Positions 1-64,000 of a stretch of DNA of 64,000 nt are shown one piece after another. Under the pieces are notes generated by a model. That model was given only the letters and a program-made list of their open reading frames with translations. It was not told the origin of the DNA and did not search any database. The translations under genes were made by a program, and so were the position numbers. Source of the stretch: Berberis thunbergii (Eukaryota > Streptophyta > Magnoliopsida > Ranunculales > Berberidaceae); assembly GCA_003290165.1 (NCBI GenBank), contig QNQO01006987.1:62001-126000 (forward strand). Reading direction: 5' to 3'. Each line of letters starts with the position of its first letter. Position 1 is the first letter of the stretch.

Positions 1-980
1 ATGGGTGTGAATAGTGAAATTTCTTATGTTAATATGCAGGGTTTTGTTATTGACTGGGAGTACCGTGGACGCGTAGCAACAATGGCTGACCTGCCGAGTG
101 TTGCTGCCAGTAAATTTGGATCTGTAGTGCGCTAGACAGGGTGCTCTTTTTTTACAGAGTGTTCTATCCGGATGCATCCTGTTTATTCCACTAATGGTGC
201 TGCTGTTTTGGATTTGAGTCCTGGAATTAGAGAAATTTTTTCTAGCGATCGCGTGACTGCTGAAAATTGGCGAATGTTCCTTGCTGGCAGGATATGGTTG
301 TGGGTGCTGGATCATTTAGAAGATCTGAGTTAGTACTTCGTTGCTGATTTCATAAATGTTTTCTTTTAGGAAAATTTACTAGCTTGGGGCGCCAAGACTA
401 CGGCGAACCAGCCGTGCTGTTTGCAGGTTTGCGCGGTGGCCAATCTGTCTAGGCAATGAATTGGACAGAGTGCTCTGTTTTTACAGGGTACTCTACCTTG
501 TCGCACCCTGGAGCATCCTATATTGCTGCCGGTATTATTTGGCAGTGGCGAGATTTAGGCGTGCAAGGTGATGTTATTGCGTACATTGCAAGTTGGGTTT
601 GTATTGATTGCAATTTGCTAATTGTGATTGCACATTTGCACGTTGCAAGTTTTGCACTTTGCAAATTGCAGTTTTATTAGTGTAAGATGCAGGGTGCTAA
701 TGGGTTCTACTTCAAGTTGCTCAAGCTGATTCTGGTAATGTTGCTCAAGTTGCTTTTGGTGTTGTTGGATGAGTTCTCTTAAGGTCTAAAATGTTTTGGT
801 TTAGGTCGTTTTGATCTATGGATTTTTCGGGTTTTTAGGATGTATGTCCATTTGTTTCTTTTTCTCTCGGGTAAAGTCGTCATGTACCCCCGACATGTGT
901 ACAAGATATTTTCAAGTAATAAAGGTCTGGCATCCCATAGCTGCCCCTCCCTAGTGGAGGTTTAATTTTGAAAAAAAAAA
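1..980 (+). mobile_element. Probable 3' end of a LINE-like retroposon
   Basis: The stretch is stop-rich in every frame and shows no recognisable domain. Near 935 it has an AATAAAGG-type signal followed by a short run of ten A residues at about 970-979, after which base composition changes to AT-rich DNA. That layout (non-coding tail, polyadenylation-like signal, terminal A run) is typical of the 3' end of plant LINEs. No RT, RNase H or target duplication is visible, so the assignment is an inference from the tail alone. Confidence 0.35.
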
Positions 981-1974
981 GTGTTAAAATATAAAGCCTA
1001 TCCAATTATCCATAAGTCTAAATTTCTCATATGTTCATCTCCGATAGTAATGTGTAAGTTTACGGTTGTAGTTGTACTATTGGTACCATTGATGCATGTT
1101 ATAATCTCATGCCTTCAATCTCGCTTACGCTTATATGAATAGATTTACCATCTCTACAAGTTTGAATGGCAATTTAACAATATGTGATGGCGTTAAACGA
1201 AGAGATGTTGTTGCCCTATGTAATCAACCAAATAAAAAAAATTAAATAGCTAGTGTCGATCTGTGAGGGGAAAATACTCAAAGATTGAAGTTATTTGACA
1301 TGTAATTAGGTGAAACTTTAATGAATAAAATGTGAATGGTATTAATGTCAACTTTAGCATCCAAAGTGGCATCCTACTCAAATTAGAGAGCAACAGATGG
1401 AAGTGTCAGTCTTAAACCACCTTCAAAAGCATTTTAAGTTTGCATCTTCCACCCGTAATAATGTTAGGATTGAGTTAAGCAGACAATGTGTTTATGGGTA
1501 TTTGGTGTGGTTGTAATTGATAGATTGGATGACAATTGTTGGGGTTAGAAATGAGTAGTTTTGCCTAAACATGAGTTCAAAAAAAAAACTACAAGTAGTT
1601 AATGTGTGAAACCTGATGCAAGTAGTGTGTACGACCGAATTGCTTGGATATTGAGTTTTGAATTGGGAGAATGTGAGGGCATTACGCAACCCAATTATTT
1701 CAACGGGAAAATCAGGTAAGCCACATGAAAGTATTTTAAACACTCCTTCGTACTCATCACCTTTAACCGGATGCATCATGTATTGATAGCAGATGCACAT
1801 AAACTACACGTGTCATCACTGGGAAAACTGAACGTCAAAGCAAACGTTCTTGTTAAGGAAACTTTTTCGAAGAACTTCCAAAATATTTTATGCTCATAAT
1901 CTAAAGTGCATTGCTCATTTTGCGACATAAAAAAATTAATTAAACACTCCTATTAAGGAATCGCTAATGGTTAT
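981..1974. other. AT-rich stretch with no recognisable gene
   Basis: About 1 kb of AT-rich sequence upstream of the first LTR. A 102-codon open frame on the minus strand (1492-1800) resembles no family I know and is probably chance. I see no RNA gene or terminal repeat here. Confidence 0.5.
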
Positions 1975-2513
1975 TGATGATACATCAAATAAGACTACCA
2001 TCGCGACCATACACGTGGCAAAGATCGCCCATCATGAGGTTCAAATATCTCAAGACCAGGCCAACTCACAAAGCCTAAAAAGAATGGATCCAGTCATAAA
2101 AGCTCAAACAGGGCCCATCAGAACAACTCATAATCAGAGGCCCAAATCCAGACCTAACAAAGTTCTACCTTAATGAGGGAGAACGTTACAGAAAAAAAAA
2201 GTCGTGGAGGGAGTTACTCCTAAAAAGACGCATCTTCACAATGGAGGAGACTGTTTCAAAGAATGTCTCCGCTCGATGAGCCTCACATGCTTAAGTCCCA
2301 CAGAGAATTGATAATGATCATTATATAAGGTAAAGGAACCATTTGACAAAGTTATTCAATTTTAATCGAGTTCTATCCAGATTTATCTCCATCTCCAACA
2401 GAGTTACTGACTTAAGCATCGGATTGCCTTTGACCACTAAATAGGTGGTCTCTGGCAATTTAACATTTGTTTTGCAGGCCAGACTTTGCAGGAGACCAGA
2501 TTTGGATGCATCA
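1975..2513 (+). repeat. Ty3/gypsy (Tat-type) LTR, copy 1
   Basis: It begins TGATGATACATCAAATAAG and ends in GATGCATCA just before a PBS-like site. The sequence recurs in the same orientation at 10,628-11,057 with many substitutions and indels. Shared landmarks are the start, a block reading AACAACTCATAATCAGAGG, and the block around ACAGAGTTACTGACTTAAGC. A TATA-box-like TATATAA lies at 2322-2328, inside the LTR where a retrotransposon promoter is expected. The divergence between copies indicates an old insertion. Confidence 0.75.
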
Positions 2514-2531
2514 TTTTGGCACCGTAAGTGA
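2514..2531 (+). other. Primer-binding-site-like sequence
   Basis: Directly after the LTR the sequence reads TTTTGGCACCGTAAGTG. The TTTGGC(A/G)CCGT motif is the usual start of the internal region in plant Ty3/gypsy elements such as Tat and Athila. Its position fixes the 3' boundary of LTR copy 1. Confidence 0.55.
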
Positions 2532-2569
2532 AAAATGATAATTTCCTTTCAAGAAGAGAGTTTGTAGTT

Positions 2570-3790
2570 GGAAACTTCCTCAATTCCAATTAGCGATAAA
2601 AAAACTCTTAGAACAAATGGAACACTCTACAAACTCTCAACCGTCCCACCAGTGAAGCTGTATTACAATTGGTGCATGCTTCAAACCCAGCGACAACCAT
2701 CAGGCCAACCATGTCCGACAACAGAGAGCCACAACATGGAGTGGTAGCCCAGTCATCTCAAACGTCTGGCGGCACTGCAACGAATGCTGGTGTGGATCAA
2801 CTCATGGCCAGGATGGATATTCTAATCAAAACGGAGGACAAACTCACCCAAGAGCGAGCTCAATTTGCCGACCATGTCCAAGCATCGCCCCAACAAAATT
2901 GTGACAACCGTGTCTGAGAGAGTAATGAAGTTTCTGCAGAACTTCCACAAGTGAATCTCGAAAGTAGCGAACCACCGGAAGATGGCCCCACTTAGAGCAA
3001 TGGGACCCCTATTCAAATCCAATTTAGGATCGAGGTCACAGATCCTAACGTATTGTACGAATTTGCCAAACCACGTTCTCTGACGCGCTCATGGTAACTC
3101 TTCTGCCAAAAATATTCACTCCACCATAGTTCGAGGTGTACGATGGCACTCCCAATCCAACAAACCATCTGTGACACTTCCACCACATGACTGCATTGAA
3201 AGAGAGCACGGAGGTCCATCTTATGCCAAACATTTCCGATCAGTCTCACCTCCACAGCGATGAGTTAGTTCAACAGCCTACCACTAAGGTCGATAGACTC
3301 CTTCCAAGTACTAGCTACTGCCTTCATCACGAGGTTCATCGGTAGTCAACAGATGAGAAAAGGGCCCACACTACTTGTTTCACTATAAGGGAGTACGTCA
3401 CCATTTTACGAACGAGTTGACCATGATTGACGGGTGCAGCGGCGACACGACAATTGCCAGTTTCACTTCTAGCTAAAAAGAAAACCATTTTACTATGATA
3501 TGAACATCAACTTGCCGTTCAAAATGAGAGGGGACCCGGACGGGTGAGATAAAAGCAAGTACTACTCTTTCCACAAGGATCATGGGCCCGACATCGACAA
3601 TTTGCAAAACAAAATTAAGCACTGAATTTAAAGAGGACAACTCGAGGAATTCGTCGGGCTGCCAGATAAGCGACCCAAAGGGAAAAAGAAGGTGGACATC
3701 GCTTTAGAATCAAAAGAGCAACCCAAAGAAGTGATATACGCCCTACACTGCATAACTAGAAGAAATGAACAATTTGGCCTATCAAATAAG
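2570..3790 (+). pseudogene. Degenerate Ty3/gypsy gag (Tat-type)
   Basis: The first intact frame runs 2669-2917 and is Gln/Thr-rich, like the N-terminal part of plant gypsy Gag. Further pieces in shifting frames include a block ending FITRFIGSQQMRKG near 3345 and a knuckle-like SFHKDHGPDID motif near 3565-3600. The latter corresponds to the CxFHxDHGHxT motif of plant Retrotrans_gag proteins. Many stops and frameshifts separate these blocks, so no Gag can be made. The related third copy at 60.84 kb shares the same block order (NSLPP/SLPPK, FKALA, knuckle). Protease and pol do not follow; a tandem array does, so this copy is internally deleted. Confidence 0.7.
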
Positions 3791-4649
3791 TGACCAATGA
3801 AGTGATATACGCCCTACACTCCAACTAATCTATATCGAAATAGGAGCACCAACATAATCGAACGAGACCAGAAAAGCCACTACAGCAACTCACAACAGGA
3901 GACACGGAGAAATTTGCAATAGGCGGAGATTAACCAACTGACCGAGTTTGAAAGCCTCACCGACGAACGCGAGCTTGATCCACATTATCCCTGACAAGGA
4001 AAAAAATGCCTCTTCTATTACTAACAACAGAACCGATGCAAACAAATTTGATTCAGCGAATAAAACTTGATACAAAATTTCATGGAAGTCATGGCAGCTG
4101 GTGCTGATGTAAGCATGATTGGACAATTCGGTGCTAGATTTTACTCCACTCACTGAAATCACCTGTCAAGAGCACAGATTTGATCAAGAAGCATTTTGAG
4201 TTTATTAGCTATCTCGCGATGACAATATACATCACGAAAAATTATCAAAACTATAGGAGAATCATAAATGAAGAAGTTGCAACGAAGGAGTTAAGCACAT
4301 ACATAGTCAACTCAAGACAAAGCGACACCAAAGCATACTTCAGGACAATACAAAACCAAATCCGATCTAAAATCAGACACGAAAACCCCTTAAACAACAA
4401 GGGCGCACATGAACAACCTTCTATCGTCATAAGAAACTACATCAATCAAGCAGCAATCGAATAGAGAGATGTAAAGCATATCCTACACCATAATGTAGCT
4501 TTACAAGAAGACAGCGCCTACTACGACTATACATTGTTAAGCACCTAAAATGGGATTATCAATAATACTTCGAGTTCAAACCCTTTGTCTTACGTTCAAG
4601 CAGTAAGTTATTGCGTCAAAACAAGACAATGCGAAGCAATTAGCATGTC
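3791..4649. other. Decayed gypsy internal DNA, no recognisable domain
   Basis: This lies between the gag remnant and the 69-bp array. Short open frames (a 94-codon one at 4180-4464) are Lys/Asn/Ile-rich and match no polyprotein domain that I can recognise. It is probably the non-coding remnant left after pol was lost. Confidence 0.45.
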
Positions 4650-5650
4650 AAGCCACGAACAAAAGGTCAGGACATATAAGTCGGACGCAATTAAAAAAAT
4701 TCTAGTTTGATCAACCACGAAGTGAATCTACAAAATTTGGTACATACAAGTCAAGTTACTAAAACCTTTGGGCCAAACAATATGTTAGACAACGAAGCAA
4801 AAGTTGGGACATACAAGTCAACTTACTCATGAAACCTTCGGGTCAACCAATATGTCGGACAACGAATAAAAAATTGGGATATAAAAGTCAACTCACTCAT
4901 AAAACCTTCGGGCCAGCCAATATGTCGGACAACAAAGCAAAAATTGGGACATACAAGTCAACTTACTCATAAAACCTTATTGCCGACCAATATATTGGAC
5001 CAAGAAGTAAAAGTCTGGACGTGAAAGTCAAGACGTTTTCACCTTCTGGCCGACTAATATGTCAGACCACGAAGTAAAACGAAGTAAAAGTCTGGACAGG
5101 GAAATCAAGACGTATTCATTTTCTGGTCGACTAATATGTCGGACCACGAAGTAAAAGTCTGGATCTATAAGTCAAAACGTATTCACCTTCTGGCCGATCA
5201 ATATGTCAGACCACGAAGTAAGTCTAGACATGGAAGTCAAGATGTATTCAACTTCTGGCTGACTAATATGTCAGACCACGAAGTAAAAGTCTGGACGTGT
5301 AAGTCAAGACGTACCTTCTGGTCGATCGATATATATCGGACCACGAAGTAAGTCTAGACATGTAAGTCAAGACATATGCACCCTCTGGTCGACTAATATG
5401 CCGAACCACGAAGTAAAAGCCGGACATGTAAGCCAAGACATATTCGTAAAAACCCTTTTTGCCGACTAATATGTTGGCCCACGAAGTAAAGATCTAGACG
5501 TATAATGTCAAGATGTATTCGCAAAGCCTTCTAGCCAAACCAATATGTCGGACCACAAAATACATCTACAAAAGCCTAGCACACAAGTCAAGACTTACTT
5601 AGGAAACCTTCTGGAGTGGCCAACACATCTGACCATAAAGTAGACACGCA
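4650..5650 (+). repeat. Tandem array, about 69-bp unit, ~12 copies
   Basis: A unit containing ATATGTCGGACCACGAAGTAA and GACATGTAAGTCAAG recurs about every 65-75 bp, with anchors near 4781, 4850, 4919, 4989, 5058, 5133, 5201, 5268, 5395, 5467 and 5541. Copies are diverged and some carry small duplications. It sits where Tat/Ogre-type elements commonly carry tandem repeats, between the coding part and the 3' LTR. The open frame at 5136-5351 is a by-product of the repeat. Confidence 0.85.
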
Positions 5651-8213
5651 AAAGTCTAAATGAGTAAATCAAAATGAACTAGTAAAGCTTCACACTTGAC
5701 CGAGAAGACCGAAGAAATAAAAAGTTTGGATGACGAATGCAAAAACAAAAATACAAACAAGCCTAAATTACCAAAGTACAAAAAGTACACGTAACGAGGT
5801 TAACGCACACTTATCATGTACGATGGGTTAACGTGATTGATCCAAGACAAATTACGACTACGATGGAAGAACATGCAAGTCAGAAAGCAATAAATAAAAT
5901 AAAAGACAATGCAAGAATGTCAAATGGGAAAAGTTTTTCATTCATAAAGCTATTTTGTTACATCTGGAAAAGAAGATAGAATAGTCGGAGAAGAAATAGT
6001 ATAGGTGATCAAAGCATTACCAGCAAAAGAATTTGATTGAATAGGGGCAACAACGACAGTAGCGGGAGGAGACAAAGCTCTCTCTTCGACACCAAGAATA
6101 GATGGTGAAGCATGATTAGAAGGAGGAAGAGATGATGGCTCTTCATCCACTGGATCACTTGGTGGATCCGGAATACCTTCCTCACCATCATCATCCTCAA
6201 AATAAGTTGTCCTTCAACGGTGGTCAACATTGAGGAAATATCCGACTTAACATCATCAAGCGCAGTTGTTAACTGCTCCATCCACTCCTCAGCAACCTTA
6301 AGGTTGACGAATTGTTCAATAACAGAATGCATGGCAAATCATGACCAACCTTCTCAACAGACATCTCCCTCTCCACCTCCTCCAGCCAAGCACGAACTCC
6401 TTTCAACTCAGCATTGAAGACTCAAGCTCAGCAACAGATCTATCTCACGTAGCCTCCACCTACCTTAGAGAGGCTCGAGCAGCCCCAACTTGCCTTCTCC
6501 TGCTCTGCACACTGGGATTTCAACGCGTCCATTGACGAAGAACATGAGAAAACACCAGTAATTGAGTTGTCATCTTCTTCTCAAAAGCAACCATCTGTAT
6601 ACGAGCAGCCTGACAGTCCGACCCCATCACTTCAGCATAAGTGAGGTGATTCATCCCAACCATTATATGTTTGAGGTTGTGGTCGAGATGACAGCTAGGC
6701 TCCCACCGTCCGCCTATGCCACTCATTGATAAATTACGTGCACTATCCTGCACGTCAATCTCAGTAAACCAACTAAACTTCTTATCTGACTTAATACGGA
6801 TGCCTTTCGGGTTGGGTTCTTTCCAACTATTTCGTGGATGAAGAACTCAAAGATCGGGAAGTACAAAGGACCCACCCCCAATGGTTGGAGTAGCAGTAAC
6901 AATAGAAAAACCACTCTTACCTTTTTCATTGTGAAGCAGTCATGGCAGAAGTGGAATAACTAGCAGTTGAAGCAGAAACAAAAGAAGTCAGATGGGCAGA
7001 AGAAGGAGCAAAGAACTCCAACCCGTCATCAACATGAATGGGAGAAGAAAAGGGATGAAGATCCTCAAAACTTTGACCACGATTGGTGACCTCATGTTCG
7101 TATAGTGGATTAAATTTGAAGTCAGCCAGGGTCTTTGTAGTATTCAGATCCTTAGACCGCTCTACAACAAGATGTCAATAACTCAAGGGTCATCATCTGA
7201 CCACTCAACGATGTCGGGCACATCGTAAGCTGAAATAAACCTCTTATTACTATCGTCCAACGGACGGGTTACCTCCTTTTTGCTCCTCTCGATCCCCAAA
7301 TTCATTTCATCGACCTCCTCGAGAGAAAGGCGATCTTCTTTCCTATCCTCCTTATCAGACGAACTCGGATGAGGATTAGCTTGAGTAGTACCATGAATAG
7401 AACTAGAAAGTTGTTTCCTCTTGAGAACATGGCTAGGGCTTGTCGTCAACTGTTTTGTAGGACTAATATGCCTCAGAAGCTTCCTCTTCTTAGTAGTCGG
7501 GCCAGCAACACCAATGCTAACAAAAGCATCTAGATCCATAACGGCCTTGTCAGATCACACTTTCCCATCAATGCTAGCATCACTAACACTAACAAGATCA
7601 ACGAGAGCAACAATCTTAGTAGCTCAGGATTCTGTAAGCAAAACCCTTTTTGCCTCGCTCATAGTGTACAATCCACTACGCGCCACAATATCCTCAGCAA
7701 GAAATGACTCCACAACAACTACAAGAAGCCTTAAAAAAAGGTCATGATCACTTGTTCCTCAACAGACATCTGGAAATCCTTCCATTTGTTGGGGACTCGG
7801 AACGACGGCATAATCTGTCGACCCTACAAGTTAAAGTGACCGGACATGACTGAAGCATTGATATTCACATAATTATTGCATAATATATCCCTTAATTCAT
7901 ATATGTTAGTGTTTCAATTATTATATTTTATAGTAATTATTTCGTTTTCATGTCTTTATAGGAATTTGAGCGTGAATGATGAAATCGTATTAAGGCAACA
8001 ATTTAACGAATGACAATTGGTCGACTCTAACGGTGGTACAAAGTAGATGGTCACATATCTAAACCCGTAAACCCAAAATCAAGCCCATAACTTAAACCCA
8101 TGAACCCAAGCCCAATCCTACCAAAAGAATATTCGCCCAATGATCCATTAATTTTCTCCATGAATCATCCATTTATCTCATCTCTATTCATTGTGCCCAT
8201 TCTCTATAAATAC

Positions 8214-8222
8214 AAGAGAAAA
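8214..8222 (+). promoter_or_regulatory. TATA box of the solo LTR
   Basis: CTATAAATA lies 380 bp into the LTR, followed by a purine-rich stretch and a CT-rich leader. Plant gypsy LTR promoters have this form. Activity is not shown by sequence. Confidence 0.45.
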
Positions 8223-9297
8223 GGGGTGAGAAAAGGGGAGGAGGAGAAAGGAATCAAGCATCAATAGCCAAAATCAAACCCTCTTCCTTACAAAGTGATT
8301 TTCATTACACCCATCGCCACCTCCATCCACCATCAACCACCATCACTCTCTCATCCACCGTTCCTGTCCCTCTCCCTGTCCATCATCCCTCAACCACCAC
8401 CGTGCGAGCACCGCCACCACCACGAAACAGGGAAGTGACAATCTTGTTTCGCATCAGACCTTCACCTCGCCACCGAGCTTCATACACCACTCCACCGTCA
8501 CCAGCCCCTGTTCTCATCGTCACAAGCAAAGCCACCACCATCATTGCCTCGAAACAGAGCCAGAACCACCGCAACTCTGTTCTGCCTCGCCACATACCCT
8601 TATCCTCTTCTCTCGGCCTCTCTTCGTCCCGACCTCCTTCCTGCCTCCCTCTCTCGCGACCACTGTCGCAAACGGCACGTAAGCCAGCACTCAACCGCTA
8701 TGATAGGAGCAAAAACAGGGCTCCGCCACTCCGCTCTCTGTTTTGTTTTTCTGTCTGTTTCCTTATCTCATTCTTTCCTCACCCTCTCTGCGTCTTCTTG
8801 CAGGTATCGGAGCCAGGTTGGAGGACGAGGAGCTCGCGAGGAGCGGAAACACAGCACCGCGAGCGGCACTGCTCTCTGGAGACGAAGGTCGCAGACGCCA
8901 TTGTTCCTCTGGCGAGAGAAACTGAGTCAAACTGTTTTTGGTTATTCACACCCTGAGAACCTGTAACAGCCACCACAGTGTCATTAGCAGCTCTTTTTTT
9001 GGGATTCGTGTTCATGCAAAGATGAGTTGCGGCATACCACACCACAAAAAAATGACCACCGCTACCATGGAGAACTAAACCCTTCGCCAAGGCTAAGATG
9101 AAACCAATTGGGTTTCTAGAGTTTGTTTTAGTTTAACTTTTTATTTCATTATGTGCTTAACTGCAAAATACATTTAATTTCTGAGTATTAGTAAATTACT
9201 TTCATTGATTATATCGGATTTGATCTAGACTAGTCGGTAGTTAGATTTTTCTTTACTAATATTTAAAGCATTATTTTTAATTGGTTAAGTTAGAATT

Positions 9298-9400
9298 GTG
9301 ATTGGGTGTGCCGTAATAAGACACTCAATGCTAGGAGTTGAAACTTAATAAATTAGACTTGTGATTGAGTGTGCCGTAATAAGACACTCAATGCTAGGAG
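9298..9400 (+). repeat. Short direct duplication inside the solo LTR
   Basis: A 40-bp block containing GTGCCGTAATAAGACACTC is present at 9298-9337 and again at 9361-9400, one substitution apart and 63 bp out of register. It is a local tandem duplication within the U5-like part. Confidence 0.8.
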
Positions 9401-10627
9401 TCTATAATTTATGCTGAAGTTAAATGTAACATTGGATTTTGAAATTGAATTATTCTTAATGATCACATCATCGATGCAAGCAAGGGATTCTCATCCCTAA
9501 AGCTTCTCGCTTTAGAAAATAATAAGTTAGATTAAAATAACTTGAAAAACTGAATTGGTGGATTCAATGCCTTGGTTTCCATTCTAATATTCTTAAAAAC
9601 TTTTTATTTTTCTTTTTAATTTGATTTTTAGTTTAGATATTTTGATTGCTGTAACCCCCATTTAAATTAGTTTAATTAAATTATTAAATTCAATTACATC
9701 CATTTTCCTCGTGGGATCGACCCGTACTTGCCGTTGTCTACCAATTAGACACTGTGCACTTGCAGTTATTACAAGTGGGTTAAATTAACATATTCATTTA
9801 GGTTAATAAAATCGGCAACAAGCATAAAACCAAAACTGCGACCAATCCCTGTAATTGTCATTATGTTTCCCAAAATAGGCGGGGAGCGAATAAATCAAAT
9901 ATTCTTAGTCACTATAAGTCCAACCATAGAATGCAAAACCCTAATATTCAAGGGAATGCCAGTAAAAATGGCTCTTGCATAAGTAGAAACCATCACCCTT
10001 CAGACATTGGGGCCCATTTGGGCAGGACGAATGCCCAGAAAATCTAAATAGTCCCATAATATCTCCGATATCGAAAATCGAAGCGCAGATTAGAACATAC
10101 ATGGATAAAACGCGATATAACCAGTCCTTGGGCGACAAGGACTATCATTATGCCTAGGCAGAACTATTTCGAGGTCGGATGGCAAGGAGTACTCAGAACA
10201 AACACTCTCCAACATTGCCCGCAAAGCCATCTTGGGTGAAAAAATGCTTCACAAGCATTGAGCGCCTCACCATCTAGTATACTGCTGGTAGATATTGAAA
10301 AGGAATGAGGGAGTGAAGTGAGCGAATAAGAAAATAGAAAAAAACCCTAATTGTAAAGATAACATAAAGAGATAAGTAAAGTTATCACACACCCTTTTAT
10401 AGAGTTGAACAACAATGAGACTTCTCATAGAACAACATGTGAGTATGATGGTTGCACGAAGTCCCAAAGTGCGCTCGAAAATGGACCGATAAATGAGATC
10501 AGAATACCAACCTCAACAAAAGTTGCTAACAACATTAAATGCAATGCAATGCTATGATGGAATTGAAAGTCCAACAGTCGCCGAGTTAGTGGCCACATCA
10601 TCATACCCATTAACTGGGTGGGCTAGC

Positions 10628-11057
10628 TGATGACATCAAATAAGACTACCATCGCAACCATACACATAGCAAAGACGCCCATAATGAGGACCAAATATTT
10701 CAAAACCAAACAAACTCACAAAGCCCAAAAAGGGCAGATCCAGTCATAGAAGCCCAAACAAGGCCCATCAGAACAACTCATAATCAGAGGCGCAAGACAC
10801 AACTTCATAAAGGAGAAGACTGTTATAAAGAATGTTTCCCTCCAATGAGCCTCACATGCTTAAGTCGCGTAGTGAATTGATAACAACCATTCTAAGGTAA
10901 ATGAACATTCGACAAAGGTTCCAGATTTATCTCCATCTCCAACAGAGTTACTGACTTAAGCATCCGAGTGCTTTCGGCCACCAAATAGGTGGTCTCTGGC
11001 AGTCTAACATTTGTTTTGCAGGTCAAACTTTACAAAAGACAAGATTTGGACACATCA
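10628..11057 (+). repeat. Ty3/gypsy (Tat-type) LTR, copy 2
   Basis: Direct repeat of 1975-2513: it starts TGATGACATCAAATAAGAC after a G-rich stretch (CTGGGTGGGCTAGC, polypurine-like) and ends in ACACATCA. It is about 110 bp shorter than copy 1, with internal deletions and no TATA box. It can serve as the 3' LTR of the first element. Unusually, the following sequence is pol rather than flanking DNA or a PBS, so the locus looks like a recombined LTR-body-LTR-body array. Confidence 0.7.
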
Positions 11058-11094
11058 GTTATTTCATGCCCCTATCAATCAGATAGCGGACGTC

Positions 11095-13510
11095 ACATCC
11101 TAACACAACCTCTTGGGCTTCATGGACGCCTACTCGTGCTACAACCAGATATTAATGCACCTCCCAGATCAAGAAAATACCTTTCTCATAATTGAGAAAA
11201 GAATATAATTGTATAGGGTGATGTCGTTCGCCTTGAAGAAAGCAGGTGTGATGTATCAACGACTGGTAAATTGGATGTTCAAAGAACAAATCGATAGGAA
11301 CATGGAGGTCTACATAAACGATATGCTGATCAAGAGCCTCCACAGCCCAGACCACATAGTAGACCTCATCAAAGCATTCAGTCAACTCCGAAGGTAAGCT
11401 CAACCAATAAAATTGTATGTTCGAAGTCGAGTTAGAGAAATTATTAGGTTACATAGTGAACCAAAGAGGAATCGAAGCTTATCCAAAACAGATTCAGGCC
11501 CTTCTTGACCTGAAACCCTCTGCCAACATTAGAGATGTTCAGAGTCTAATTGGGAGGGTGGCGACACTCAACATGTTTATATCCAAATCATCCGACAAAT
11601 GCCTTCCTTTCTTCAAAATACTAAGAGGTAGCAAAGGATTTTCATGGGATGAAGACTGTGAACAAGCCCTCCAAAATTTGAAGGCATACATGGGGAGCCT
11701 CGAACTGCTCTCAAAATTGGCAACAGGAGAAACGCTTTACTTGTATTTGCTAGTTTCCAAGCATGCCGCCAGTTCAACCCTTGTGCGTGATGACCAAGGA
11801 ATACAAATACCAATGTACTACGCCAGCAAGACCTTCGTCGAAGCAAAGGCACACTACCCAGACCTGGAGAAATTAGCTATGGCACTGGTCATATCCTTGA
11901 GAAAATTAAGGCTTTATCTTTAGGCCCACTCTATAACAGCTCTAACCAAGCACTCACTCCACACGGTACTACATAAGCCGAAGCTGTCTAGCAGAATGGG
12001 GAAATGATCAATAGAACTCGAGCAGTTTGACATAAGTTATGCCCCCAGAACCGCCATCAAAGCCCAAACGCTGTTAGACTTCATCGTTGAATTTACCAGC
12101 AGAAAAGAACCAAGGGCAGGCCTTTAATCCCAAGATTCAGACAATCAAGGATGGGCCTTGCGTTTGTGATGGGTCATTAACAGGAAAATAAAGCGGAGCG
12201 AGAATCACCCTCCGCTCCCCAAGCAGCTTCACCCTCGAGCAAGCCGTCAGGTTTGGTTTTTCCACCTAAAATAACAAAGTTGAATATGAGACTCTCATGT
12301 CCGGCCTAAAGCTAGCAAAGAGGATCGAGATAGATTAGCTAACGGAGTATAGCGACTCAAGATTGGTAGTTAACCAGGTCAAATGAGAATTCAACAGCAA
12401 GGACCCCAACATGGTAGCCTATTGTGAAAAGGTACTCCGTGCAATAAGTGGGTTCAAAAGGGGTGAGCTCTTATAATGCCCTCGAGGCGACAACAAAAGA
12501 GCTGATACGCTAGCCAAAAAAGCCTCAGCCTCCGCCGAAGTCTCGAAGGGTCTCATTGAATACAAAGAGAAATCGAGCCTTAACGAAGAAGAGCCCAATG
12601 ATGTTTGCACCAAAGCACAGAGGCGAGTTGGATGACTCCGATTCTCGAATACATCGAAAGCGGAGCCCTTCCACCAAGAAGGCGGAAGCTAGAAAAGTCA
12701 AAACCAGAATAGCGTGGTATACTCTCCTAAACGACAAGTTATACAGGAGATCAACAACCAGACCCTTGCTTTGATGTTTGTCCCCTCCCAAAGTAGATCA
12801 GGTCCTGAGAAAGATCCATGGCGGGATATGCAAAAATTATCCGAGTGGGAGACCTTGCCCACAAATCTCTAACCCCCGGGTACTATTGGCCGACAATGCA
12901 ACGAGACGCCAAAGATATCGTCCATAAATGCGAAAAATGTAGAAGTTTGTGGGGGTTGGACATCGTTGGACCACTCCCAAGATTAGCTGGTAAAAAATTC
13001 CTTCTTATAGCAGTCAAATACTTCAAAAAGTGGGCCGAAGCTAAGCCCCTATCCAAGATAGGACAAATCCAAATAGAGAAGTTCATATGGGCAACCATCG
13101 TCTACAGATTTCGCATCCATAGAGTATTGGTCAGCAATAACGGAACTCATTTCGAAAATATCAAAGTTAAAAAACTTTGTGAATGTCTGAACATCAGTCA
13201 GCATTTCTCTTCGTCAAGGCACCCACAAGCCAACGACCAAGTGGAGGTTACTGACCGAACGATCTTGGAAGCGATCAAAAGAAAACTTGGTGCGGCCAAG
13301 GGAAAATGGGTTTCAGAGTTACCATGAATACTTTGGGCATATCGGACAACCAAAAGAATCACGATCAGAGAAACACCCTTCGCCCTAGTCTATGGGTCAG
13401 AAGCTATGGTTTCGGTGGAACTCGAAATGCTTACCTTCCGAATGGAGGGGTTCAAAGTAGATTATAATGACGAAGCCTTGCGTGTCGGACTAGACCTCTT
13501 CGTGGAAAAG
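11095..13510 (+). pseudogene. Degenerate Ty3/gypsy pol: RT, RNase H, second RNase H, integrase
   Basis: Domains run in Tat order. RT (about 11,100-11,460) shows FMDAYSCYNQI and, at the catalytic box, VYINDML; the Asn codon at 11317-11319 replaces the first Asp of YIDD. RT-linked RNase H follows (11417-11923, with IRDVQSLIGRVATLN and KHAASSTLVRDDQG). A second, archaeal-type RNase H remnant at about 12,130-12,560 shows YSDSRLVVNQVK and ADTLAKKAS; Tat-lineage elements are known for this extra domain. Integrase (12,818-13,327) keeps GYYWPTMQ, CEKC, GLDIVGPL and the QVEVT Glu. A block after CEKC is missing, and the second Asp (VTDNG) is Asn at 13136-13138. Several stops and shifts complete the inactivation. 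Gag and protease are absent upstream. Confidence 0.85.
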
Positions 13511-13589
13511 TAGGATCAAGCCTCCGCCCTCTTGTTCATTACAACCAACACAACGTCCAATCATCCTGTCGTTTCCAGATCCGAAAGAT

Positions 13590-14112
13590 CAATCCCGATG
13601 CCTAGTCCGCTGCGCACGAATGACGATGGCCTAGGAAGTGGGAATCTAGTCAGCGCTCTCGTGCCTGATGACGACGACTCACCAAAGGGTCATTCTCTTC
13701 TACAAACAATGATCGTTGAACTTGACCAGGTAAGCTTAGTCAGTTCGCAACTGATGACGACGACTTCTGGTGCACCCGACGCCTTACTTGCTACGCACGA
13801 ATGACGATGACCTAGGAAGTGGGAGTCTAGTCAGCACTCTCATGCCTAATTACGACGACTCGCCAAGGGATCATTGCTCTTCTACAAACAATGATTATCG
13901 AACCTTACCAAGTAAGCTTAGTAGTTCACGACTGATGACGACGGCTTCTAGTGCGTCCGACACCTAGTTTGTTGTGCGCGGATGATGATGGCTTAGGAAG
14001 TAGGAGTCTAGTCAGCATTCTCACACTTGATCATGACGACTTTCCAAAGGATCATTGCTCTTTTGCAAACAATGATTGCCGAACTTGACCGAGTAAGCTT
14101 GGTCAGTTCACA
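13590..14112 (+). repeat. Tandem array, about 180-bp unit, three copies
   Basis: The block CGCACGAATGACGATGRCCTA plus TAGTCAGC recurs at about 13,612, 13,792 and 13,971. A second anchor, AAGCTTAGTCAGTTC, recurs at about 13,730, 13,910 and 14,095. The array lies between integrase and the antisense ORF, as in the other two Tat copies. Its motif resembles the third copy's repeat but not the 69-bp array. Confidence 0.85.
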
Positions 14113-15904
14113 ACAGCAGGGGACAAAATGGCTTCTTCAACAGCCTGTCCCGAAGAGTTCTGACATTCTTCCAGCATGATGGTTTCGAAAGCGGCCTTTC
14201 TGTAATAGGCGAAATTGAGGTCAAGACCATGACATTTTTTTCTAATAAGCACCAATAATGCTAGCTTGCCCCAAACGACCTCCGACAACACCTGCAACTT
14301 CCGTCCCAAAGCCTTGAAATCCATCGCACTTACCAATGCAACATACTGCGAACTCTTTTCTATCAATAAGTGTTCTGCTTCAAGAACGCGACAAAGTCTC
14401 TCAACAACTTTTGACTCAAGTTGTCACTGTATAATAGCCCATCGGTCTCGGCTCGCTTCATCTCAACAATCTGAGCCTGCAGATCTGTCGACCACTTATC
14501 CACAACACCTTCTAAGTGTTTCAACTCTGCACGGGCTCGCACCAGTTCTGCCCAGGTAGAAGCCAGGTCGACTTCAGTTGTGCCTTTACGACTATCGATT
14601 TTGCTTCAGACGCGGACGTCACGGCCTGCATGGCCCCCAAGTCCGCAGAAGCATTGGAATCTTGCAGTTGATCGATCAAAGAATCCACCCGGTGGAGAAC
14701 ATTAGAATATGACACCTGCAATCTGCGAAAGCCTTCTCCAAAGCGAGCACTCTCCCGTGATCATCAAGATGCAACACAATAGAATCATGTGAATCAATAG
14801 CGTGAGCCTCTACCAGGGACCCATGGTGACTCACGATGTTGACCTTTGGTCATGTGTGCTCCCCCTCTAAGTTGACAGGGGGATAACAAGATCTAGCGAG
14901 AGACTATGATCCCATGGGACCACCTCCTGAAAAGATGAAGATAATGTGTGCCTCACAACAATCACCCCCTTCTCTGGCAATGATGGTAGCTCGGAAGAAG
15001 AAACAACATGATTAGTATGTCGCCTCCTCTTAGGAAGAACAATAGGAGGCATGTTCGCCTCCAACTCACCTAGACTAGTCGGGCTGGCCATAACCAGGCT
15101 CCTTTTCATCGAACAACGACTTTCGACCTCTTCAGTCAGTGAACTGGGTGCAGCAAGGACCTCGTGTGAACATCTAAGCAGCTTACTCCGTACGACATTA
15201 CTCGACATTATAACCTCCTCAACAAACATCAATGGGAGTTCATTAAACTCCCTCTCTATCAGTTCTTCCTCCTCAGTGAGGATCGAAGTCGCAAACTTTT
15301 CTGAAGAAAAAAAAAAGCAAAACATCGAGTTAACACTAAATAAATCAGGGATGGTAGGATGGCGACAAAGAACTTACTAAGATCAAACTGGAAGAATCCG
15401 GGGACTCGACGTCTTCCAAACCTGAAGTATGAGGAATTTGCTTAAGCCAAAAACTAATACTTTTGCCAAGGCTCCATGTCATCCGCTACCGGATGCAAAC
15501 AATCAGGGGTTCTAAGGACAGAAACACCCCTAGAATCCAATCGAGCGGCGGTCAGACGATGAACTATCACTGAAGTCAAGCGAAGGTCAGCATCATGCGC
15601 TCTAATGAGGATAGCAATCAAAATCTTAAACCCGCTCGGAGTCAGTTGAGCTAGAGGCATGCAAAGGAAAAGGAAGGAACCGGAGTTCGGATTCAAACAT
15701 ACGCCAGTGTAACCCTATATACCCCTAAGGGGGTGTAGTTAGAGTCTTAGCCGTGAACACAGGGACTAGCTCCAAATCTCTAGGAACATGGTACAGGTCC
15801 CGAAGCCTAATTAACTCGATCTTATCAACCAAGCTCTCTTTAAAAAGCTTATGGCAAGTATAAGATAACTTCTGTCTGGGAATAAGTTCGACGTTAGCCG
15901 CCAT
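14100..15904 (-). pseudogene. Antisense ORF of the second Tat-type element
   Basis: The frame starts at the ATG at 15,904 (minus strand, MAANVELIPRQKLSY). It reaches an in-frame stop and continues as GYIGLHWRMFESELRFLPF, the hallmark block of the Transposase_28 'gypsy type transposon' domain. A frame with LIRAHDADLRLTSVIVH (15454-15696) and an acidic linker (14867-15325) follow. The remaining pieces (14521-14721 and 14103-14366) have the Leu/Ala/Glu pattern of the coiled-coil tail. At least one stop and two frameshifts break it. The role of this ORF in Tat elements is unknown to me. Confidence 0.65.
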
Positions 15905-16187
15905 TAAAGGAAAGTGAAAATCAAACTTTGCAAAAGAACACTCACGCGAAAGAAAATACTAGGCAGAAACAAGAAGACGCCACAAAAGAAACAAAAAAAA
16001 TCTTCCTTGAAACAACGACTATATATAAAGAATATACACAGTTCCCATTTTTCCTTGGGTAGTCACGTATTCATTATTGTTATGTGCCACTCGAGACAAC
16101 GCTTTGAGTTCAATCATTATGACGGTATAATTACTTTTCAAAGATTTAGTGGACCAACTAGACGCCCTACTAACTAGGGGGAACAGC

Positions 16188-16700
16188 TGATAATACACTG
16201 AAACATCCTCTTTTCTACACCGTACAACTGTCATGATGATCTCGGGGAATAACATGCCCAAGCGCCCGCCTAACACTGATCCGGCCTAAACGACATCAAG
16301 CCTACCTAGCGCAGTCCATCGAACGGACCTGAATCATTACAACTTGTTAAGCCCACGCGTCTCACAACCATCCCCAATACCTATAAGGCCTGTTAAGGCA
16401 AGTATCTCGGGGACAAGCTTCGGACAGGCAAGCCAACAACACTTTGTTTCTTACTAGGTAGCAAATATCAGAATATACGTCGTACGTGGAAAACTTCCAC
16501 CTATGGACAACACTCCAATAGGGAACTATCTCTCGTGTAACTATGGAAAACACTCAAATATCAGAGTAAACGTCGTATCTCTGCTAGCAAAGTAAGCAAT
16601 AAATGTCAAAAGAAAGAAATATAATAAGGCAATTATATTTATTACTATAAAACAAATATGGTTATGACTGGCGTCCCTAAAGAGCCAAACATATATAGAT
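16188..16700 (+). repeat. Possible start of the 3' LTR of the second Tat element
   Basis: After the antisense ORF comes a G-rich stretch (CTAGGGGGAACAGC), then TGATAATACACTGAAAC. This resembles a polypurine tract followed by an LTR start, and the first bases resemble the TGATGATACATC start of the other LTRs. I find no second copy and no clear end, so the right boundary is arbitrary. Confidence 0.35.
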
Positions 16701-18096
16701 CTTAATTGGACCAAGTTAGAAAAAATCGTTTCCTGAAATTTGTACAGTCTGGACCAAGGAATGGGGTTGATCTAGGTATTGATTATTCTGGCAAATATGC
16801 TCAATAGGGTAGCGTTGATATTGCAGAGTTGTTAACCTTTGTATTTGGGTCTTCTTGCTAACGAAGCTAGAAGACCATGGCTCTGCAATAGTCTATCCTG
16901 TAGACACTGTTGGATGAAGACCATGGCTCTGCAATAGTCTGGGGTTGCACCTGCAAAGACATTTTGATGTCCAATCAAAATGAGCAGAAAAAAAACTTGC
17001 AAATGCTAGATTAGATTGCTTATCTCCCTTATAGCTATAAACATGGTCTGACTGGGTTGTACCTGTTTGGCTGGGACTGTGACTCCTGGTGTTATGTTTC
17101 TTTCAGAAAACCCAACATGTATAAATTAAGCGTTTTTAAGATCTTAAGGATCAAATTGTAATCCCTTATGGAATTTGATTGCCACAACTTTCGAAACTAA
17201 TTTAGACTCTGCATAGTCCTGTGTAATAAGTTATCCCAATTAAATAGGAGTTCTGATAAATGTGATTCCCACTGTGTCGGGTGCCCATTGATATCAATGT
17301 GTCATATAAGTTGTCATTTCTTCATGATGGATGCACATAATAAACTAGTACAGAAGGTGCGAATCTCAAGGTCATGATGTTTCATCTTGCAAGTTCTCAT
17401 ATAAACAATTTTTGTAGTGCATGAATCTCGAGGAACATGTATAATATTACTTTGATTACTATATTTTTGGATGCAACTTAGGCCACACGTCTTGAAATAT
17501 TTGGAACTCCACATTCTTCAATTCCGTTCAGCAACAATATTGGATGTATAGACAATGTGAAATCTTGCAAAGTAACCATGCAAGGATGTAGGTCGCTGCT
17601 AATGCAGATGACCTTATGGATGGTGGTGCTTCGAGATGTAGCTATTTGGATGTTCAACTAAACCATGCCGAGTTGTTGATTGGTTTCCTTTGAACACATT
17701 TTATGCAAGTTTGACAGTGCTTAGCACGTTTGGCGGTGTGCGCACCATTGGCAATTATTTTGATTCCGATACATGGGATGACAATTGAAAACATTCTAGT
17801 TTAAAGTCAACTTCATCCTTGGTTGATCATATTATGCAAGAAAATACAGGTCATCGTGATGGGATATAGGTTTTCTCATAGCCAATGACGTTCAATGTCT
17901 TTGATAATTGTTCATTTGGCTTGTAAACTCCAATACACATTTGACATCTTTCCTTAAAGCTTAATGTTGTTGAGTGAATAATCATTGCTTGTTACAAATG
18001 GGTTGACTCACGGTCTACATAAGAATATCCTATTAGGTTATAACTTGTTTGAGAAATAATGCCCCATGTTGTATTGATAATCATTTACTTCAAATC
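16700..18096. other. No recognisable gene; short direct repeat
   Basis: Frames here are short and match nothing I know. A perfect 23-bp direct repeat beginning AGACCATGGCTCTGCAATAG occurs at 16872-16894 and 16918-16940. The rest is probably old repeat DNA. Confidence 0.45.
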
Positions 18097-18430
18097 AGAG
18101 CCAGTCCTAAGAGCTTAGAGGCCTTGTGCGAGGAACTAAAACGTCAAAAATCCTAAAAATGAGGACAGCTAGCATTTTAAAAACATTGGGGCATTATCAA
18201 TTTTCAAGAAGAACATTGTACAATTTTCAAAAATCCTAAAAATGTTGAATCATTGGAGCAAGAAGAACATTGTACAATTGTCAAGCACATATTATTTTTA
18301 ATATATAAAATGTCAAAAATCCTGAAATTAATAATGAAAAATCAAAATTGGGGCCTTCCGATTCGGGGGCCCTCTGCGGCTGCGCCTCCCCCCCATGCCA
18401 AGGGTCGAGCCTACCTCAAACTTAGCTTTT
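18097..18430. mobile_element. hAT-like MITE remnant
   Basis: The left end reads CAGAGCCAGTCCTAAGAGC. The right end, read as reverse complement, is TAGGCTCGACCCTTGGC. Together they form a decayed pair resembling the CAGGGCCGGCCCT ends of plant hAT MITEs. Inside are GGCCTTGTGCGA and GGGGCCTTCCGATTCGGG blocks often seen in such elements. No 8-bp target duplication could be fixed. Confidence 0.35.
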
Positions 18431-18479
18431 TAGATAATGTAATGTTGGCTATGTCATTAGCTATGTTTGCTTTTTAGAT

Positions 18480-19000
18480 ATCACTGTGTGACCCACCATG
18501 ACGTCTTTGACCGTCTTCACCTTAGTGAGTTGGATCGCAACAAAGAGTACATCAATTGTAGTACAAAACTAATTGAGTATGCAAATGTAGCATGCTCAAA
18601 GTCAGAAAAGTACATGAAATGGAGGTCAATTATTTTTGTACCACTCTGTCGAACCATACAATTATAGTCGTAGACTTATTAGATTAACGGTGAAAATAGT
18701 CAACCTTGAAACAAATATATACAAAAAAAAAATTTATTAAAAAGTGTCGAGGGTAGCTCAAATGAGGACAACTAGCATTTTTTGAAAAAAAAGTTGTTTG
18801 GGAGCCGACCGACTTTTGAAAAGTCATTCTTACTTGTTTAACATTATGGTACAAAGTTACATATTTTTGGGGATGTGTAAGTTTTTGGGGATGTGTAAGT
18901 TTTATACAAAAGTCAGACTTTATGGTGCCCCTAAAGTGCACAAATTAATCAATTCCCCATTACCTTTTGTACTCGATGAATCAAAGCTCTTATTTCTAAC
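18480..19000. other. No recognisable gene; small repeats
   Basis: AT-rich DNA. An 18-bp unit (GGGGATGTGTAAGTTTTT) is tandemly doubled near 18,870-18,905. The string AAATGAGGACAACTAGCATTT at about 18,757 echoes one at about 18,163, suggesting local duplication of a repeat. Confidence 0.4.
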
Positions 19001-19149
19001 CTCCACAGTTGTCTATTAATAGCACTTTATCATAGCGTTTTTAACACAAGTGCTATGAAAGCTAAAAAGTCTAAATTTTAATAGCAATAGAATATGAAAA
19101 TGCTGTGAAAAAGAGGGGGAAATTAAAAACATGAATTCGCTCTTCTACC

Positions 19150-19470
19150 GCTCATCTAAATTTTAGAAAACATGAATTCTATCTCTCTCACTCTCTTTGT
19201 TTCCCTCCATGTCTCGCTCTCTTTCCCTCCATGCCTCGCTCTCTTTGCCTTTCTCCCCCCTTTCGCCTCTCTACAAGGCCTTTCCCCACTGCAGCTTCAA
19301 ACCTAAAGCACACCACGCTACAAGCGAGAGTGAGAGAGATCCATGGGGAGAGATCGAGGGAGAGTGAGGGAGAGAGAGATTGAGAGATCGAGGAACATAG
19401 ATCCAGATCCAGGGAGAGAGTAAGGGAGATCGAGAGATATAGAGAGAGACAGAGATCTGATCTGATGTGA
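19150..19470. repeat. CT-rich then GA-rich low-complexity tract
   Basis: A (CT)n-like block (CTCTCTCACTCTC, CCCTCCATGTCTCGC) is followed by a (GA)n-like block (GAGAGAGATTGAGAGATCG). The two can pair as a weak inverted repeat. The open frames here on the minus strand are by-products. Confidence 0.7.
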
Positions 19471-19782
19471 TTTTTGTATGCTGCTGAGAAGAAGTTATCA
19501 AACCCAATGAGGAAAATCATGATCCAGAAACTCATCCTCAACATATATGTCGGCAAAAGTGAAGAGGACAGGACTTGGTGAATGTGTGTGCCTCTACTCT
19601 CTTATTATTGACATCCACATCATTTTCTCCTAGTTATGTTCTGAAATCTGTATATGTAGGTGCTTTTGATGTGAAATTTATATCTGTATTTTCCTAAAGG
19701 GTGATTTTCATATGAAATGCATATCTTTGTTTTCTTAGTGGTTTCTTTTAATCTGAAATTTGTGTCTGTATTTTCTTAAAAG

Positions 19783-19902
19783 GGTGCAATCACAAAACAA
19801 ATGACTGCAATTGAAGAAATGGCAGGAATGGATGTTCTCTGCAGTGACAAAATCGAAACCCTTACTCTAAATCGCCCCACTGTTGACCGAAACCTGATAG
19901 AG
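19783..19902 (+). pseudogene. Plasma-membrane H+-ATPase (AHA) exon fragment
   Basis: Forty codons read [20 protein letters not shown] followed by [10 protein letters not shown] and TVDRNLIE, matching the phosphorylation-site region of P3A H+-ATPases. The conserved site is CSDKTGTLTLN. Here the Thr after Lys is Ile and the Gly is Glu, so the phosphorylation motif is destroyed although the Asp remains. The exon is flanked by AG (19781-19782) and GT (19903-19904), so a genomic exon with its splice sites was copied. The rest of the roughly 950-residue pump is absent. Confidence 0.85.
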
Positions 19903-20825
19903 GTACAAGACTTATTTATTGTTTGCCTAGTTAATGTGAATGATTATTACATTGTGTTGGGCATGCATGTACCACATAGTTTAAAATTCACCATTTTGCT
20001 AACGACTCGAGCTCTTATTGCAATTATTTATTTCACATGGCATCAAAGGGAAGGTCTTGGATTCATATCTCTACGGAAATTCTCTCATGGGTATGTGTGT
20101 GCAAAGCTGTAATAGGGTTGTGTATGCCATATTGTGTGCATCAAGTTGTGTTCTATGAATCCCCTTGGGTTTGCTATGTTTTTCTTTTGAAGATCAAGCA
20201 CACCAATATATTCATTAGAAATCAGTGTACAAATTGAGTGAGGGATCACAGAGGCACCTAGAAATATGAATACATGAAAGAAGACAAGCTACAAAATCAA
20301 GTTTGAATCCCAATGAAACATGAAGGAAGTTGAAAGGAATATCCTTTATGGACCTTCCTCAAGTGCCCTTGACTCCATATCTTCTTGATAAGCATGAATA
20401 ACCCATTAATAGTGAGCTTGATGTTAGGAATGCTTGGCCACACTCATAGAACATCTTGTACACTGCTATGCAATTGCTATTTCTAGGAAAATCATTTTAA
20501 AAGTTTAGGACCATGACAATTTGGTTGTGATATACACCCCACTTCTGTTAATTGGTTACTTGGTTTCTCTTATCTAGAGAGCTATATATATTTCCAATTT
20601 TTATAGTGTGTTGACAACGTTGAGCTCTAGACAGGTAGTGCACTACATGGTTAGCTTTGACGTAACAAAAAAGTGTCTTGTAGCAGAGGGTTGGAGTCAT
20701 GTTTTTGCTGCAAAAGAGGTGTCTATTTTTCTATTTGAACTACATGGTTTTCTTATAATTAGGCATGAAACTTACTTAGACTTTTGACAAGCATGATACT
20801 TATACTTCAGAGTTGATTGATGCAG

Positions 20826-21246
20826 ATTCAGGCTGCGTTGTAGGGAGCAACCTATGACAACAATTCACAAGTTGGAGCCATATTCCAGGTCTTGCAAACA
20901 ACGGAATTGGCACCCACATATTTTAGGACAAACAAATTTACATCTGCTTTTCAAGAGATAGTTGATGCGTATGGGTGAGTTTCTTCCTACATGGATTACT
21001 GGATAGATTCACCAAAAAATGAACTTGACTTTTGATTATAGTTGCATTGCCAACATAGAAGTTTTACTGACACCTTGGTTCTTGCAATGGCAGCGTGGCT
21101 AAATATCAAGAATCAAACCTGATGTATATATTATTATTACATTTCCATTTCTGTTTGCGGTCATGTTTGGTGATTGGGGTCAGTGTATATGCTTGTTACT
21201 TGCCACATTGGTCTTTATAGCCATAGAAAATAAATTATCCTGCCAG
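20826..21246 (+). pseudogene. V-type H+-ATPase subunit a (VHA-a) two-exon fragment
   Basis: The first exon (20826-20974) reads [20 protein letters not shown] and [18 protein letters not shown] after an in-frame stop. The second (21094-21246) reads VAKYQES and, after a frameshift, [14 protein letters not shown] followed by [17 protein letters not shown]. These are the well-conserved start of the membrane half of VHA-a. Splice sites are kept (GG|GTGAGT, CAG|CG, CAG|GTGAAG) and the joining codon is correct (Gly split over the intron). The full protein is about 820 residues; only about 100 are here. The stop and frameshift make it a pseudogene. Confidence 0.85.
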
Positions 21247-23190
21247 GTGAAGCCCGAAACCTAGCATTGTTTAGAAGTCCTATAGGTTTCATTCATCTGT
21301 TTTTAAGTCTAAATCATTATTATTGAGATAGTTATACCTAGATATTGAGGCTTATGGCAAGTTTTTTAGGATATAATGTTTTTATTAAAAATCTTTAATG
21401 TTAGATACTCTTGATCGGTTATTCAGTTTTCTTTTTTTGCAGTTCACAATATTCCACGTTAGTTTTAGGTAGTAGCACTTCACTTCTTCTACACAGTTTA
21501 TATCATCATTACTGCAACTCCCTTTCCTTTTCATTCCCAAATCCAAAATATATATTATTTATTACCATATATGTATTCAATTATTTGATTTCTAACTTTA
21601 ACACTATAGGCGTCGTCTTTAATGTGAAGTGAAACTTCAATAATAGCAGACTTCTCATTTGTTTCTCCAAGTAATGAGATGTAACTGGTCAAACAAATTG
21701 TAATTTGTAACTGATCTGAGATACCTGAAGAATCTACAGTTGAACCCTGAATTTGTACCTCAAGTGGCCCCCATATAAGGGGGGGTGAAACAACGAAAAT
21801 CTAGGTACAAATTTAAATCATCTATCAATTGTTTAGCTGCACATATTTTGTTGTTAGCTGTTAACATGGGATGGTCATTGCAAAATTCACCTTATTGGCT
21901 ATGCTAGTTAGTTCCAGTGGAATGTTTTCAATTGCAGTTGTGGGGAAATTGTGGGGAAATTCATTTTGCTTCCTAGACTATCACTTTTTTTTCCTCCTAG
22001 AATGGAGTTGTCCCACATCCCGCCCTTGATATACATGACTGTGTCTTCATGCAGTTCACTATCAGCTATTCTAATGACAATTATTGGAATGCAATGTGGC
22101 CATGTTCTGGTACATTTGGAGGTTTGTTGGTTCACACCTTTCTATGGGGTCTTGTGTTTCGTTTCCATGATGTCTTTTGATTATTGTTTTTGCTCAATTC
22201 CAGGGTCACTCTGAGAGACTAAAACATTGGATGATCAAGGGCCTTTCTCTCCTCAGTTTAGGATTTTGTTCTCCATTTTCACAAATGGTCAGAAAAGTGA
22301 ATTGGATGATACTTGTTTGTTTTCTATGACTTTATTGTCTAATACTTTGCCTCTGTCCATTTCAGCTATCTCATTAAACAAACAGTTGTATAGCTTGAGC
22401 TACGTCTGTGTGACAGCAGGTGCATTTGCATTGGTGTTATCGTCTTTTATGTTCTGGTACGACATTAATGTATATTAGTTACTCCCTCTTTTTTTCTCTC
22501 CCTTGGTATCTATGTTTATGTACATGTCATATTACTTTGCAATGTCAAATATATTGCAAAAGCAACAAACCTTTTATTTTCAGCAATGACTCAATGTTGG
22601 TATGAATGTGTTGCAGGCCAAGGCCAAGGCCAGACAGATGCAGGCTTGAATAATCAGAAGGCAGAATTTTAGGAGGTGAAGGGTGGCTTATCTTGTGACA
22701 AATCTGATACCAATCCCTCTCACTCTCTCAACCCACCACCACCACCGTCAATATTATCTCCTAGGTGAGTGCATTACCACCTCCATTTCCATCATTTTAT
22801 TTGCATCTCATCAACATCATATAACATGCAAATGATATGATTCAATTAAGGATCGGCATCAAAGTCATCCACATACAAACAACAACAATGGTCTTTGTGC
22901 AAACACACATTCACACATGCCTTGATTCTTGTTTGTAGGTATTTTACTTAATATCATTAACGGGATTTTGAGCAAGACAATTAAGTACATTGATATTGAT
23001 GAAGACATAGTCTAGAACCTCTACAGCTCTAGGTCTCTTTCCGCGGTGCCCAGAAACTGCTCAAAACAGAGGCCACACCCTGTTTCTAGAAAAAAAAAAC
23101 TGATAATGGTAGCGCGTACCCATAAACCTATTACTGAACCCTGTTCCTGGAACAAACACCTGTTGGTATTGCTCCCTATTCCTGGAACAA
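21247..23190. other. Inter-fragment DNA, unidentified exon-like pieces
   Basis: Apart from the duplicated segment above, I see only short frames. An exon-like piece begins after TTGCAG at 22,616 (AKAKARQMQA then a stop) and ends before GTGAGTG near 22,765. Its source gene is not recognisable to me. Confidence 0.35.
22170..22565 (+). repeat. Duplicated segment, copy A (exon-like GHSERLKHW block)
   Basis: Positions 22170-22238 and 22428-22565 reappear nearly unchanged and contiguous at 27143-27353, so copy B lacks about 189 bp. The first block contains an acceptor-like TTCCAG followed by GHSERLKHWMIK in one frame, which looks like a piece of a captured exon. I do not recognise the protein. Neither the missing segment's ends nor its content look like an intron, so deletion is more likely than splicing. 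Confidence 0.8.
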
Positions 23191-23199
23191 ACACCTGCT

Positions 23200-23858
23200 G
23201 CTACTGCTCATCAGACACCACAATCAAGGTTTGTTGAGCTATTGTGAAATGTTGTTTGGGTTTTCTTTTGATTAGTAATTGTTCTTGCTTCAGTCACGTA
23301 TTTCCTTTACTTTTTTGTCATGTTATCAGACATGGAACTGCTTGTCAATGGTCGCGTTACCAGAACTCTCCATCAGCACTCAGATTATGTTACTTGTCTT
23401 GCCGCAACTGAAAAAAATGTAATTTCTTACTCAGAATTTTAATAGGCTTCCTTAGTATTTGAATGTAGGGTGCTTAATAACCTGAATTAATGTAATATGG
23501 ATAGCCTCATTATAAGTCTCTAATCCTTCTGTAGTGTCGTGCATTTTAGAGCAATGTCATTGCCTCAGGTGGTCTTGGAGGGGAGGTACTTATATGGGAT
23601 CTTGAAGCTGCGGCTGTTCTGATCTCAAAGTCAACTGATTTAATGGAGGATGACAGTCCAAATGGTATAATTGGTTCCAGCAACTATGGCCTTATAGTTA
23701 CAAATGTCCATTATATTAGTTCTAGCAGTAGCCTTCCTCTGCACACAAGCCAGTCTCATGGACATGCTCCAATTGCTGCAAAAGGCCATAAAGATTCAGT
23801 GTATGCATTAGCCATGAATGAAAGTAGCACTGTACTTGTTTCTGGTGGAACTGAGAAG
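23200..23858 (+). pseudogene. WDR48-like WD40 protein fragment
   Basis: Three exons are visible. The first ends in CSSDTTIK (to 23,228). The second (23330-23418) reads TWNCLS, then after a frameshift VNGRVTRTLHQHSDYVTCLA. The third (23550-23858), open for 103 codons, reads SNVIASGGLGGEVLIWDLEA and later KGHKDSVYALAMNESSTVLV and SGGTEK. This matches the N-terminal WD repeats of the plant WDR48/UAF1 homologue, an activator of ubiquitin-specific proteases in animals. GT-AG borders are kept. The 5' exon and the remaining repeats are missing, and the frameshift in the second exon breaks the frame. Confidence 0.8.
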
Positions 23859-25219
23859 GTATATTGTTTTGGTAAAAATCTTACAATTAACTTTTTCTTT
23901 CCTATTCCAACTTTTTTTTTATAAGGGTCTGTTTTTCAAGTTAGATCTAAATGTATAAATGGTTGCAAATATGATATTACAGGTTTGGTGTGACTTAATT
24001 TGTGAACCCCAAGGATCATAGAAAGCCTGATCAAGACTGACCATTAGCCCCAAGGATCAATGTTTGTGAATGCTAGAGAGAATTTGGATCTTCGGCTTGA
24101 TTTTGACTATGGAGATCTTTGTTTGGATCTTCCTTTATTATGATGCTCTGATTTAATACTTCGTGAGGGAACTAGAAGATGAAGTGGGACACTTTATTAC
24201 ATTTAATATAAGCACACGTGTCATAGACTTCCTGTTTCTGTTTGTTTTGCAGATGAATTAATTCAAGCTTAATATTGAATGCAACCATGCCACCCTGTCA
24301 GGTCACAGGTATGTTTGTATCCATTTTCATGCTATTATTAGTTGCTTACTCGTGTCAATGGTGAAAATTTATGCTTTAGGGTCAAGATGGGGTTGAACTT
24401 ATCTATGAGCTCAATTGTTTGCTTAGATGTGAATAAAACCCTTTTTAGTTTAACATGAATTTTATTTCATCTTAGCCATATATTAGTGAGCTCAATTGAA
24501 CTTATGTATGAGCCATTTTGTTTTGCTAGAGTTGCTATTGGTGTTAGTTTTGTCTACTTCAGTATCTAATTGTGTCAAATACATATTGTTGCAAATATTT
24601 TCACCTGATTATTAATGGTTGAACCTTACTAGGTAATCTATGATGTATATAGAATATTAAGCATTGGATCCAAAGATAACCTTTTTGTTTTTTGTACCAA
24701 TTATAGTGGATTATTATGATCATTTTGCTGCAATTTGTTGTTTGTAATTCTGTTACTTTGTTGGCTAGTTTATCTTTTTTCTTAGAATGATATGTAGTCA
24801 TGATTTTTTTTGAGTCTAGTACTACATAACACTATGATCTATTGCGACACTTGCATATCCACCATCATAATTTGAATGATCTATTGTGATAAGGTTTTGG
24901 TTTACAATCTGAATCATTGAAGTATTTGCTTACAAGTGTTCATCAAAAAGTTGTGAAGTTTGGCGATTGCATATAATTGGTATAGATTGAGTTTCTTTGC
25001 CTCTAGTAATTGGATGGTCGAATTTAGCTTTGGATATTATAGTTGGTAATGTCTGACTGCGCTTGTTTTCCTTGATTTTGTGACATTTGCGTGAATTTGT
25101 TGGTATGCGGGGAAACTTATTTACCTATTAAAGAGCAGAGACTTGTTTTTTTTTATAGAGATTGACCTAAAATGAAGATCTTGTCTAAGACATTTGTCTT
25201 GTTATTTCTATATTCACAG
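23859..25219. other. Inter-fragment AT-rich DNA, no gene seen
   Basis: No frame longer than about 66 codons resembles a protein. It includes a doubled CCCCAAGGATCA string near 24,010-24,060. It may be captured intron or element filler. Confidence 0.45.
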
Positions 25220-25990
25220 GGTTCTCCGGGAGCTTGATTTGCAAGAAAATGAGATTGAGGATGATAAGGGCAATTGGCTCAGTTGTTTCCCCAAGACCTG
25301 CACATCTCTCGTCTCTTTGAATTTTGCGTGCCTGAAAGGAGATGTGAATTTGGGGGCTCTGGAGAGGCTTGTGGCAAGAAATCCGAACCTCAGCAGTTTA
25401 AAGTTAAATCGAGCAGTGCCTCTTGATACACTACAAAAAATCCTTGTGCGAGCACCTCAATTGGTCGACTTGGGCATTGGGTCATACATGGTCGAGCCTC
25501 CTTGTGAGGCTTATAGAAGGTTTATAGATGCAACCAAGAAGTGTAGATCAGTCAGGAGTTTATCAGGGTTTTGGGAAGTTGCTCATCGTTTTTTAAAAGC
25601 AGTCTACTCAATGTGCTTGAACCTTACTTCCCTATACTTGAGTTACACTCCAGGAATTCCAGGGAAAGATCTCATCAAGCTAATTCGTCACTGCCAAAAA
25701 CTTCAACGCCTATGGGTTTGATTTCTTAACTCTCAAATTTCTCTTGTTGCATCTTTTATTAATGTTATTTGCGACAAAAAAGCAAAGTTCTAACTATTGA
25801 TACAGGATTTGGATTGCATTGGAGACAAAGGGCTTGCAGTTCTAGCTGCCACTTGCAGAGATCTACAGGAATTGAGGGTTTTTCCTTCCCTTACTGCGGC
25901 CCTTCTTGCCAAAGCTTGGCCTTTAAGTTCTCAAGGTTGTCCAAAGCTGATGAGATTGTTGGTAATAAGAAACATTTTCTGTACTTGTAG
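25220..25990 (+). pseudogene. TIR1/AFB auxin receptor fragment (AFB2/3-like LRRs)
   Basis: The first exon (25220-25715, open for 165 codons) reads [20 protein letters not shown], then [20 protein letters not shown] and [20 protein letters not shown]. It ends KLQRLW. This is the middle LRR block of an auxin-receptor F-box protein, nearest AFB2/AFB3. The second exon (from 25806) reads [19 protein letters not shown] and ELRVFPSL, then loses a stretch (EPFG... region) and resumes [11 protein letters not shown]. The F-box, early LRRs and C-terminus are absent, so there is no route to SCF assembly. The first exon is unusually well preserved for a captured fragment. It keeps AG and GT borders. Confidence 0.9.
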
Positions 25991-26325
25991 GATTTGAAAA
26001 AGAAAAAAAAACTAGATAGGATTCTCTGACTACATAATATGTTTAGATTTGTGAGACCAGAGGCTCGGGTGGTAGTGTTCGTCATAAACATCAACATCAA
26101 AACCTCTACCACATCTTAGGTTTGAGTGCTGGATATGGTCTGGCTTGGGATGGCTCGACTCTTGAGATGGACTTAGTTTCATTTAAGAAGTCTCCATGGA
26201 TTAGGAAAAGTGCAATCATGCACTGCAAAAGAACGTGGATTATATGCATAATGTGGGATCATGAGAACCTGACTACTAAACTAAAAAATCTTCTATATTC
26301 TAATTGCAACAATTGTATTTTACAG

Positions 26326-26789
26326 TATATTCAACCGCATGAGCATGCCAAGCTGTCTCAAGTTGAACTATTGATTATTGATGAAGCAGCTGCAATTCCA
26401 CTACTGGTCGTGAAGTCCATGCTTGGTCCTTATCTGGTCTTCCTTGCATCCACTGTAAAACGGGTAAGATCTTTATTTGGTTCAACTTTTTATTTTTTAT
26501 TTTTTATCAATTGCATGGCATGCCTTCTATCGAAAAAAGAAAAGCACATTTGTATGTTTCTTCCTCAAAACCAAAACTTGACATTTATTATTTTATTAGT
26601 TTTAACATGTTGCCTTTTGAAGATACTTCTTGAGAGTGTTTTAGATATGATGTGATTCATATTAACTATTCATTGTAATGTTTTCTTGTAGTTATGAAGG
26701 AACCGGTCGCTCCTTATCACTAAAGCTTCTGCAGCAGTTGGAAGAGCAGGGCCAGCTAGCAAAAACGAGTGTGGATGGTGCTCTTTCTG
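26326..26789 (+). pseudogene. RNA cytidine acetyltransferase (NAT10-like) fragment
   Basis: One exon (26326-26463) reads YIQPHEHAKLSQVELLIIDE and AAAIPLLVVKSMLGPYLVFL, ending LASTVKR. The next (26692-26789) reads YEGTGRSLSLKLLQQLEEQ. This is the helicase-like ATPase core of NAT10/Kre33, which makes N4-acetylcytidine in rRNA and tRNA. The DEAAAIP motif is the Walker B-like box. Both exons keep AG/GT borders. The Walker A part upstream and the GNAT acetyltransferase domain downstream are absent. The frame at 26122-26320 just upstream does not match NAT10 and may be intron. Confidence 0.88.
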
Positions 26790-27142
26790 GTAAGAAAATT
26801 GTGTTTGCTTTTCAGTTTGTCAGGTCCATAAATTATTGGGCATTGGGCTTCTCCACATCTTTTTCTCAAAGACATGTCACATCTATTTGGATAGTCTTAA
26901 TGGCTGTTGTGTACTTTGTTATTGAAACGTGGTATTTACATGTTTGGTACATGAGTAAGCACCTATTTGGATAGTCCTAATGGCTGCTGTGCACTTGGTC
27001 CATATTTAGTTGCAATGTCATGGGCATTTGTTAGGTACTTAACATTATTAGTAACGTAAAGTTGGGCATACACGTCCGTGCAATTACATTCTTATTTTCA
27101 TCGAGTATACTCAAGAACAAGATGTGGTAGAAAAGCTGATAA

Positions 27143-27353
27143 ATGTCTTTTGATTATTGTTTTTGCTCAATTCCAGGGTCACTCTGAGAGACTAAAACAT
27201 TGGATGATCAAAGCTGCATTGGTGTTCTTTTCTTTTATGTTCTGTTACGGCATTAATGTAGAATAGTTACTCCCTCTTTTTTTCTCTCCCTTGGTATTTA
27301 TGTTTATGTACATGTCATATTACTTTGCAATGTCAAATATATTGCAAAAGCAA
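27143..27353 (+). repeat. Duplicated segment, copy B
   Basis: Near-identical, shortened copy of 22170-22565 in the same orientation (22239-22427 deleted). Its right edge is immediately followed by the LINE remnant, so the LINE inserted at, or recombined with, this copy. Confidence 0.8.
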
Positions 27354-27363
27354 TAGCCTCCCA

Positions 27364-28135
27364 TGGAGTAGCTTCATTCCTTGTGAGAATGGACAGGACA
27401 TATGCTGAGTCAGTGCTGAAAATAGCCTTATTGATACAGTGTTTTCCATCAGATTAAGGGAAGCTTCGATACCATGCAGTTCGTGCATAATTACAGAGTG
27501 TCCAGGCGATGATCCTGCACATGCTGTTACGACTACACCATGTTCATCTCTTAAAACAACTCCATGGCCTTCTAGTACACCTTGAAGAGACCTATCTGTG
27601 TTGACTTTGCACTAGCCTACGTGTGGCTTGGACCAGCTACAGTAGATTGGTGCTTCCAGGCGAAATTGCACGTGTGAATTCCATGCATTGAAAAGTTGTC
27701 TATTTGCAGCTGAGTCAATTACTTCCTTTTCATTGACTGCTAATTTTAGGCGTATTTCTTCATATATGCGAGATGCTAATTCAGCAGCTATAATGTGGGT
27801 GTTTTGGTACACTCATCTGTTCCGTTTTGCCCATATATGATATATTGTGGCATTGAAAGTGAGCTTGCACAAGGTGTTCTCCATTTTGTTGCCAGCAAAG
27901 CGTCTCCTACACCAATCGGCTTCTTCCAGCCAGTTGAGAACCTGTCTATTGTAGCCCAACAGTCTCAGGAAATGATTCCAGATGAATTTCGAGTAGGTGC
28001 ACTCGAAATATAGGTGAGCAATTGATTCAACTTCACTGGAGCATAGTAGACAGAGGTCTGATGACACTGTGCCCCACTTTCTAAGTGTATCCAATGTTTT
28101 CATTGGAGTAGCTTCATTCCTTAAAAAAGAAATTT
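27364..28135 (-). pseudogene. LINE RT zinc-binding and RNase H remnant
   Basis: On the minus strand, 28,135 to 27,813 reads MKTLDTLRKWG, then DLCLLC and IAHLYFEC. This is the C-C-H-C pattern of the zf-RVT domain found after RT in plant LINEs. After an in-frame stop, 27,812-27,383 reads as linker and RNase H: VNTDRSLQGVLEGHGVVLRD with the first Asp, then HELHGIEASLNLM with the Glu. After a one-base shift comes DSAYVLSILTRNEATPW with the third Asp. RT and endonuclease are absent. A 19-bp direct repeat (TGGAGTAGCTTCATTCCTT) lies at both ends, 27,364 and 28,105. No poly(A) tail is present. Confidence 0.85.
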
Positions 28136-28424
28136 TGAAATGACTTGATGTAATACATTATCTTTATCATTCAGCTGAAATAAATGTAGTTTGATCTTGC
28201 CTTTCAAAATAAAACATATAGTCTGATCTTTATTATTTGATAGATTTTGTGACTCGATGTAATACATTATCTTATTAATTACAATATTACTTTGCCTCCA
28301 TTCATGGAAATGTTTAAGTTTGACACATTTAAATTTTTATTTTCTAGAAATAAAACTTATAAGATGTAATAAAAAGTCATTTGATAGCAAAAAAATAAAA
28401 ATAAAAAAATGGCTATGTATACTT

Positions 28425-28583
28425 ACGATAGCGTTTCAGAAACGCTATGGTAGAGTCTACGATAGCGTTTTATCGTAGACTCTACCATAACGCTATAAAA
28501 GGCCAACTTACTAAAAACGCTAGACACAACGTTTTCTAAAACGCTATGGTGTCCTACCTATTAATGGCCTTTTTTCTTGTAGT
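28425..28583. repeat. CACTA-type right terminus with sub-terminal inverted motifs and hairpin
   Basis: The motif AACGCTATGG and its complement recur five times. Two 18-bp arms (28447-28464 and 28471-28488) are perfect reverse complements around a six-base loop. The end TTCTTGTAGTG is a canonical CACTA TIR in inverse. The following bases (ATT) would be the target duplication, but the left end is not found in the window. Confidence 0.65.
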
Positions 28584-28599
28584 GATTGGTCGGACATCC

Positions 28600-29382
28600 A
28601 CTATCCTTGTGAAAGGCTGCGGGTTCGAGACTTACCAGTTAAGATTTTGTGAGTTTTTCTCCGATTATTAGGAGTACATGTGCTCCGCTGTTGATAAACC
28701 TTCGAGTATTGAATGTAGCTGCTTAAATAGACTCAACCGGAGCAAAGCAAAAACAACGATGGACCGAAGCGAAAGCAAGCTTCCATGGGAGATGAAGGCG
28801 ATGATGATATTAAGTGGCAACAATGTTGTAGTCTTTGGGCCTTGTTTGGTTAGCTCGGATATTGAATGTAGCTGCTCAAATGGACTCAACCGGAGCGAAG
28901 TGAAAACAACGATGGACTGGAGCGAAAGCAAGTCTCCATGTAAGATGGAGACGGCGATGATATTAAATGACAACAATGTTATAGCCTTCGGGCCTAGCTT
29001 AGTTAGCTCTATAGAGTCAATCATTTAGCTTTTGGGCATGAATTAATAAATAAATAAATAAATACTGTCAACCACTTTTAAGAAAAAGAAAAACTTCCAT
29101 GAGTCTTTCCTTTCTAACACCACCACCACCATCACCATCACCATCACCATTACCATCACCTATCTTAGTGGCATATTTTATCTGCTATTTGAAATCACTA
29201 CCTCTCCTTTCTAACACCATAAAATATGATGGTTGTGTTAATTACCATTGGGAGGGTAGTGTTGTTACCAAGAGAAATTGTGGTGTTACATAACAGCTAA
29301 AAGACCTCAATCGAACAGATAGATGGAAGTTAAGGGGTGATGAGAGTTTTGGGTGATTCGAGTGAAAAAAAAAACACAAGTG
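28600..29382. other. Upstream region of the rhomboid gene: tandem duplication and simple repeats
   Basis: About 800 bp separate the CACTA terminus from the rhomboid ATG. It contains two diverged copies of a 153-bp unit (from about 28,700 and 28,853; anchors ATTGAATGTAGCTGCT at 28,708 and 28,861). It also has an (AAAT)n run at about 29,045-29,063 and a CAC/CATCAC microsatellite at 29,119-29,160. A GGTTCGAGACT string at about 28,630 resembles a pol III B box. The promoter must lie here, but no convincing TATA box stands out. Confidence 0.6.
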
Positions 29383-32300
29383 ATGGGATCGGTACAACCT
29401 CCACCTCCGCCGGCTCGGCGGTTTCCGATGTGGAGGGAAGGCCTTGCTGCCCCAGCTCACCTCAACCTCAATCTCATCACCAGTGCAGCTGCTCAGCGTC
29501 TTGGCACCATCGCCCATCGCCAGTTTCGCGGTTTTATTCTCCGCTCTTCCATGTCCTTCTCCATGGTATTAGTCACTCTTCTCCCATCTTCATCCTTCTC
29601 GTTACTTACTTTCTATTTTTTGTAGCAATTTGAAATTAACAGTAGATGCTAGCTACCTAAACCCTACTACTACAACAGTTACTACTTTTGATTGATAATA
29701 TTAGATTGCTTTTATGGAATGGGTGGTCCTGATTGACTGCAAGAAATTGTTCTAGAGAGTTTTTTTGGCTTGGTTGCAAAGAATTGAATTATGTATAAAC
29801 CAGGGAATGTGAAGGGGGAAGAGACTTTAACTACCATATAAGATCAATCACAAAAAAAATACACTAGATTAGATTGATAGATCTACACTACTTTCCCGGA
29901 GAAGAACTGACTTCTCTGCAAGCCAGGCATATCATATCATCCTCAATATTTACTTTTATATTTCACATCTTCCCAACATTGATTGCTTTCAAAGTGTTTT
30001 CTTTTTCTTTGACCAATGAGCACTCCCCCTTTCCTCAGTGGCGGATCCAAGATTGTAGTGAAGGAGAGGCGAAATGGTGAGGATTGTTAGTTGAGAATAG
30101 GTGTTATCATGGGCGAAGCTAGAAAATTTTTTCCGGACTGATAATTTAACAACAAATTTATACTAACATCTACAAGTAAACACTAAAACTTTTCTACTCT
30201 GGACTGATAATTTAACAACATTTTTTCTATTAACATTTACATGTAAACACCAAAATCAAAAATATAATTCTAATTGTATTCTTCGTGAACTTCATAGTAC
30301 CATGCAAAATACATTGTACAGATTAAAATGAGTTGGGTATAATATTTTTATGCCAAACTATAGTCAAGTTGTCGATAATTTAGCAAAGGCAGACAAGCCT
30401 AATAACTAGAATACATGATTAAAATTGAATAAATAGTTAAGATAAGTATTTAAGTTTAATTTGGAAAAATCTAAAATGTGCGAACATTATAAAATCTAAT
30501 TACAAGTTTACAGAAAGGGGAGGGAGGGGTTACGAGCCAATCCAACCCCAAATTTTATATGAGTTCAATAATGATATATATTTTCATTGAGTTTTACTTT
30601 TTAATTACATTTTTTTTGTTGGTTTTATTTATAACATTGTTTGTTGTTTGGTTTCATACTACTTGCAAACAAACATGTCTTATTAAACTATAAATTCTTT
30701 CTTTTTAATGTATTCATATAGTTGCATAAAAACATTTTATGAAAAATAACATTCAGAGATACTAACAAGTAGAGAGAAGAATAAAAGTTATATATATATA
30801 TATATATATAATAATAATTTAGTTTTAATGACCAACCGCTGTACCAAAGAGAGTTAATGTGTAGTTATTGCATGAAATTTTATAATATTGTGTATGTATG
30901 TTTTATATTAATAAATTTCAGAAATGCCAATTATATTCTAATTTGTTTTTGAAAATTGAAGAGGGGCAGCTGCCCCCTGGTCGGTTGGTCCCTCTGTAGG
31001 TCCGCCACTGCTTTTCCCTTTTAGTATGATGATTTGCTACTACTAGATACCCATTTTACCATGTTAAAGTTTTCCATTTATGTGTAACTATTCTTTATTG
31101 TTCTCTTTAAAATGTTAATTTTATTTTTGATATTCTAGTTTCATTTTTCTCCTGATCAACAGGGACTCTCTCAGTTTAGTTGTGTCCCTGGACTCAAGAA
31201 TGCATGGCTGGAAAGTGCAAAGCCACTCAATGGAGTTGATTTTTTTGCATCGTCATATATTTCTTTCTCTGCCGGATGTTCATCTTGTTTATGCTTCTTT
31301 AGTAAGAAAGACACCGTGGAAAACGTTGATGATGACAAAAACTTATATATCAAGACTCCTAACAAAAAGCCATTCAATGGACGACTGTGGACTAATGTAC
31401 TCCTAGTAATTAATGTCTTGTGAGTCTCACCTTACCATCACTCCAGAATCCAGATGCTACATTTCAGTAATTTCTATGGAAGAGATGAATGCATATTTGA
31501 AACTCAAAAAGAAATAAAACTTTTACCCGTAATATATATTATTTTCCTGATATTGTAGCCTTCACCTTTAGCTATCATAAAGTTTTTATTTATTTATGTA
31601 TCTTTTAAAAGTAAATATTAATTGAAAACTAGCTAAAGTGTTACTGATGGGTATCCCATCAATTACAATGAAACCTAGGATCATGTCATACAACCAACAG
31701 GAAACCTCCCCCCACCCCGTGCACATGCTCTTTTCAGACTGCATAGTGGTTGACACCAATAAACAAGTCAAAAGTATGATATTCTTTCCTCCTTTGATTG
31801 TGACATCCAGATCCAAAGCACTGTTCCCCATGCTTGATTTATCACTTCATTGCAACGATGTTCATCCCCCTAACATCATTCAAAGTAAGAACTCCTTCCT
31901 CTTCACACTTGGAAGACATGACCGCCATTGAGGCCTCCTTAGGACCCAATGACCTCTCTACTAGCATCGATACTTTGCATCTCCAAATGCTCTCTATCAA
32001 ACCCATGCAGATATTCATTGCACTGGATTTTTTCACCCACAAATATATTTCTGTAGATTTTCAGTGAATTGTGAACTTACCCCCACCATAGATAAGTTGT
32101 TTTGCCGCCCCAAGTACATATATCTTGACATTAGAGTTCATTCAGGTACTGTTGTAGAGTATTAACATACAGTACAAATTGTGTCATTTAATACACTATT
32201 ATGTTATATGGTAAAAATATCATGTATTACACTGGCACACAAAACCGTGGACCAGTTTTCTCTTGTTTTACAGCGCATTTGCTTTCCATGTACGTGGTCC

Positions 32301-35300
32301 AGGGCTAACTAATTTCTTTTCGAGGTTCAGAATTGTTCTTTTAGGTTATGCATGATTTTCTTATACTAAAAGAACAGTCCTTTTTTTATTACTGCATCCT
32401 TCTACGTCCTTTATGGAATGTAAAATATCTCCTTTTGATGATGTACTGTGCTAGAATGTATGTTGCTCAGATTGCATCGCAGGGAAAGCTGATACTGATG
32501 GGAGCTAAGGTCAAATAGAGAAGCTCGATATCCATTTTTAGCTTTCACATATGAACATTATGGCCAGATGTAAGTAATGTTAGTTCAATATGTTTGCAGA
32601 TTAACAGCCTTATTGACAAAGGAGAGTTATGGAGGTTGGCTACCTCATCCTTTCTACATGGAAATGTCGGACATCTCATGGTCTGGTTTTACTCTTTCCC
32701 TTTTCAGTTATTATGTTGCAGCTTATTGTTGTGGGTTTATACTCTGTTTGATTCCAGGTATCCATTATTGTTTCAGGTCAATTGTTATTCTTTGGACTCT
32801 ATTGGTCCCACAATGGAAAACATCAGTGGCCCTAGAAGATTTCTTGCTATTTATTTCACTTCTGCAATTGCAAGTAACAACTCATACTCCTAATTCAATA
32901 GTTGATCATTTTCATATCTATACAAGCAACTCCAGTTCAGTATTCTGATTCAATCATTTCAAGGACATCAGGTTCTGCGACGAGTTACTGGTTTTGCAAG
33001 GCACCTGCAGTTGGTGCTTCAGGAGCCATTTTTGGATTGGTAAGCTACATTGAGTGTTCCTATACCAACAAGTATCTTTTATATCTCTTTCATGTGCAGT
33101 TCAAACAAGCAAGACTTGATAAGGAGGAACAAATTGATATTCAGAAGCTATGTAGTTAAATCGTTAATTAGACCCTAATCGGTTCAGAAGCGATATGAGA
33201 TTTATCGAGATTAATTAGAATTAATTGGCCTACATTTTATACACATATTTTCTCTATTCTTTTTTTTAATTAATATATATTGAAGTAGTAGTCATCACAT
33301 ACCACATTTAAAGCAAATTATAACAAAATTAAAAATTCAATGTTAGATAAAGGTGTATTTCCATATTCTTTAGCTTACCTTGTTATTTTCATTTGGTTTT
33401 TTTCTCTCTTCTTATATGTATATACACCTTTTCGCACACTTGCTATTGCCCTAGGGGTTAGAGTATTCATGAGGTTAAGTCAAAATTAGGAAAAATATGT
33501 TATCTTGTGTATTTATGACATTTACCGTAAATCTATTAATCGGTGAGTTTTGAAAGCGAATAATCGGAAAATTGGCAAGAAATCACCGATTACTCGGGCT
33601 AGAGATTGTCGAAACGATTAATTCAAAACTCGTAATGCTCTACTAGTGAAAAGAGATTAATCAGAGATTTAATAACACAGTTCATAAATGAAAAATGTGA
33701 TACGGCAAGAATACTAAGTGACATCATTGCCCTCATATGGCATTGAGTTTAGGTTTGGGCAATTTTTAGAGGGGTGGGCAAACTTACTTGAGAAAAGGGA
33801 GACTCTTAGAACATCCACAGTAAGCTTACATGTGAGCATTGGTGTGCACACCCAAGCACACACTAAGCCCATCAGTGTTCAAATTTGAACACTTTGCTCA
33901 TTATTGTTTGCGTTGACACTCTGCTAGCAGAGTGTGTATAGCGAACACACTATACGCTATCTGAGAAGGCACAAGTCTGGCCCGACCAAATAAAAAAAAA
34001 AGAGGGATTGGTGCAAAATTTAACTGGCACACTTTCCAATGCTATCTCAAATAACAAGGCACAATCTAAGATGGCGCACGAGCAATGACAAATGTCAGTG
34101 AAAAAACTTTATACACACAAATGGGTATTAAAATAAAAATACCATTCTTAACCCTTCTTATATGGATGCTCTTAACACATGTAAAAGAATACAAAGGCTC
34201 CAAACATTTAAGATATTTAACATCATAAACAAACTTTTCAAGATCCTAGGCCTAAATACAATTCCACACACAAGCAATTTCATCCCACAAGCCTTTTAAG
34301 GCCTGCTCCGTGGGAAAAGCTAGTTAACAATCTACAAAACTCTTCAGAGATCATTCATTTTTTGTAGGTCTATATGTGATCAATTTGCCCAATGAGATTT
34401 TGTCAGTTCACGATACAAAAGTCGGCAGCCTGTTCTTGCATGGCAAAGTTTGTGCATATAGGAAGCTCACAAAGTTGTAAATTTAGTCCCTTGATTCACT
34501 ATTTCCGATGTAATAAGACTGGAATAGCCCTTAATTGCTCATTCCTGCACAAAAAGGAAAATTTTCCTTGTGTATGCAAATCAGTTGCATTGTATGTCAA
34601 ACCCAAAATTCATGGAAACTACTGAGTGCATATATAAGTGTTCTAAAAATCGGCCTAAGCGGCCGCCTAGGCGCTTGAAGGTGGAAAACCGCCCAGATTA
34701 ATGGCTGGGCGGGCAGTCTGGGCGGTTCTGGCCAGTCTGGGCGGGTCTAGGCGGGATCTACGCGGGGTCTAGGCAGTCTGGGCGATTTTTTATTTTTTTT
34801 ATTTTTTATTTTTTAATAAGGCTGATTGTGTTCTTATTTTATTTTTCTTTCCTATTTTTTAGAAATAAACTATTTAATTGTTTTTTATTCAGTATATGTC
34901 TAAATGTAGCAAAGGATGATTACTTAATGAAATTCTCAAAGGATCTGCCGGTACCAATTTACTAATGTAGATTTTATCAAACATAACTAAGGTTATTCAT
35001 GCAATTTGAAGAAAAATAAGAGTACACAAATTCAAATTTATATAAAATACCCATCATGACCAACTTTAGTCATTTGAGTTTTAATAAATTTTGTTCACGA
35101 TTGTTAATTTTTCATGTTTTTAAATTTTGCATATGTATATTGGCATTAAATTGGATGTAATTAATAAGGTATTATGCTTAACTTTTGTAAATTATTAAAA
35201 TTATAATACAAAACCTAAGACCGCCTAGGCGCCGCTTAGGCACCCGCCTAGTCCCCTGGGCGCTAGGCACCTGCTCGCTGCCCGCCCAGCGTCTAGCAAT

Positions 35301-38300
35301 TTTAGAATACTGATATATATATATATATACACATTTGCGTATTACCCGTGTGACGTGTCTACATCACTCCATATTATCTTTTTATATAATTATTTGTCTC
35401 TAAATCACTTTTATCTAAATCAATTAAATTTTAAGTACATCAATGAAATATCCCATTTTAGCATGCAAGCTAAAAGATTTCAGAGGTGTGCTACACTCGA
35501 TCAAATTTTGTAGTAAAAGTTGGTCAAATTTAATAGCTTGTAAGGAAATCTCAATTTAAAACTTCAATAAGTTGTACTGATCATTGGTTTTATTTGAAAG
35601 ATCATCAAAAGTGCATTTCAACAATAATACTAACTTTACCAAATACCACTTTTCCACCCAACCTAACACCTCAAAAACCAAAACCATAACTTCACCAAAT
35701 GCCACTATACCATAAAAACCAAAACACTCGTCCTTTCAAACCACGTCTCTCTCCCAAATCCAGAATCGAAACAATCTTCCTATCAAAACCACATTTCTTC
35801 CCAAATTCAAACCAAATCACCTTTTTATTTCCAAACCAATCCATGCTTCTCCTTCTGCCATGCTCTTATAGTAGTCCCTTCCTTTCCAAACACCTATAGA
35901 CAGTGAGGTTTCTACAATGTGTTCTAAGTTGGGTAGGGAAGATGAAGAAGATAGATAAGATGACGGGAACGAAGTGAACATCGAACACATCAATTCCCAT
36001 AAAAAGACCTCTGAAGAGATGTCGCCATTTCCCTACTACCATTGGGTTGTGCTTTTAGAAACCAGTTATCCACACTGTTTCTCTTGGTCTGGTAAGTAAT
36101 GATTGAGGTGATGGTGAATTTGAAGTCATCGATTAACAATTTCTAGGGTGTTATAGATGCAAGTCATTCAAGAAGCCAATGAAAATGAGGTATCAGGGTT
36201 TTTGATTTAAATTGGAGACTGGTTGGGGAAGCTGAAAATGGAACAGGTGATGGTGGTTATTGTCTTCATTGTTAAGGGAAATTTTGAGAGTTGAGATGGC
36301 GAAGAGGACTCTGTTTTGAGATTCTAAGGAGTAAAGCATCAGGGCAAAAACTTTTTAGTTTGAGGTGTGACCACTAGATATGATCTTATTTGTTCATTGT
36401 GATTAGTGAGAACTTGTTATAATCTACACTAGGAACTAACTTGAGATAAACTTATCTCCTTTGGTACCACCAATTCAAGCTGTTTTGTTAGATAGTGGTT
36501 TTACTATTCATAAGGATTTGGAGATAAAAAAGGGATAGGATTGAGAGTTGAGATTCATTTTCTATAATGGTATGTTTGTAAATATAATGTATGTATGATG
36601 GCAAAAGAAAAAGGAACATAATATGTAAAATGAGTGGAGTGCACATGTGGCGGATGCAATTTTTGTGTTTTCTTTTTTCGAAATGAAAATTTTCATAATT
36701 ATCTACTTAGTTGTCAGATTTTGGTAAACTTAGTATCATTTAAATGTATTTTTGAAGATCTTTCAATAAAATTCATGATTAATACAAACACTTAAATTTT
36801 AAAATATGCATTTCAAAAAATGTATATCTAATGCATTTCATGCTGTGATTTAATCTTTTTCAGTGGAATGAGAAGGGTTTCTTAAGGCTAAACAAAGAAC
36901 CCAAATTCCACTCCCACTGTTTTAAACTTTTTTTTTCGTCTGATAATTTTTTTTTACCAATTTTGACCCTAATATCTTAATACACTTTCTATCGTGCCAA
37001 TAGCACAGGTAATACACTATACACACACATATGTAGCATTCGAATTGACCCGATTTACATATGTAAAATTGAATTCACACTACACAAATGCATGAAATAA
37101 ATTTGCATACGTAAGATTCCTACCTTTCCATATATAATAAGGAAACTCTATTTCTACCAAAAATCGTGTCGACATTGAGGGATACTCCCATGGATAATCC
37201 ATGCTTAGATCATCAACTTCTTAACATATACGTTGAAAAGATTCAATTCTTTATTAATATTACAAACAAGGTTTCAAAATGTAATTGGGAACTGAGACAA
37301 TAGGCTTTCAGGAGACGTTAGGTGTAATTGAGACTTACGCCTCAATTGTTTGTTAGAATCATTTGATAAAATGCTAAAGGCATTGTGAAAAATCAGAAAA
37401 AATGAGATCATTATAAACCTATCAAGTACTCCATGACATTAACACAATACAACCATAATAAAGAAAAAATAATTTAGTGAGGCATAAGGGTCTGGTGGGT
37501 TTTTTTTCTTATATTTTAATTTTGTATCAAATCATTTGTATTCTGGTAATTGGTCTGTTATTTAATACAAATAGGATTTGTACCATGGTATTGGTGCTAA
37601 TGTTCCCCGTTTCATCAATTGGACTCGCAATTCAACGGTTCAAGACAAGAGCCAACTCACAATACTTGAAGTGTTAAGTGTTGACTCACTTGAACCGATG
37701 TATTGACTATCAAATCACTTTATGTGTTGAGTGTTGACTAATTAAATATGCTCACGGAGTTGCATATTTCAATTCAGAAAGCAGGGAGGTCAGAAAACAA
37801 GACGTTTTTGGTTAGAAAACACTCATGGATGTTAACTATTTTGTTGGAATATCGAAATTGTTGGGATGAGACGAAGAAAAGAATAATCATATTGTGGACG
37901 TTTTTGGTTAGAGAACACTCATGGATGTTAACTGTTTTGTTGAAATATCGAAATTGTTGGGACGAGATGAAGAGAGGAACAATCATATTGTTACTATTTT
38001 ATGTGAATCCAACTCTTATTGTTGTTATTAGGTACTCAAACAATATTTTCCTTCTCTTCTCTTTCGTCTTTCTCCAGCTTCGAGACTTCCCTCTTATCTC
38101 AATTTCTCTATGGTTCAACATAAGCCAATACACCCGCCTGAACGGAGTCTTACTCATTGTGCCTCACAACCTATGCCTCAGTTCCTACGCTTCACCACTG
38201 TATGACCTCATTAACACCCAACTGAGGATTCAGTTCCTAAAGTGACCGAGATGTGCTTCAATGCGTACCCTCAATGCGTTTTTTAAGCCATTGTTATAAA

Positions 38301-40411
38301 TATATCGAGAAGTGAATTGACAAGTGAAGGAATATGACTAATAATTCAAAACATACTGTCAAGTAAGTAAATAATACAAAAATATAGGTTGTCACCTTCG
38401 TATTATCACAATTGATTGTTTGAGTGGTTTTTGATCAAAGCGGATTAGGGTGTTAAGAAAAAGCCAATGAATATAATGAAAACAATGAAGCGGTGGGTGA
38501 AACGAGGATCAACTTCGATAGAACACGTTTGTTGACGAAAGAGGTGGTGTTCATGATGATGGTTTGGCATTGATACGGTAGAGGAAATGGTGCAGAATTG
38601 AGTCGAGCTGATCTAATTTATAGCTTTGGAAAAGGACCAATCAAGAAAAAGGGGCACAATGGTATTTAAAATATTTTTTAAACCCTTCTTTCATTTCCAT
38701 CAAATGACCCTAAAGAAAAAATGATCAGTTAGAAGTCAATTTCTTTAGTTCAACAGACAACAGGTTTTACATAATAAATTAAATGTTTGCTTACAGTCTC
38801 TTTACTTTATAATTATATTAGCCTTCAGCTGAATGGCATGCTCTCAAAAAGGGAAAAAAAAACAAAACCAAGATTGTAGTTGATTGCCGAATGATGACTG
38901 AACAGAAATGACTTGAATGTAGTAATATTACAAAAAGTATTCAAAGTTCAGAGAAAAGGATTTGCAATTTAGAATTGCCATGTTATGAAGTTGTCAAAAT
39001 CAGGAAATCTACAATTACTGCTATCATCATCTTACAGAAGCTTAACCACTAAACATTATTGGATTCCAGATAATGGATTTGCTTTTGGATTTGATACATT
39101 ATTCACAAATTTTTATGGAAAATTTTATTAGGTTTTTATACACATGCATTTTTGTACTTTCTGCCTTCTTCCCTTTGCTTAAGCTATCTCTGTATGATCA
39201 GGTTGGGTCCTATGCAGTGTTCATGTTGAGGCATAAATATATATTTGGGGGCGCAAAACAAGATTTACAGCATATAGCGCAAGTGATCTCCCTAAACATG
39301 GTATTATTTTCTGATCTTTTAGTGTCAGATGGTTGATGTCTCACAAACCTTATTTGGAAAAATTGAAAATCCTGCAATGATTGGTCAAAGCTTAGTGTCA
39401 TGGGATGGCTTACTTTTCCATATTCATTTGCAATAATGGGAAGTTGCCCGTGGTGGTTAGTATGACTTATCCTTGTGTGAAAAATAATAACATCAAGGTA
39501 AAATCATAGTTGATCAACTAAAGTTCATCGCATTCCATTGGTCCCTTATAGTAGCTCCTATATGCTACACCTACTATATGCTATTGGTTGTGAATTCTGA
39601 TTTTGCACTAAATTGGAAAACTATTGAGAAAAGAAGTTAGTCAATTAGAAGTGGCTGTTAGAAACATTAAAATGAGCACTATATTCAGATCAGCTTGGGA
39701 ATAACATAATATTTTAGGTTGTGTTTAGTTGAAGGTAACAGACTTCATGGAAAAATAGTAGGCACGAGGAGAGAAAGAGGGAGAGAGGGTAAAACTTGAA
39801 GATTACCTTCAACTATATGTTTTCTCACAAAATGATGGATTTCCTTTATGTTATGTTATTTTATTTATTTATTCTTTTGAATACTTCACCATGAAAACTC
39901 AAGAAACATAGTTATCTTCAACCTCATGCACTTAAAATTTGTTATTCTCTCCTTCCTCTACTTTTATTTTTATTTTTATTTATTTTACTTAATTGATTAA
40001 TTTGTGGTTTTTCATGGAGATTTTTTTTTCCTCGCATCGAACACACCAATAGTGTCATTTTGTGGACGTTCTGTAAACTACTAATAAGTGGATATGGTGA
40101 TTCTGGTTTGCAGGTAATTGGGATATTATCCAAGGGCATCGATAATTGGGGGCACGTAAGTATAGACCAAGAGACTAACTCGATGATAGATTAAAATAAA
40201 TAAATAAATAAATAAATAACAGGACAAAGAAACCTTTAAGATAGCTATGTTTTTTACTATTTGTTTAATCTTTTAGCTAGGAGGGTTGCTTGGTGGAGTT
40301 GCTATATCATGGTTTGTTGGACCTGCATGGAAGTATGAACCCCGTTCCAAGGATGGGATATTGGCATTTGCTGACAAAGCTCCAATTTTCTATCTAAGGA
40401 AAGCAAAATAG
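29383..40411 (+). CDS. RBL10: Chloroplast rhomboid-like protease (RBL10 type), nine exons
   Basis: Exons: 29383-29565, 31163-31419, 32455-32509, 32600-32680, 32777-32873, 32972-33039, 39202-39300, 40114-40155, 40277-40411. All have GT-AG borders and correct phases, giving about 338 residues, close to the family's usual length. An alternative TAG acceptor at 31,138 would add eight residues in frame. The N-terminus is Pro/Arg/Ser-rich and resembles a plastid transit peptide. Rhomboid marks: [11 protein letters not shown] (about 175-185), HxxxN at His190/Asn194, catalytic Ser241 in GASGAIFG, and His294 in NWGH followed by LGGLLGG. Five or six hydrophobic segments are visible. Rhomboids cut membrane proteins within the bilayer; Arabidopsis RBL10 acts in the plastid inner envelope and affects membrane lipid make-up. 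RBL11 is the alternative name. This is the only intact host gene in the window. Confidence 0.92.
30036..31010. mobile_element. Non-autonomous hAT element in intron 1 of the rhomboid gene
   Basis: The left end is CAGTGGCGGATCC and the right end, reverse complemented, is CAGTGGCGGACC, a near-perfect TIR pair typical of plant hAT elements. The 975-bp interior has no transposase and contains a (TA)n run at about 30,789-30,811. Flanks CCTTTCCT and CTTTTCCC may be an eroded 8-bp target duplication. It lies wholly within intron 1. Confidence 0.75.
31586..32110. other. Unidentified repeat-like insertion in intron 2 of the rhomboid gene
   Basis: Base composition is more balanced than in surrounding intron. 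On the minus strand two frames (31842-32042 and 31586-31831) look like a broken polyprotein piece ([27 protein letters not shown]), but I cannot name a family. No termini found. Confidence 0.3.
34638..35310. mobile_element. GC-rich MITE with imperfect terminal inverted repeats
   Basis: The ends read GTGTTCTAAAAATCGGCC and, reverse complemented, GTATTCTAAAATTGCTAG. Each is followed by a block rich in GCCTAGGCG/CTGGGCGG motifs, while the core is AT-rich. The AT-rich flanks (CATATATAA, TGATATATA) could be a target duplication. No coding capacity. Superfamily uncertain. Confidence 0.55.
37801..37992 (+). repeat. 96-bp tandem duplication in intron 6
   Basis: Two copies beginning GACGTTTTTGGTTAGA start at 37,801 and 37,897 and differ at about ten positions. 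The long frame at 37748-38245 exists only because the 96-bp unit is open in this frame; it resembles no protein. Confidence 0.85.
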
Positions 40412-42070
40412 CAGCTGGATGACACAACTGAATTGCCCTATCATGACGAGGTGTTTTCATATGAAGAAATACTAGATATCTATTTCAAATATAGAAATCC
40501 CAAAGCATTTGTTGCATAAGAGTTGTACGATTTCCTTCTTTCACTTCTTTATAGGATAACCCTGTCAGAGTCATCACATTGTCGTTTTTTAGGGAACAAT
40601 GATAATTAGTAGTATAATTTCATATAATTCCAACCCCAAATTCTTGAGAGTTACCAGTCATTTTTTACCAGGGTTGAGCTTCTTTACACTTTTATCCCTT
40701 TTATAATTGATGTTTGTGGTTATGTATTTCAGTATGGAACTATGACAGCAGTAATTAATAAGCGACCCACACTCTAATAAATGGTTGATATAAATGAAGT
40801 CATGTAAGTACGCTGTGTGTCAGAGAGGTGAAGCTTTGCTTAGAATTTAATTATGCAACCAAACATACTTGATCCTCAGCTGGGCTGATTACATCAAAAC
40901 CGTAAATTAGTCCTCGGTGTGTTTTTACTACTTCCTTTTCTTCTTTCTTATTTCATGACCCACTGTAAATTTAAGTTGCTCACTGTTACCATGATCATGG
41001 ACAGTTTTCATTCTGTAATGAATTTCTCAAATCATATTTGCAAGTAATTGACACTATTATGTAGTTGGGGATTGCAAATTTATGGATTATGGTTCTTAAT
41101 TACCTTTTTGCAATTTATCGATTATAGTTTTAGTACTCAATTTACAAAACTGAAGTCTGAGAACCCATTTTGTTAATATCTGATAATTGTCTTTTTTTTT
41201 CTGAAATAAACTAATAGAAGTATAACCAATTCTGAAATAAACTAAGAGAAGAGTAACCAAGTCTCCGTAAAATTCACTTCATTTCATTTGTTGTGTATAT
41301 GTATAAGGTGCAACAAGTCTATATATATGCATGTGAAATTAGCATTAGATGGACATCCACACATGCAAAGGGTGTTGTCGTGCTAGTGTCACACCTATAA
41401 AAACAACGGAAAATGATTTTTAAGGCATATTTTTTTTTACAAAATAGAGCATTTAGATGTCGTAGTTGATGTAATGGTTAATTTGTGCTTACTTTTATAC
41501 TTTTATGACCAACAAATATTTCTTTATTAGCTTGAGTTAATTCAAGACATCTTTACTTTTATACTTTTATTACCAATAATAACTATTTTATTAATAATTC
41601 TAATTTTTTTTACCATTAACCCATTCTCACCCCATGCCGCTGGTAGGTATAGATATTAATTAATCTAATTATGGGCAACCAATTATAAATTTGTATTGAC
41701 TGACAAGTTAATCAAATTATTATGCTAAAGTTTGGTATTAGAAATTTGGTTTTAATTGTTTAATAAAATTAATTTGATTAACTTGTCATAAATTTGATTA
41801 GAAAAGTTTACAGATACTCTGCATTACTTTTCTTAATGATGATTAGAAATTTGGTTTTAATTATCATTGATTCTTATTCCATAATATAGTTAATAAAATA
41901 AAATTTCCCACTATCTAAATTTGATTTCTTATTCTTCGATGCATGGGTACTTGTAAAGTAATATATTTTATTCTCTTTTCGCTATTTAGTCACAAGCTAT
42001 CTACCACAAAGCATGATCACTTAGAGGTGAAATTAGAACCAATATTGAATAATATAATTTCATGTAAACT
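40412..42070. other. 3' flank of the rhomboid gene
   Basis: After the stop the same frame stays open for 35 codons to TAA at 40517-40519. An AATAAA at 40776-40781 could be the polyadenylation signal. The rest is AT-rich with no gene, apart from the repeat at 41400-41645. Confidence 0.5.
41400..41645 (+). repeat. Repeat family copy, inverted relative to 57050-57350
   Basis: About 245 bp match the reverse complement of 57050-57350 with moderate divergence. Landmarks are GATTTTTAAGGC, TACTTTTATACTTTTATGACC and AATAATTCTAATTTTTTTTA. It has no coding and no clear termini. The pair lies either side of the LINE and the complete CACTA element. Confidence 0.7.
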
Positions 42071-42589
42071 AAATTTTTTATTTTTTGGGTCAAACAATAA
42101 GATTTTTATTTAAGGGGAAGGCAAACCACAAAGAAGAATGTACAATTTTAATTTAAGAAAAGCCCACAACAAAGAGTCCAAAACTATCAACTACCCAAAA
42201 AGAAAAAAAAAAAAAAAAAAAAAAAAAAAAACAGACCTGAACAAGCTCTCTAAAAAAATTCAGGAAAAAAGAGTTCTGAACAATAAAGCCTCGTAAAGAA
42301 CTAATAAAAAACCATGAGCTAAACAAACTCCAAACAAAAGCCATGATCAAACCGCGAGACGAAAAAGATTGGCACAAGACCCCTGCAATACCAGACTAGA
42401 AAGAAACGAGAATCACAAACTTACCACTAAATTGGCCAATAACCTCAACCTAAATACAAACTTGCACCATATCTAAGGCTCGGTCTGTATCTAGACTGAG
42501 ATCAATCCATATAATATTGCCAATATTTCTGAAAGATGAACGAACTTCGTCCTTATCGCCGCTAAGTTCTAATTCAACTGGGTGTCGCC

Positions 42590-44116
42590 CTAAGCCACTG
42601 AGATCATTGCCAAGATTTGCCCTTGAACACTCGCCTGAAGTAATCCCAACGAGCTAGTATGAGGTGGCTTTGATAAAATATTGCCCTTAAACACTCGCCT
42701 GAAGTAATCCCAACGAGCTCCCAATTGAACAGGCGTGGAAGAGTTTCCCTCAAGATGCTCAGCGCAAGGTTCAAAACCTGGCGGGAAAGGAAGACTGTTT
42801 TCCTGGATTGGGTCTGAAGTTAAGCTCTGCTCCAATTCAACATTTGCATCCAATTGTTCCACCTGCCCTGATTTCTTAGAAATGCACGCTTTTTCATTTG
42901 CCTTTGTTTTAACATGAGAGAGGACATAGTTAGGAAGACTGAGAAATTGGCCCAAAATAGAGATCGATCTCTTTGCGCCTTTTTGGCATGTTTACAGGCC
43001 CTATTATCTTGTTTTGCAAACTTGTTCAGGAGATGGTCCAAATTGAAAAGGTCCTCCATTGCCTCGAGATACGAGATCTGATGAGTAGTAGCTCTCTGTT
43101 CCTGAACTCTCTCCTCAGCTCTGATCTGTTCTCCTTCCAATCGAAGTCTCTCTTCTGATACACCTTCTAGTGACTCAACACATTGTTTCGACTTAGATAC
43201 CTGGGTCGGTCTTCCTTTCCCCTTATGTAATGAACTCGGTCGAGAAGTCGCAGCCGCCGAGTTTTCACTACTCGGAACAAGACTCGATTGCACCAATGGG
43301 CGTTGCTCTAACTGTACGGCCTGTCGAAGAGATGTGTCAGGAAAGATCTGAGCTTTGGGTTTCCAAACATGTTGTTGCTGACTGCCAACCCTCTGTTTGG
43401 TATTAATAAACACCAGTAAAGCAGATTGCCTACTTGACATTGCCGCCGGTGACCAATAGATCTTTGAGTCAATCATCGTCCTCGCCAAATATACCCCATT
43501 AACTCCAAAAAGATGTTCCACCCGAGGAAGAGGTACCCCAAGAAATTTGGAAAGGAAATCAAGTGAAGAATCATGCCTAATATTAGCCGATTTCTCCGAC
43601 TTTTTCCTGACAACTGAGGAATTGGGATAACAAAAACTGTTGTTTGAAGCCACCTTAGCATAAGACCTATGACAGGGAGGGGGATTCCATTTGGCTGCTG
43701 AGTGAGAGAAGTCCTGGTTTTGGATGTTTGAGGTCTGGGTATCAGTTGCTTCTAATGCTTGACAGTTGCCCCATTCACCAGTTTGGCCAGAGTTAACCAA
43801 TCCTTGCCATCAAAATCGGCTGGAACTCTCAAAGTCTTGGTTCCAGAACGCCAGCCAACCATGATTGAGAGGAAAACACCACCTCTATTTGATTCCCTTC
43901 TTTCTAACTGGCAGTGAAGCTATGTTTGTCTGCTCTAACAGCTTTTTCGAGTTGTAACCCTAACCAAACTCCCATACTAGATTCCAAAAAAACCTTAGCC
44001 CAAAACTTCACACTTGATTCAAATAGGAAGAAACCACCTATGGTCTTCATAGTCACAAACTCATTTCTTTCGATTTTAACTACTGATTTACTTCCATCAT
44101 CAACTGCCATCTTCAA
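42590..44116 (-). pseudogene. LINE ORF1-like remnant
   Basis: The first frame (44116-43904) contains FVTMKTIGGFFLFESSVKFW and the conserved acid/hydrophobic N-terminal block of plant LINE ORF1. A frameshifted stretch with WLAFWNQDFESS or TLRVPADFDGKDWLTLA follows. The long 326-codon frame (43800-42820) has HRSYAKVA, a Gln/Ser-rich middle and a Glu/Arg/Gln-rich coiled-coil-like part (about residues 200-245). The last frame (42955-42590) contains SLPFPPGFEP, a motif frequent near the ORF1 end. Frames are interleaved by shifts. ORF1 proteins bind element RNA; no zinc knuckle is seen here. Confidence 0.6.
42617..42719. repeat. 64-bp tandem duplication in the LINE ORF1 remnant
   Basis: A 39-bp block containing ACACTCGCCTGAAGTAATCC occurs at 42617-42655 and 42681-42719 with one difference. 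It duplicates the end of the last ORF1 frame. Confidence 0.85.
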
Positions 44117-44819
44117 TCAATCCACCGTGCCGAAAATGCCGACAGCAAGGAAACTGTTCTGGAAGGTGTGTCCCTCACCGTTCAGATTTTTCCCTCAGAG
44201 AAAGCTTTGAGAAGATTGTTCAGGAACCCACCGTTCAAATTCGCTTCATCACCTCAAAAACCCCCGATCAGAAACTCATCATTCAGAAAAACCATTATTC
44301 GATCAGGAAAACACCGGTAAGAAAAACCTCCATTTAGATCTGCATCAGCAACCCGCTTCAAATACCTTTGCTCAGAAACCGCCGTTGAGATCTGCTTCAG
44401 AAACCCACCTTTCAGAAACCCCACTCAAGAGGAAACAACACTTCAGAAACCACCGTTTAGGTCTGCATCCGAAACCCCTTTTCAGAAACCCTCAAGAGGA
44501 AACCCCATTCATGCAGAACTTAAGAAGAACCATTGTAGCAGAAGAAACCCAACTCAAATAGACCCATGGCTGATCACATTCACGCAGACCCGCCGTTCAC
44601 CTTCACGAAGACCCCCATGAGCTTCTCACGCATACCCGTTGTTCACCCTCACGAAAACTCGTCGTTCACCCTCGCGCATATATACCTTCACAACCAGTCA
44701 AATCAAACACATTCAGAGTGACAAAACATTCAAGAATAAAAAAATGCTAACATGAAAATATTAATGTAGCCATCTGTCACTACACCAAAAGAGCCATTTA
44801 GCTACGCCGAGTTGCCCAC

Positions 44820-45240
44820 GGTTCTAAACCGTTGGTGCATTTGCCACGGCCAGAAACCGTAGCTATACGTACCAACGGCCTAAAACCGTGGGTAATAAAG
44901 ACACTTGCCACGGTTTCAAACCGTTGCTATAGTTGGCACGGCTAACAACCGTGGCTAATAATAGCAACGGCTAAGGACTGTGAGAAGTATTAGCAACGGC
45001 TTCAAACCATTGCAAAAAAAAAAATTAGCAACGGCTCAAAACCGTTGCAAAAAAAATTTAGCAACGGTTTTAAACCGTGGCTAAGCTTAGCAACGGCTAG
45101 AAACCGTTGCAACCAAAAACTTTAGCAACGGTTCTAAACCGTGGCTATATCTAGCAACGGCTCAAAACCGTTGCAAAAAAAAATTTAGCAACGGTTTTAA
45201 ACCGTGGCTAGCTTTAGTGATGGCTCAAAACCGTGGCTAC
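44820..45240. repeat. Left sub-terminal repeat array of the CACTA element
   Basis: About fourteen copies of a palindromic unit close to CAACGGTTTTAAACCGTTG, spaced 25-40 bp, in both GTGG and GTTGC ended variants. In En/Spm such sub-terminal motifs are TNPA binding sites. The inverted copies could also fold into long hairpins when transcribed. Confidence 0.88.
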
Positions 45241-45560
45241 ATGAAAAGCTGAAAAAAAATTGGGCGGGCTTCCCTCCTTTTGGCGCTCGACCTTCCCTCC
45301 TTTCGACTTCACAATTTCACCAAATCGACTCTCCCTCCCTCGACCTGCTTCCCTCCATCGACCTGCTCCCTCCCTCGAATCGACTTCCCCCCTGCTCCTT
45401 CTCCTTCCCTGCTCCCTCCCTCGACTCGACTTCCCCCCTGCTCCTTCTCCTTCCCTGCTCCCTCCCTCGACTCCCCTCCTCCCCTCCTTCCCTGCTCCCT
45501 CCTTCCCTCAACTTCCCTCGACTTCAAAATCGATCAACCACTGCATTATATATAGGTACT
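45241..45560 (+). repeat. CT-rich tract with a ~57-bp tandem repeat
   Basis: TCCCTCCCTCGACT and CCCCCCTGCTCCTTCTCC blocks repeat about every 57 bp (near 45,378 and 45,435), then degrade. The Pro/Ser/Leu frames here are by-products. In CACTA elements this position is between the left sub-terminal array and the promoter/TNPA leader. Confidence 0.75.
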
Positions 45561-47408
45561 CTCTCTCTCTTTTATTTATTATGAAATTAGGGTTCATCAG
45601 GGTTGTGTTTTATTTAGGATGAAATTAGGGTTCGATGATTTTTTTTTTTTTACAATGAGCATTTTGTTCGATAATTAGTATTCTTGTTAAACTCCCCTCA
45701 TTGCTCAATACAAGATTTCCAACTGTGTTTTGATGGTATTTTGTTGCTTCCAGAATTCTTGTATTGTTTTCAATTGTGAATGCCAAACCAATAATCCCCT
45801 GCTATAATATATGCTGCCCATGTAAGTAAGTACAACTTATGCATAAAAAACTATTGATTCCTTTTGATTATATCCTATTTTAACGTTTCAAAACTGTGTT
45901 TTATAGTCTTGATGTAGCTAGGTTCCAGAGGGATGCTACCTTTTTTTAATGATCAAGTCACTATAGCATAATTTTTTTTTCCGGCATTGAGCGCAATAGA
46001 TTCAATAGATGATTTGATTAAAATTAGTTTTTCATATAGGTTAGTGTGAGAGGTAAGATAGCACGAAAAGCTAATGATGCTTATTGTTTGGTCCCTTGCT
46101 TAAAAGATCTAAATCCCTAGCCTTCTATTTGAATTAACTATGATATTATATTATGTTGAGGTTTAATTAAGAAAAATTAGATGATGGATGGATGTTTTTC
46201 TTGGTGAATGAAAATAGGTACAACTAATAAAACAAGTATGATATGATTAAAGTCTATGATGAATATAGAAATGTACAAGTGAGAGTTAGGGGGAATGCAA
46301 GTACGGATAAGTTTGGGTGTTAGTGCAGGCTGCAGGGTCAGGTACCTTGCAATGGTGACTTGACCACTCACCCATCCATTCATCCCAACGGTCTCCTATT
46401 ATTATTCCTACCCTAGCTTATAGCCTATATGCACCAATGAAACCAAACAAAAAAAAAGATCGAAAAAATCGTCGGTGATATATTTTGAATTTTGATGCTG
46501 TAGAGGAAGGACTGTTGATCAGTGGTGGTGGGGGTTGGTCCCCTCCTCTCCTCTCCTCTCCTATCCATCTCTCAACATCTTATCTGCGTACAGGAAAAGT
46601 AGTCTCTTTTTCTGGCTCACTCGCTCACTATTCTTATTTCTTTCATTGCTTTCTTGTTTACATCATGACATATGTAGTATCTATCTTTATTTTCTTTCTT
46701 TAGTTATAGAGAGAGACTTTTTGGTTTTTGGTTGGTTGCATAAATAATTTATCACTCCATCGTCTTTATTCTTTCATCAACCAAAAAAGCAATGAAGAGA
46801 GCAATGAGAGAGACTGGACACTAAACATGACTCAACCCCATCATCATTTATACAACTTTATTAGTCTGATATATAGTATGGGCTGGTGGATCCCACCCCC
46901 ACCACAAAACAAAACGGCGCACTTGTCCACGTACTCACAATTATAAGTCATAACATGCACCATTATCTGTCTACACAAAACCAAAACCCAACCAGACCCA
47001 TCCATAACTTGCTGCTGCTCTTCTTGTTATTGAATATCTAGTCATTTTATGAGTTTTGTTTTCTCAGAAGAAGATACAAATCCAATATTGCTTGAGAAAG
47101 AAAATATATGTGATGCTTGCGAATTTTTACTTTTCCTCTTCACTTGGTGCTTTAGAAGTGAAACACCCTGATTACAGCATTCCACATAATATTGTCTGAA
47201 GGAATAAAAGGCCACCAAATGTATATATGTATTATAAGGTTGCGAGTAGGAATTGGAGTTTATGCTTGATGAAGTTTTGTATGGTATATGCTATATGAAG
47301 TTTATGCTTGGAGTTTTTCAATACACGTTCGAAAATATATGGTATATGCTTGATGAAGTTCTGTATCTTCAATAATCCACTGTTCTTGACTTGAATGTGT
47401 ATTGCCAG
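45561..47408. other. CACTA interior without a recognised gene
   Basis: Mostly AT-rich. A CTCCT-rich run occurs at about 46,535-46,565 (TCTCCTCTCCTCTCC). Short frames match nothing I know. It may hold captured introns or upstream DNA. Confidence 0.45.
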
Positions 47409-47502
47409 GTTACAAAACATCCAGAAATTCATCCACTCTGACCTTGGTACTGAGAGTGCACTGCTTGATTCTCCAATTCTGCAGAAACTTCATCACAAAA
47501 AG
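47409..47502 (+). pseudogene. Captured exon of unidentified origin
   Basis: A 94-bp exon-like block is bounded by CCAG and AAG|GTCAGT. One frame is fully open and reads LQNIQKFIHSDLGTESALL followed by DSPILQKLHHKK, which looks like real protein. I do not recognise the source. Its form matches the other captured exons in this element. Confidence 0.45.
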
Positions 47503-47879
47503 GTCAGTTCATAACATAATGTAATTAGCTAGGTTTGTACTCATCAGGAGATGTGTGTGATCTTCAATTATTATTATTGTTATTATTTTCTTCTTCAAGA
47601 TTGGTAGCTAGGTTGCTTAACTTAATTAACTGAGTTAGGAGATGAGTTGGGTAATTTGATGAACGAGTATATACACAAATAGTATGATAAATAATGCGAG
47701 TCTTAGTAGTAATGGAGTGTGGGTAGGTAATAGTAGGATTATTAATACGAGTTAATGTGATTAGCTTGATTTCATTATAATGAGAGTCAATTAACTCTTA
47801 AGGTTTGTTATCATGTTAAGATCCACGTTATTATCTAATTTAGCTTGATGTGCTTAAGATTTTTATTAGTCCTAAATTG

Positions 47880-48215
47880 TAATTTTTTTTATGCCCACAC
47901 TCCATTGTGCGACTCTTAGTAGTAATGGAGTGTGCGAGTCTTAGTAATGAGTTTATACAATATCTAAGTAATGAGTTTATACAATTGTGATTTAAAAATC
48001 GAGTCTTAGTAAGACTTGCATTATGTAACGAGTAAGAGTTTATCAATTTTTAGTAAGAGTTTATCAATTTAGTAATGAGTTTTAGTAAGAGTTTATCAAT
48101 TTTTAGTAAGACTTGCATTACTACAATTTAGTATAAACTGAATCACAATTGTATAAAAAACGATTACTACTAAATTGTGATAAGTAATGAGTTTATACAA
48201 TATCTAAGCATTAGT
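47880..48215. repeat. Locally repeated AT-rich block
   Basis: Units such as AATGAGTTTATACAATATCT, CGAGTCTTAGTAGTAATGG and AAGAGTTTATCAATTTTTAG recur several times in both orientations. The pattern suggests repeated slippage or nested small insertions; no coding. Confidence 0.65.
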
Positions 48216-48575
48216 CCAAAGCTGAACTTCGTCTATTTTACTTTATTACCGTAACAAAATATTTCATCGCTCTGTATAAGTATGTTTCATTGTGGCTATA
48301 GTTCAATAAATTAGGATATGCTAGCAATGGTTAAATTTATAGGTTTCTTTTTGGTTCCCCATAGTAGAGAAAGGAATACCTTTCCCTGCAAAACTAAGAA
48401 AAGGCATGATCATTTTCAGTTTCACCTTTTGTTCATTGTTTTTCCGATGTGTTTTCTTAGAATCAAACACAACCTTTTTTTATTTATGGAAATTATCTAT
48501 AAATGTGGTGTATATAGTTGATTATTATTTCTTTTTGTTTGATAATGGTTAATATCTATAATGTCATTGATAGAA

Positions 48576-50303
48576 ATGGATAGTACTCGCGACAATCTCT
48601 CCACCATTAATGTCACTAGATCTACAAATGATGACATTGAAGTTAAACAGACCATACAGTTCAACATCCACGGTTTAGCAGTTGGACCTGGTGCTAGAAA
48701 TTTCAATAAAAACATTGGAAAGCTTGTTGAAACCCTTGTGCCCATCAAATTCAAGGGTTGGCACCATGTTACTGACAACTACAAAGAGGATGTGTGGAAT
48801 GGCCTAAGGGTGAGATTTTACATCATTGATTTTCATAATGTCTTATTTTATTTTCAACTTATATCTCAATGGTTTATTTGCAGCGTGAATACGACATCCC
48901 AAATTATGTGAAAAAGAGTGTGCAATTGAAAATGCCTGAATATTATAGAAGGTTCAAGGCAGATCTTAGGAAGAATTATTTGGATAAGTATCCTACCATT
49001 GAGGAACAAGAGAAGCATGTTCCAAATGGTGTAAGAGAGGAGGATTGGAAGGAGTTTGTTCGCTATGAGAGCACCCCTGAAGCGAAGGCAATTAGAGCCC
49101 AAAATGCAAATAACAAAAGGCTTCAAAGTATGTATGGGGGGGTGGCCAAAAGAGTACTGCAGAAGTAGAGTATGAAATGGTAATTGAGTTTCTAGCTACT
49201 AGTACAATATTATATACCATTTAACTATATAGGCTGAGACTAATCTTTCAAGTATATAGGTTCAGAAGAACCCTGATGGTGAACCAGTCACACGCACTGA
49301 CATATGGATTGCATGTCACACTGGAAAGGATGGAAAACCTATGCATGGTTCTGAACAATATATGGTATGTGCCCAATGATGTCTTTTATACCCAATTCTT
49401 AATTTACTTTGTAGTTGTTTGAATATTATTTGTGTCCTGCTTTATTTTATTTTTTCATTCTTTTGAAGGAACAAGTTAAAGCAAAAAAAGTTGCCTTGCA
49501 AGAATCTTCAACTCAGGGTACCACTGACCTCACTATTGATGATGATCCTCTAAGCCAAGTCTTTGGCCAAGAAGCGAGGGGACGTACTCGTTGTGTTGGA
49601 ACCACTGTCTCTAAAAGGAAGTATGATGCTGTACTTCCCGCTCGTTCATTGCTATTGGAAAAAACATTGGAAGAAAAAAAGGGAAGAAAAATATAATAGA
49701 TTGGAAGAAAATGTTAGATGGATACGAGAGAGACTTGAAAGTGGAACTTATGTAATACCAGCAACAAGTGAGGGAGTACAAGGAGTTGTTCAAATAACTG
49801 AAGATACATCGTCATCTCGTGCACAATCGACAAGGCAACCAGAAATCCATTACCTCCATCTCCATTACCATCATCTCCATTACCTCCATCTCCATTACCA
49901 TCATCTTCTCAAGGTGTTGCGAGGTTTCCTTCTCCAAGCAATCCTGTTCCTTCAGTGTCAAGGATTTACAAAGTTTGTGATTGGGAAAGGAATGTCGTTG
50001 CGATAGGAATAGAGGTTGTAGATCCAAACCATCAATTCTCTTGCGCTTGTCATGGATCATTGAACCCCGCAACAGAGATCAGACTTTCCTTATGCTTCAA
50101 ATACAAGAGTGGGGTGAAACTTTACAAAAGTGTTCCAAAAGGAGACATGATGGGGGATTTGGACATTGGTGATTTCTTCGTATGGTGTAAAACTCATGTG
50201 GAACTTGATGATTGCCATCGACTATGTTGGAAGCAATGTAATGGTGGCAGCAAAAGAGGAGCTTAGTAAAATACAGTACGGGCACGTGATTGTTCATTTT
50301 AAG
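48576..50303 (+). pseudogene. CACTA TNPA-like protein (Transposase_24 / En-Spm family)
   Basis: Exons by GT-AG borders are: 48576-48809 (to GWHHVTDNYKEDVWNGLR), 48884-49179 (REYDIPNYVKKSV, KHVPNGVREEDWKEFVRYES), 49260-49364 (NPDGEPVTRTDIWIACHTGK), and 49469 to about 50,303. The last has a Glu/Lys-rich part, a Pro/Ser run and an end block KVCDWERNVVAIGIEVVDP. This order is that of plant Ptta/En-Spm proteins, whose TNPA member binds sub-terminal motifs. Breaks: a seven-G run near 49,135 is one base off frame. A seven-A run near 49,675 shifts the frame, and a compensating shift near 49,845 restores it; a further shift occurs near 50,230. Alternatively some of these are homopolymer assembly errors. 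Confidence 0.85.
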
Positions 50304-50420
50304 GTAACTAGCTGAATTCCCTTTAACAATTAGCAATTTAGCAGTATTGGTTGGGCTACAAGCACAAATGCTTTTATGTTCATTCAGTACCTTATGTGTT
50401 ACTTTTGCTTTGGATTTCAG

Positions 50421-50490
50421 AGATGGTGATCTTCCTCTCATTGTCGCCATTGATTTGCAGCCCATGGCTCCCAATTATGCATTTAGATAA
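50421..50490 (+). pseudogene. TRM7-like (FtsJ) tRNA 2'-O-methyltransferase fragment
   Basis: Directly after an acceptor-like TTTCAG the frame reads RDGDLPLIVAIDLQPMAP, a well-conserved stretch of plant/yeast TRM7-type FtsJ enzymes, where IVAIDLQPMAPI leads into the SAM-binding core. The match then stops (NYAFR and a stop codon), so only about 18 codons were captured or survive. TRM7 methylates tRNA anticodon-loop riboses. Confidence 0.7.
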
Positions 50491-50803
50491 GGAATTGATG
50501 TTAGGATACTTCAAATAAAAATAATTAATATTTTGTGTTCTTGTATTAAAACTGTGCAGTATTTTACTAGTTTTGGGATTTATTGTCATAGGAATTCAAA
50601 ATTTTACCAACTTTCATCGACAATTGAGATCTGTTAAGAAGTTTTTTTTATTTTTCTTAGCTGCTATTGATCCATTGCCCATCATCAGAATGTATGGTCA
50701 TATCTGTATTCATGTTATTAAGGCATCGCTGCAATTATTATGCTGTTGTAGTAGTATTTGATATGTCTTTATACTGAAAGCTCTTTGATGATTTACCTCA
50801 CAG

Positions 50804-50989
50804 GTAGAACTGATAAAGCCAGCTGTGGTGGGTACAATTAACGTCTTACGAGCATGTTCTGTGGCAAAAGTAAAGAGGGTCGTTGTTGTATCATCTGTTA
50901 CTGCTGTTCTGCAGAACCCAAACTGGCCAAAAGATGAAGTCATGGATGAATCCTGTTGGTCTGATAAAGAATGTTGCAGGATAAATGAG
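50804..50989 (+). pseudogene. Cinnamoyl-CoA reductase-like exon (captured)
   Basis: A 62-codon exon, fully open and phase-neutral, between CTCACAG and GAG|GTAAGT. It reads [37 protein letters not shown] and [19 protein letters not shown]. This is the exon of CCR-like extended short-chain reductases that holds the VVVSS motif, whose Ser is part of the catalytic triad, and the NPNWP block. The NAD(P)-binding exon before and the YxxxK exon after are absent. The lack of any stop suggests recent capture or little decay. Confidence 0.88.
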
Positions 50990-50999
50990 GTAAGTAGTT

Positions 51000-52636
51000 A
51001 GCTTAAGCAGGTTTAGGAAAGATTTTACTTCTTTAACTGCCTATGGTGAATAATTTGATAAATAACTGCATATGAAATTTGATATTGACTTGTCTCATTA
51101 AACATATTTATCTATGCTTTTAGCAACTTGTGGTGATGAGAGTTGTTCATTCTGTTTTGTATTTGGAGATATTTTGCTTTCCATGTATTGAAAAGGGTTT
51201 CAAGTTATTTTAGCCAATCACTTGTTCATGTTGTTAATTTGCAAGAAATAGTCAATTTAGTGCTTGTTATTCATATGGTCAAGTTTAGTGCTCGGTGTGG
51301 CACTGTTACCATTCAAACTATAAGTTTGATTTCTTTGATCTAGATTCTAACATTCTAGAACGGGATGAATAAGCTCAAGTCAAGTCATGAGCACGTGAGG
51401 CCTTTTTCTTTCTTTCTTTCACATTATTTGATCTTACTATTGTTCTAGAAGAATATTACAAGTTGTTGTTTTCTTTTCATAAAGTTATTTATTATAAACT
51501 TTCAAAAAAAATTTATTATAATTTCATTTATAAGAAATAATAGATTTTATAGGTGTTGGAATCAAATTATCCATGCAAGGTATAGTTCACCACTCCCCAC
51601 AAATGGTTAAAAAGTCAGTCTACTACTACACACATTCCTCTGATGTCACCAGTTGTTTCTCATACTTATAAAGTCATTTGTGTTGTCAACCAACTACACA
51701 CAATTCTTACACAGTCCGAAGCCTTCCTTAGAACAACTCCAGTAACTAAGTGGATCTGTATGGCTATTTGCATGACTTATTTTCAGGACTAAATTCACAG
51801 TGGTATGAAAGAAATATCCTTAACGATTTTTCAGAATTGATCATCGACGCATAAAAGCAGCTAATAGTATTTCCAACATTTTTATTTTTTTTCAAATTAA
51901 GATTGAAACCCATGTAGTTTCCTAAACCTGTAGAATGGGACTTTTAGAGCACCTTAGCCAACTCCCTCCGTCCCTCAACTAAACTAAGTGCTACATTTAC
52001 TTCAATGCCATGCCTTCGAATATTTGTAACTTGTAAGATCTGCTTTGAGTAATTTTCTTTACATGCCTACTATGAGTAGTTTTCTTTACATGTCTTGACG
52101 CACTCTAAATATCACTCTTTTTTATTTTGCCAATGGGCACAAGCTCAGCGGGGAAGACTTGTGTATGATAGTTATTAGTCCTCGAACGATAAGTATGGTA
52201 TATACGTATTGGTACCCAAAAGGTATATATCACAGGTATATATTATAATTACATTATATCGCATGTACCAGTCGATACATATTAGTATATCGTATGTACC
52301 GGCCGGTACGTGACATGTATCGTACCGATTGGACTAGCTTTTATAAAATTTAAAAAATAAAATTCGCAGTTTTCACTTTTAACCATTACTTATCTCTTAT
52401 CTACCCCCGTTAGGTTGAAAAAAAACACTTCATCTTCTCTATGAGAGCGTTTTTTTAGAGAAAAGCCCAAAAAAGCTCTTATGTAGTGAAATCATCATAT
52501 CTCTCTCCACACAACTTGGAATCACAATCATCAAAATTATCAAATCTTTTCTATGAGAGTATTTTTTTTAGGAGCTCCTAGGACGTGTGTTAGTTTCTTC
52601 TCTACTATTTGTGTTGGTGTCATTGTGTGGATTTGC
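51000..52636. other. CACTA interior, no gene; small palindrome
   Basis: AT-rich DNA with no protein-like frame. Around 52,190-52,330 GTAC-rich sequence includes a perfect 14-bp palindrome GTACCGGCCGGTAC (52296-52309), possibly the core of an old MITE. Confidence 0.4.
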
Positions 52637-52915
52637 AATGCCTGCTCCTAATAGCGATGATGATGCAACAAGAAAATATTGTTAAAAAGATATTGATGGC
52701 AGAAATAAATTTAAGTGAAAAACATTGAAAATGGTGAATGGAGGCATAATAAGAATGAAACACCATGTTGTTAGAAACCAGAAAGATAACGCTCCATGTA
52801 TAAAGGAACCCAAAGATATCAAGATATTAATGCATTCTTTTAAGATGGTTAATGATTTGAAAATAAAAAGAAAAGAAAGAAAGATCGGTGCACCATGTAC
52901 TAAGGTAATGTATGA
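52637..52915 (+). pseudogene. hAT transposase BED zinc-finger fragment
   Basis: The frame reads MPAPNSDDDATRKYC, a stop, KDIDGRNKFK, a stop, then VNGGIIRMKHHVVRNQKDNA and HSFKMVNDLKIKRKERK. This parallels the N-terminal BED-finger region of plant hAT transposases (GRxxxxC..C...VNGGIxRLKHHL). The Cys pair position is degraded and stops interrupt it. The DUF659 and dimerisation domains are absent. It is a nested fragment inside the CACTA element. Confidence 0.65.
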
Positions 52916-53183
52916 ATGTATGTAAGTGATATTTTTGGGACTACTTTCTTATATATATTGTTTTTTTCAATGTCTTACGATATGATACAACTTAAATTTG
53001 GGTTTTCGATATACGATAAAATAATCATTTTGATAACTATGGATGTTAAGCCTTGCCAAATGCATTATAAATCCACTTTTCTTATAACTTCCTCATTCTT
53101 GCCTCTTCATGCGGTTGGGACTTATTTATGCACACAATTACTATATGTCATTTGATTGAATCCACTTCCGGATGTTTCTTTAG

Positions 53184-54477
53184 CTGCTGGCAGTCAAGAA
53201 ACTGGACAATGCTGCCTCCAGGCGACAGAATGATGAAGAGTTTCTTGAGCTGGTGCGGAGTATCTCGAAGCTTCGACATGTCAATATTGTTGAGCTTGTG
53301 GGTTACTGTTCTGAGCATGGACAGAGGCTGATCTTCTATGAATACTGCAGTGATGGGACACTTTATGATGCACTGCACACAGATGACGAACTAAATAAGC
53401 AACTATCATGGAATGCTCGCATCAAAATAGCCCTTGGAGCTGCAAGAGCATTAGAGTGAGTGTAACGTTTAGTTTATTATTTCAAGAACTCTTTATTCAC
53501 TTCAATTATGTTTTTAGAACTTTGATGGAGCAGGGGTAAGGCGCTTTTGTTTAAGTCATTTTTATTGTTTGAATATTATTATTATACCTTCTCAAGAAAA
53601 AAATGGGGATAATGTGTGGGAGACATAAAAAAATGGGGATAATGTGTGGGAGACATAAAAAAATGGGCTCCAAGTTCTAGTTAGAGACATCAAAACCCTT
53701 GTTTGGCAGGGGGGCACTGTGTGGGAAGTGTTTCAGGGTGTTGCATGTTTGATTGGGAGAGTTATTTACTCTTATTTACTCTGTAATAGGAATGTTGCTT
53801 GTTTTGGGCAGTTTTTCTCCCCTTTTGTTAGTAATGTGATTTGCTCAGTCACTTTGTCTCTTTATTATCAATATATTGCTGTGCTTTGATTGATCCAGGA
53901 AAAAAAAACGAAAAAAGGGGGACAAAGCACTTCGTAGAAGTAGGGAATTTCATTCTAGACTTGAACCACTGAATGTAGAATTCTGACCTACTTGCATATT
54001 TTGGCATGTAGAGGCCAAAAGTTTTCTCTTTTGATTCCAAATTATGTGATGAGCATTTTCTCAATGCAAAGTAAATAGAGAGCTATGTTTTTTTTCATTT
54101 ACTTATTTATTTTTAATGTGCTGAAGGTATCTACATGAAACTTGTGAACCACCTGTTATGCATCGCAATTTCAAGTCTGCCAATGTTCTCCTCGATGATG
54201 GACTGCAAGTACGCATCTCAGATTGTGGTGCTGAATACTACAGAATTACCAACGCACTGGTATGTAATTGGATCTATCTATGACAGATAATGAGAATAAT
54301 TGTTGATAACTATTATTACAATAAGAAAAAAGATGGTAATACCTTTGCATCTCTTTGATAGGACTTGGAGGACAAGCTACACCCAGGTGGTCCATTCGAT
54401 CCATCTCTTTTATTTGTAGGACTTTTTTCTCCCTATTTTAAGTCACTACCATGGTTTTGGCTATCTTTTTATTGAGC
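53184..54477 (+). pseudogene. In-frame chimera: STRUBBELIG-receptor-family kinase piece fused to LHCB5 piece
   Basis: Exon 1 (53184-53455) reads LLAVKKLDNAASRRQND, ISKLRHVNIVELVGYCSEHG and SWNARIKIALGAARALE, the kinase N-lobe of a STRUBBELIG-receptor-family protein. Exon 2 (54127-54259) continues in phase with YLHETCEPPVMHRNFKSANV, LLDDGLQVRISDCG. It then switches without a break to AEYYRITNAL of the minor light-harvesting protein LHCB5 (CP26). Exon 3 (from 54362) continues in frame with DLEDKLHPGGPFDP, again LHCB5, then unrelated codons to a stop at about 54,477. About 173 codons are open across the predicted splices. HRNFK and SDCG at the usual HRD/DFG sites are normal for this atypical kinase family. 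The product could neither phosphorylate nor bind pigment. A spliced transcript would encode the chimera. Confidence 0.85.
53595..53912 (+). mobile_element. Retroposon 3'-tail-like insertion in the chimera's first intron
   Basis: A 35-bp unit (ATGGGGATAATGTGTGGGAG) is repeated two and a half times at about 53,600-53,665. It is followed by non-coding TTG/TTT-rich sequence ending in a run of A at about 53,901-53,909. This resembles the 3' end of a LINE or similar retroposon. No coding or target duplication was found. Confidence 0.35.
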
Positions 54478-54479
54478 AG

Positions 54480-54985
54480 TTCTAAATGTCGAGGAAACAG
54501 ATGAGGAAATGGGCGAGGAAAGCGACGTGGCGGGGTGGAGAAAATTTTTTCTGCTGCTGTTTCATGCGGGGGCGGACTGGCGTACTTGCTATTGCTGCGC
54601 TCTGTTGATGTTGCTGATGCTGATCCTGATGCTGCTGATGATGCTGCTGTTGCTGTTGCTGAGCGGCGTTGATGTTGTTGCTGCTGCTGCTACGCTTTGG
54701 CGCGTTACTGCTGCTGCTGCCCTGCTTTGCTGTTGCTGTTTGGTTTGCTGCTGCTGTCTATCGCAGCATTGACATGCTGAGAAGTAGCGACATGCGGTTG
54801 GAGCGTGTGTATGCCGGTTGATCTGGGCAGTCCGGTGTAACTTGATTTGTCGCATAAATGCCCGTGTGCTGCGTGTTCTACGGTTGAGAGACTGACTGTG
54901 AGTTGATTTAAGTTGATTGCTTTAAGTTTTTTATTTTCATTGTTTTTAGTTTTTGCCTTGGCTTTCAAAAAAAAAAAAAAGGACA
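54480..54985 (+). mobile_element. CTG-rich block ending in poly(A), possible truncated retroposon
   Basis: GC-rich, with repeated CTGCTG/TTGCTG triplets at about 54,550-54,770, a tail of T-rich sequence, and a run of fourteen A at about 54,968-54,981. The Leu/Ala/Cys-rich frames are triplet by-products. Position between the LHCB5 and transportin pieces suggests an insertion. Confidence 0.35.
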
Positions 54986-55232
54986 TGCCCTGGATTTTGA
55001 TGTCCAACCAGGAAATGATTTTTTTTGCTGATTTAATTTTTATATGTTTCATGCTAGATATTATTGGTTGGATTGGATTTTAATCTTCATCTGACAACAG
55101 GATGATGATCACTTGCGTAGTTATTTTCAAAATGGTTTCTAATTGCATGTTTTGTCGACAAGTTCTTAGTTTTCAAAATGGTTTTCAAACTTTTTGTCGA
55201 CAAGTTCTCAATTTTAAATTTATAAATGCCAG

Positions 55233-55915
55233 GAAGCTGCTGAGGAGTTGGCTCCACGGTTGGAAGTCATTTTGCAGCATCTCTTGTGTGTTTTTGGGCA
55301 ATATCAGGTTTGTTTTATATAAGTGCTCTTTCACTTTACATTTTGGCTATTATGTCAAATATCTGACACTTGCTAATCCCTTTTTGTCTAAACTCTTTTA
55401 GAAACGAAACCTTCGGATTGTATATAAATGATGCTAACGAAACCTTCAGGTATCATGTAATGTGTTTCATCTTGTTGGCTACCAGTATTGAACAAAAATA
55501 GTAAGTTAACTTGTTCTCTATGATGATGAATTACAACCAAGATATCTTGAGATTTTAATGCCTCTAGTGATTGCAAAGTGGCAGCAGCTTTCGAATGCCA
55601 ACAAAGATCTTTTTCCCTTGCTCGACTGTTTTACATCTATAGCACAGGTATCTTTTCCCTTGCCTGAGTCATTAAAAAATTTCTATTTGATTAAACAGCT
55701 GTCAGGCTCATGTCGAACTAATACTTTTAACTTATAGTTCTACACGACTTATTTTTTTTTAAACTTTTGGAAGTCTCTTCTAGACCGAATGAAACAATAG
55801 AGTTTTTATACTCTTGTTCTATCTGTTTCAGGCATTAGGTTCTGGGTTTGCTCAGTTTGCAGAACCTGTGTTTCAGATGTGCATAAATATCATCCAGACT
55901 CAGCAATTGGCAAAG
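55233..55915 (+). pseudogene. Transportin-1 (importin beta-2) fragment, four exons
   Basis: Exons: 55233-55307 (EAAEELAPRLEVILQHLLCV, FGQYQ); 55402-55449 (RNLRIVYK then stop); about 55552-55647 ([31 protein letters not shown]); and 55832-55915 ([28 protein letters not shown]). They are consecutive HEAT-repeat exons of plant transportin-1, which imports PY-NLS cargo into the nucleus. The borders CAG|GT, TTTTAG|, TTTCAG| and AAG|GT are kept. The second exon is corrupted by stops and a deletion that removes the codons following the conserved VYD. Roughly 90 of about 890 residues remain. Other captured genes in the element are of unrelated function. Confidence 0.88.
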
Positions 55916-56289
55916 GTTTCTACATACTTTTGTTGTGTATATCACTCCTTCAGCTTCTGCAGATCTGCATTGTGTTTTAGTTCTTATCCATTTATTGGCC
56001 TAACATGGAGGTGTTTTGAAAGGGACATCACCCAGTTGTATTAGGAATAATTATGTATTTGATTAAGTGATCATGTTGGAGAGGTTTGGAGCAATCACGA
56101 TGACCAATTGCTTGTAATATGTTGAATTATTATTGATAATTAATTTGTTTAATTCAGGCTGAATTAGTTCATCCAATTTATGATTCTTTTGTCTCATTTG
56201 TGTGGACTATGTGTAAGGACTGATTTTGCAGGTGCCACGGCTGTGATTTTGCTGCAGCAGCAAAAAATAAAATATAATTTTTTTTTCGA

Positions 56290-56945
56290 TTATATTAACT
56301 TGCAACGGTTTAAAACCGTTGCAACAAAACATATTTTTTTTTTGAATTTTGTTTTAATTGCCAACGGCTTAAAACCGTGGTTCCATATTGCCACGGCTAA
56401 AAACCGTGGGCATTATTTCTCATTTGCTACGGCTAGAAACCGTGGCCATGGTTAGCCACGGCCTAAAACCGTTGCTAGCACATTTGCCACTGTTTAATTC
56501 ACACTATTTAGCCACGATTTTTAACCGTTGCCAAGTTTAGCCACGGCTAAAAACTGTTGCTACTCTTAGCCACGGTATAAAACCGTTGCTAATATATGGA
56601 CTTTGTCACGGCTTAAAACCGTATCTAATTTTGCAACGGCTATAAACCGTTGCTATCTTGTTAGACACGGTTTATAACCGTTGCTAATATCTACACTTTG
56701 TAACGGCCTGAAACCGTTGCTACTTTGCCACGGCTTAGAACCGTTGCTATTGTTATTGCAACGGTTTATAACCGTTGCTAATTTCTGAAAATAACGCCCC
56801 CCATCCAAACATAAAACCGTTGCTACAATGTTTAGCAACGGTTTATAGCCGTTACAAATGATTTTGCGACGCCCCTGTAGTCCACGGCTCTTAGCCCTGG
56901 CAATGGCTTACGCCCACGGTCTAGAACCGTTGCTAATGGGGGTTT
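56290..56945. repeat. Right sub-terminal repeat array of the CACTA element
   Basis: About twenty copies of the same palindromic CAACGG...CCGTTG unit as at the left end (for example CAACGGTTTATAACCGTTG), spaced 20-45 bp, ending 10-20 bp before the TIR. The match to the left array shows both ends belong to one element. Confidence 0.9.
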
Positions 56946-56959
56946 TTGGTGTAGTGTGT

Positions 56960-57359
56960 AGCTAGCGAATGTCATAAAATAATTGCTCAAACTGCAATTA
57001 AAGAACAATATAACATAAAGAAAGTATTAACAAAAAAAACAATAATGATTAATGGGGTGGGAGGGGTTAAGGGTTACAAAAAGTAAAAATAACAAAAAAT
57101 AAAAAAAATTAGAATAATTAATAAAAGAGTCATTGTTGGTCACAAAAGTATAAAATTAAGTTTTCTATTTGTTTAGGAAGGGTAAATATATCTTATAAGT
57201 TTATGAGTTAACACAGGCTAATGAAATAATCCTCATTGGTCATAAAAGTATAAAAGTAGACACAAATTAGCCATTAAATCAACTGCGGTATCTAAATTGT
57301 CCCTTTTGTATAAAAGTAGGCCTTAAAAGTCATTTTCGGAAAAAACAACGAGTCAATAA
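56960..57359 (-). repeat. Repeat family copy (57050-57350), inverted relative to 41400-41645
   Basis: On the minus strand it repeats the landmarks TACTTTTATACTTTTATGACC and AATTATTCTAATTTTTTTTA of 41400-41645. The first 90 bp after the CACTA end are A-rich with nothing recognisable. Confidence 0.65.
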
Positions 57360-60300
57360 GTTTAAACATGTTGTGTCAAGGAGGTGGTCATCAACACTCA
57401 TGCAAGAGGTGGTATTGCCTTGGATGACTACCAATACAAAGTAATGGGCTCATGAAAACTTGGAAAGAAAAGAAAGTGGGAAAAATATATTTAAAGAAAG
57501 AGATCTATGCAAGCCAACATTAGATAATATTTGGATGTGCAAAATGTTGTCTCATTAAAATCTTGCTAGGAAAAATCAGTGGGATAAAACCTCGGCGAAG
57601 GGAAAAGAGTACAGTCCGTAGATTGTCCAAAGTATTTTGCATAATCGGGTTTCCCGTGAAGAAATGTTCCTCTTACTTATCAAATGATCAAAGGAGCTGA
57701 TTGTAAAGTCAATGCATTCCATCACTATTATGCTTAAAAGTAATTGTCACCGTTGTTGCCTCGTTAAAAACCTTGGCAATAAAACCTAGTGGGAAGAAAC
57801 TCGAACGAAGGTAAAAAATAGTATAACATTCTTTGGAAGATGGTGTGAGTGCATAATGTTGTCTCGTTAACACCTTGACAAAAAAACCTAATGGATAAAA
57901 CTGTGTCAAAGGAAAAAGGGTACAACGTGCTCAATATCAATGTAACATACTTCTGGATGATCCTGGTCAAGTATACTTCTGAATACTCCCCCCATAAGAC
58001 CCCCTCATGACATTAAAACTTTATTTGTTTTGTTGATTACACGACGCATGTCAATCTCCTAAACCAATCTTTGAAATGTTGATCTAGGAAGTGTTTGGTG
58101 AAGAAATATGCAAGCTTGTCACCAGATCGAATTTGTTTGACTTCAATCACATGGTTTTTCAGAAGTTCATGTGGGTATAAAAAATTTACTAGAATGTGTT
58201 CCGTTTGATCTCCTTTGATGTCTTCATATATTGTAGTTGGTTGATCAACACTGAGGGCAATTAATGGTCATTTCTTATATGTTGAATTAGTGATGTTTGT
58301 TTAAAAAATCACCAAAAAATAGCTGCATTACAATTCATAAATACATAACCTGTCTGTGAGTGACCCTCATAGGGGTTAGAAAGATCAACTGAATCTACAT
58401 AACCTACTAGGTGGGAATGGTGCCATAAATCACAGGAATAAAACAAACACATGTCAATTATCCTACGAAAATATCTAAATATGAGTTTAACTTGACTAAA
58501 GTGTCTACTAGTAGGTGCAAAACTATACATTGCTATTATATTAACAGAAAATGCTATATCAGGTCTTGTACATTGTGTCAAGTATTACAATGCACTAATG
58601 ACACTTAAATATGATACTTTAGGACCAAGTATCTCCTTATTTTCTACATTTGGTCAAGTCAAATCTTTATTTAAATTTAAAGATCTCGCAACCATTGGTG
58701 TACTAAGTGGATGGGATTTGTCAATATTAAAACGTTTAAATTTTTTAGTATATTATGACTGATGGACCAATGTTCCACTAGTACTTTGCTCGATTTTTAG
58801 GCCGAGATAAAATTTAGATTTCCCAAGGTCTTTCATTTCAAATTCTTTCAGTAATAGATTATTTATAAACTGTTGTTAAGAAAAAAATTAGTAATAGATT
58901 TCTTTATAAAAACACATGGGCAAATGAGATTATTTGCATAACCTTTTTACACAGATATTTGCTAAGACAATTATACCACATCCTTCCAGATTATTTCAAA
59001 CTGTATAAGGCAAGTTTAGTTTTATTGAGTTAGTATTTCTTGACTTTGCCTTACGCAAAGCAAGTCCATGAGGGACTTTCATGTAAATATCTGTGTCTAA
59101 ATCTCCATATAAATAAGCAATTAAGACATCTATAGTTCTCATATCAAGTTTTTTTTATAAACTACAAGACTTATTAAATATTAGAATGTAGTTATAATCG
59201 GGGAATATGTTTCTTCAAATCAATCTTGGGTTTCTGTAGGAAGCCTTGTACTACAAGTCTTGCCCTATATATGACATTTTCTTTTTTCTCATTTTGTTTT
59301 CTTACATACATTTATTTGAAACCAAAAGGGTTTACGCACTTACGTGCTTGCACCATAGATCCAAATACACCATATTTCTCATGGAAACCCAATTCAACTT
59401 GGACAACATATTTCCATTTGCCCAGTCATTTCATTCGTCGACATTCATACCTGTTTTGTGGTTTAATAGCATAACCCTTTGATATTTCGAAAACTATCAT
59501 ATATTAGAATATGTCATCGATGATCATTTCATTTCAGTTCTCACATTCCTCATAAATATCTTGATATCTCATTACGACCAAACACCTTAGCCTCTTCAAG
59601 GGCCTTGCAAGTAACTTTATAGACTTTCATTGTCACTGCAGGGACATGGACAATCATTTCTAGGGTTGCGGAGGATATGGAGTTTTGAAATATAACCTCT
59701 TCATGAGTGTTATATAGAACTACTTCTAGATTTTTAAGTATAACTTCTTCTGGAGCTTGTATACCTTTTGCATGAGTTTCAACTATTGTTTCTTTAACAA
59801 TTTTATTAGTGCATGATTTATTATTCATTCACTTCTTCTAGAAAGTTGAATCTTTTCAAACTTATTGGTCTATCACGCTTCTAGCATGCCGTAGATTTAT
59901 TGGCTGTCTTATTTGAAATTTGTCCTTCAAGAATACAAATTCGAATAAGTGTATTCATAGCTGGTACATGTGACTTTGTCACTTTCGCTATATCATTAAA
60001 TGCATCAAGTAATTAATTCATAAATTTTAGATCAGACAAATAATTCACACTGTTCCATATCACATTGTTATTCAGTAAGAACTTGCCTCCTTTTGCTAAT
60101 GGTGGGTAAATTGTTTTATCAAACTGACAATCTGCAAATCCAGCGGTAAAAATATTACCAATGAATATTTTCAAACAACATATGATCGATGTTGAGTCAA
60201 AATCAACATTAAGTCCTAAGCGACAGTGAATACCTCCAATCTTATATCGAAACAAAGGTTGTATATGAGCCTTGACCACACAGCCAAATTACCATAGATG

Positions 60301-60760
60301 GGAAATATTAGTTAAACAATTTCTCACAAGTTGTACAGCTAAATCTTATAGTACAAATCGACACAAAAATGAAACAGTTTCATGACATGCAATGATGCAT
60401 GCCCGAAAGCACTAGTGGATAAGTAAAGGTCTTCCAACAAGTTGAATACATGTAACTTAAGATTCCAGTAAACCATTTTGTACATATAGGGACAGGATGC
60501 AGTGGTATGTAAATTGTGCTATAAGAAAAATGACGCATGACATGAAAACACATATGAGACCCTCTAGTGAATGCATATAATAATGTTATGCAATATCTAA
60601 AAGGTCTATTAGCATGGTGAATTGCACTAGTAATATCACCGTGTACTTTTATTAAGAACGACAGAGATTTCGAAGGATACTTGAGAAGATGCAGTCTAGT
60701 AAGTTTACTTTTATCAACAAGGAGTACATGTAAGTTGAGTGTGTGCTAACCGTGACTTAT
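57360..60760 (-). mobile_element. Degenerate Ty1/copia retrotransposon, minus strand
   Basis: On the minus strand, integrase begins near 60,690 (VHGDITSAIHHANRPFRYC, FTRGSHMCF). It continues to its end block (60279-60013, FTAGFADCQFDKTIYPPLAK). A linker frame lies at 59828-59550. RT follows (FGFK.MYVRKQNEKRK and TCSTRLPTETQ near 59,330-59,220; AYLYGDLDTDIYMKVPHGL near 59,100; YLTQCTRPDIAFSVN near 58,580). RNase H is at 58581-58309 (GYVDSVDLSNPYEGHSQTGY). A purine-rich tract (GGGGGTCTTATGGGGGGAG) at about 57,985-58,008 precedes LTR-like sequence with three GTTTT...AACGAGRCAACA blocks (to about 57,360). Stops and shifts are frequent. Gag and protease are missing at the 5' side, and no 5' LTR is present. 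Confidence 0.85.
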
Positions 60761-60839
60761 TTTAAGCTTTAGACGTAAAACAACATGTGATACAACAACT
60801 TCGATAGTTGCATAATCCCAATAAGTTAACAAAAAAAAT

Positions 60840-61760
60840 ATCTCTAATGTAAGCTGTCGGCTTCCAACATTAGACTTGTCCCACAAAACCCCCTCCCCAG
60901 ACGTGTTGTACCATTTCTCTGTTCCACCATTCGTGGACCGTATCATGAGCGAGGCCCTTCCAATGAAGTTCACACCTTTGAAGCTCGACTTCTACGGTAG
61001 GACCACTGACCTGTTCGACCACCTACGCCATTACTAGAATGTAATGGCACTCAAATGAAGAAATCGAGTCAGTCATGTGTAGAACCTTCCTCACCAGCCT
61101 AAAAAAATCAGTACTAACATGGTTCCACAGCCTCCCGCCGAAGTTACTCGATTCATTCAAGGCATTGGCTAAAGAGTTCCTTACACGTTTTGTAGGAAGT
61201 CAGTGCCTCAGAGACGATCAGAGAGTATGTCACGCGCTTCAACGAGGAGCTGACACTAATCAATGGCTGCAGCGATGACACAGTCGTGACAAATTTTACC
61301 GCAGGCCTGAAGGAGGGAAAGCTTTATGAAAGTCTCAATCTGGAACCCCCATTGGATATGATGAAGCTTCTCAAAGGCGCCCAAAGGTACATCACCTTGG
61401 AGGAGTTGAGAATTGTGAAAAGGGAAATAGAGGGAGATAAGAGATTTTCCGCTCCTAAAGACATGACGGAGGGAAGGAGGCATGAAAATGAATATAGAGG
61501 CATGAAAATGAATATAGAGGCAAGCGAACGCACAATGACAATAAGTCAGACCTTGGCCGAACCAGGCTCAAAAAAGCATCCAACTACGTTGGATCCAGAG
61601 CCGTGACCTCCTCAATTCTAGTTTGTCAGACGTCCTGAATTCCATGAAAAACTGGAAAGGTCTGAAGTGGCCCCTAAAGCAGCACGGAGACCCCTCCAAG
61701 CGTGACAAAAACAAGTGCTATTCGTACCACAAGGAGGGTGGCCATGATACCAACAACTCC
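60840..61760 (+). pseudogene. Ty3/gypsy gag of a third Tat-type copy
   Basis: Pieces in order: RIMSEALPMKFTPLKLDFY, DLFDHLRHY (stop) NVMALK, then MCRTFLTSLKKSVLTWFHSL and PPKLLDSFKALAKEFLTRFV (61075 on). After a shift come ETIREYVTRFNEELTLINGC and TNFTAGLKEGKLYESLNLE (61286-61606). Last is the knuckle-like CYSYHKEGGHDTNN near 61,720. This is the Retrotrans_gag core and C-terminal motif of plant gypsy Gag, and it is better preserved than the copy at 2.6 kb. One frameshift near 61,205 and a stop near 61,036 break it. It starts within 100 bp of the copia remnant, so its LTR and PBS were lost. Pol does not follow. Confidence 0.8.
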
Positions 61761-61769
61761 TAAATTTGT

Positions 61770-62110
61770 AGCTCAATGCGCACGAGTGTAGATGATTTGG
61801 AAGGTGGGTGCCTAGTCAGTCCCTAATTGATTCCGACGGCTTACCACATGACCACTGCTTTTCAGCCTAGTTGTCGAACCCCCTCATCTCAAACTTGCAG
61901 GCCGCTACATACGGGTGTAGATGGTTTGAAAAGTGGAAGGCTAATCAATCCCGAACTAATGTCGATGCCTCGCCATGGGATCATCATTATTCAACAGACC
62001 ATGATCGCCGAATCCTCACTCCCCGAGCCTGTAGTCCACCAAGCTTGGACATAGATGGTTCAAAAGGTGGGAGCCATAGACAACTCACCATGTGACCGCC
62101 ACTCTCTTTT
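61770..62110 (+). repeat. Tandem array, about 133-bp unit, three copies
   Basis: Anchors GTGTAGATG(A/G)TTTGRAAAG and GGTGGGTGCCTAGTCAG-like strings recur near 61,780, 61,915 and 62,045. The unit resembles the 180-bp unit at 13.6 kb (shared GGAAGTGGGAGTCTAGTCAG-like block) but is shorter. Confidence 0.75.
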
Positions 62111-62139
62111 GAAACAACGACCCAAAGATAAATCACAGC

Positions 62140-62275
62140 TCAAACAACGTCTTCACGCTTACAACTCAAACAACGTCTTCACGCTTACAGCTCAAACAAT
62201 GTCTTCACATTCACAACTCAAGCAGCATTTTCACGCTCACGGCTCAATATGCGCCTTCACACTCACATAGGCTGG
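62140..62275 (+). repeat. Short tandem array, about 31-bp unit
   Basis: Four to five copies of a unit like ACTCAAACAACGTCTTCACG follow one another from 62,137 to 62,270, directly after the 133-bp array. Confidence 0.8.
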
Positions 62276-62819
62276 CATTCTATTACCAGCAAAGGACGCT
62301 CATGATGACCCACAAATCATCGCGCCAATGCGCTACAAGGAATGCCGACCCAAGTTTATGAAACTTGATTCGGAACAAACCTCTAATTACAATGCATGTG
62401 CTTGGCTACCACAGTTCACTCATGCTAGTAACCGCGACCAATAATCAGATAAACAAAACAAGACCCCAACAACTTACCTTGAGAATGGGCCACTGTTAGG
62501 CACCGCAGTTCACTCCTCAACCATTTACGGAATGCTCGCTATTGGACGTGACTATGCAACAGTGACTCAGAGTCACTCGCAACTCAAACGGTCAAACTCT
62601 CAACAGCAGACATACCACTTGACTTCCTATTAATCCAGCCAGCCTATGCCAAATTAAAATGACAAGGCAAACAAAAAAATACGCAATAGGGATAACAAGT
62701 ACAAAACGGATTCGAAGCGTATTCAACCTAAACCTGTTTTCACTAACAGTTGGAACAAAAAAAAGGTACAAGTATACAAAGTTCACTCCTTATCAGGAGA
62801 GAGTACAAAAACATAAGAG
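62276..62819. other. Non-coding DNA between the arrays and the antisense ORF
   Basis: No protein-like frame or clear repeat. It is probably the untranslated part of the third Tat copy. Confidence 0.4.
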
Positions 62820-64000
62820 CTAAGCTTAACAGAGGAGGAAGTAGGAGTCGTGCCCGTATGCGCCTCAGTTTGGATACCCTAGTCCGGAGCACCCTCTTCG
62901 TCTGACGACGCAAAGGCCACTGACAAGTCTACATACGACATCTTCTTATAACGATCAAGGTTCCATTTCAGATGTTCCTCCTTTATCAGCACCAGTATCT
63001 CCAATCTACCATGTACAACCCATAGGAATTCACACTTGCCTTCTTCCTGGAGGAGCTCTTCCTCGTGCACCTTCACATCAGCAAGTTCAACTCCATCATC
63101 TCAAATCTGCCCGTAAGCGCATCAATTTTGGATTGCTCTGTAGTCAAACTACTCTTCACAACACTAAGCTCATGTTTATCTAATTTGAGCTGGTCCTTGG
63201 CCTTCCTCGCCTCCCGAGCATTGAACTCCAGATCAAACTCCAATTGCTGCTTTTGAGCAACCCAATCGGCCTCCTTCAAGGCATTCTTTTTAGTAAGGGA
63301 ATGCAGTTCAGATGAGACAGCCGCAACATCCTGTGCAACCTTCATATCATGGCGGCCCAAATCCAACTCCTGCTGAAATCTATCTCTCGTGGCCCTCACT
63401 TCTGCTAGATCATACTCAAGGACGTCCAGATGAACCCTCTGAGCCTCAGCATCAACGTACAACCGCTCCAGCCTCCCCTCATCGGTCTGCTTCTTCAACC
63501 ACTCAATATCATAAAATGTTTCAGAATACAACGTCTGCATGTGCGAGAGGACACGCTCCATGGTATACACCCTATCACGAGTCACCTCGACTTTCATCCC
63601 AGCAACGACCACCTGGCTTAAGTGAGACATTCCCAGCATAATGTACTTTAAACCCTTATCCATACACCTCTTTAGCGTATCTTCCTCGTGTTTTGGAGTG
63701 TGGTCGATCAGCCAATTATGACGCCTGCTTATATGTTTTTTCGAAGCATAGTCCATATCAACCTCCTAGTCCCATACCTGAGCGCTCATATTTACTAAGT
63801 CTGGTACAACCTGACTTATCCGCGCATTCAGATGAAACTCTCCTGGACAAGGGATCACGCCATCACCACCTTTCATAGTAACCACATCTCCCAGTCCTTT
63901 TTCCGGATCCTTTCCATTGCTTGCCATCAACAGTTGACCCCTTAGTACGAGACAACTTAGCAGGATCCGGAGGAAAAAAGGGAAGAAAATTGTCAAACAG
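62820..64000 (-). pseudogene. Antisense coiled-coil ORF of the third Tat-type copy (partial at the window edge)
   Basis: The minus-strand frame 63996-63766 (GVIPCPGEFHLNARISQ) ends at a stop. The main frame 63756-63073 (227 codons) reads KYIMLGMSHLSQVVVAGMKV, then a long Leu/Glu/Lys/Arg-rich heptad-like stretch (about residues 60-220) ending GRFEMMELN. After a frame change it continues as MKVHEEELLQEEGKCEFLW and YKKMSYVDLSVAFASSDEE (63076-62879), an acidic tail. The same KHIMVGMNHL motif occurs in the first copy at about 6,660. The N-terminal Transposase_28 part lies beyond the window. The ORF is the best preserved of the three antisense genes. Its function is unknown to me. Confidence 0.65.

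Follow-up and report, generated by a model that had tools for sequence, protein, structure and literature searches.

The window, i.e., the whole stretch of DNA analyzed here, comprises 64,000 nt of Berberis thunbergii contig QNQO01006987.1 (positions 62,001 to 126,000). Its segment 44778-56956 is a complete 12.2-kb CACTA element with the following features (window positions; strand and basis of the assignment in brackets where applicable):

44775-44777: target-site duplication (TSD) TGT, left (sequence)
44778-44790: left terminal inverted repeat (TIR) CACTACACCAAAA, its complement lying at the right end (+; the same 13 bp in ten of ten fetched copies and in the related elements C261 and C736)
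44810-45242: left subterminal repeat array, 12 copies of a 31-nt unit (repeat tool)
47410-47502: open exon-like stretch with splice-like borders (+; sequence)
48576-50266: TNPA-like gene remnant, several exons (+; weak PF03004 match, similarity to C261 and C736)
50422-50472: 17-residue exon fragment, presumably TRM7/FTSJ-like (+; tentative assignment)
50804-50989: CCR-like reductase exon (+; Pfam, PDB)
53184-53456: receptor-like kinase exon (+; Pfam, 36 genomic places)
54125-54260: second kinase exon, phase compatible with the first (+; Pfam)
54362-54403: LHCB5/CP26 exon fragment, 14 residues (+; alignment, E 1.8e-4)
54512-54981: CTG-rich segment with an A-run at its end (+; common to other subfamilies)
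55214-55944: transportin segment with exons 55233-55308, 55512-55648 and 55833-55915 and introns (+; alignment with the gene at C1595)
near 55402-55440: destroyed transportin exon (+; identical in 13 of 13 copies)
56299-56936: right subterminal repeat array, 13 copies of a 27-nt unit (repeat tool)
56944-56956: right TIR, complement of CACTACACCAAAA (-; 13/13 bp match)
56957-56959: TSD TGT, right (sequence)

The element has traits of the CACTA superfamily, namely TIRs starting with CACTA and paired over 13 of 13 bp, a 3-bp TSD, and subterminal arrays at both ends; within the element, the ACGG..CCGT motif (at most one mismatch) is confined to the two terminal arrays. A scan of the whole window for CACTA/TAGTG pairs 0.5-30 kb apart yielded six pairs with at least nine common TIR bases, 13 in the element pair and 9-10 in the other five, and only the 44778/56956 pair among them is flanked by a matching 3-bp TSD. 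The sequence-only reading had delimited the unit by its 13-bp TIRs, the TGT/TGT duplication and the paired subterminal arrays, all of which were recovered. The idea of a second gene-capturing element, at 19.8-33 kb in the window, was rejected, as neither a TIR pair nor an inverted repeat was found there.

The TNPA-like exons match PF03004 weakly (E 0.0083, 16.7 bits, below the cut-off of 28.7); their lengths and frames vary among copies through indels, and their pN/pS is 1.44 (P 0.86). The CCR-like exon has PDB matches to kavalactone reductase (5e-21) and CCR (1.5e-13), the exon 53184-53456 has a Pfam kinase match (4.5e-13) and is taken by us to be SRF-like within the kinases, and the transportin fragment has a PDB match at 7.9e-6. 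PDB searches returned no match for the TRM7-like fragment or for the exon-like stretch 47410-47502, and a protein search with the latter gave no homologue at E 10. The initial count of at least five captured genes stands, four of them being assigned by domain or structure matches and TRM7 tentatively. All Pfam matches at E <=0.05 in the six frames of 45250-56240 were on the plus strand, the three minus frames yielding none, which agrees with the earlier statement that the fragments share the sense of TNPA. The TNP2 transposase domain (PF02992) is absent from the same six frames, as expected of a non-autonomous element.

The kinase segment occurs at 36 genomic places (94-100% identity), and 23 of these 36 contigs also contain a left-end match 7.1-10.8 kb away in matching orientation. 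Ten further copies were fetched, being picked by their left-end match and hence selected for intact left ends. Together with the window copy they represent seven sites once same-site pairs are merged; the four such pairs have left flanks 98.5-99.9% identical over the 800 bp compared and resemble the two haplotypes of a single site. A matching 3-bp TSD was found at all seven sites in at least one copy each, and it is unaltered in eight of the eleven copies: TGT/TGT at the window site, TTA/TTA at C194, GCT/GCT at C38, CAT/CAT at C9157 and C838 (one site), CAT/CAT at C1688, GGT/GGT at C1227 and TAG/TAG at C1603. Three of the four pairs include a copy whose right end is altered, with GAT versus GCT in C5217, bases lost in C6636, and both end and flank gone in C245. 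Divergence between different-site copies (K2P, eleven copies aligned) is 1.05-1.94%, with a mean of 1.47%; some of the single-base indels among copies may be assembly errors. The cargo is present in all ten fetched copies, C1688 being without TRM7 and part of CCR, and C38 and C5217 have a 45-bp in-frame deletion.

The search with left-terminal sequence located family copies at six further sites, where near-identical elements join both ends to the same interior. This bears out the proposal that the CACTA element has intact ends and contains fragments captured from host genes: its termini do not come from different elements, nor is the region between them syntenic host DNA. The proposal that this very unit had captured the genes needs correction, since the cargo is real but is carried by all fetched copies, its kinase segment lying in 36 places, and the window copy is not itself the captor. 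The suggested fairly recent insertion is a loose estimate, as C245, the second assembled copy of the same site, also contains the element, 0.30% diverged and with an eroded right end. Rejoined flanks were considered as evidence of empty sites and dropped, because shifted controls yielded equally long ORFs in several cases. Pfam domains on these joins were gag (5.7e-5, just under the cut-off) and F-box (4.4e-7), each on one side of the junction; two of the four joins had no Pfam domain, and none of the fetched loci spans a rejoined-flank junction.

Two related elements belong to other subfamilies. C261 is 17.5 kb long, has the same TIR with the TSD ACT/ACT, and encodes a TNP2-type transposase (PF02992, 6.9e-86; PF13963, 1.6e-17; DUF4218; DUF4216), spread over several ORFs as read. 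It has the TRM7/CCR, kinase and transportin modules in common with the window element, and additional chaperonin, RDR-like and LIM-binding fragments. C736 has the same 13-bp left TIR and an eroded right end; its TSD, CCA, fits only if the final base of the right TIR was lost. Identity of the window TNPA is 94.7% to C261 (48489-49117) and 93.6-96.5% to C736, while the module 50346-51265 is present in C261 at 98.8%. Differences from the window amount to 4.14% in TNPA versus 0.86% in cargo for C261 (Fisher, 7e-8), and to 2.71% versus 0.71% for C736 (P 0.001), the segments having been picked after inspection of an earlier comparison; the contrast is absent in C1603 (P 0.25) and C38 (P 0.17), two copies of the window element's own subfamily. 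Relative to the window, TNPA has diverged further than the shared cargo has, which suggests that subfamilies have exchanged cargo. Of 40 scored places, 18 show a sharp module end at 51265 and 11 of these also start at 50427; the kinase piece 53696-54205 was likewise found in other subfamilies. The originally proposed gene set is not fixed, since its modules recur with other partners in other subfamilies, one of them with a transposase. Treatment of the 510-bp kinase piece outside the window element's subfamily as a retroposon with a poly-A end was dropped once the piece was found within C261, itself a CACTA element.

The donor of the transportin piece is a transportin gene at C1595, which aligns continuously with 55214-55944 through exons and introns at 2.6-3.8% divergence, the match stopping at 55944. 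For dating, the transportin capture is placed at 3.2% from its donor. All 13 element copies are distinguished from this gene at 16 of 658 sites, and all 13 share the same scrambled exon, which contains a short filler resembling neighboring sequence. The match through introns and the one destroyed exon indicate a single uptake of transportin, at the DNA level and prior to amplification. Only for this gene is a single capture demonstrated, and only its donor was located; the comparison of captured exons with parental genes, as originally proposed, therefore covers transportin.

Capture followed by amplification is supported by matching TIRs and TSDs across the seven sites, by the shared cargo, by the donor and by the common destroyed exon. 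In our view, with a probability of about 0.92, the window element is a non-autonomous member of a CACTA (En/Spm) family whose ancestor acquired unrelated host-gene pieces and, once it bore this cargo, multiplied by transposition; the transportin piece, at least, was acquired as intron-containing genomic DNA. It would be moved in trans by the TNP2-type transposase of relatives such as C261, a candidate source. Origin of the copies by segmental duplication, or as mere assembly duplicates, could account for the four pairs with the same left flank, but seven sites are left after merging, no other left flanks match, and the TSDs found at every site, to which C261 adds one more, make it extremely improbable. 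Nor is a chimeric host gene assembled by exon shuffling and maintained by selection at all probable. It would agree with the sense orientation of all Pfam-detected cargo, with the nine scored captured exons being all open in seven of eleven copies (two of these, C38 and C5217, with the 45-bp in-frame deletion), and with 10 gap openings over 1,086 columns of captured exons versus 190 over 8,717 in the remaining interior, although repeat-rich non-coding sequence may also account for this difference. However, the captured exons have a pN/pS of 1.15 (40 N, 12 S; P 0.71) and 4.79% variable sites versus 4.85% elsewhere, and one transportin exon is destroyed in all 13 copies; no purifying selection is seen in the captured exons.

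For the capture itself, pieces may have entered through repair of element-internal breaks or aberrant excision of neighboring copies. The former, in which the template would switch to unrelated genes and, at a later stage, to sister elements, is the mechanism we moderately favor: it would explain the retained introns, the scrambled exon with filler, the sharp module borders, and the divergence across subfamilies of 0.7-0.9% in shared cargo as against 2.7-4.1% in TNPA, though the filler could also stem from a later deletion. In the tandem model described for Pack-CACTA (PMC13317346; PMC8903248), two neighboring elements each lose, through aberrant excision, the end that faces the other, and the remaining outer ends mobilize the intervening DNA as one unit. 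Erosion of the right end, a starting state of this process, is seen in C245, C6636 and C736, but no internal subterminal motif was found in three elements (window, at most one mismatch; C261 and C736, no mismatches), the short pieces from several unrelated genes would require repeated fusions, and the filler, which resembles its neighbor, looks to us more like repair synthesis; we regard this route as somewhat doubtful. Later transfer of cargo from one subfamily to another would involve recombination or template switching. It is unlikely, though conceivable, that the cargo forms a shared pool traded by recombination between transposase-bearing and transposase-less subfamilies in the sense orientation only, and includes, in C261, part of a silencing gene of the RDR type; the single orientation would then reflect selection via transcripts or small RNAs.

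Gene capture by CACTA elements is already known, and the element is a well-resolved new member in which part of the event order can be read. Tgm-Express1 of soybean, a 5.7-kb element of one mutant allele, carries exon and intron sequence from five host genes that are unrelated to one another (PMC1947982); both are CACTA elements with multi-gene cargo, whereas the window element belongs to a 12.2-kb family at several sites, its modules being common to subfamilies, one with a transposase. For CACTA elements on wheat chromosome 3B, 140 capture events involving 145 genes were described, and the occurrence of one exonuclease fragment in three copies of the family Vincent and seven of TAT was attributed to recent inter-family DNA exchange (PMC4290129); events there mostly involve one gene, while the Berberis elements contain several each, with a donor aligned through introns. 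Pack-CACTA and other Pack-TYPE elements are non-autonomous and combine a TIR and a TSD with coding DNA, in some elements from more than one locus (PMC8903248; PMC13317346). The window element likewise has these traits, including host coding DNA from other loci (transportin from C1595, the others by domain or PDB match), but differs in retaining the remains of a TNPA gene, and some of its cargo recurs in a relative that encodes a transposase. Chenopodium CACTA elements combine host-gene fragments with transposase-associated domains (PMC8978399), the fragments lying upstream of the coding part and not, as here, between TNPA and the right end. Literature searches with the TIR sequence as text, with "CACTA transposon" plus STRUBBELIG, and with four combined terms on cargo exchange found no paper; for CACTA plus "transportin", the matches listed look unrelated by title or abstract, many being prefix matches (Cactaceae, transporting).

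The events of capture, exon loss and amplification can be ordered within one genome for one cargo gene, and a donor gene, a transposase-bearing relative and many near-identical copies make the way in which DNA transposons pick up unlinked genes testable from junctions. A transportin exon has at least 184 genome matches (150 of 1,616 candidates scored), and a TRM7 exon accounts for 92 of 107 rows among the matches listed; as such counts illustrate, repeated "genes" in assemblies of this kind may be transposon cargo.

The window element has the same 13-bp TIR at both ends, 44778 and 56956, and is flanked by a TGT duplication. Six CACTA/TAGTG pairs in the window have at least nine bases in common; apart from this one, they share 9-10 bases, and none of them has a matching TSD. 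ACGG..CCGT units make up arrays at its left and right ends, and this motif, with at most one mismatch, was not found between the terminal arrays. The interior contains a TNPA-like remnant and fragments of reductase, receptor-like kinase, LHCB5 and transportin genes, along with one further fragment that we take to be TRM7. Six-frame Pfam scans of 45250-56240 yielded matches on the + strand only and no TNP2 transposase. Elsewhere in the window, the + strand of 19780-32945 carries ORFs presumably resembling exons of H+-ATPase, WD40, TIR1/AFB-type, NAT10-type and rhomboid proteins; no TIR pair was found around them.

In the 2.24-Gb assembly that includes the window, a plant's to judge by its content, the left 201 bp of the element occurs in at least 40 places at 94-100% (40 of 5,039 candidates scored), and the kinase segment, also at 94-100%, in at least 36 (33 of them complete or almost so, two partial, one broken by a contig end), its 510-bp piece alone being present at four additional places; all copy numbers of element segments are lower bounds. 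At 23 of the 36 kinase-segment places, a left-end match lies 7.1-10.8 kb away in a fitting orientation. Ten copies, named here by their contigs, were fetched by left-end matches, so that this sample is biased toward intact left ends; with the window copy they form subfamily S1. Most of the interior is kept in all ten: C38 and C5217 have deletions of 45-588 bp, C1227, C838 and C9157 have smaller ones, and C1688 has lost 48256-50831, with TNPA, TRM7 and the beginning of the CCR exon, and has 4,981 bp inserted at window position 45837.

Left flanks are 98.5-99.9% alike in four pairs (window copy/C245, C194/C6636, C38/C5217, C838/C9157), and the members of each pair look like the two haplotypes at a single site; the 11 copies thus represent seven sites. 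A matching 3-bp duplication was found in at least one copy at all seven; eight of the 11 copies are unaltered, and the right ends of C5217, C6636 and C245 are altered. K2P distances between sites average 1.47% (range 1.05-1.94%), and those within same-site pairs span 0.30-1.00%. The right ends of C245, C6636 and C736 (a related element of another subfamily) are eroded and their left ends intact, intact left ends having been selected for except in C736; the loss is one to a few bases, except in C245, where about 340 bp is gone, taking in both the end and adjoining flank.

A second relative from another subfamily, C261 (G000:C261:741600-763599; loci L046, L044 and L043), is 17,479 bp long, with both TIRs and an ACT/ACT duplication, and encodes Transpos_assoc, Transposase_21, DUF4218 and DUF4216 domains. 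Named TNP2 relatives among the matches listed are plant proteins, the best being from Curcuma longa (50%). Along with a chaperonin exon it carries the TRM7+CCR module (98.8%) and the 510-bp kinase piece (99.0%), and its right end bears transportin. Sense-frame Pfam scans added RdRP (5.4e-6) and LIM_bind (1.8e-5) pieces, both above cut-off; the former has a weak PDB match to RDR2 (E 0.14), and no PDB support was found for the latter.

The origin of the transportin fragment could be traced, as 55214-55944 aligns with the gene on contig C1595 across exons and introns. With indel-rich stretches masked, 13 element copies (11 of S1, C261 and C736) diverge by 2.6-3.8% from this gene and by 8.3-10.0% from a second transportin gene on C10172. 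All 13 differ from the C1595 gene at 16 of 658 sites, of which, when polarised by the C10172 gene, 10 are changes in the element lineage and six in that of the donor, and in all 13 the donor exon coding for a 23-residue stretch is replaced by an identical short scrambled stretch. The intron-spanning alignment, the shared differences and the common scrambled exon indicate that transportin was evidently taken once, from DNA, the exon being lost afterwards and amplification following. Assuming even rates, mean distances on this segment (donor to S1, 3.16%; between S1 sites, 1.13%) would give the capture a relative age of about 2.8 times that of the S1 spread.

Cargo modules also occur in other subfamilies. 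The transportin segment is present at 97-100% in all 40 places scored (of 1,054 candidates), hence in at least 40, 29 of them on contigs outside those listed for the kinase segment; a single transportin exon has at least 184 matches, of which a few lie in real genes. Among 40 places scored for the TRM7+CCR segment, 22 have it whole or almost whole; in the other 18, including C261, it stops at window position 51265. TNPA and the right end are common to C736 and the window element, but the remaining contents of C736 are different. Relative to the window element, C261 differs at 26 of 628 TNPA sites versus 23 of 2,687 cargo sites, and C736 at 17 of 628 versus nine of 1,260 in shared cargo; P values for this contrast are indicative, since the segments were picked after the three elements had been compared. 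The contrast was not seen in C1603 or C38. That cargo is closer than TNPA in C261 and C736 points to a possible exchange of cargo between subfamilies once their TNPA regions had split.

Wherever Pfam detected cargo in C261 or the window element, that cargo has the sense orientation. Counting fragments named by other means as well, eight of eight are sense (TRM7, CCR, kinase, LHCB5, transportin, RdRP, LIM_bind and chaperonin; 0.004 by coin toss). Antisense Pfam scans at E 0.05 gave no match in the window interior, in about 15.7 of the 17.5 kb of C261 or in C736, and Pfam cargo was found on neither strand of the scanned parts of C736 (L045 only for the sense scan). For C261 and C736, however, inspection of ORFs by eye covered just the sense strand, and short antisense pieces missed by Pfam could be present. 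Variable sites amount to 4.79% in captured exons versus 4.85% in the rest of the interior; pN/pS is 1.15 in captured exons and 1.44 in TNPA-like exons. Gap openings number 10 in 1,086 columns of captured exons versus 190 in 8,717 of the remaining interior, an excess that may stem from the homopolymers and repeats there.

Other gene fragments were encountered in the genome. At G000:C5217:41800-43900 (L041), the 510-bp kinase piece is flanked by PHD-finger-like (Pfam 6.6e-6, below its cut-off) and SEC14/CRAL-TRIO-like (Pfam 3.4e-16) exons, and the locus appears to be a further gene-fragment chimera. A TRM7 exon distinct from that in the window element (e.g., G000:C1775:58296-58424) recurs across the genome, accounting for 92 of the 107 rows listed in one search; a few of these are real genes, and the exon is perhaps transposon cargo too. 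Finally, the rejoined flanks of C736 (L045/L047) encode an F-box domain (4.4e-7) on one side of the junction; thus, this element may have inserted in an F-box gene.
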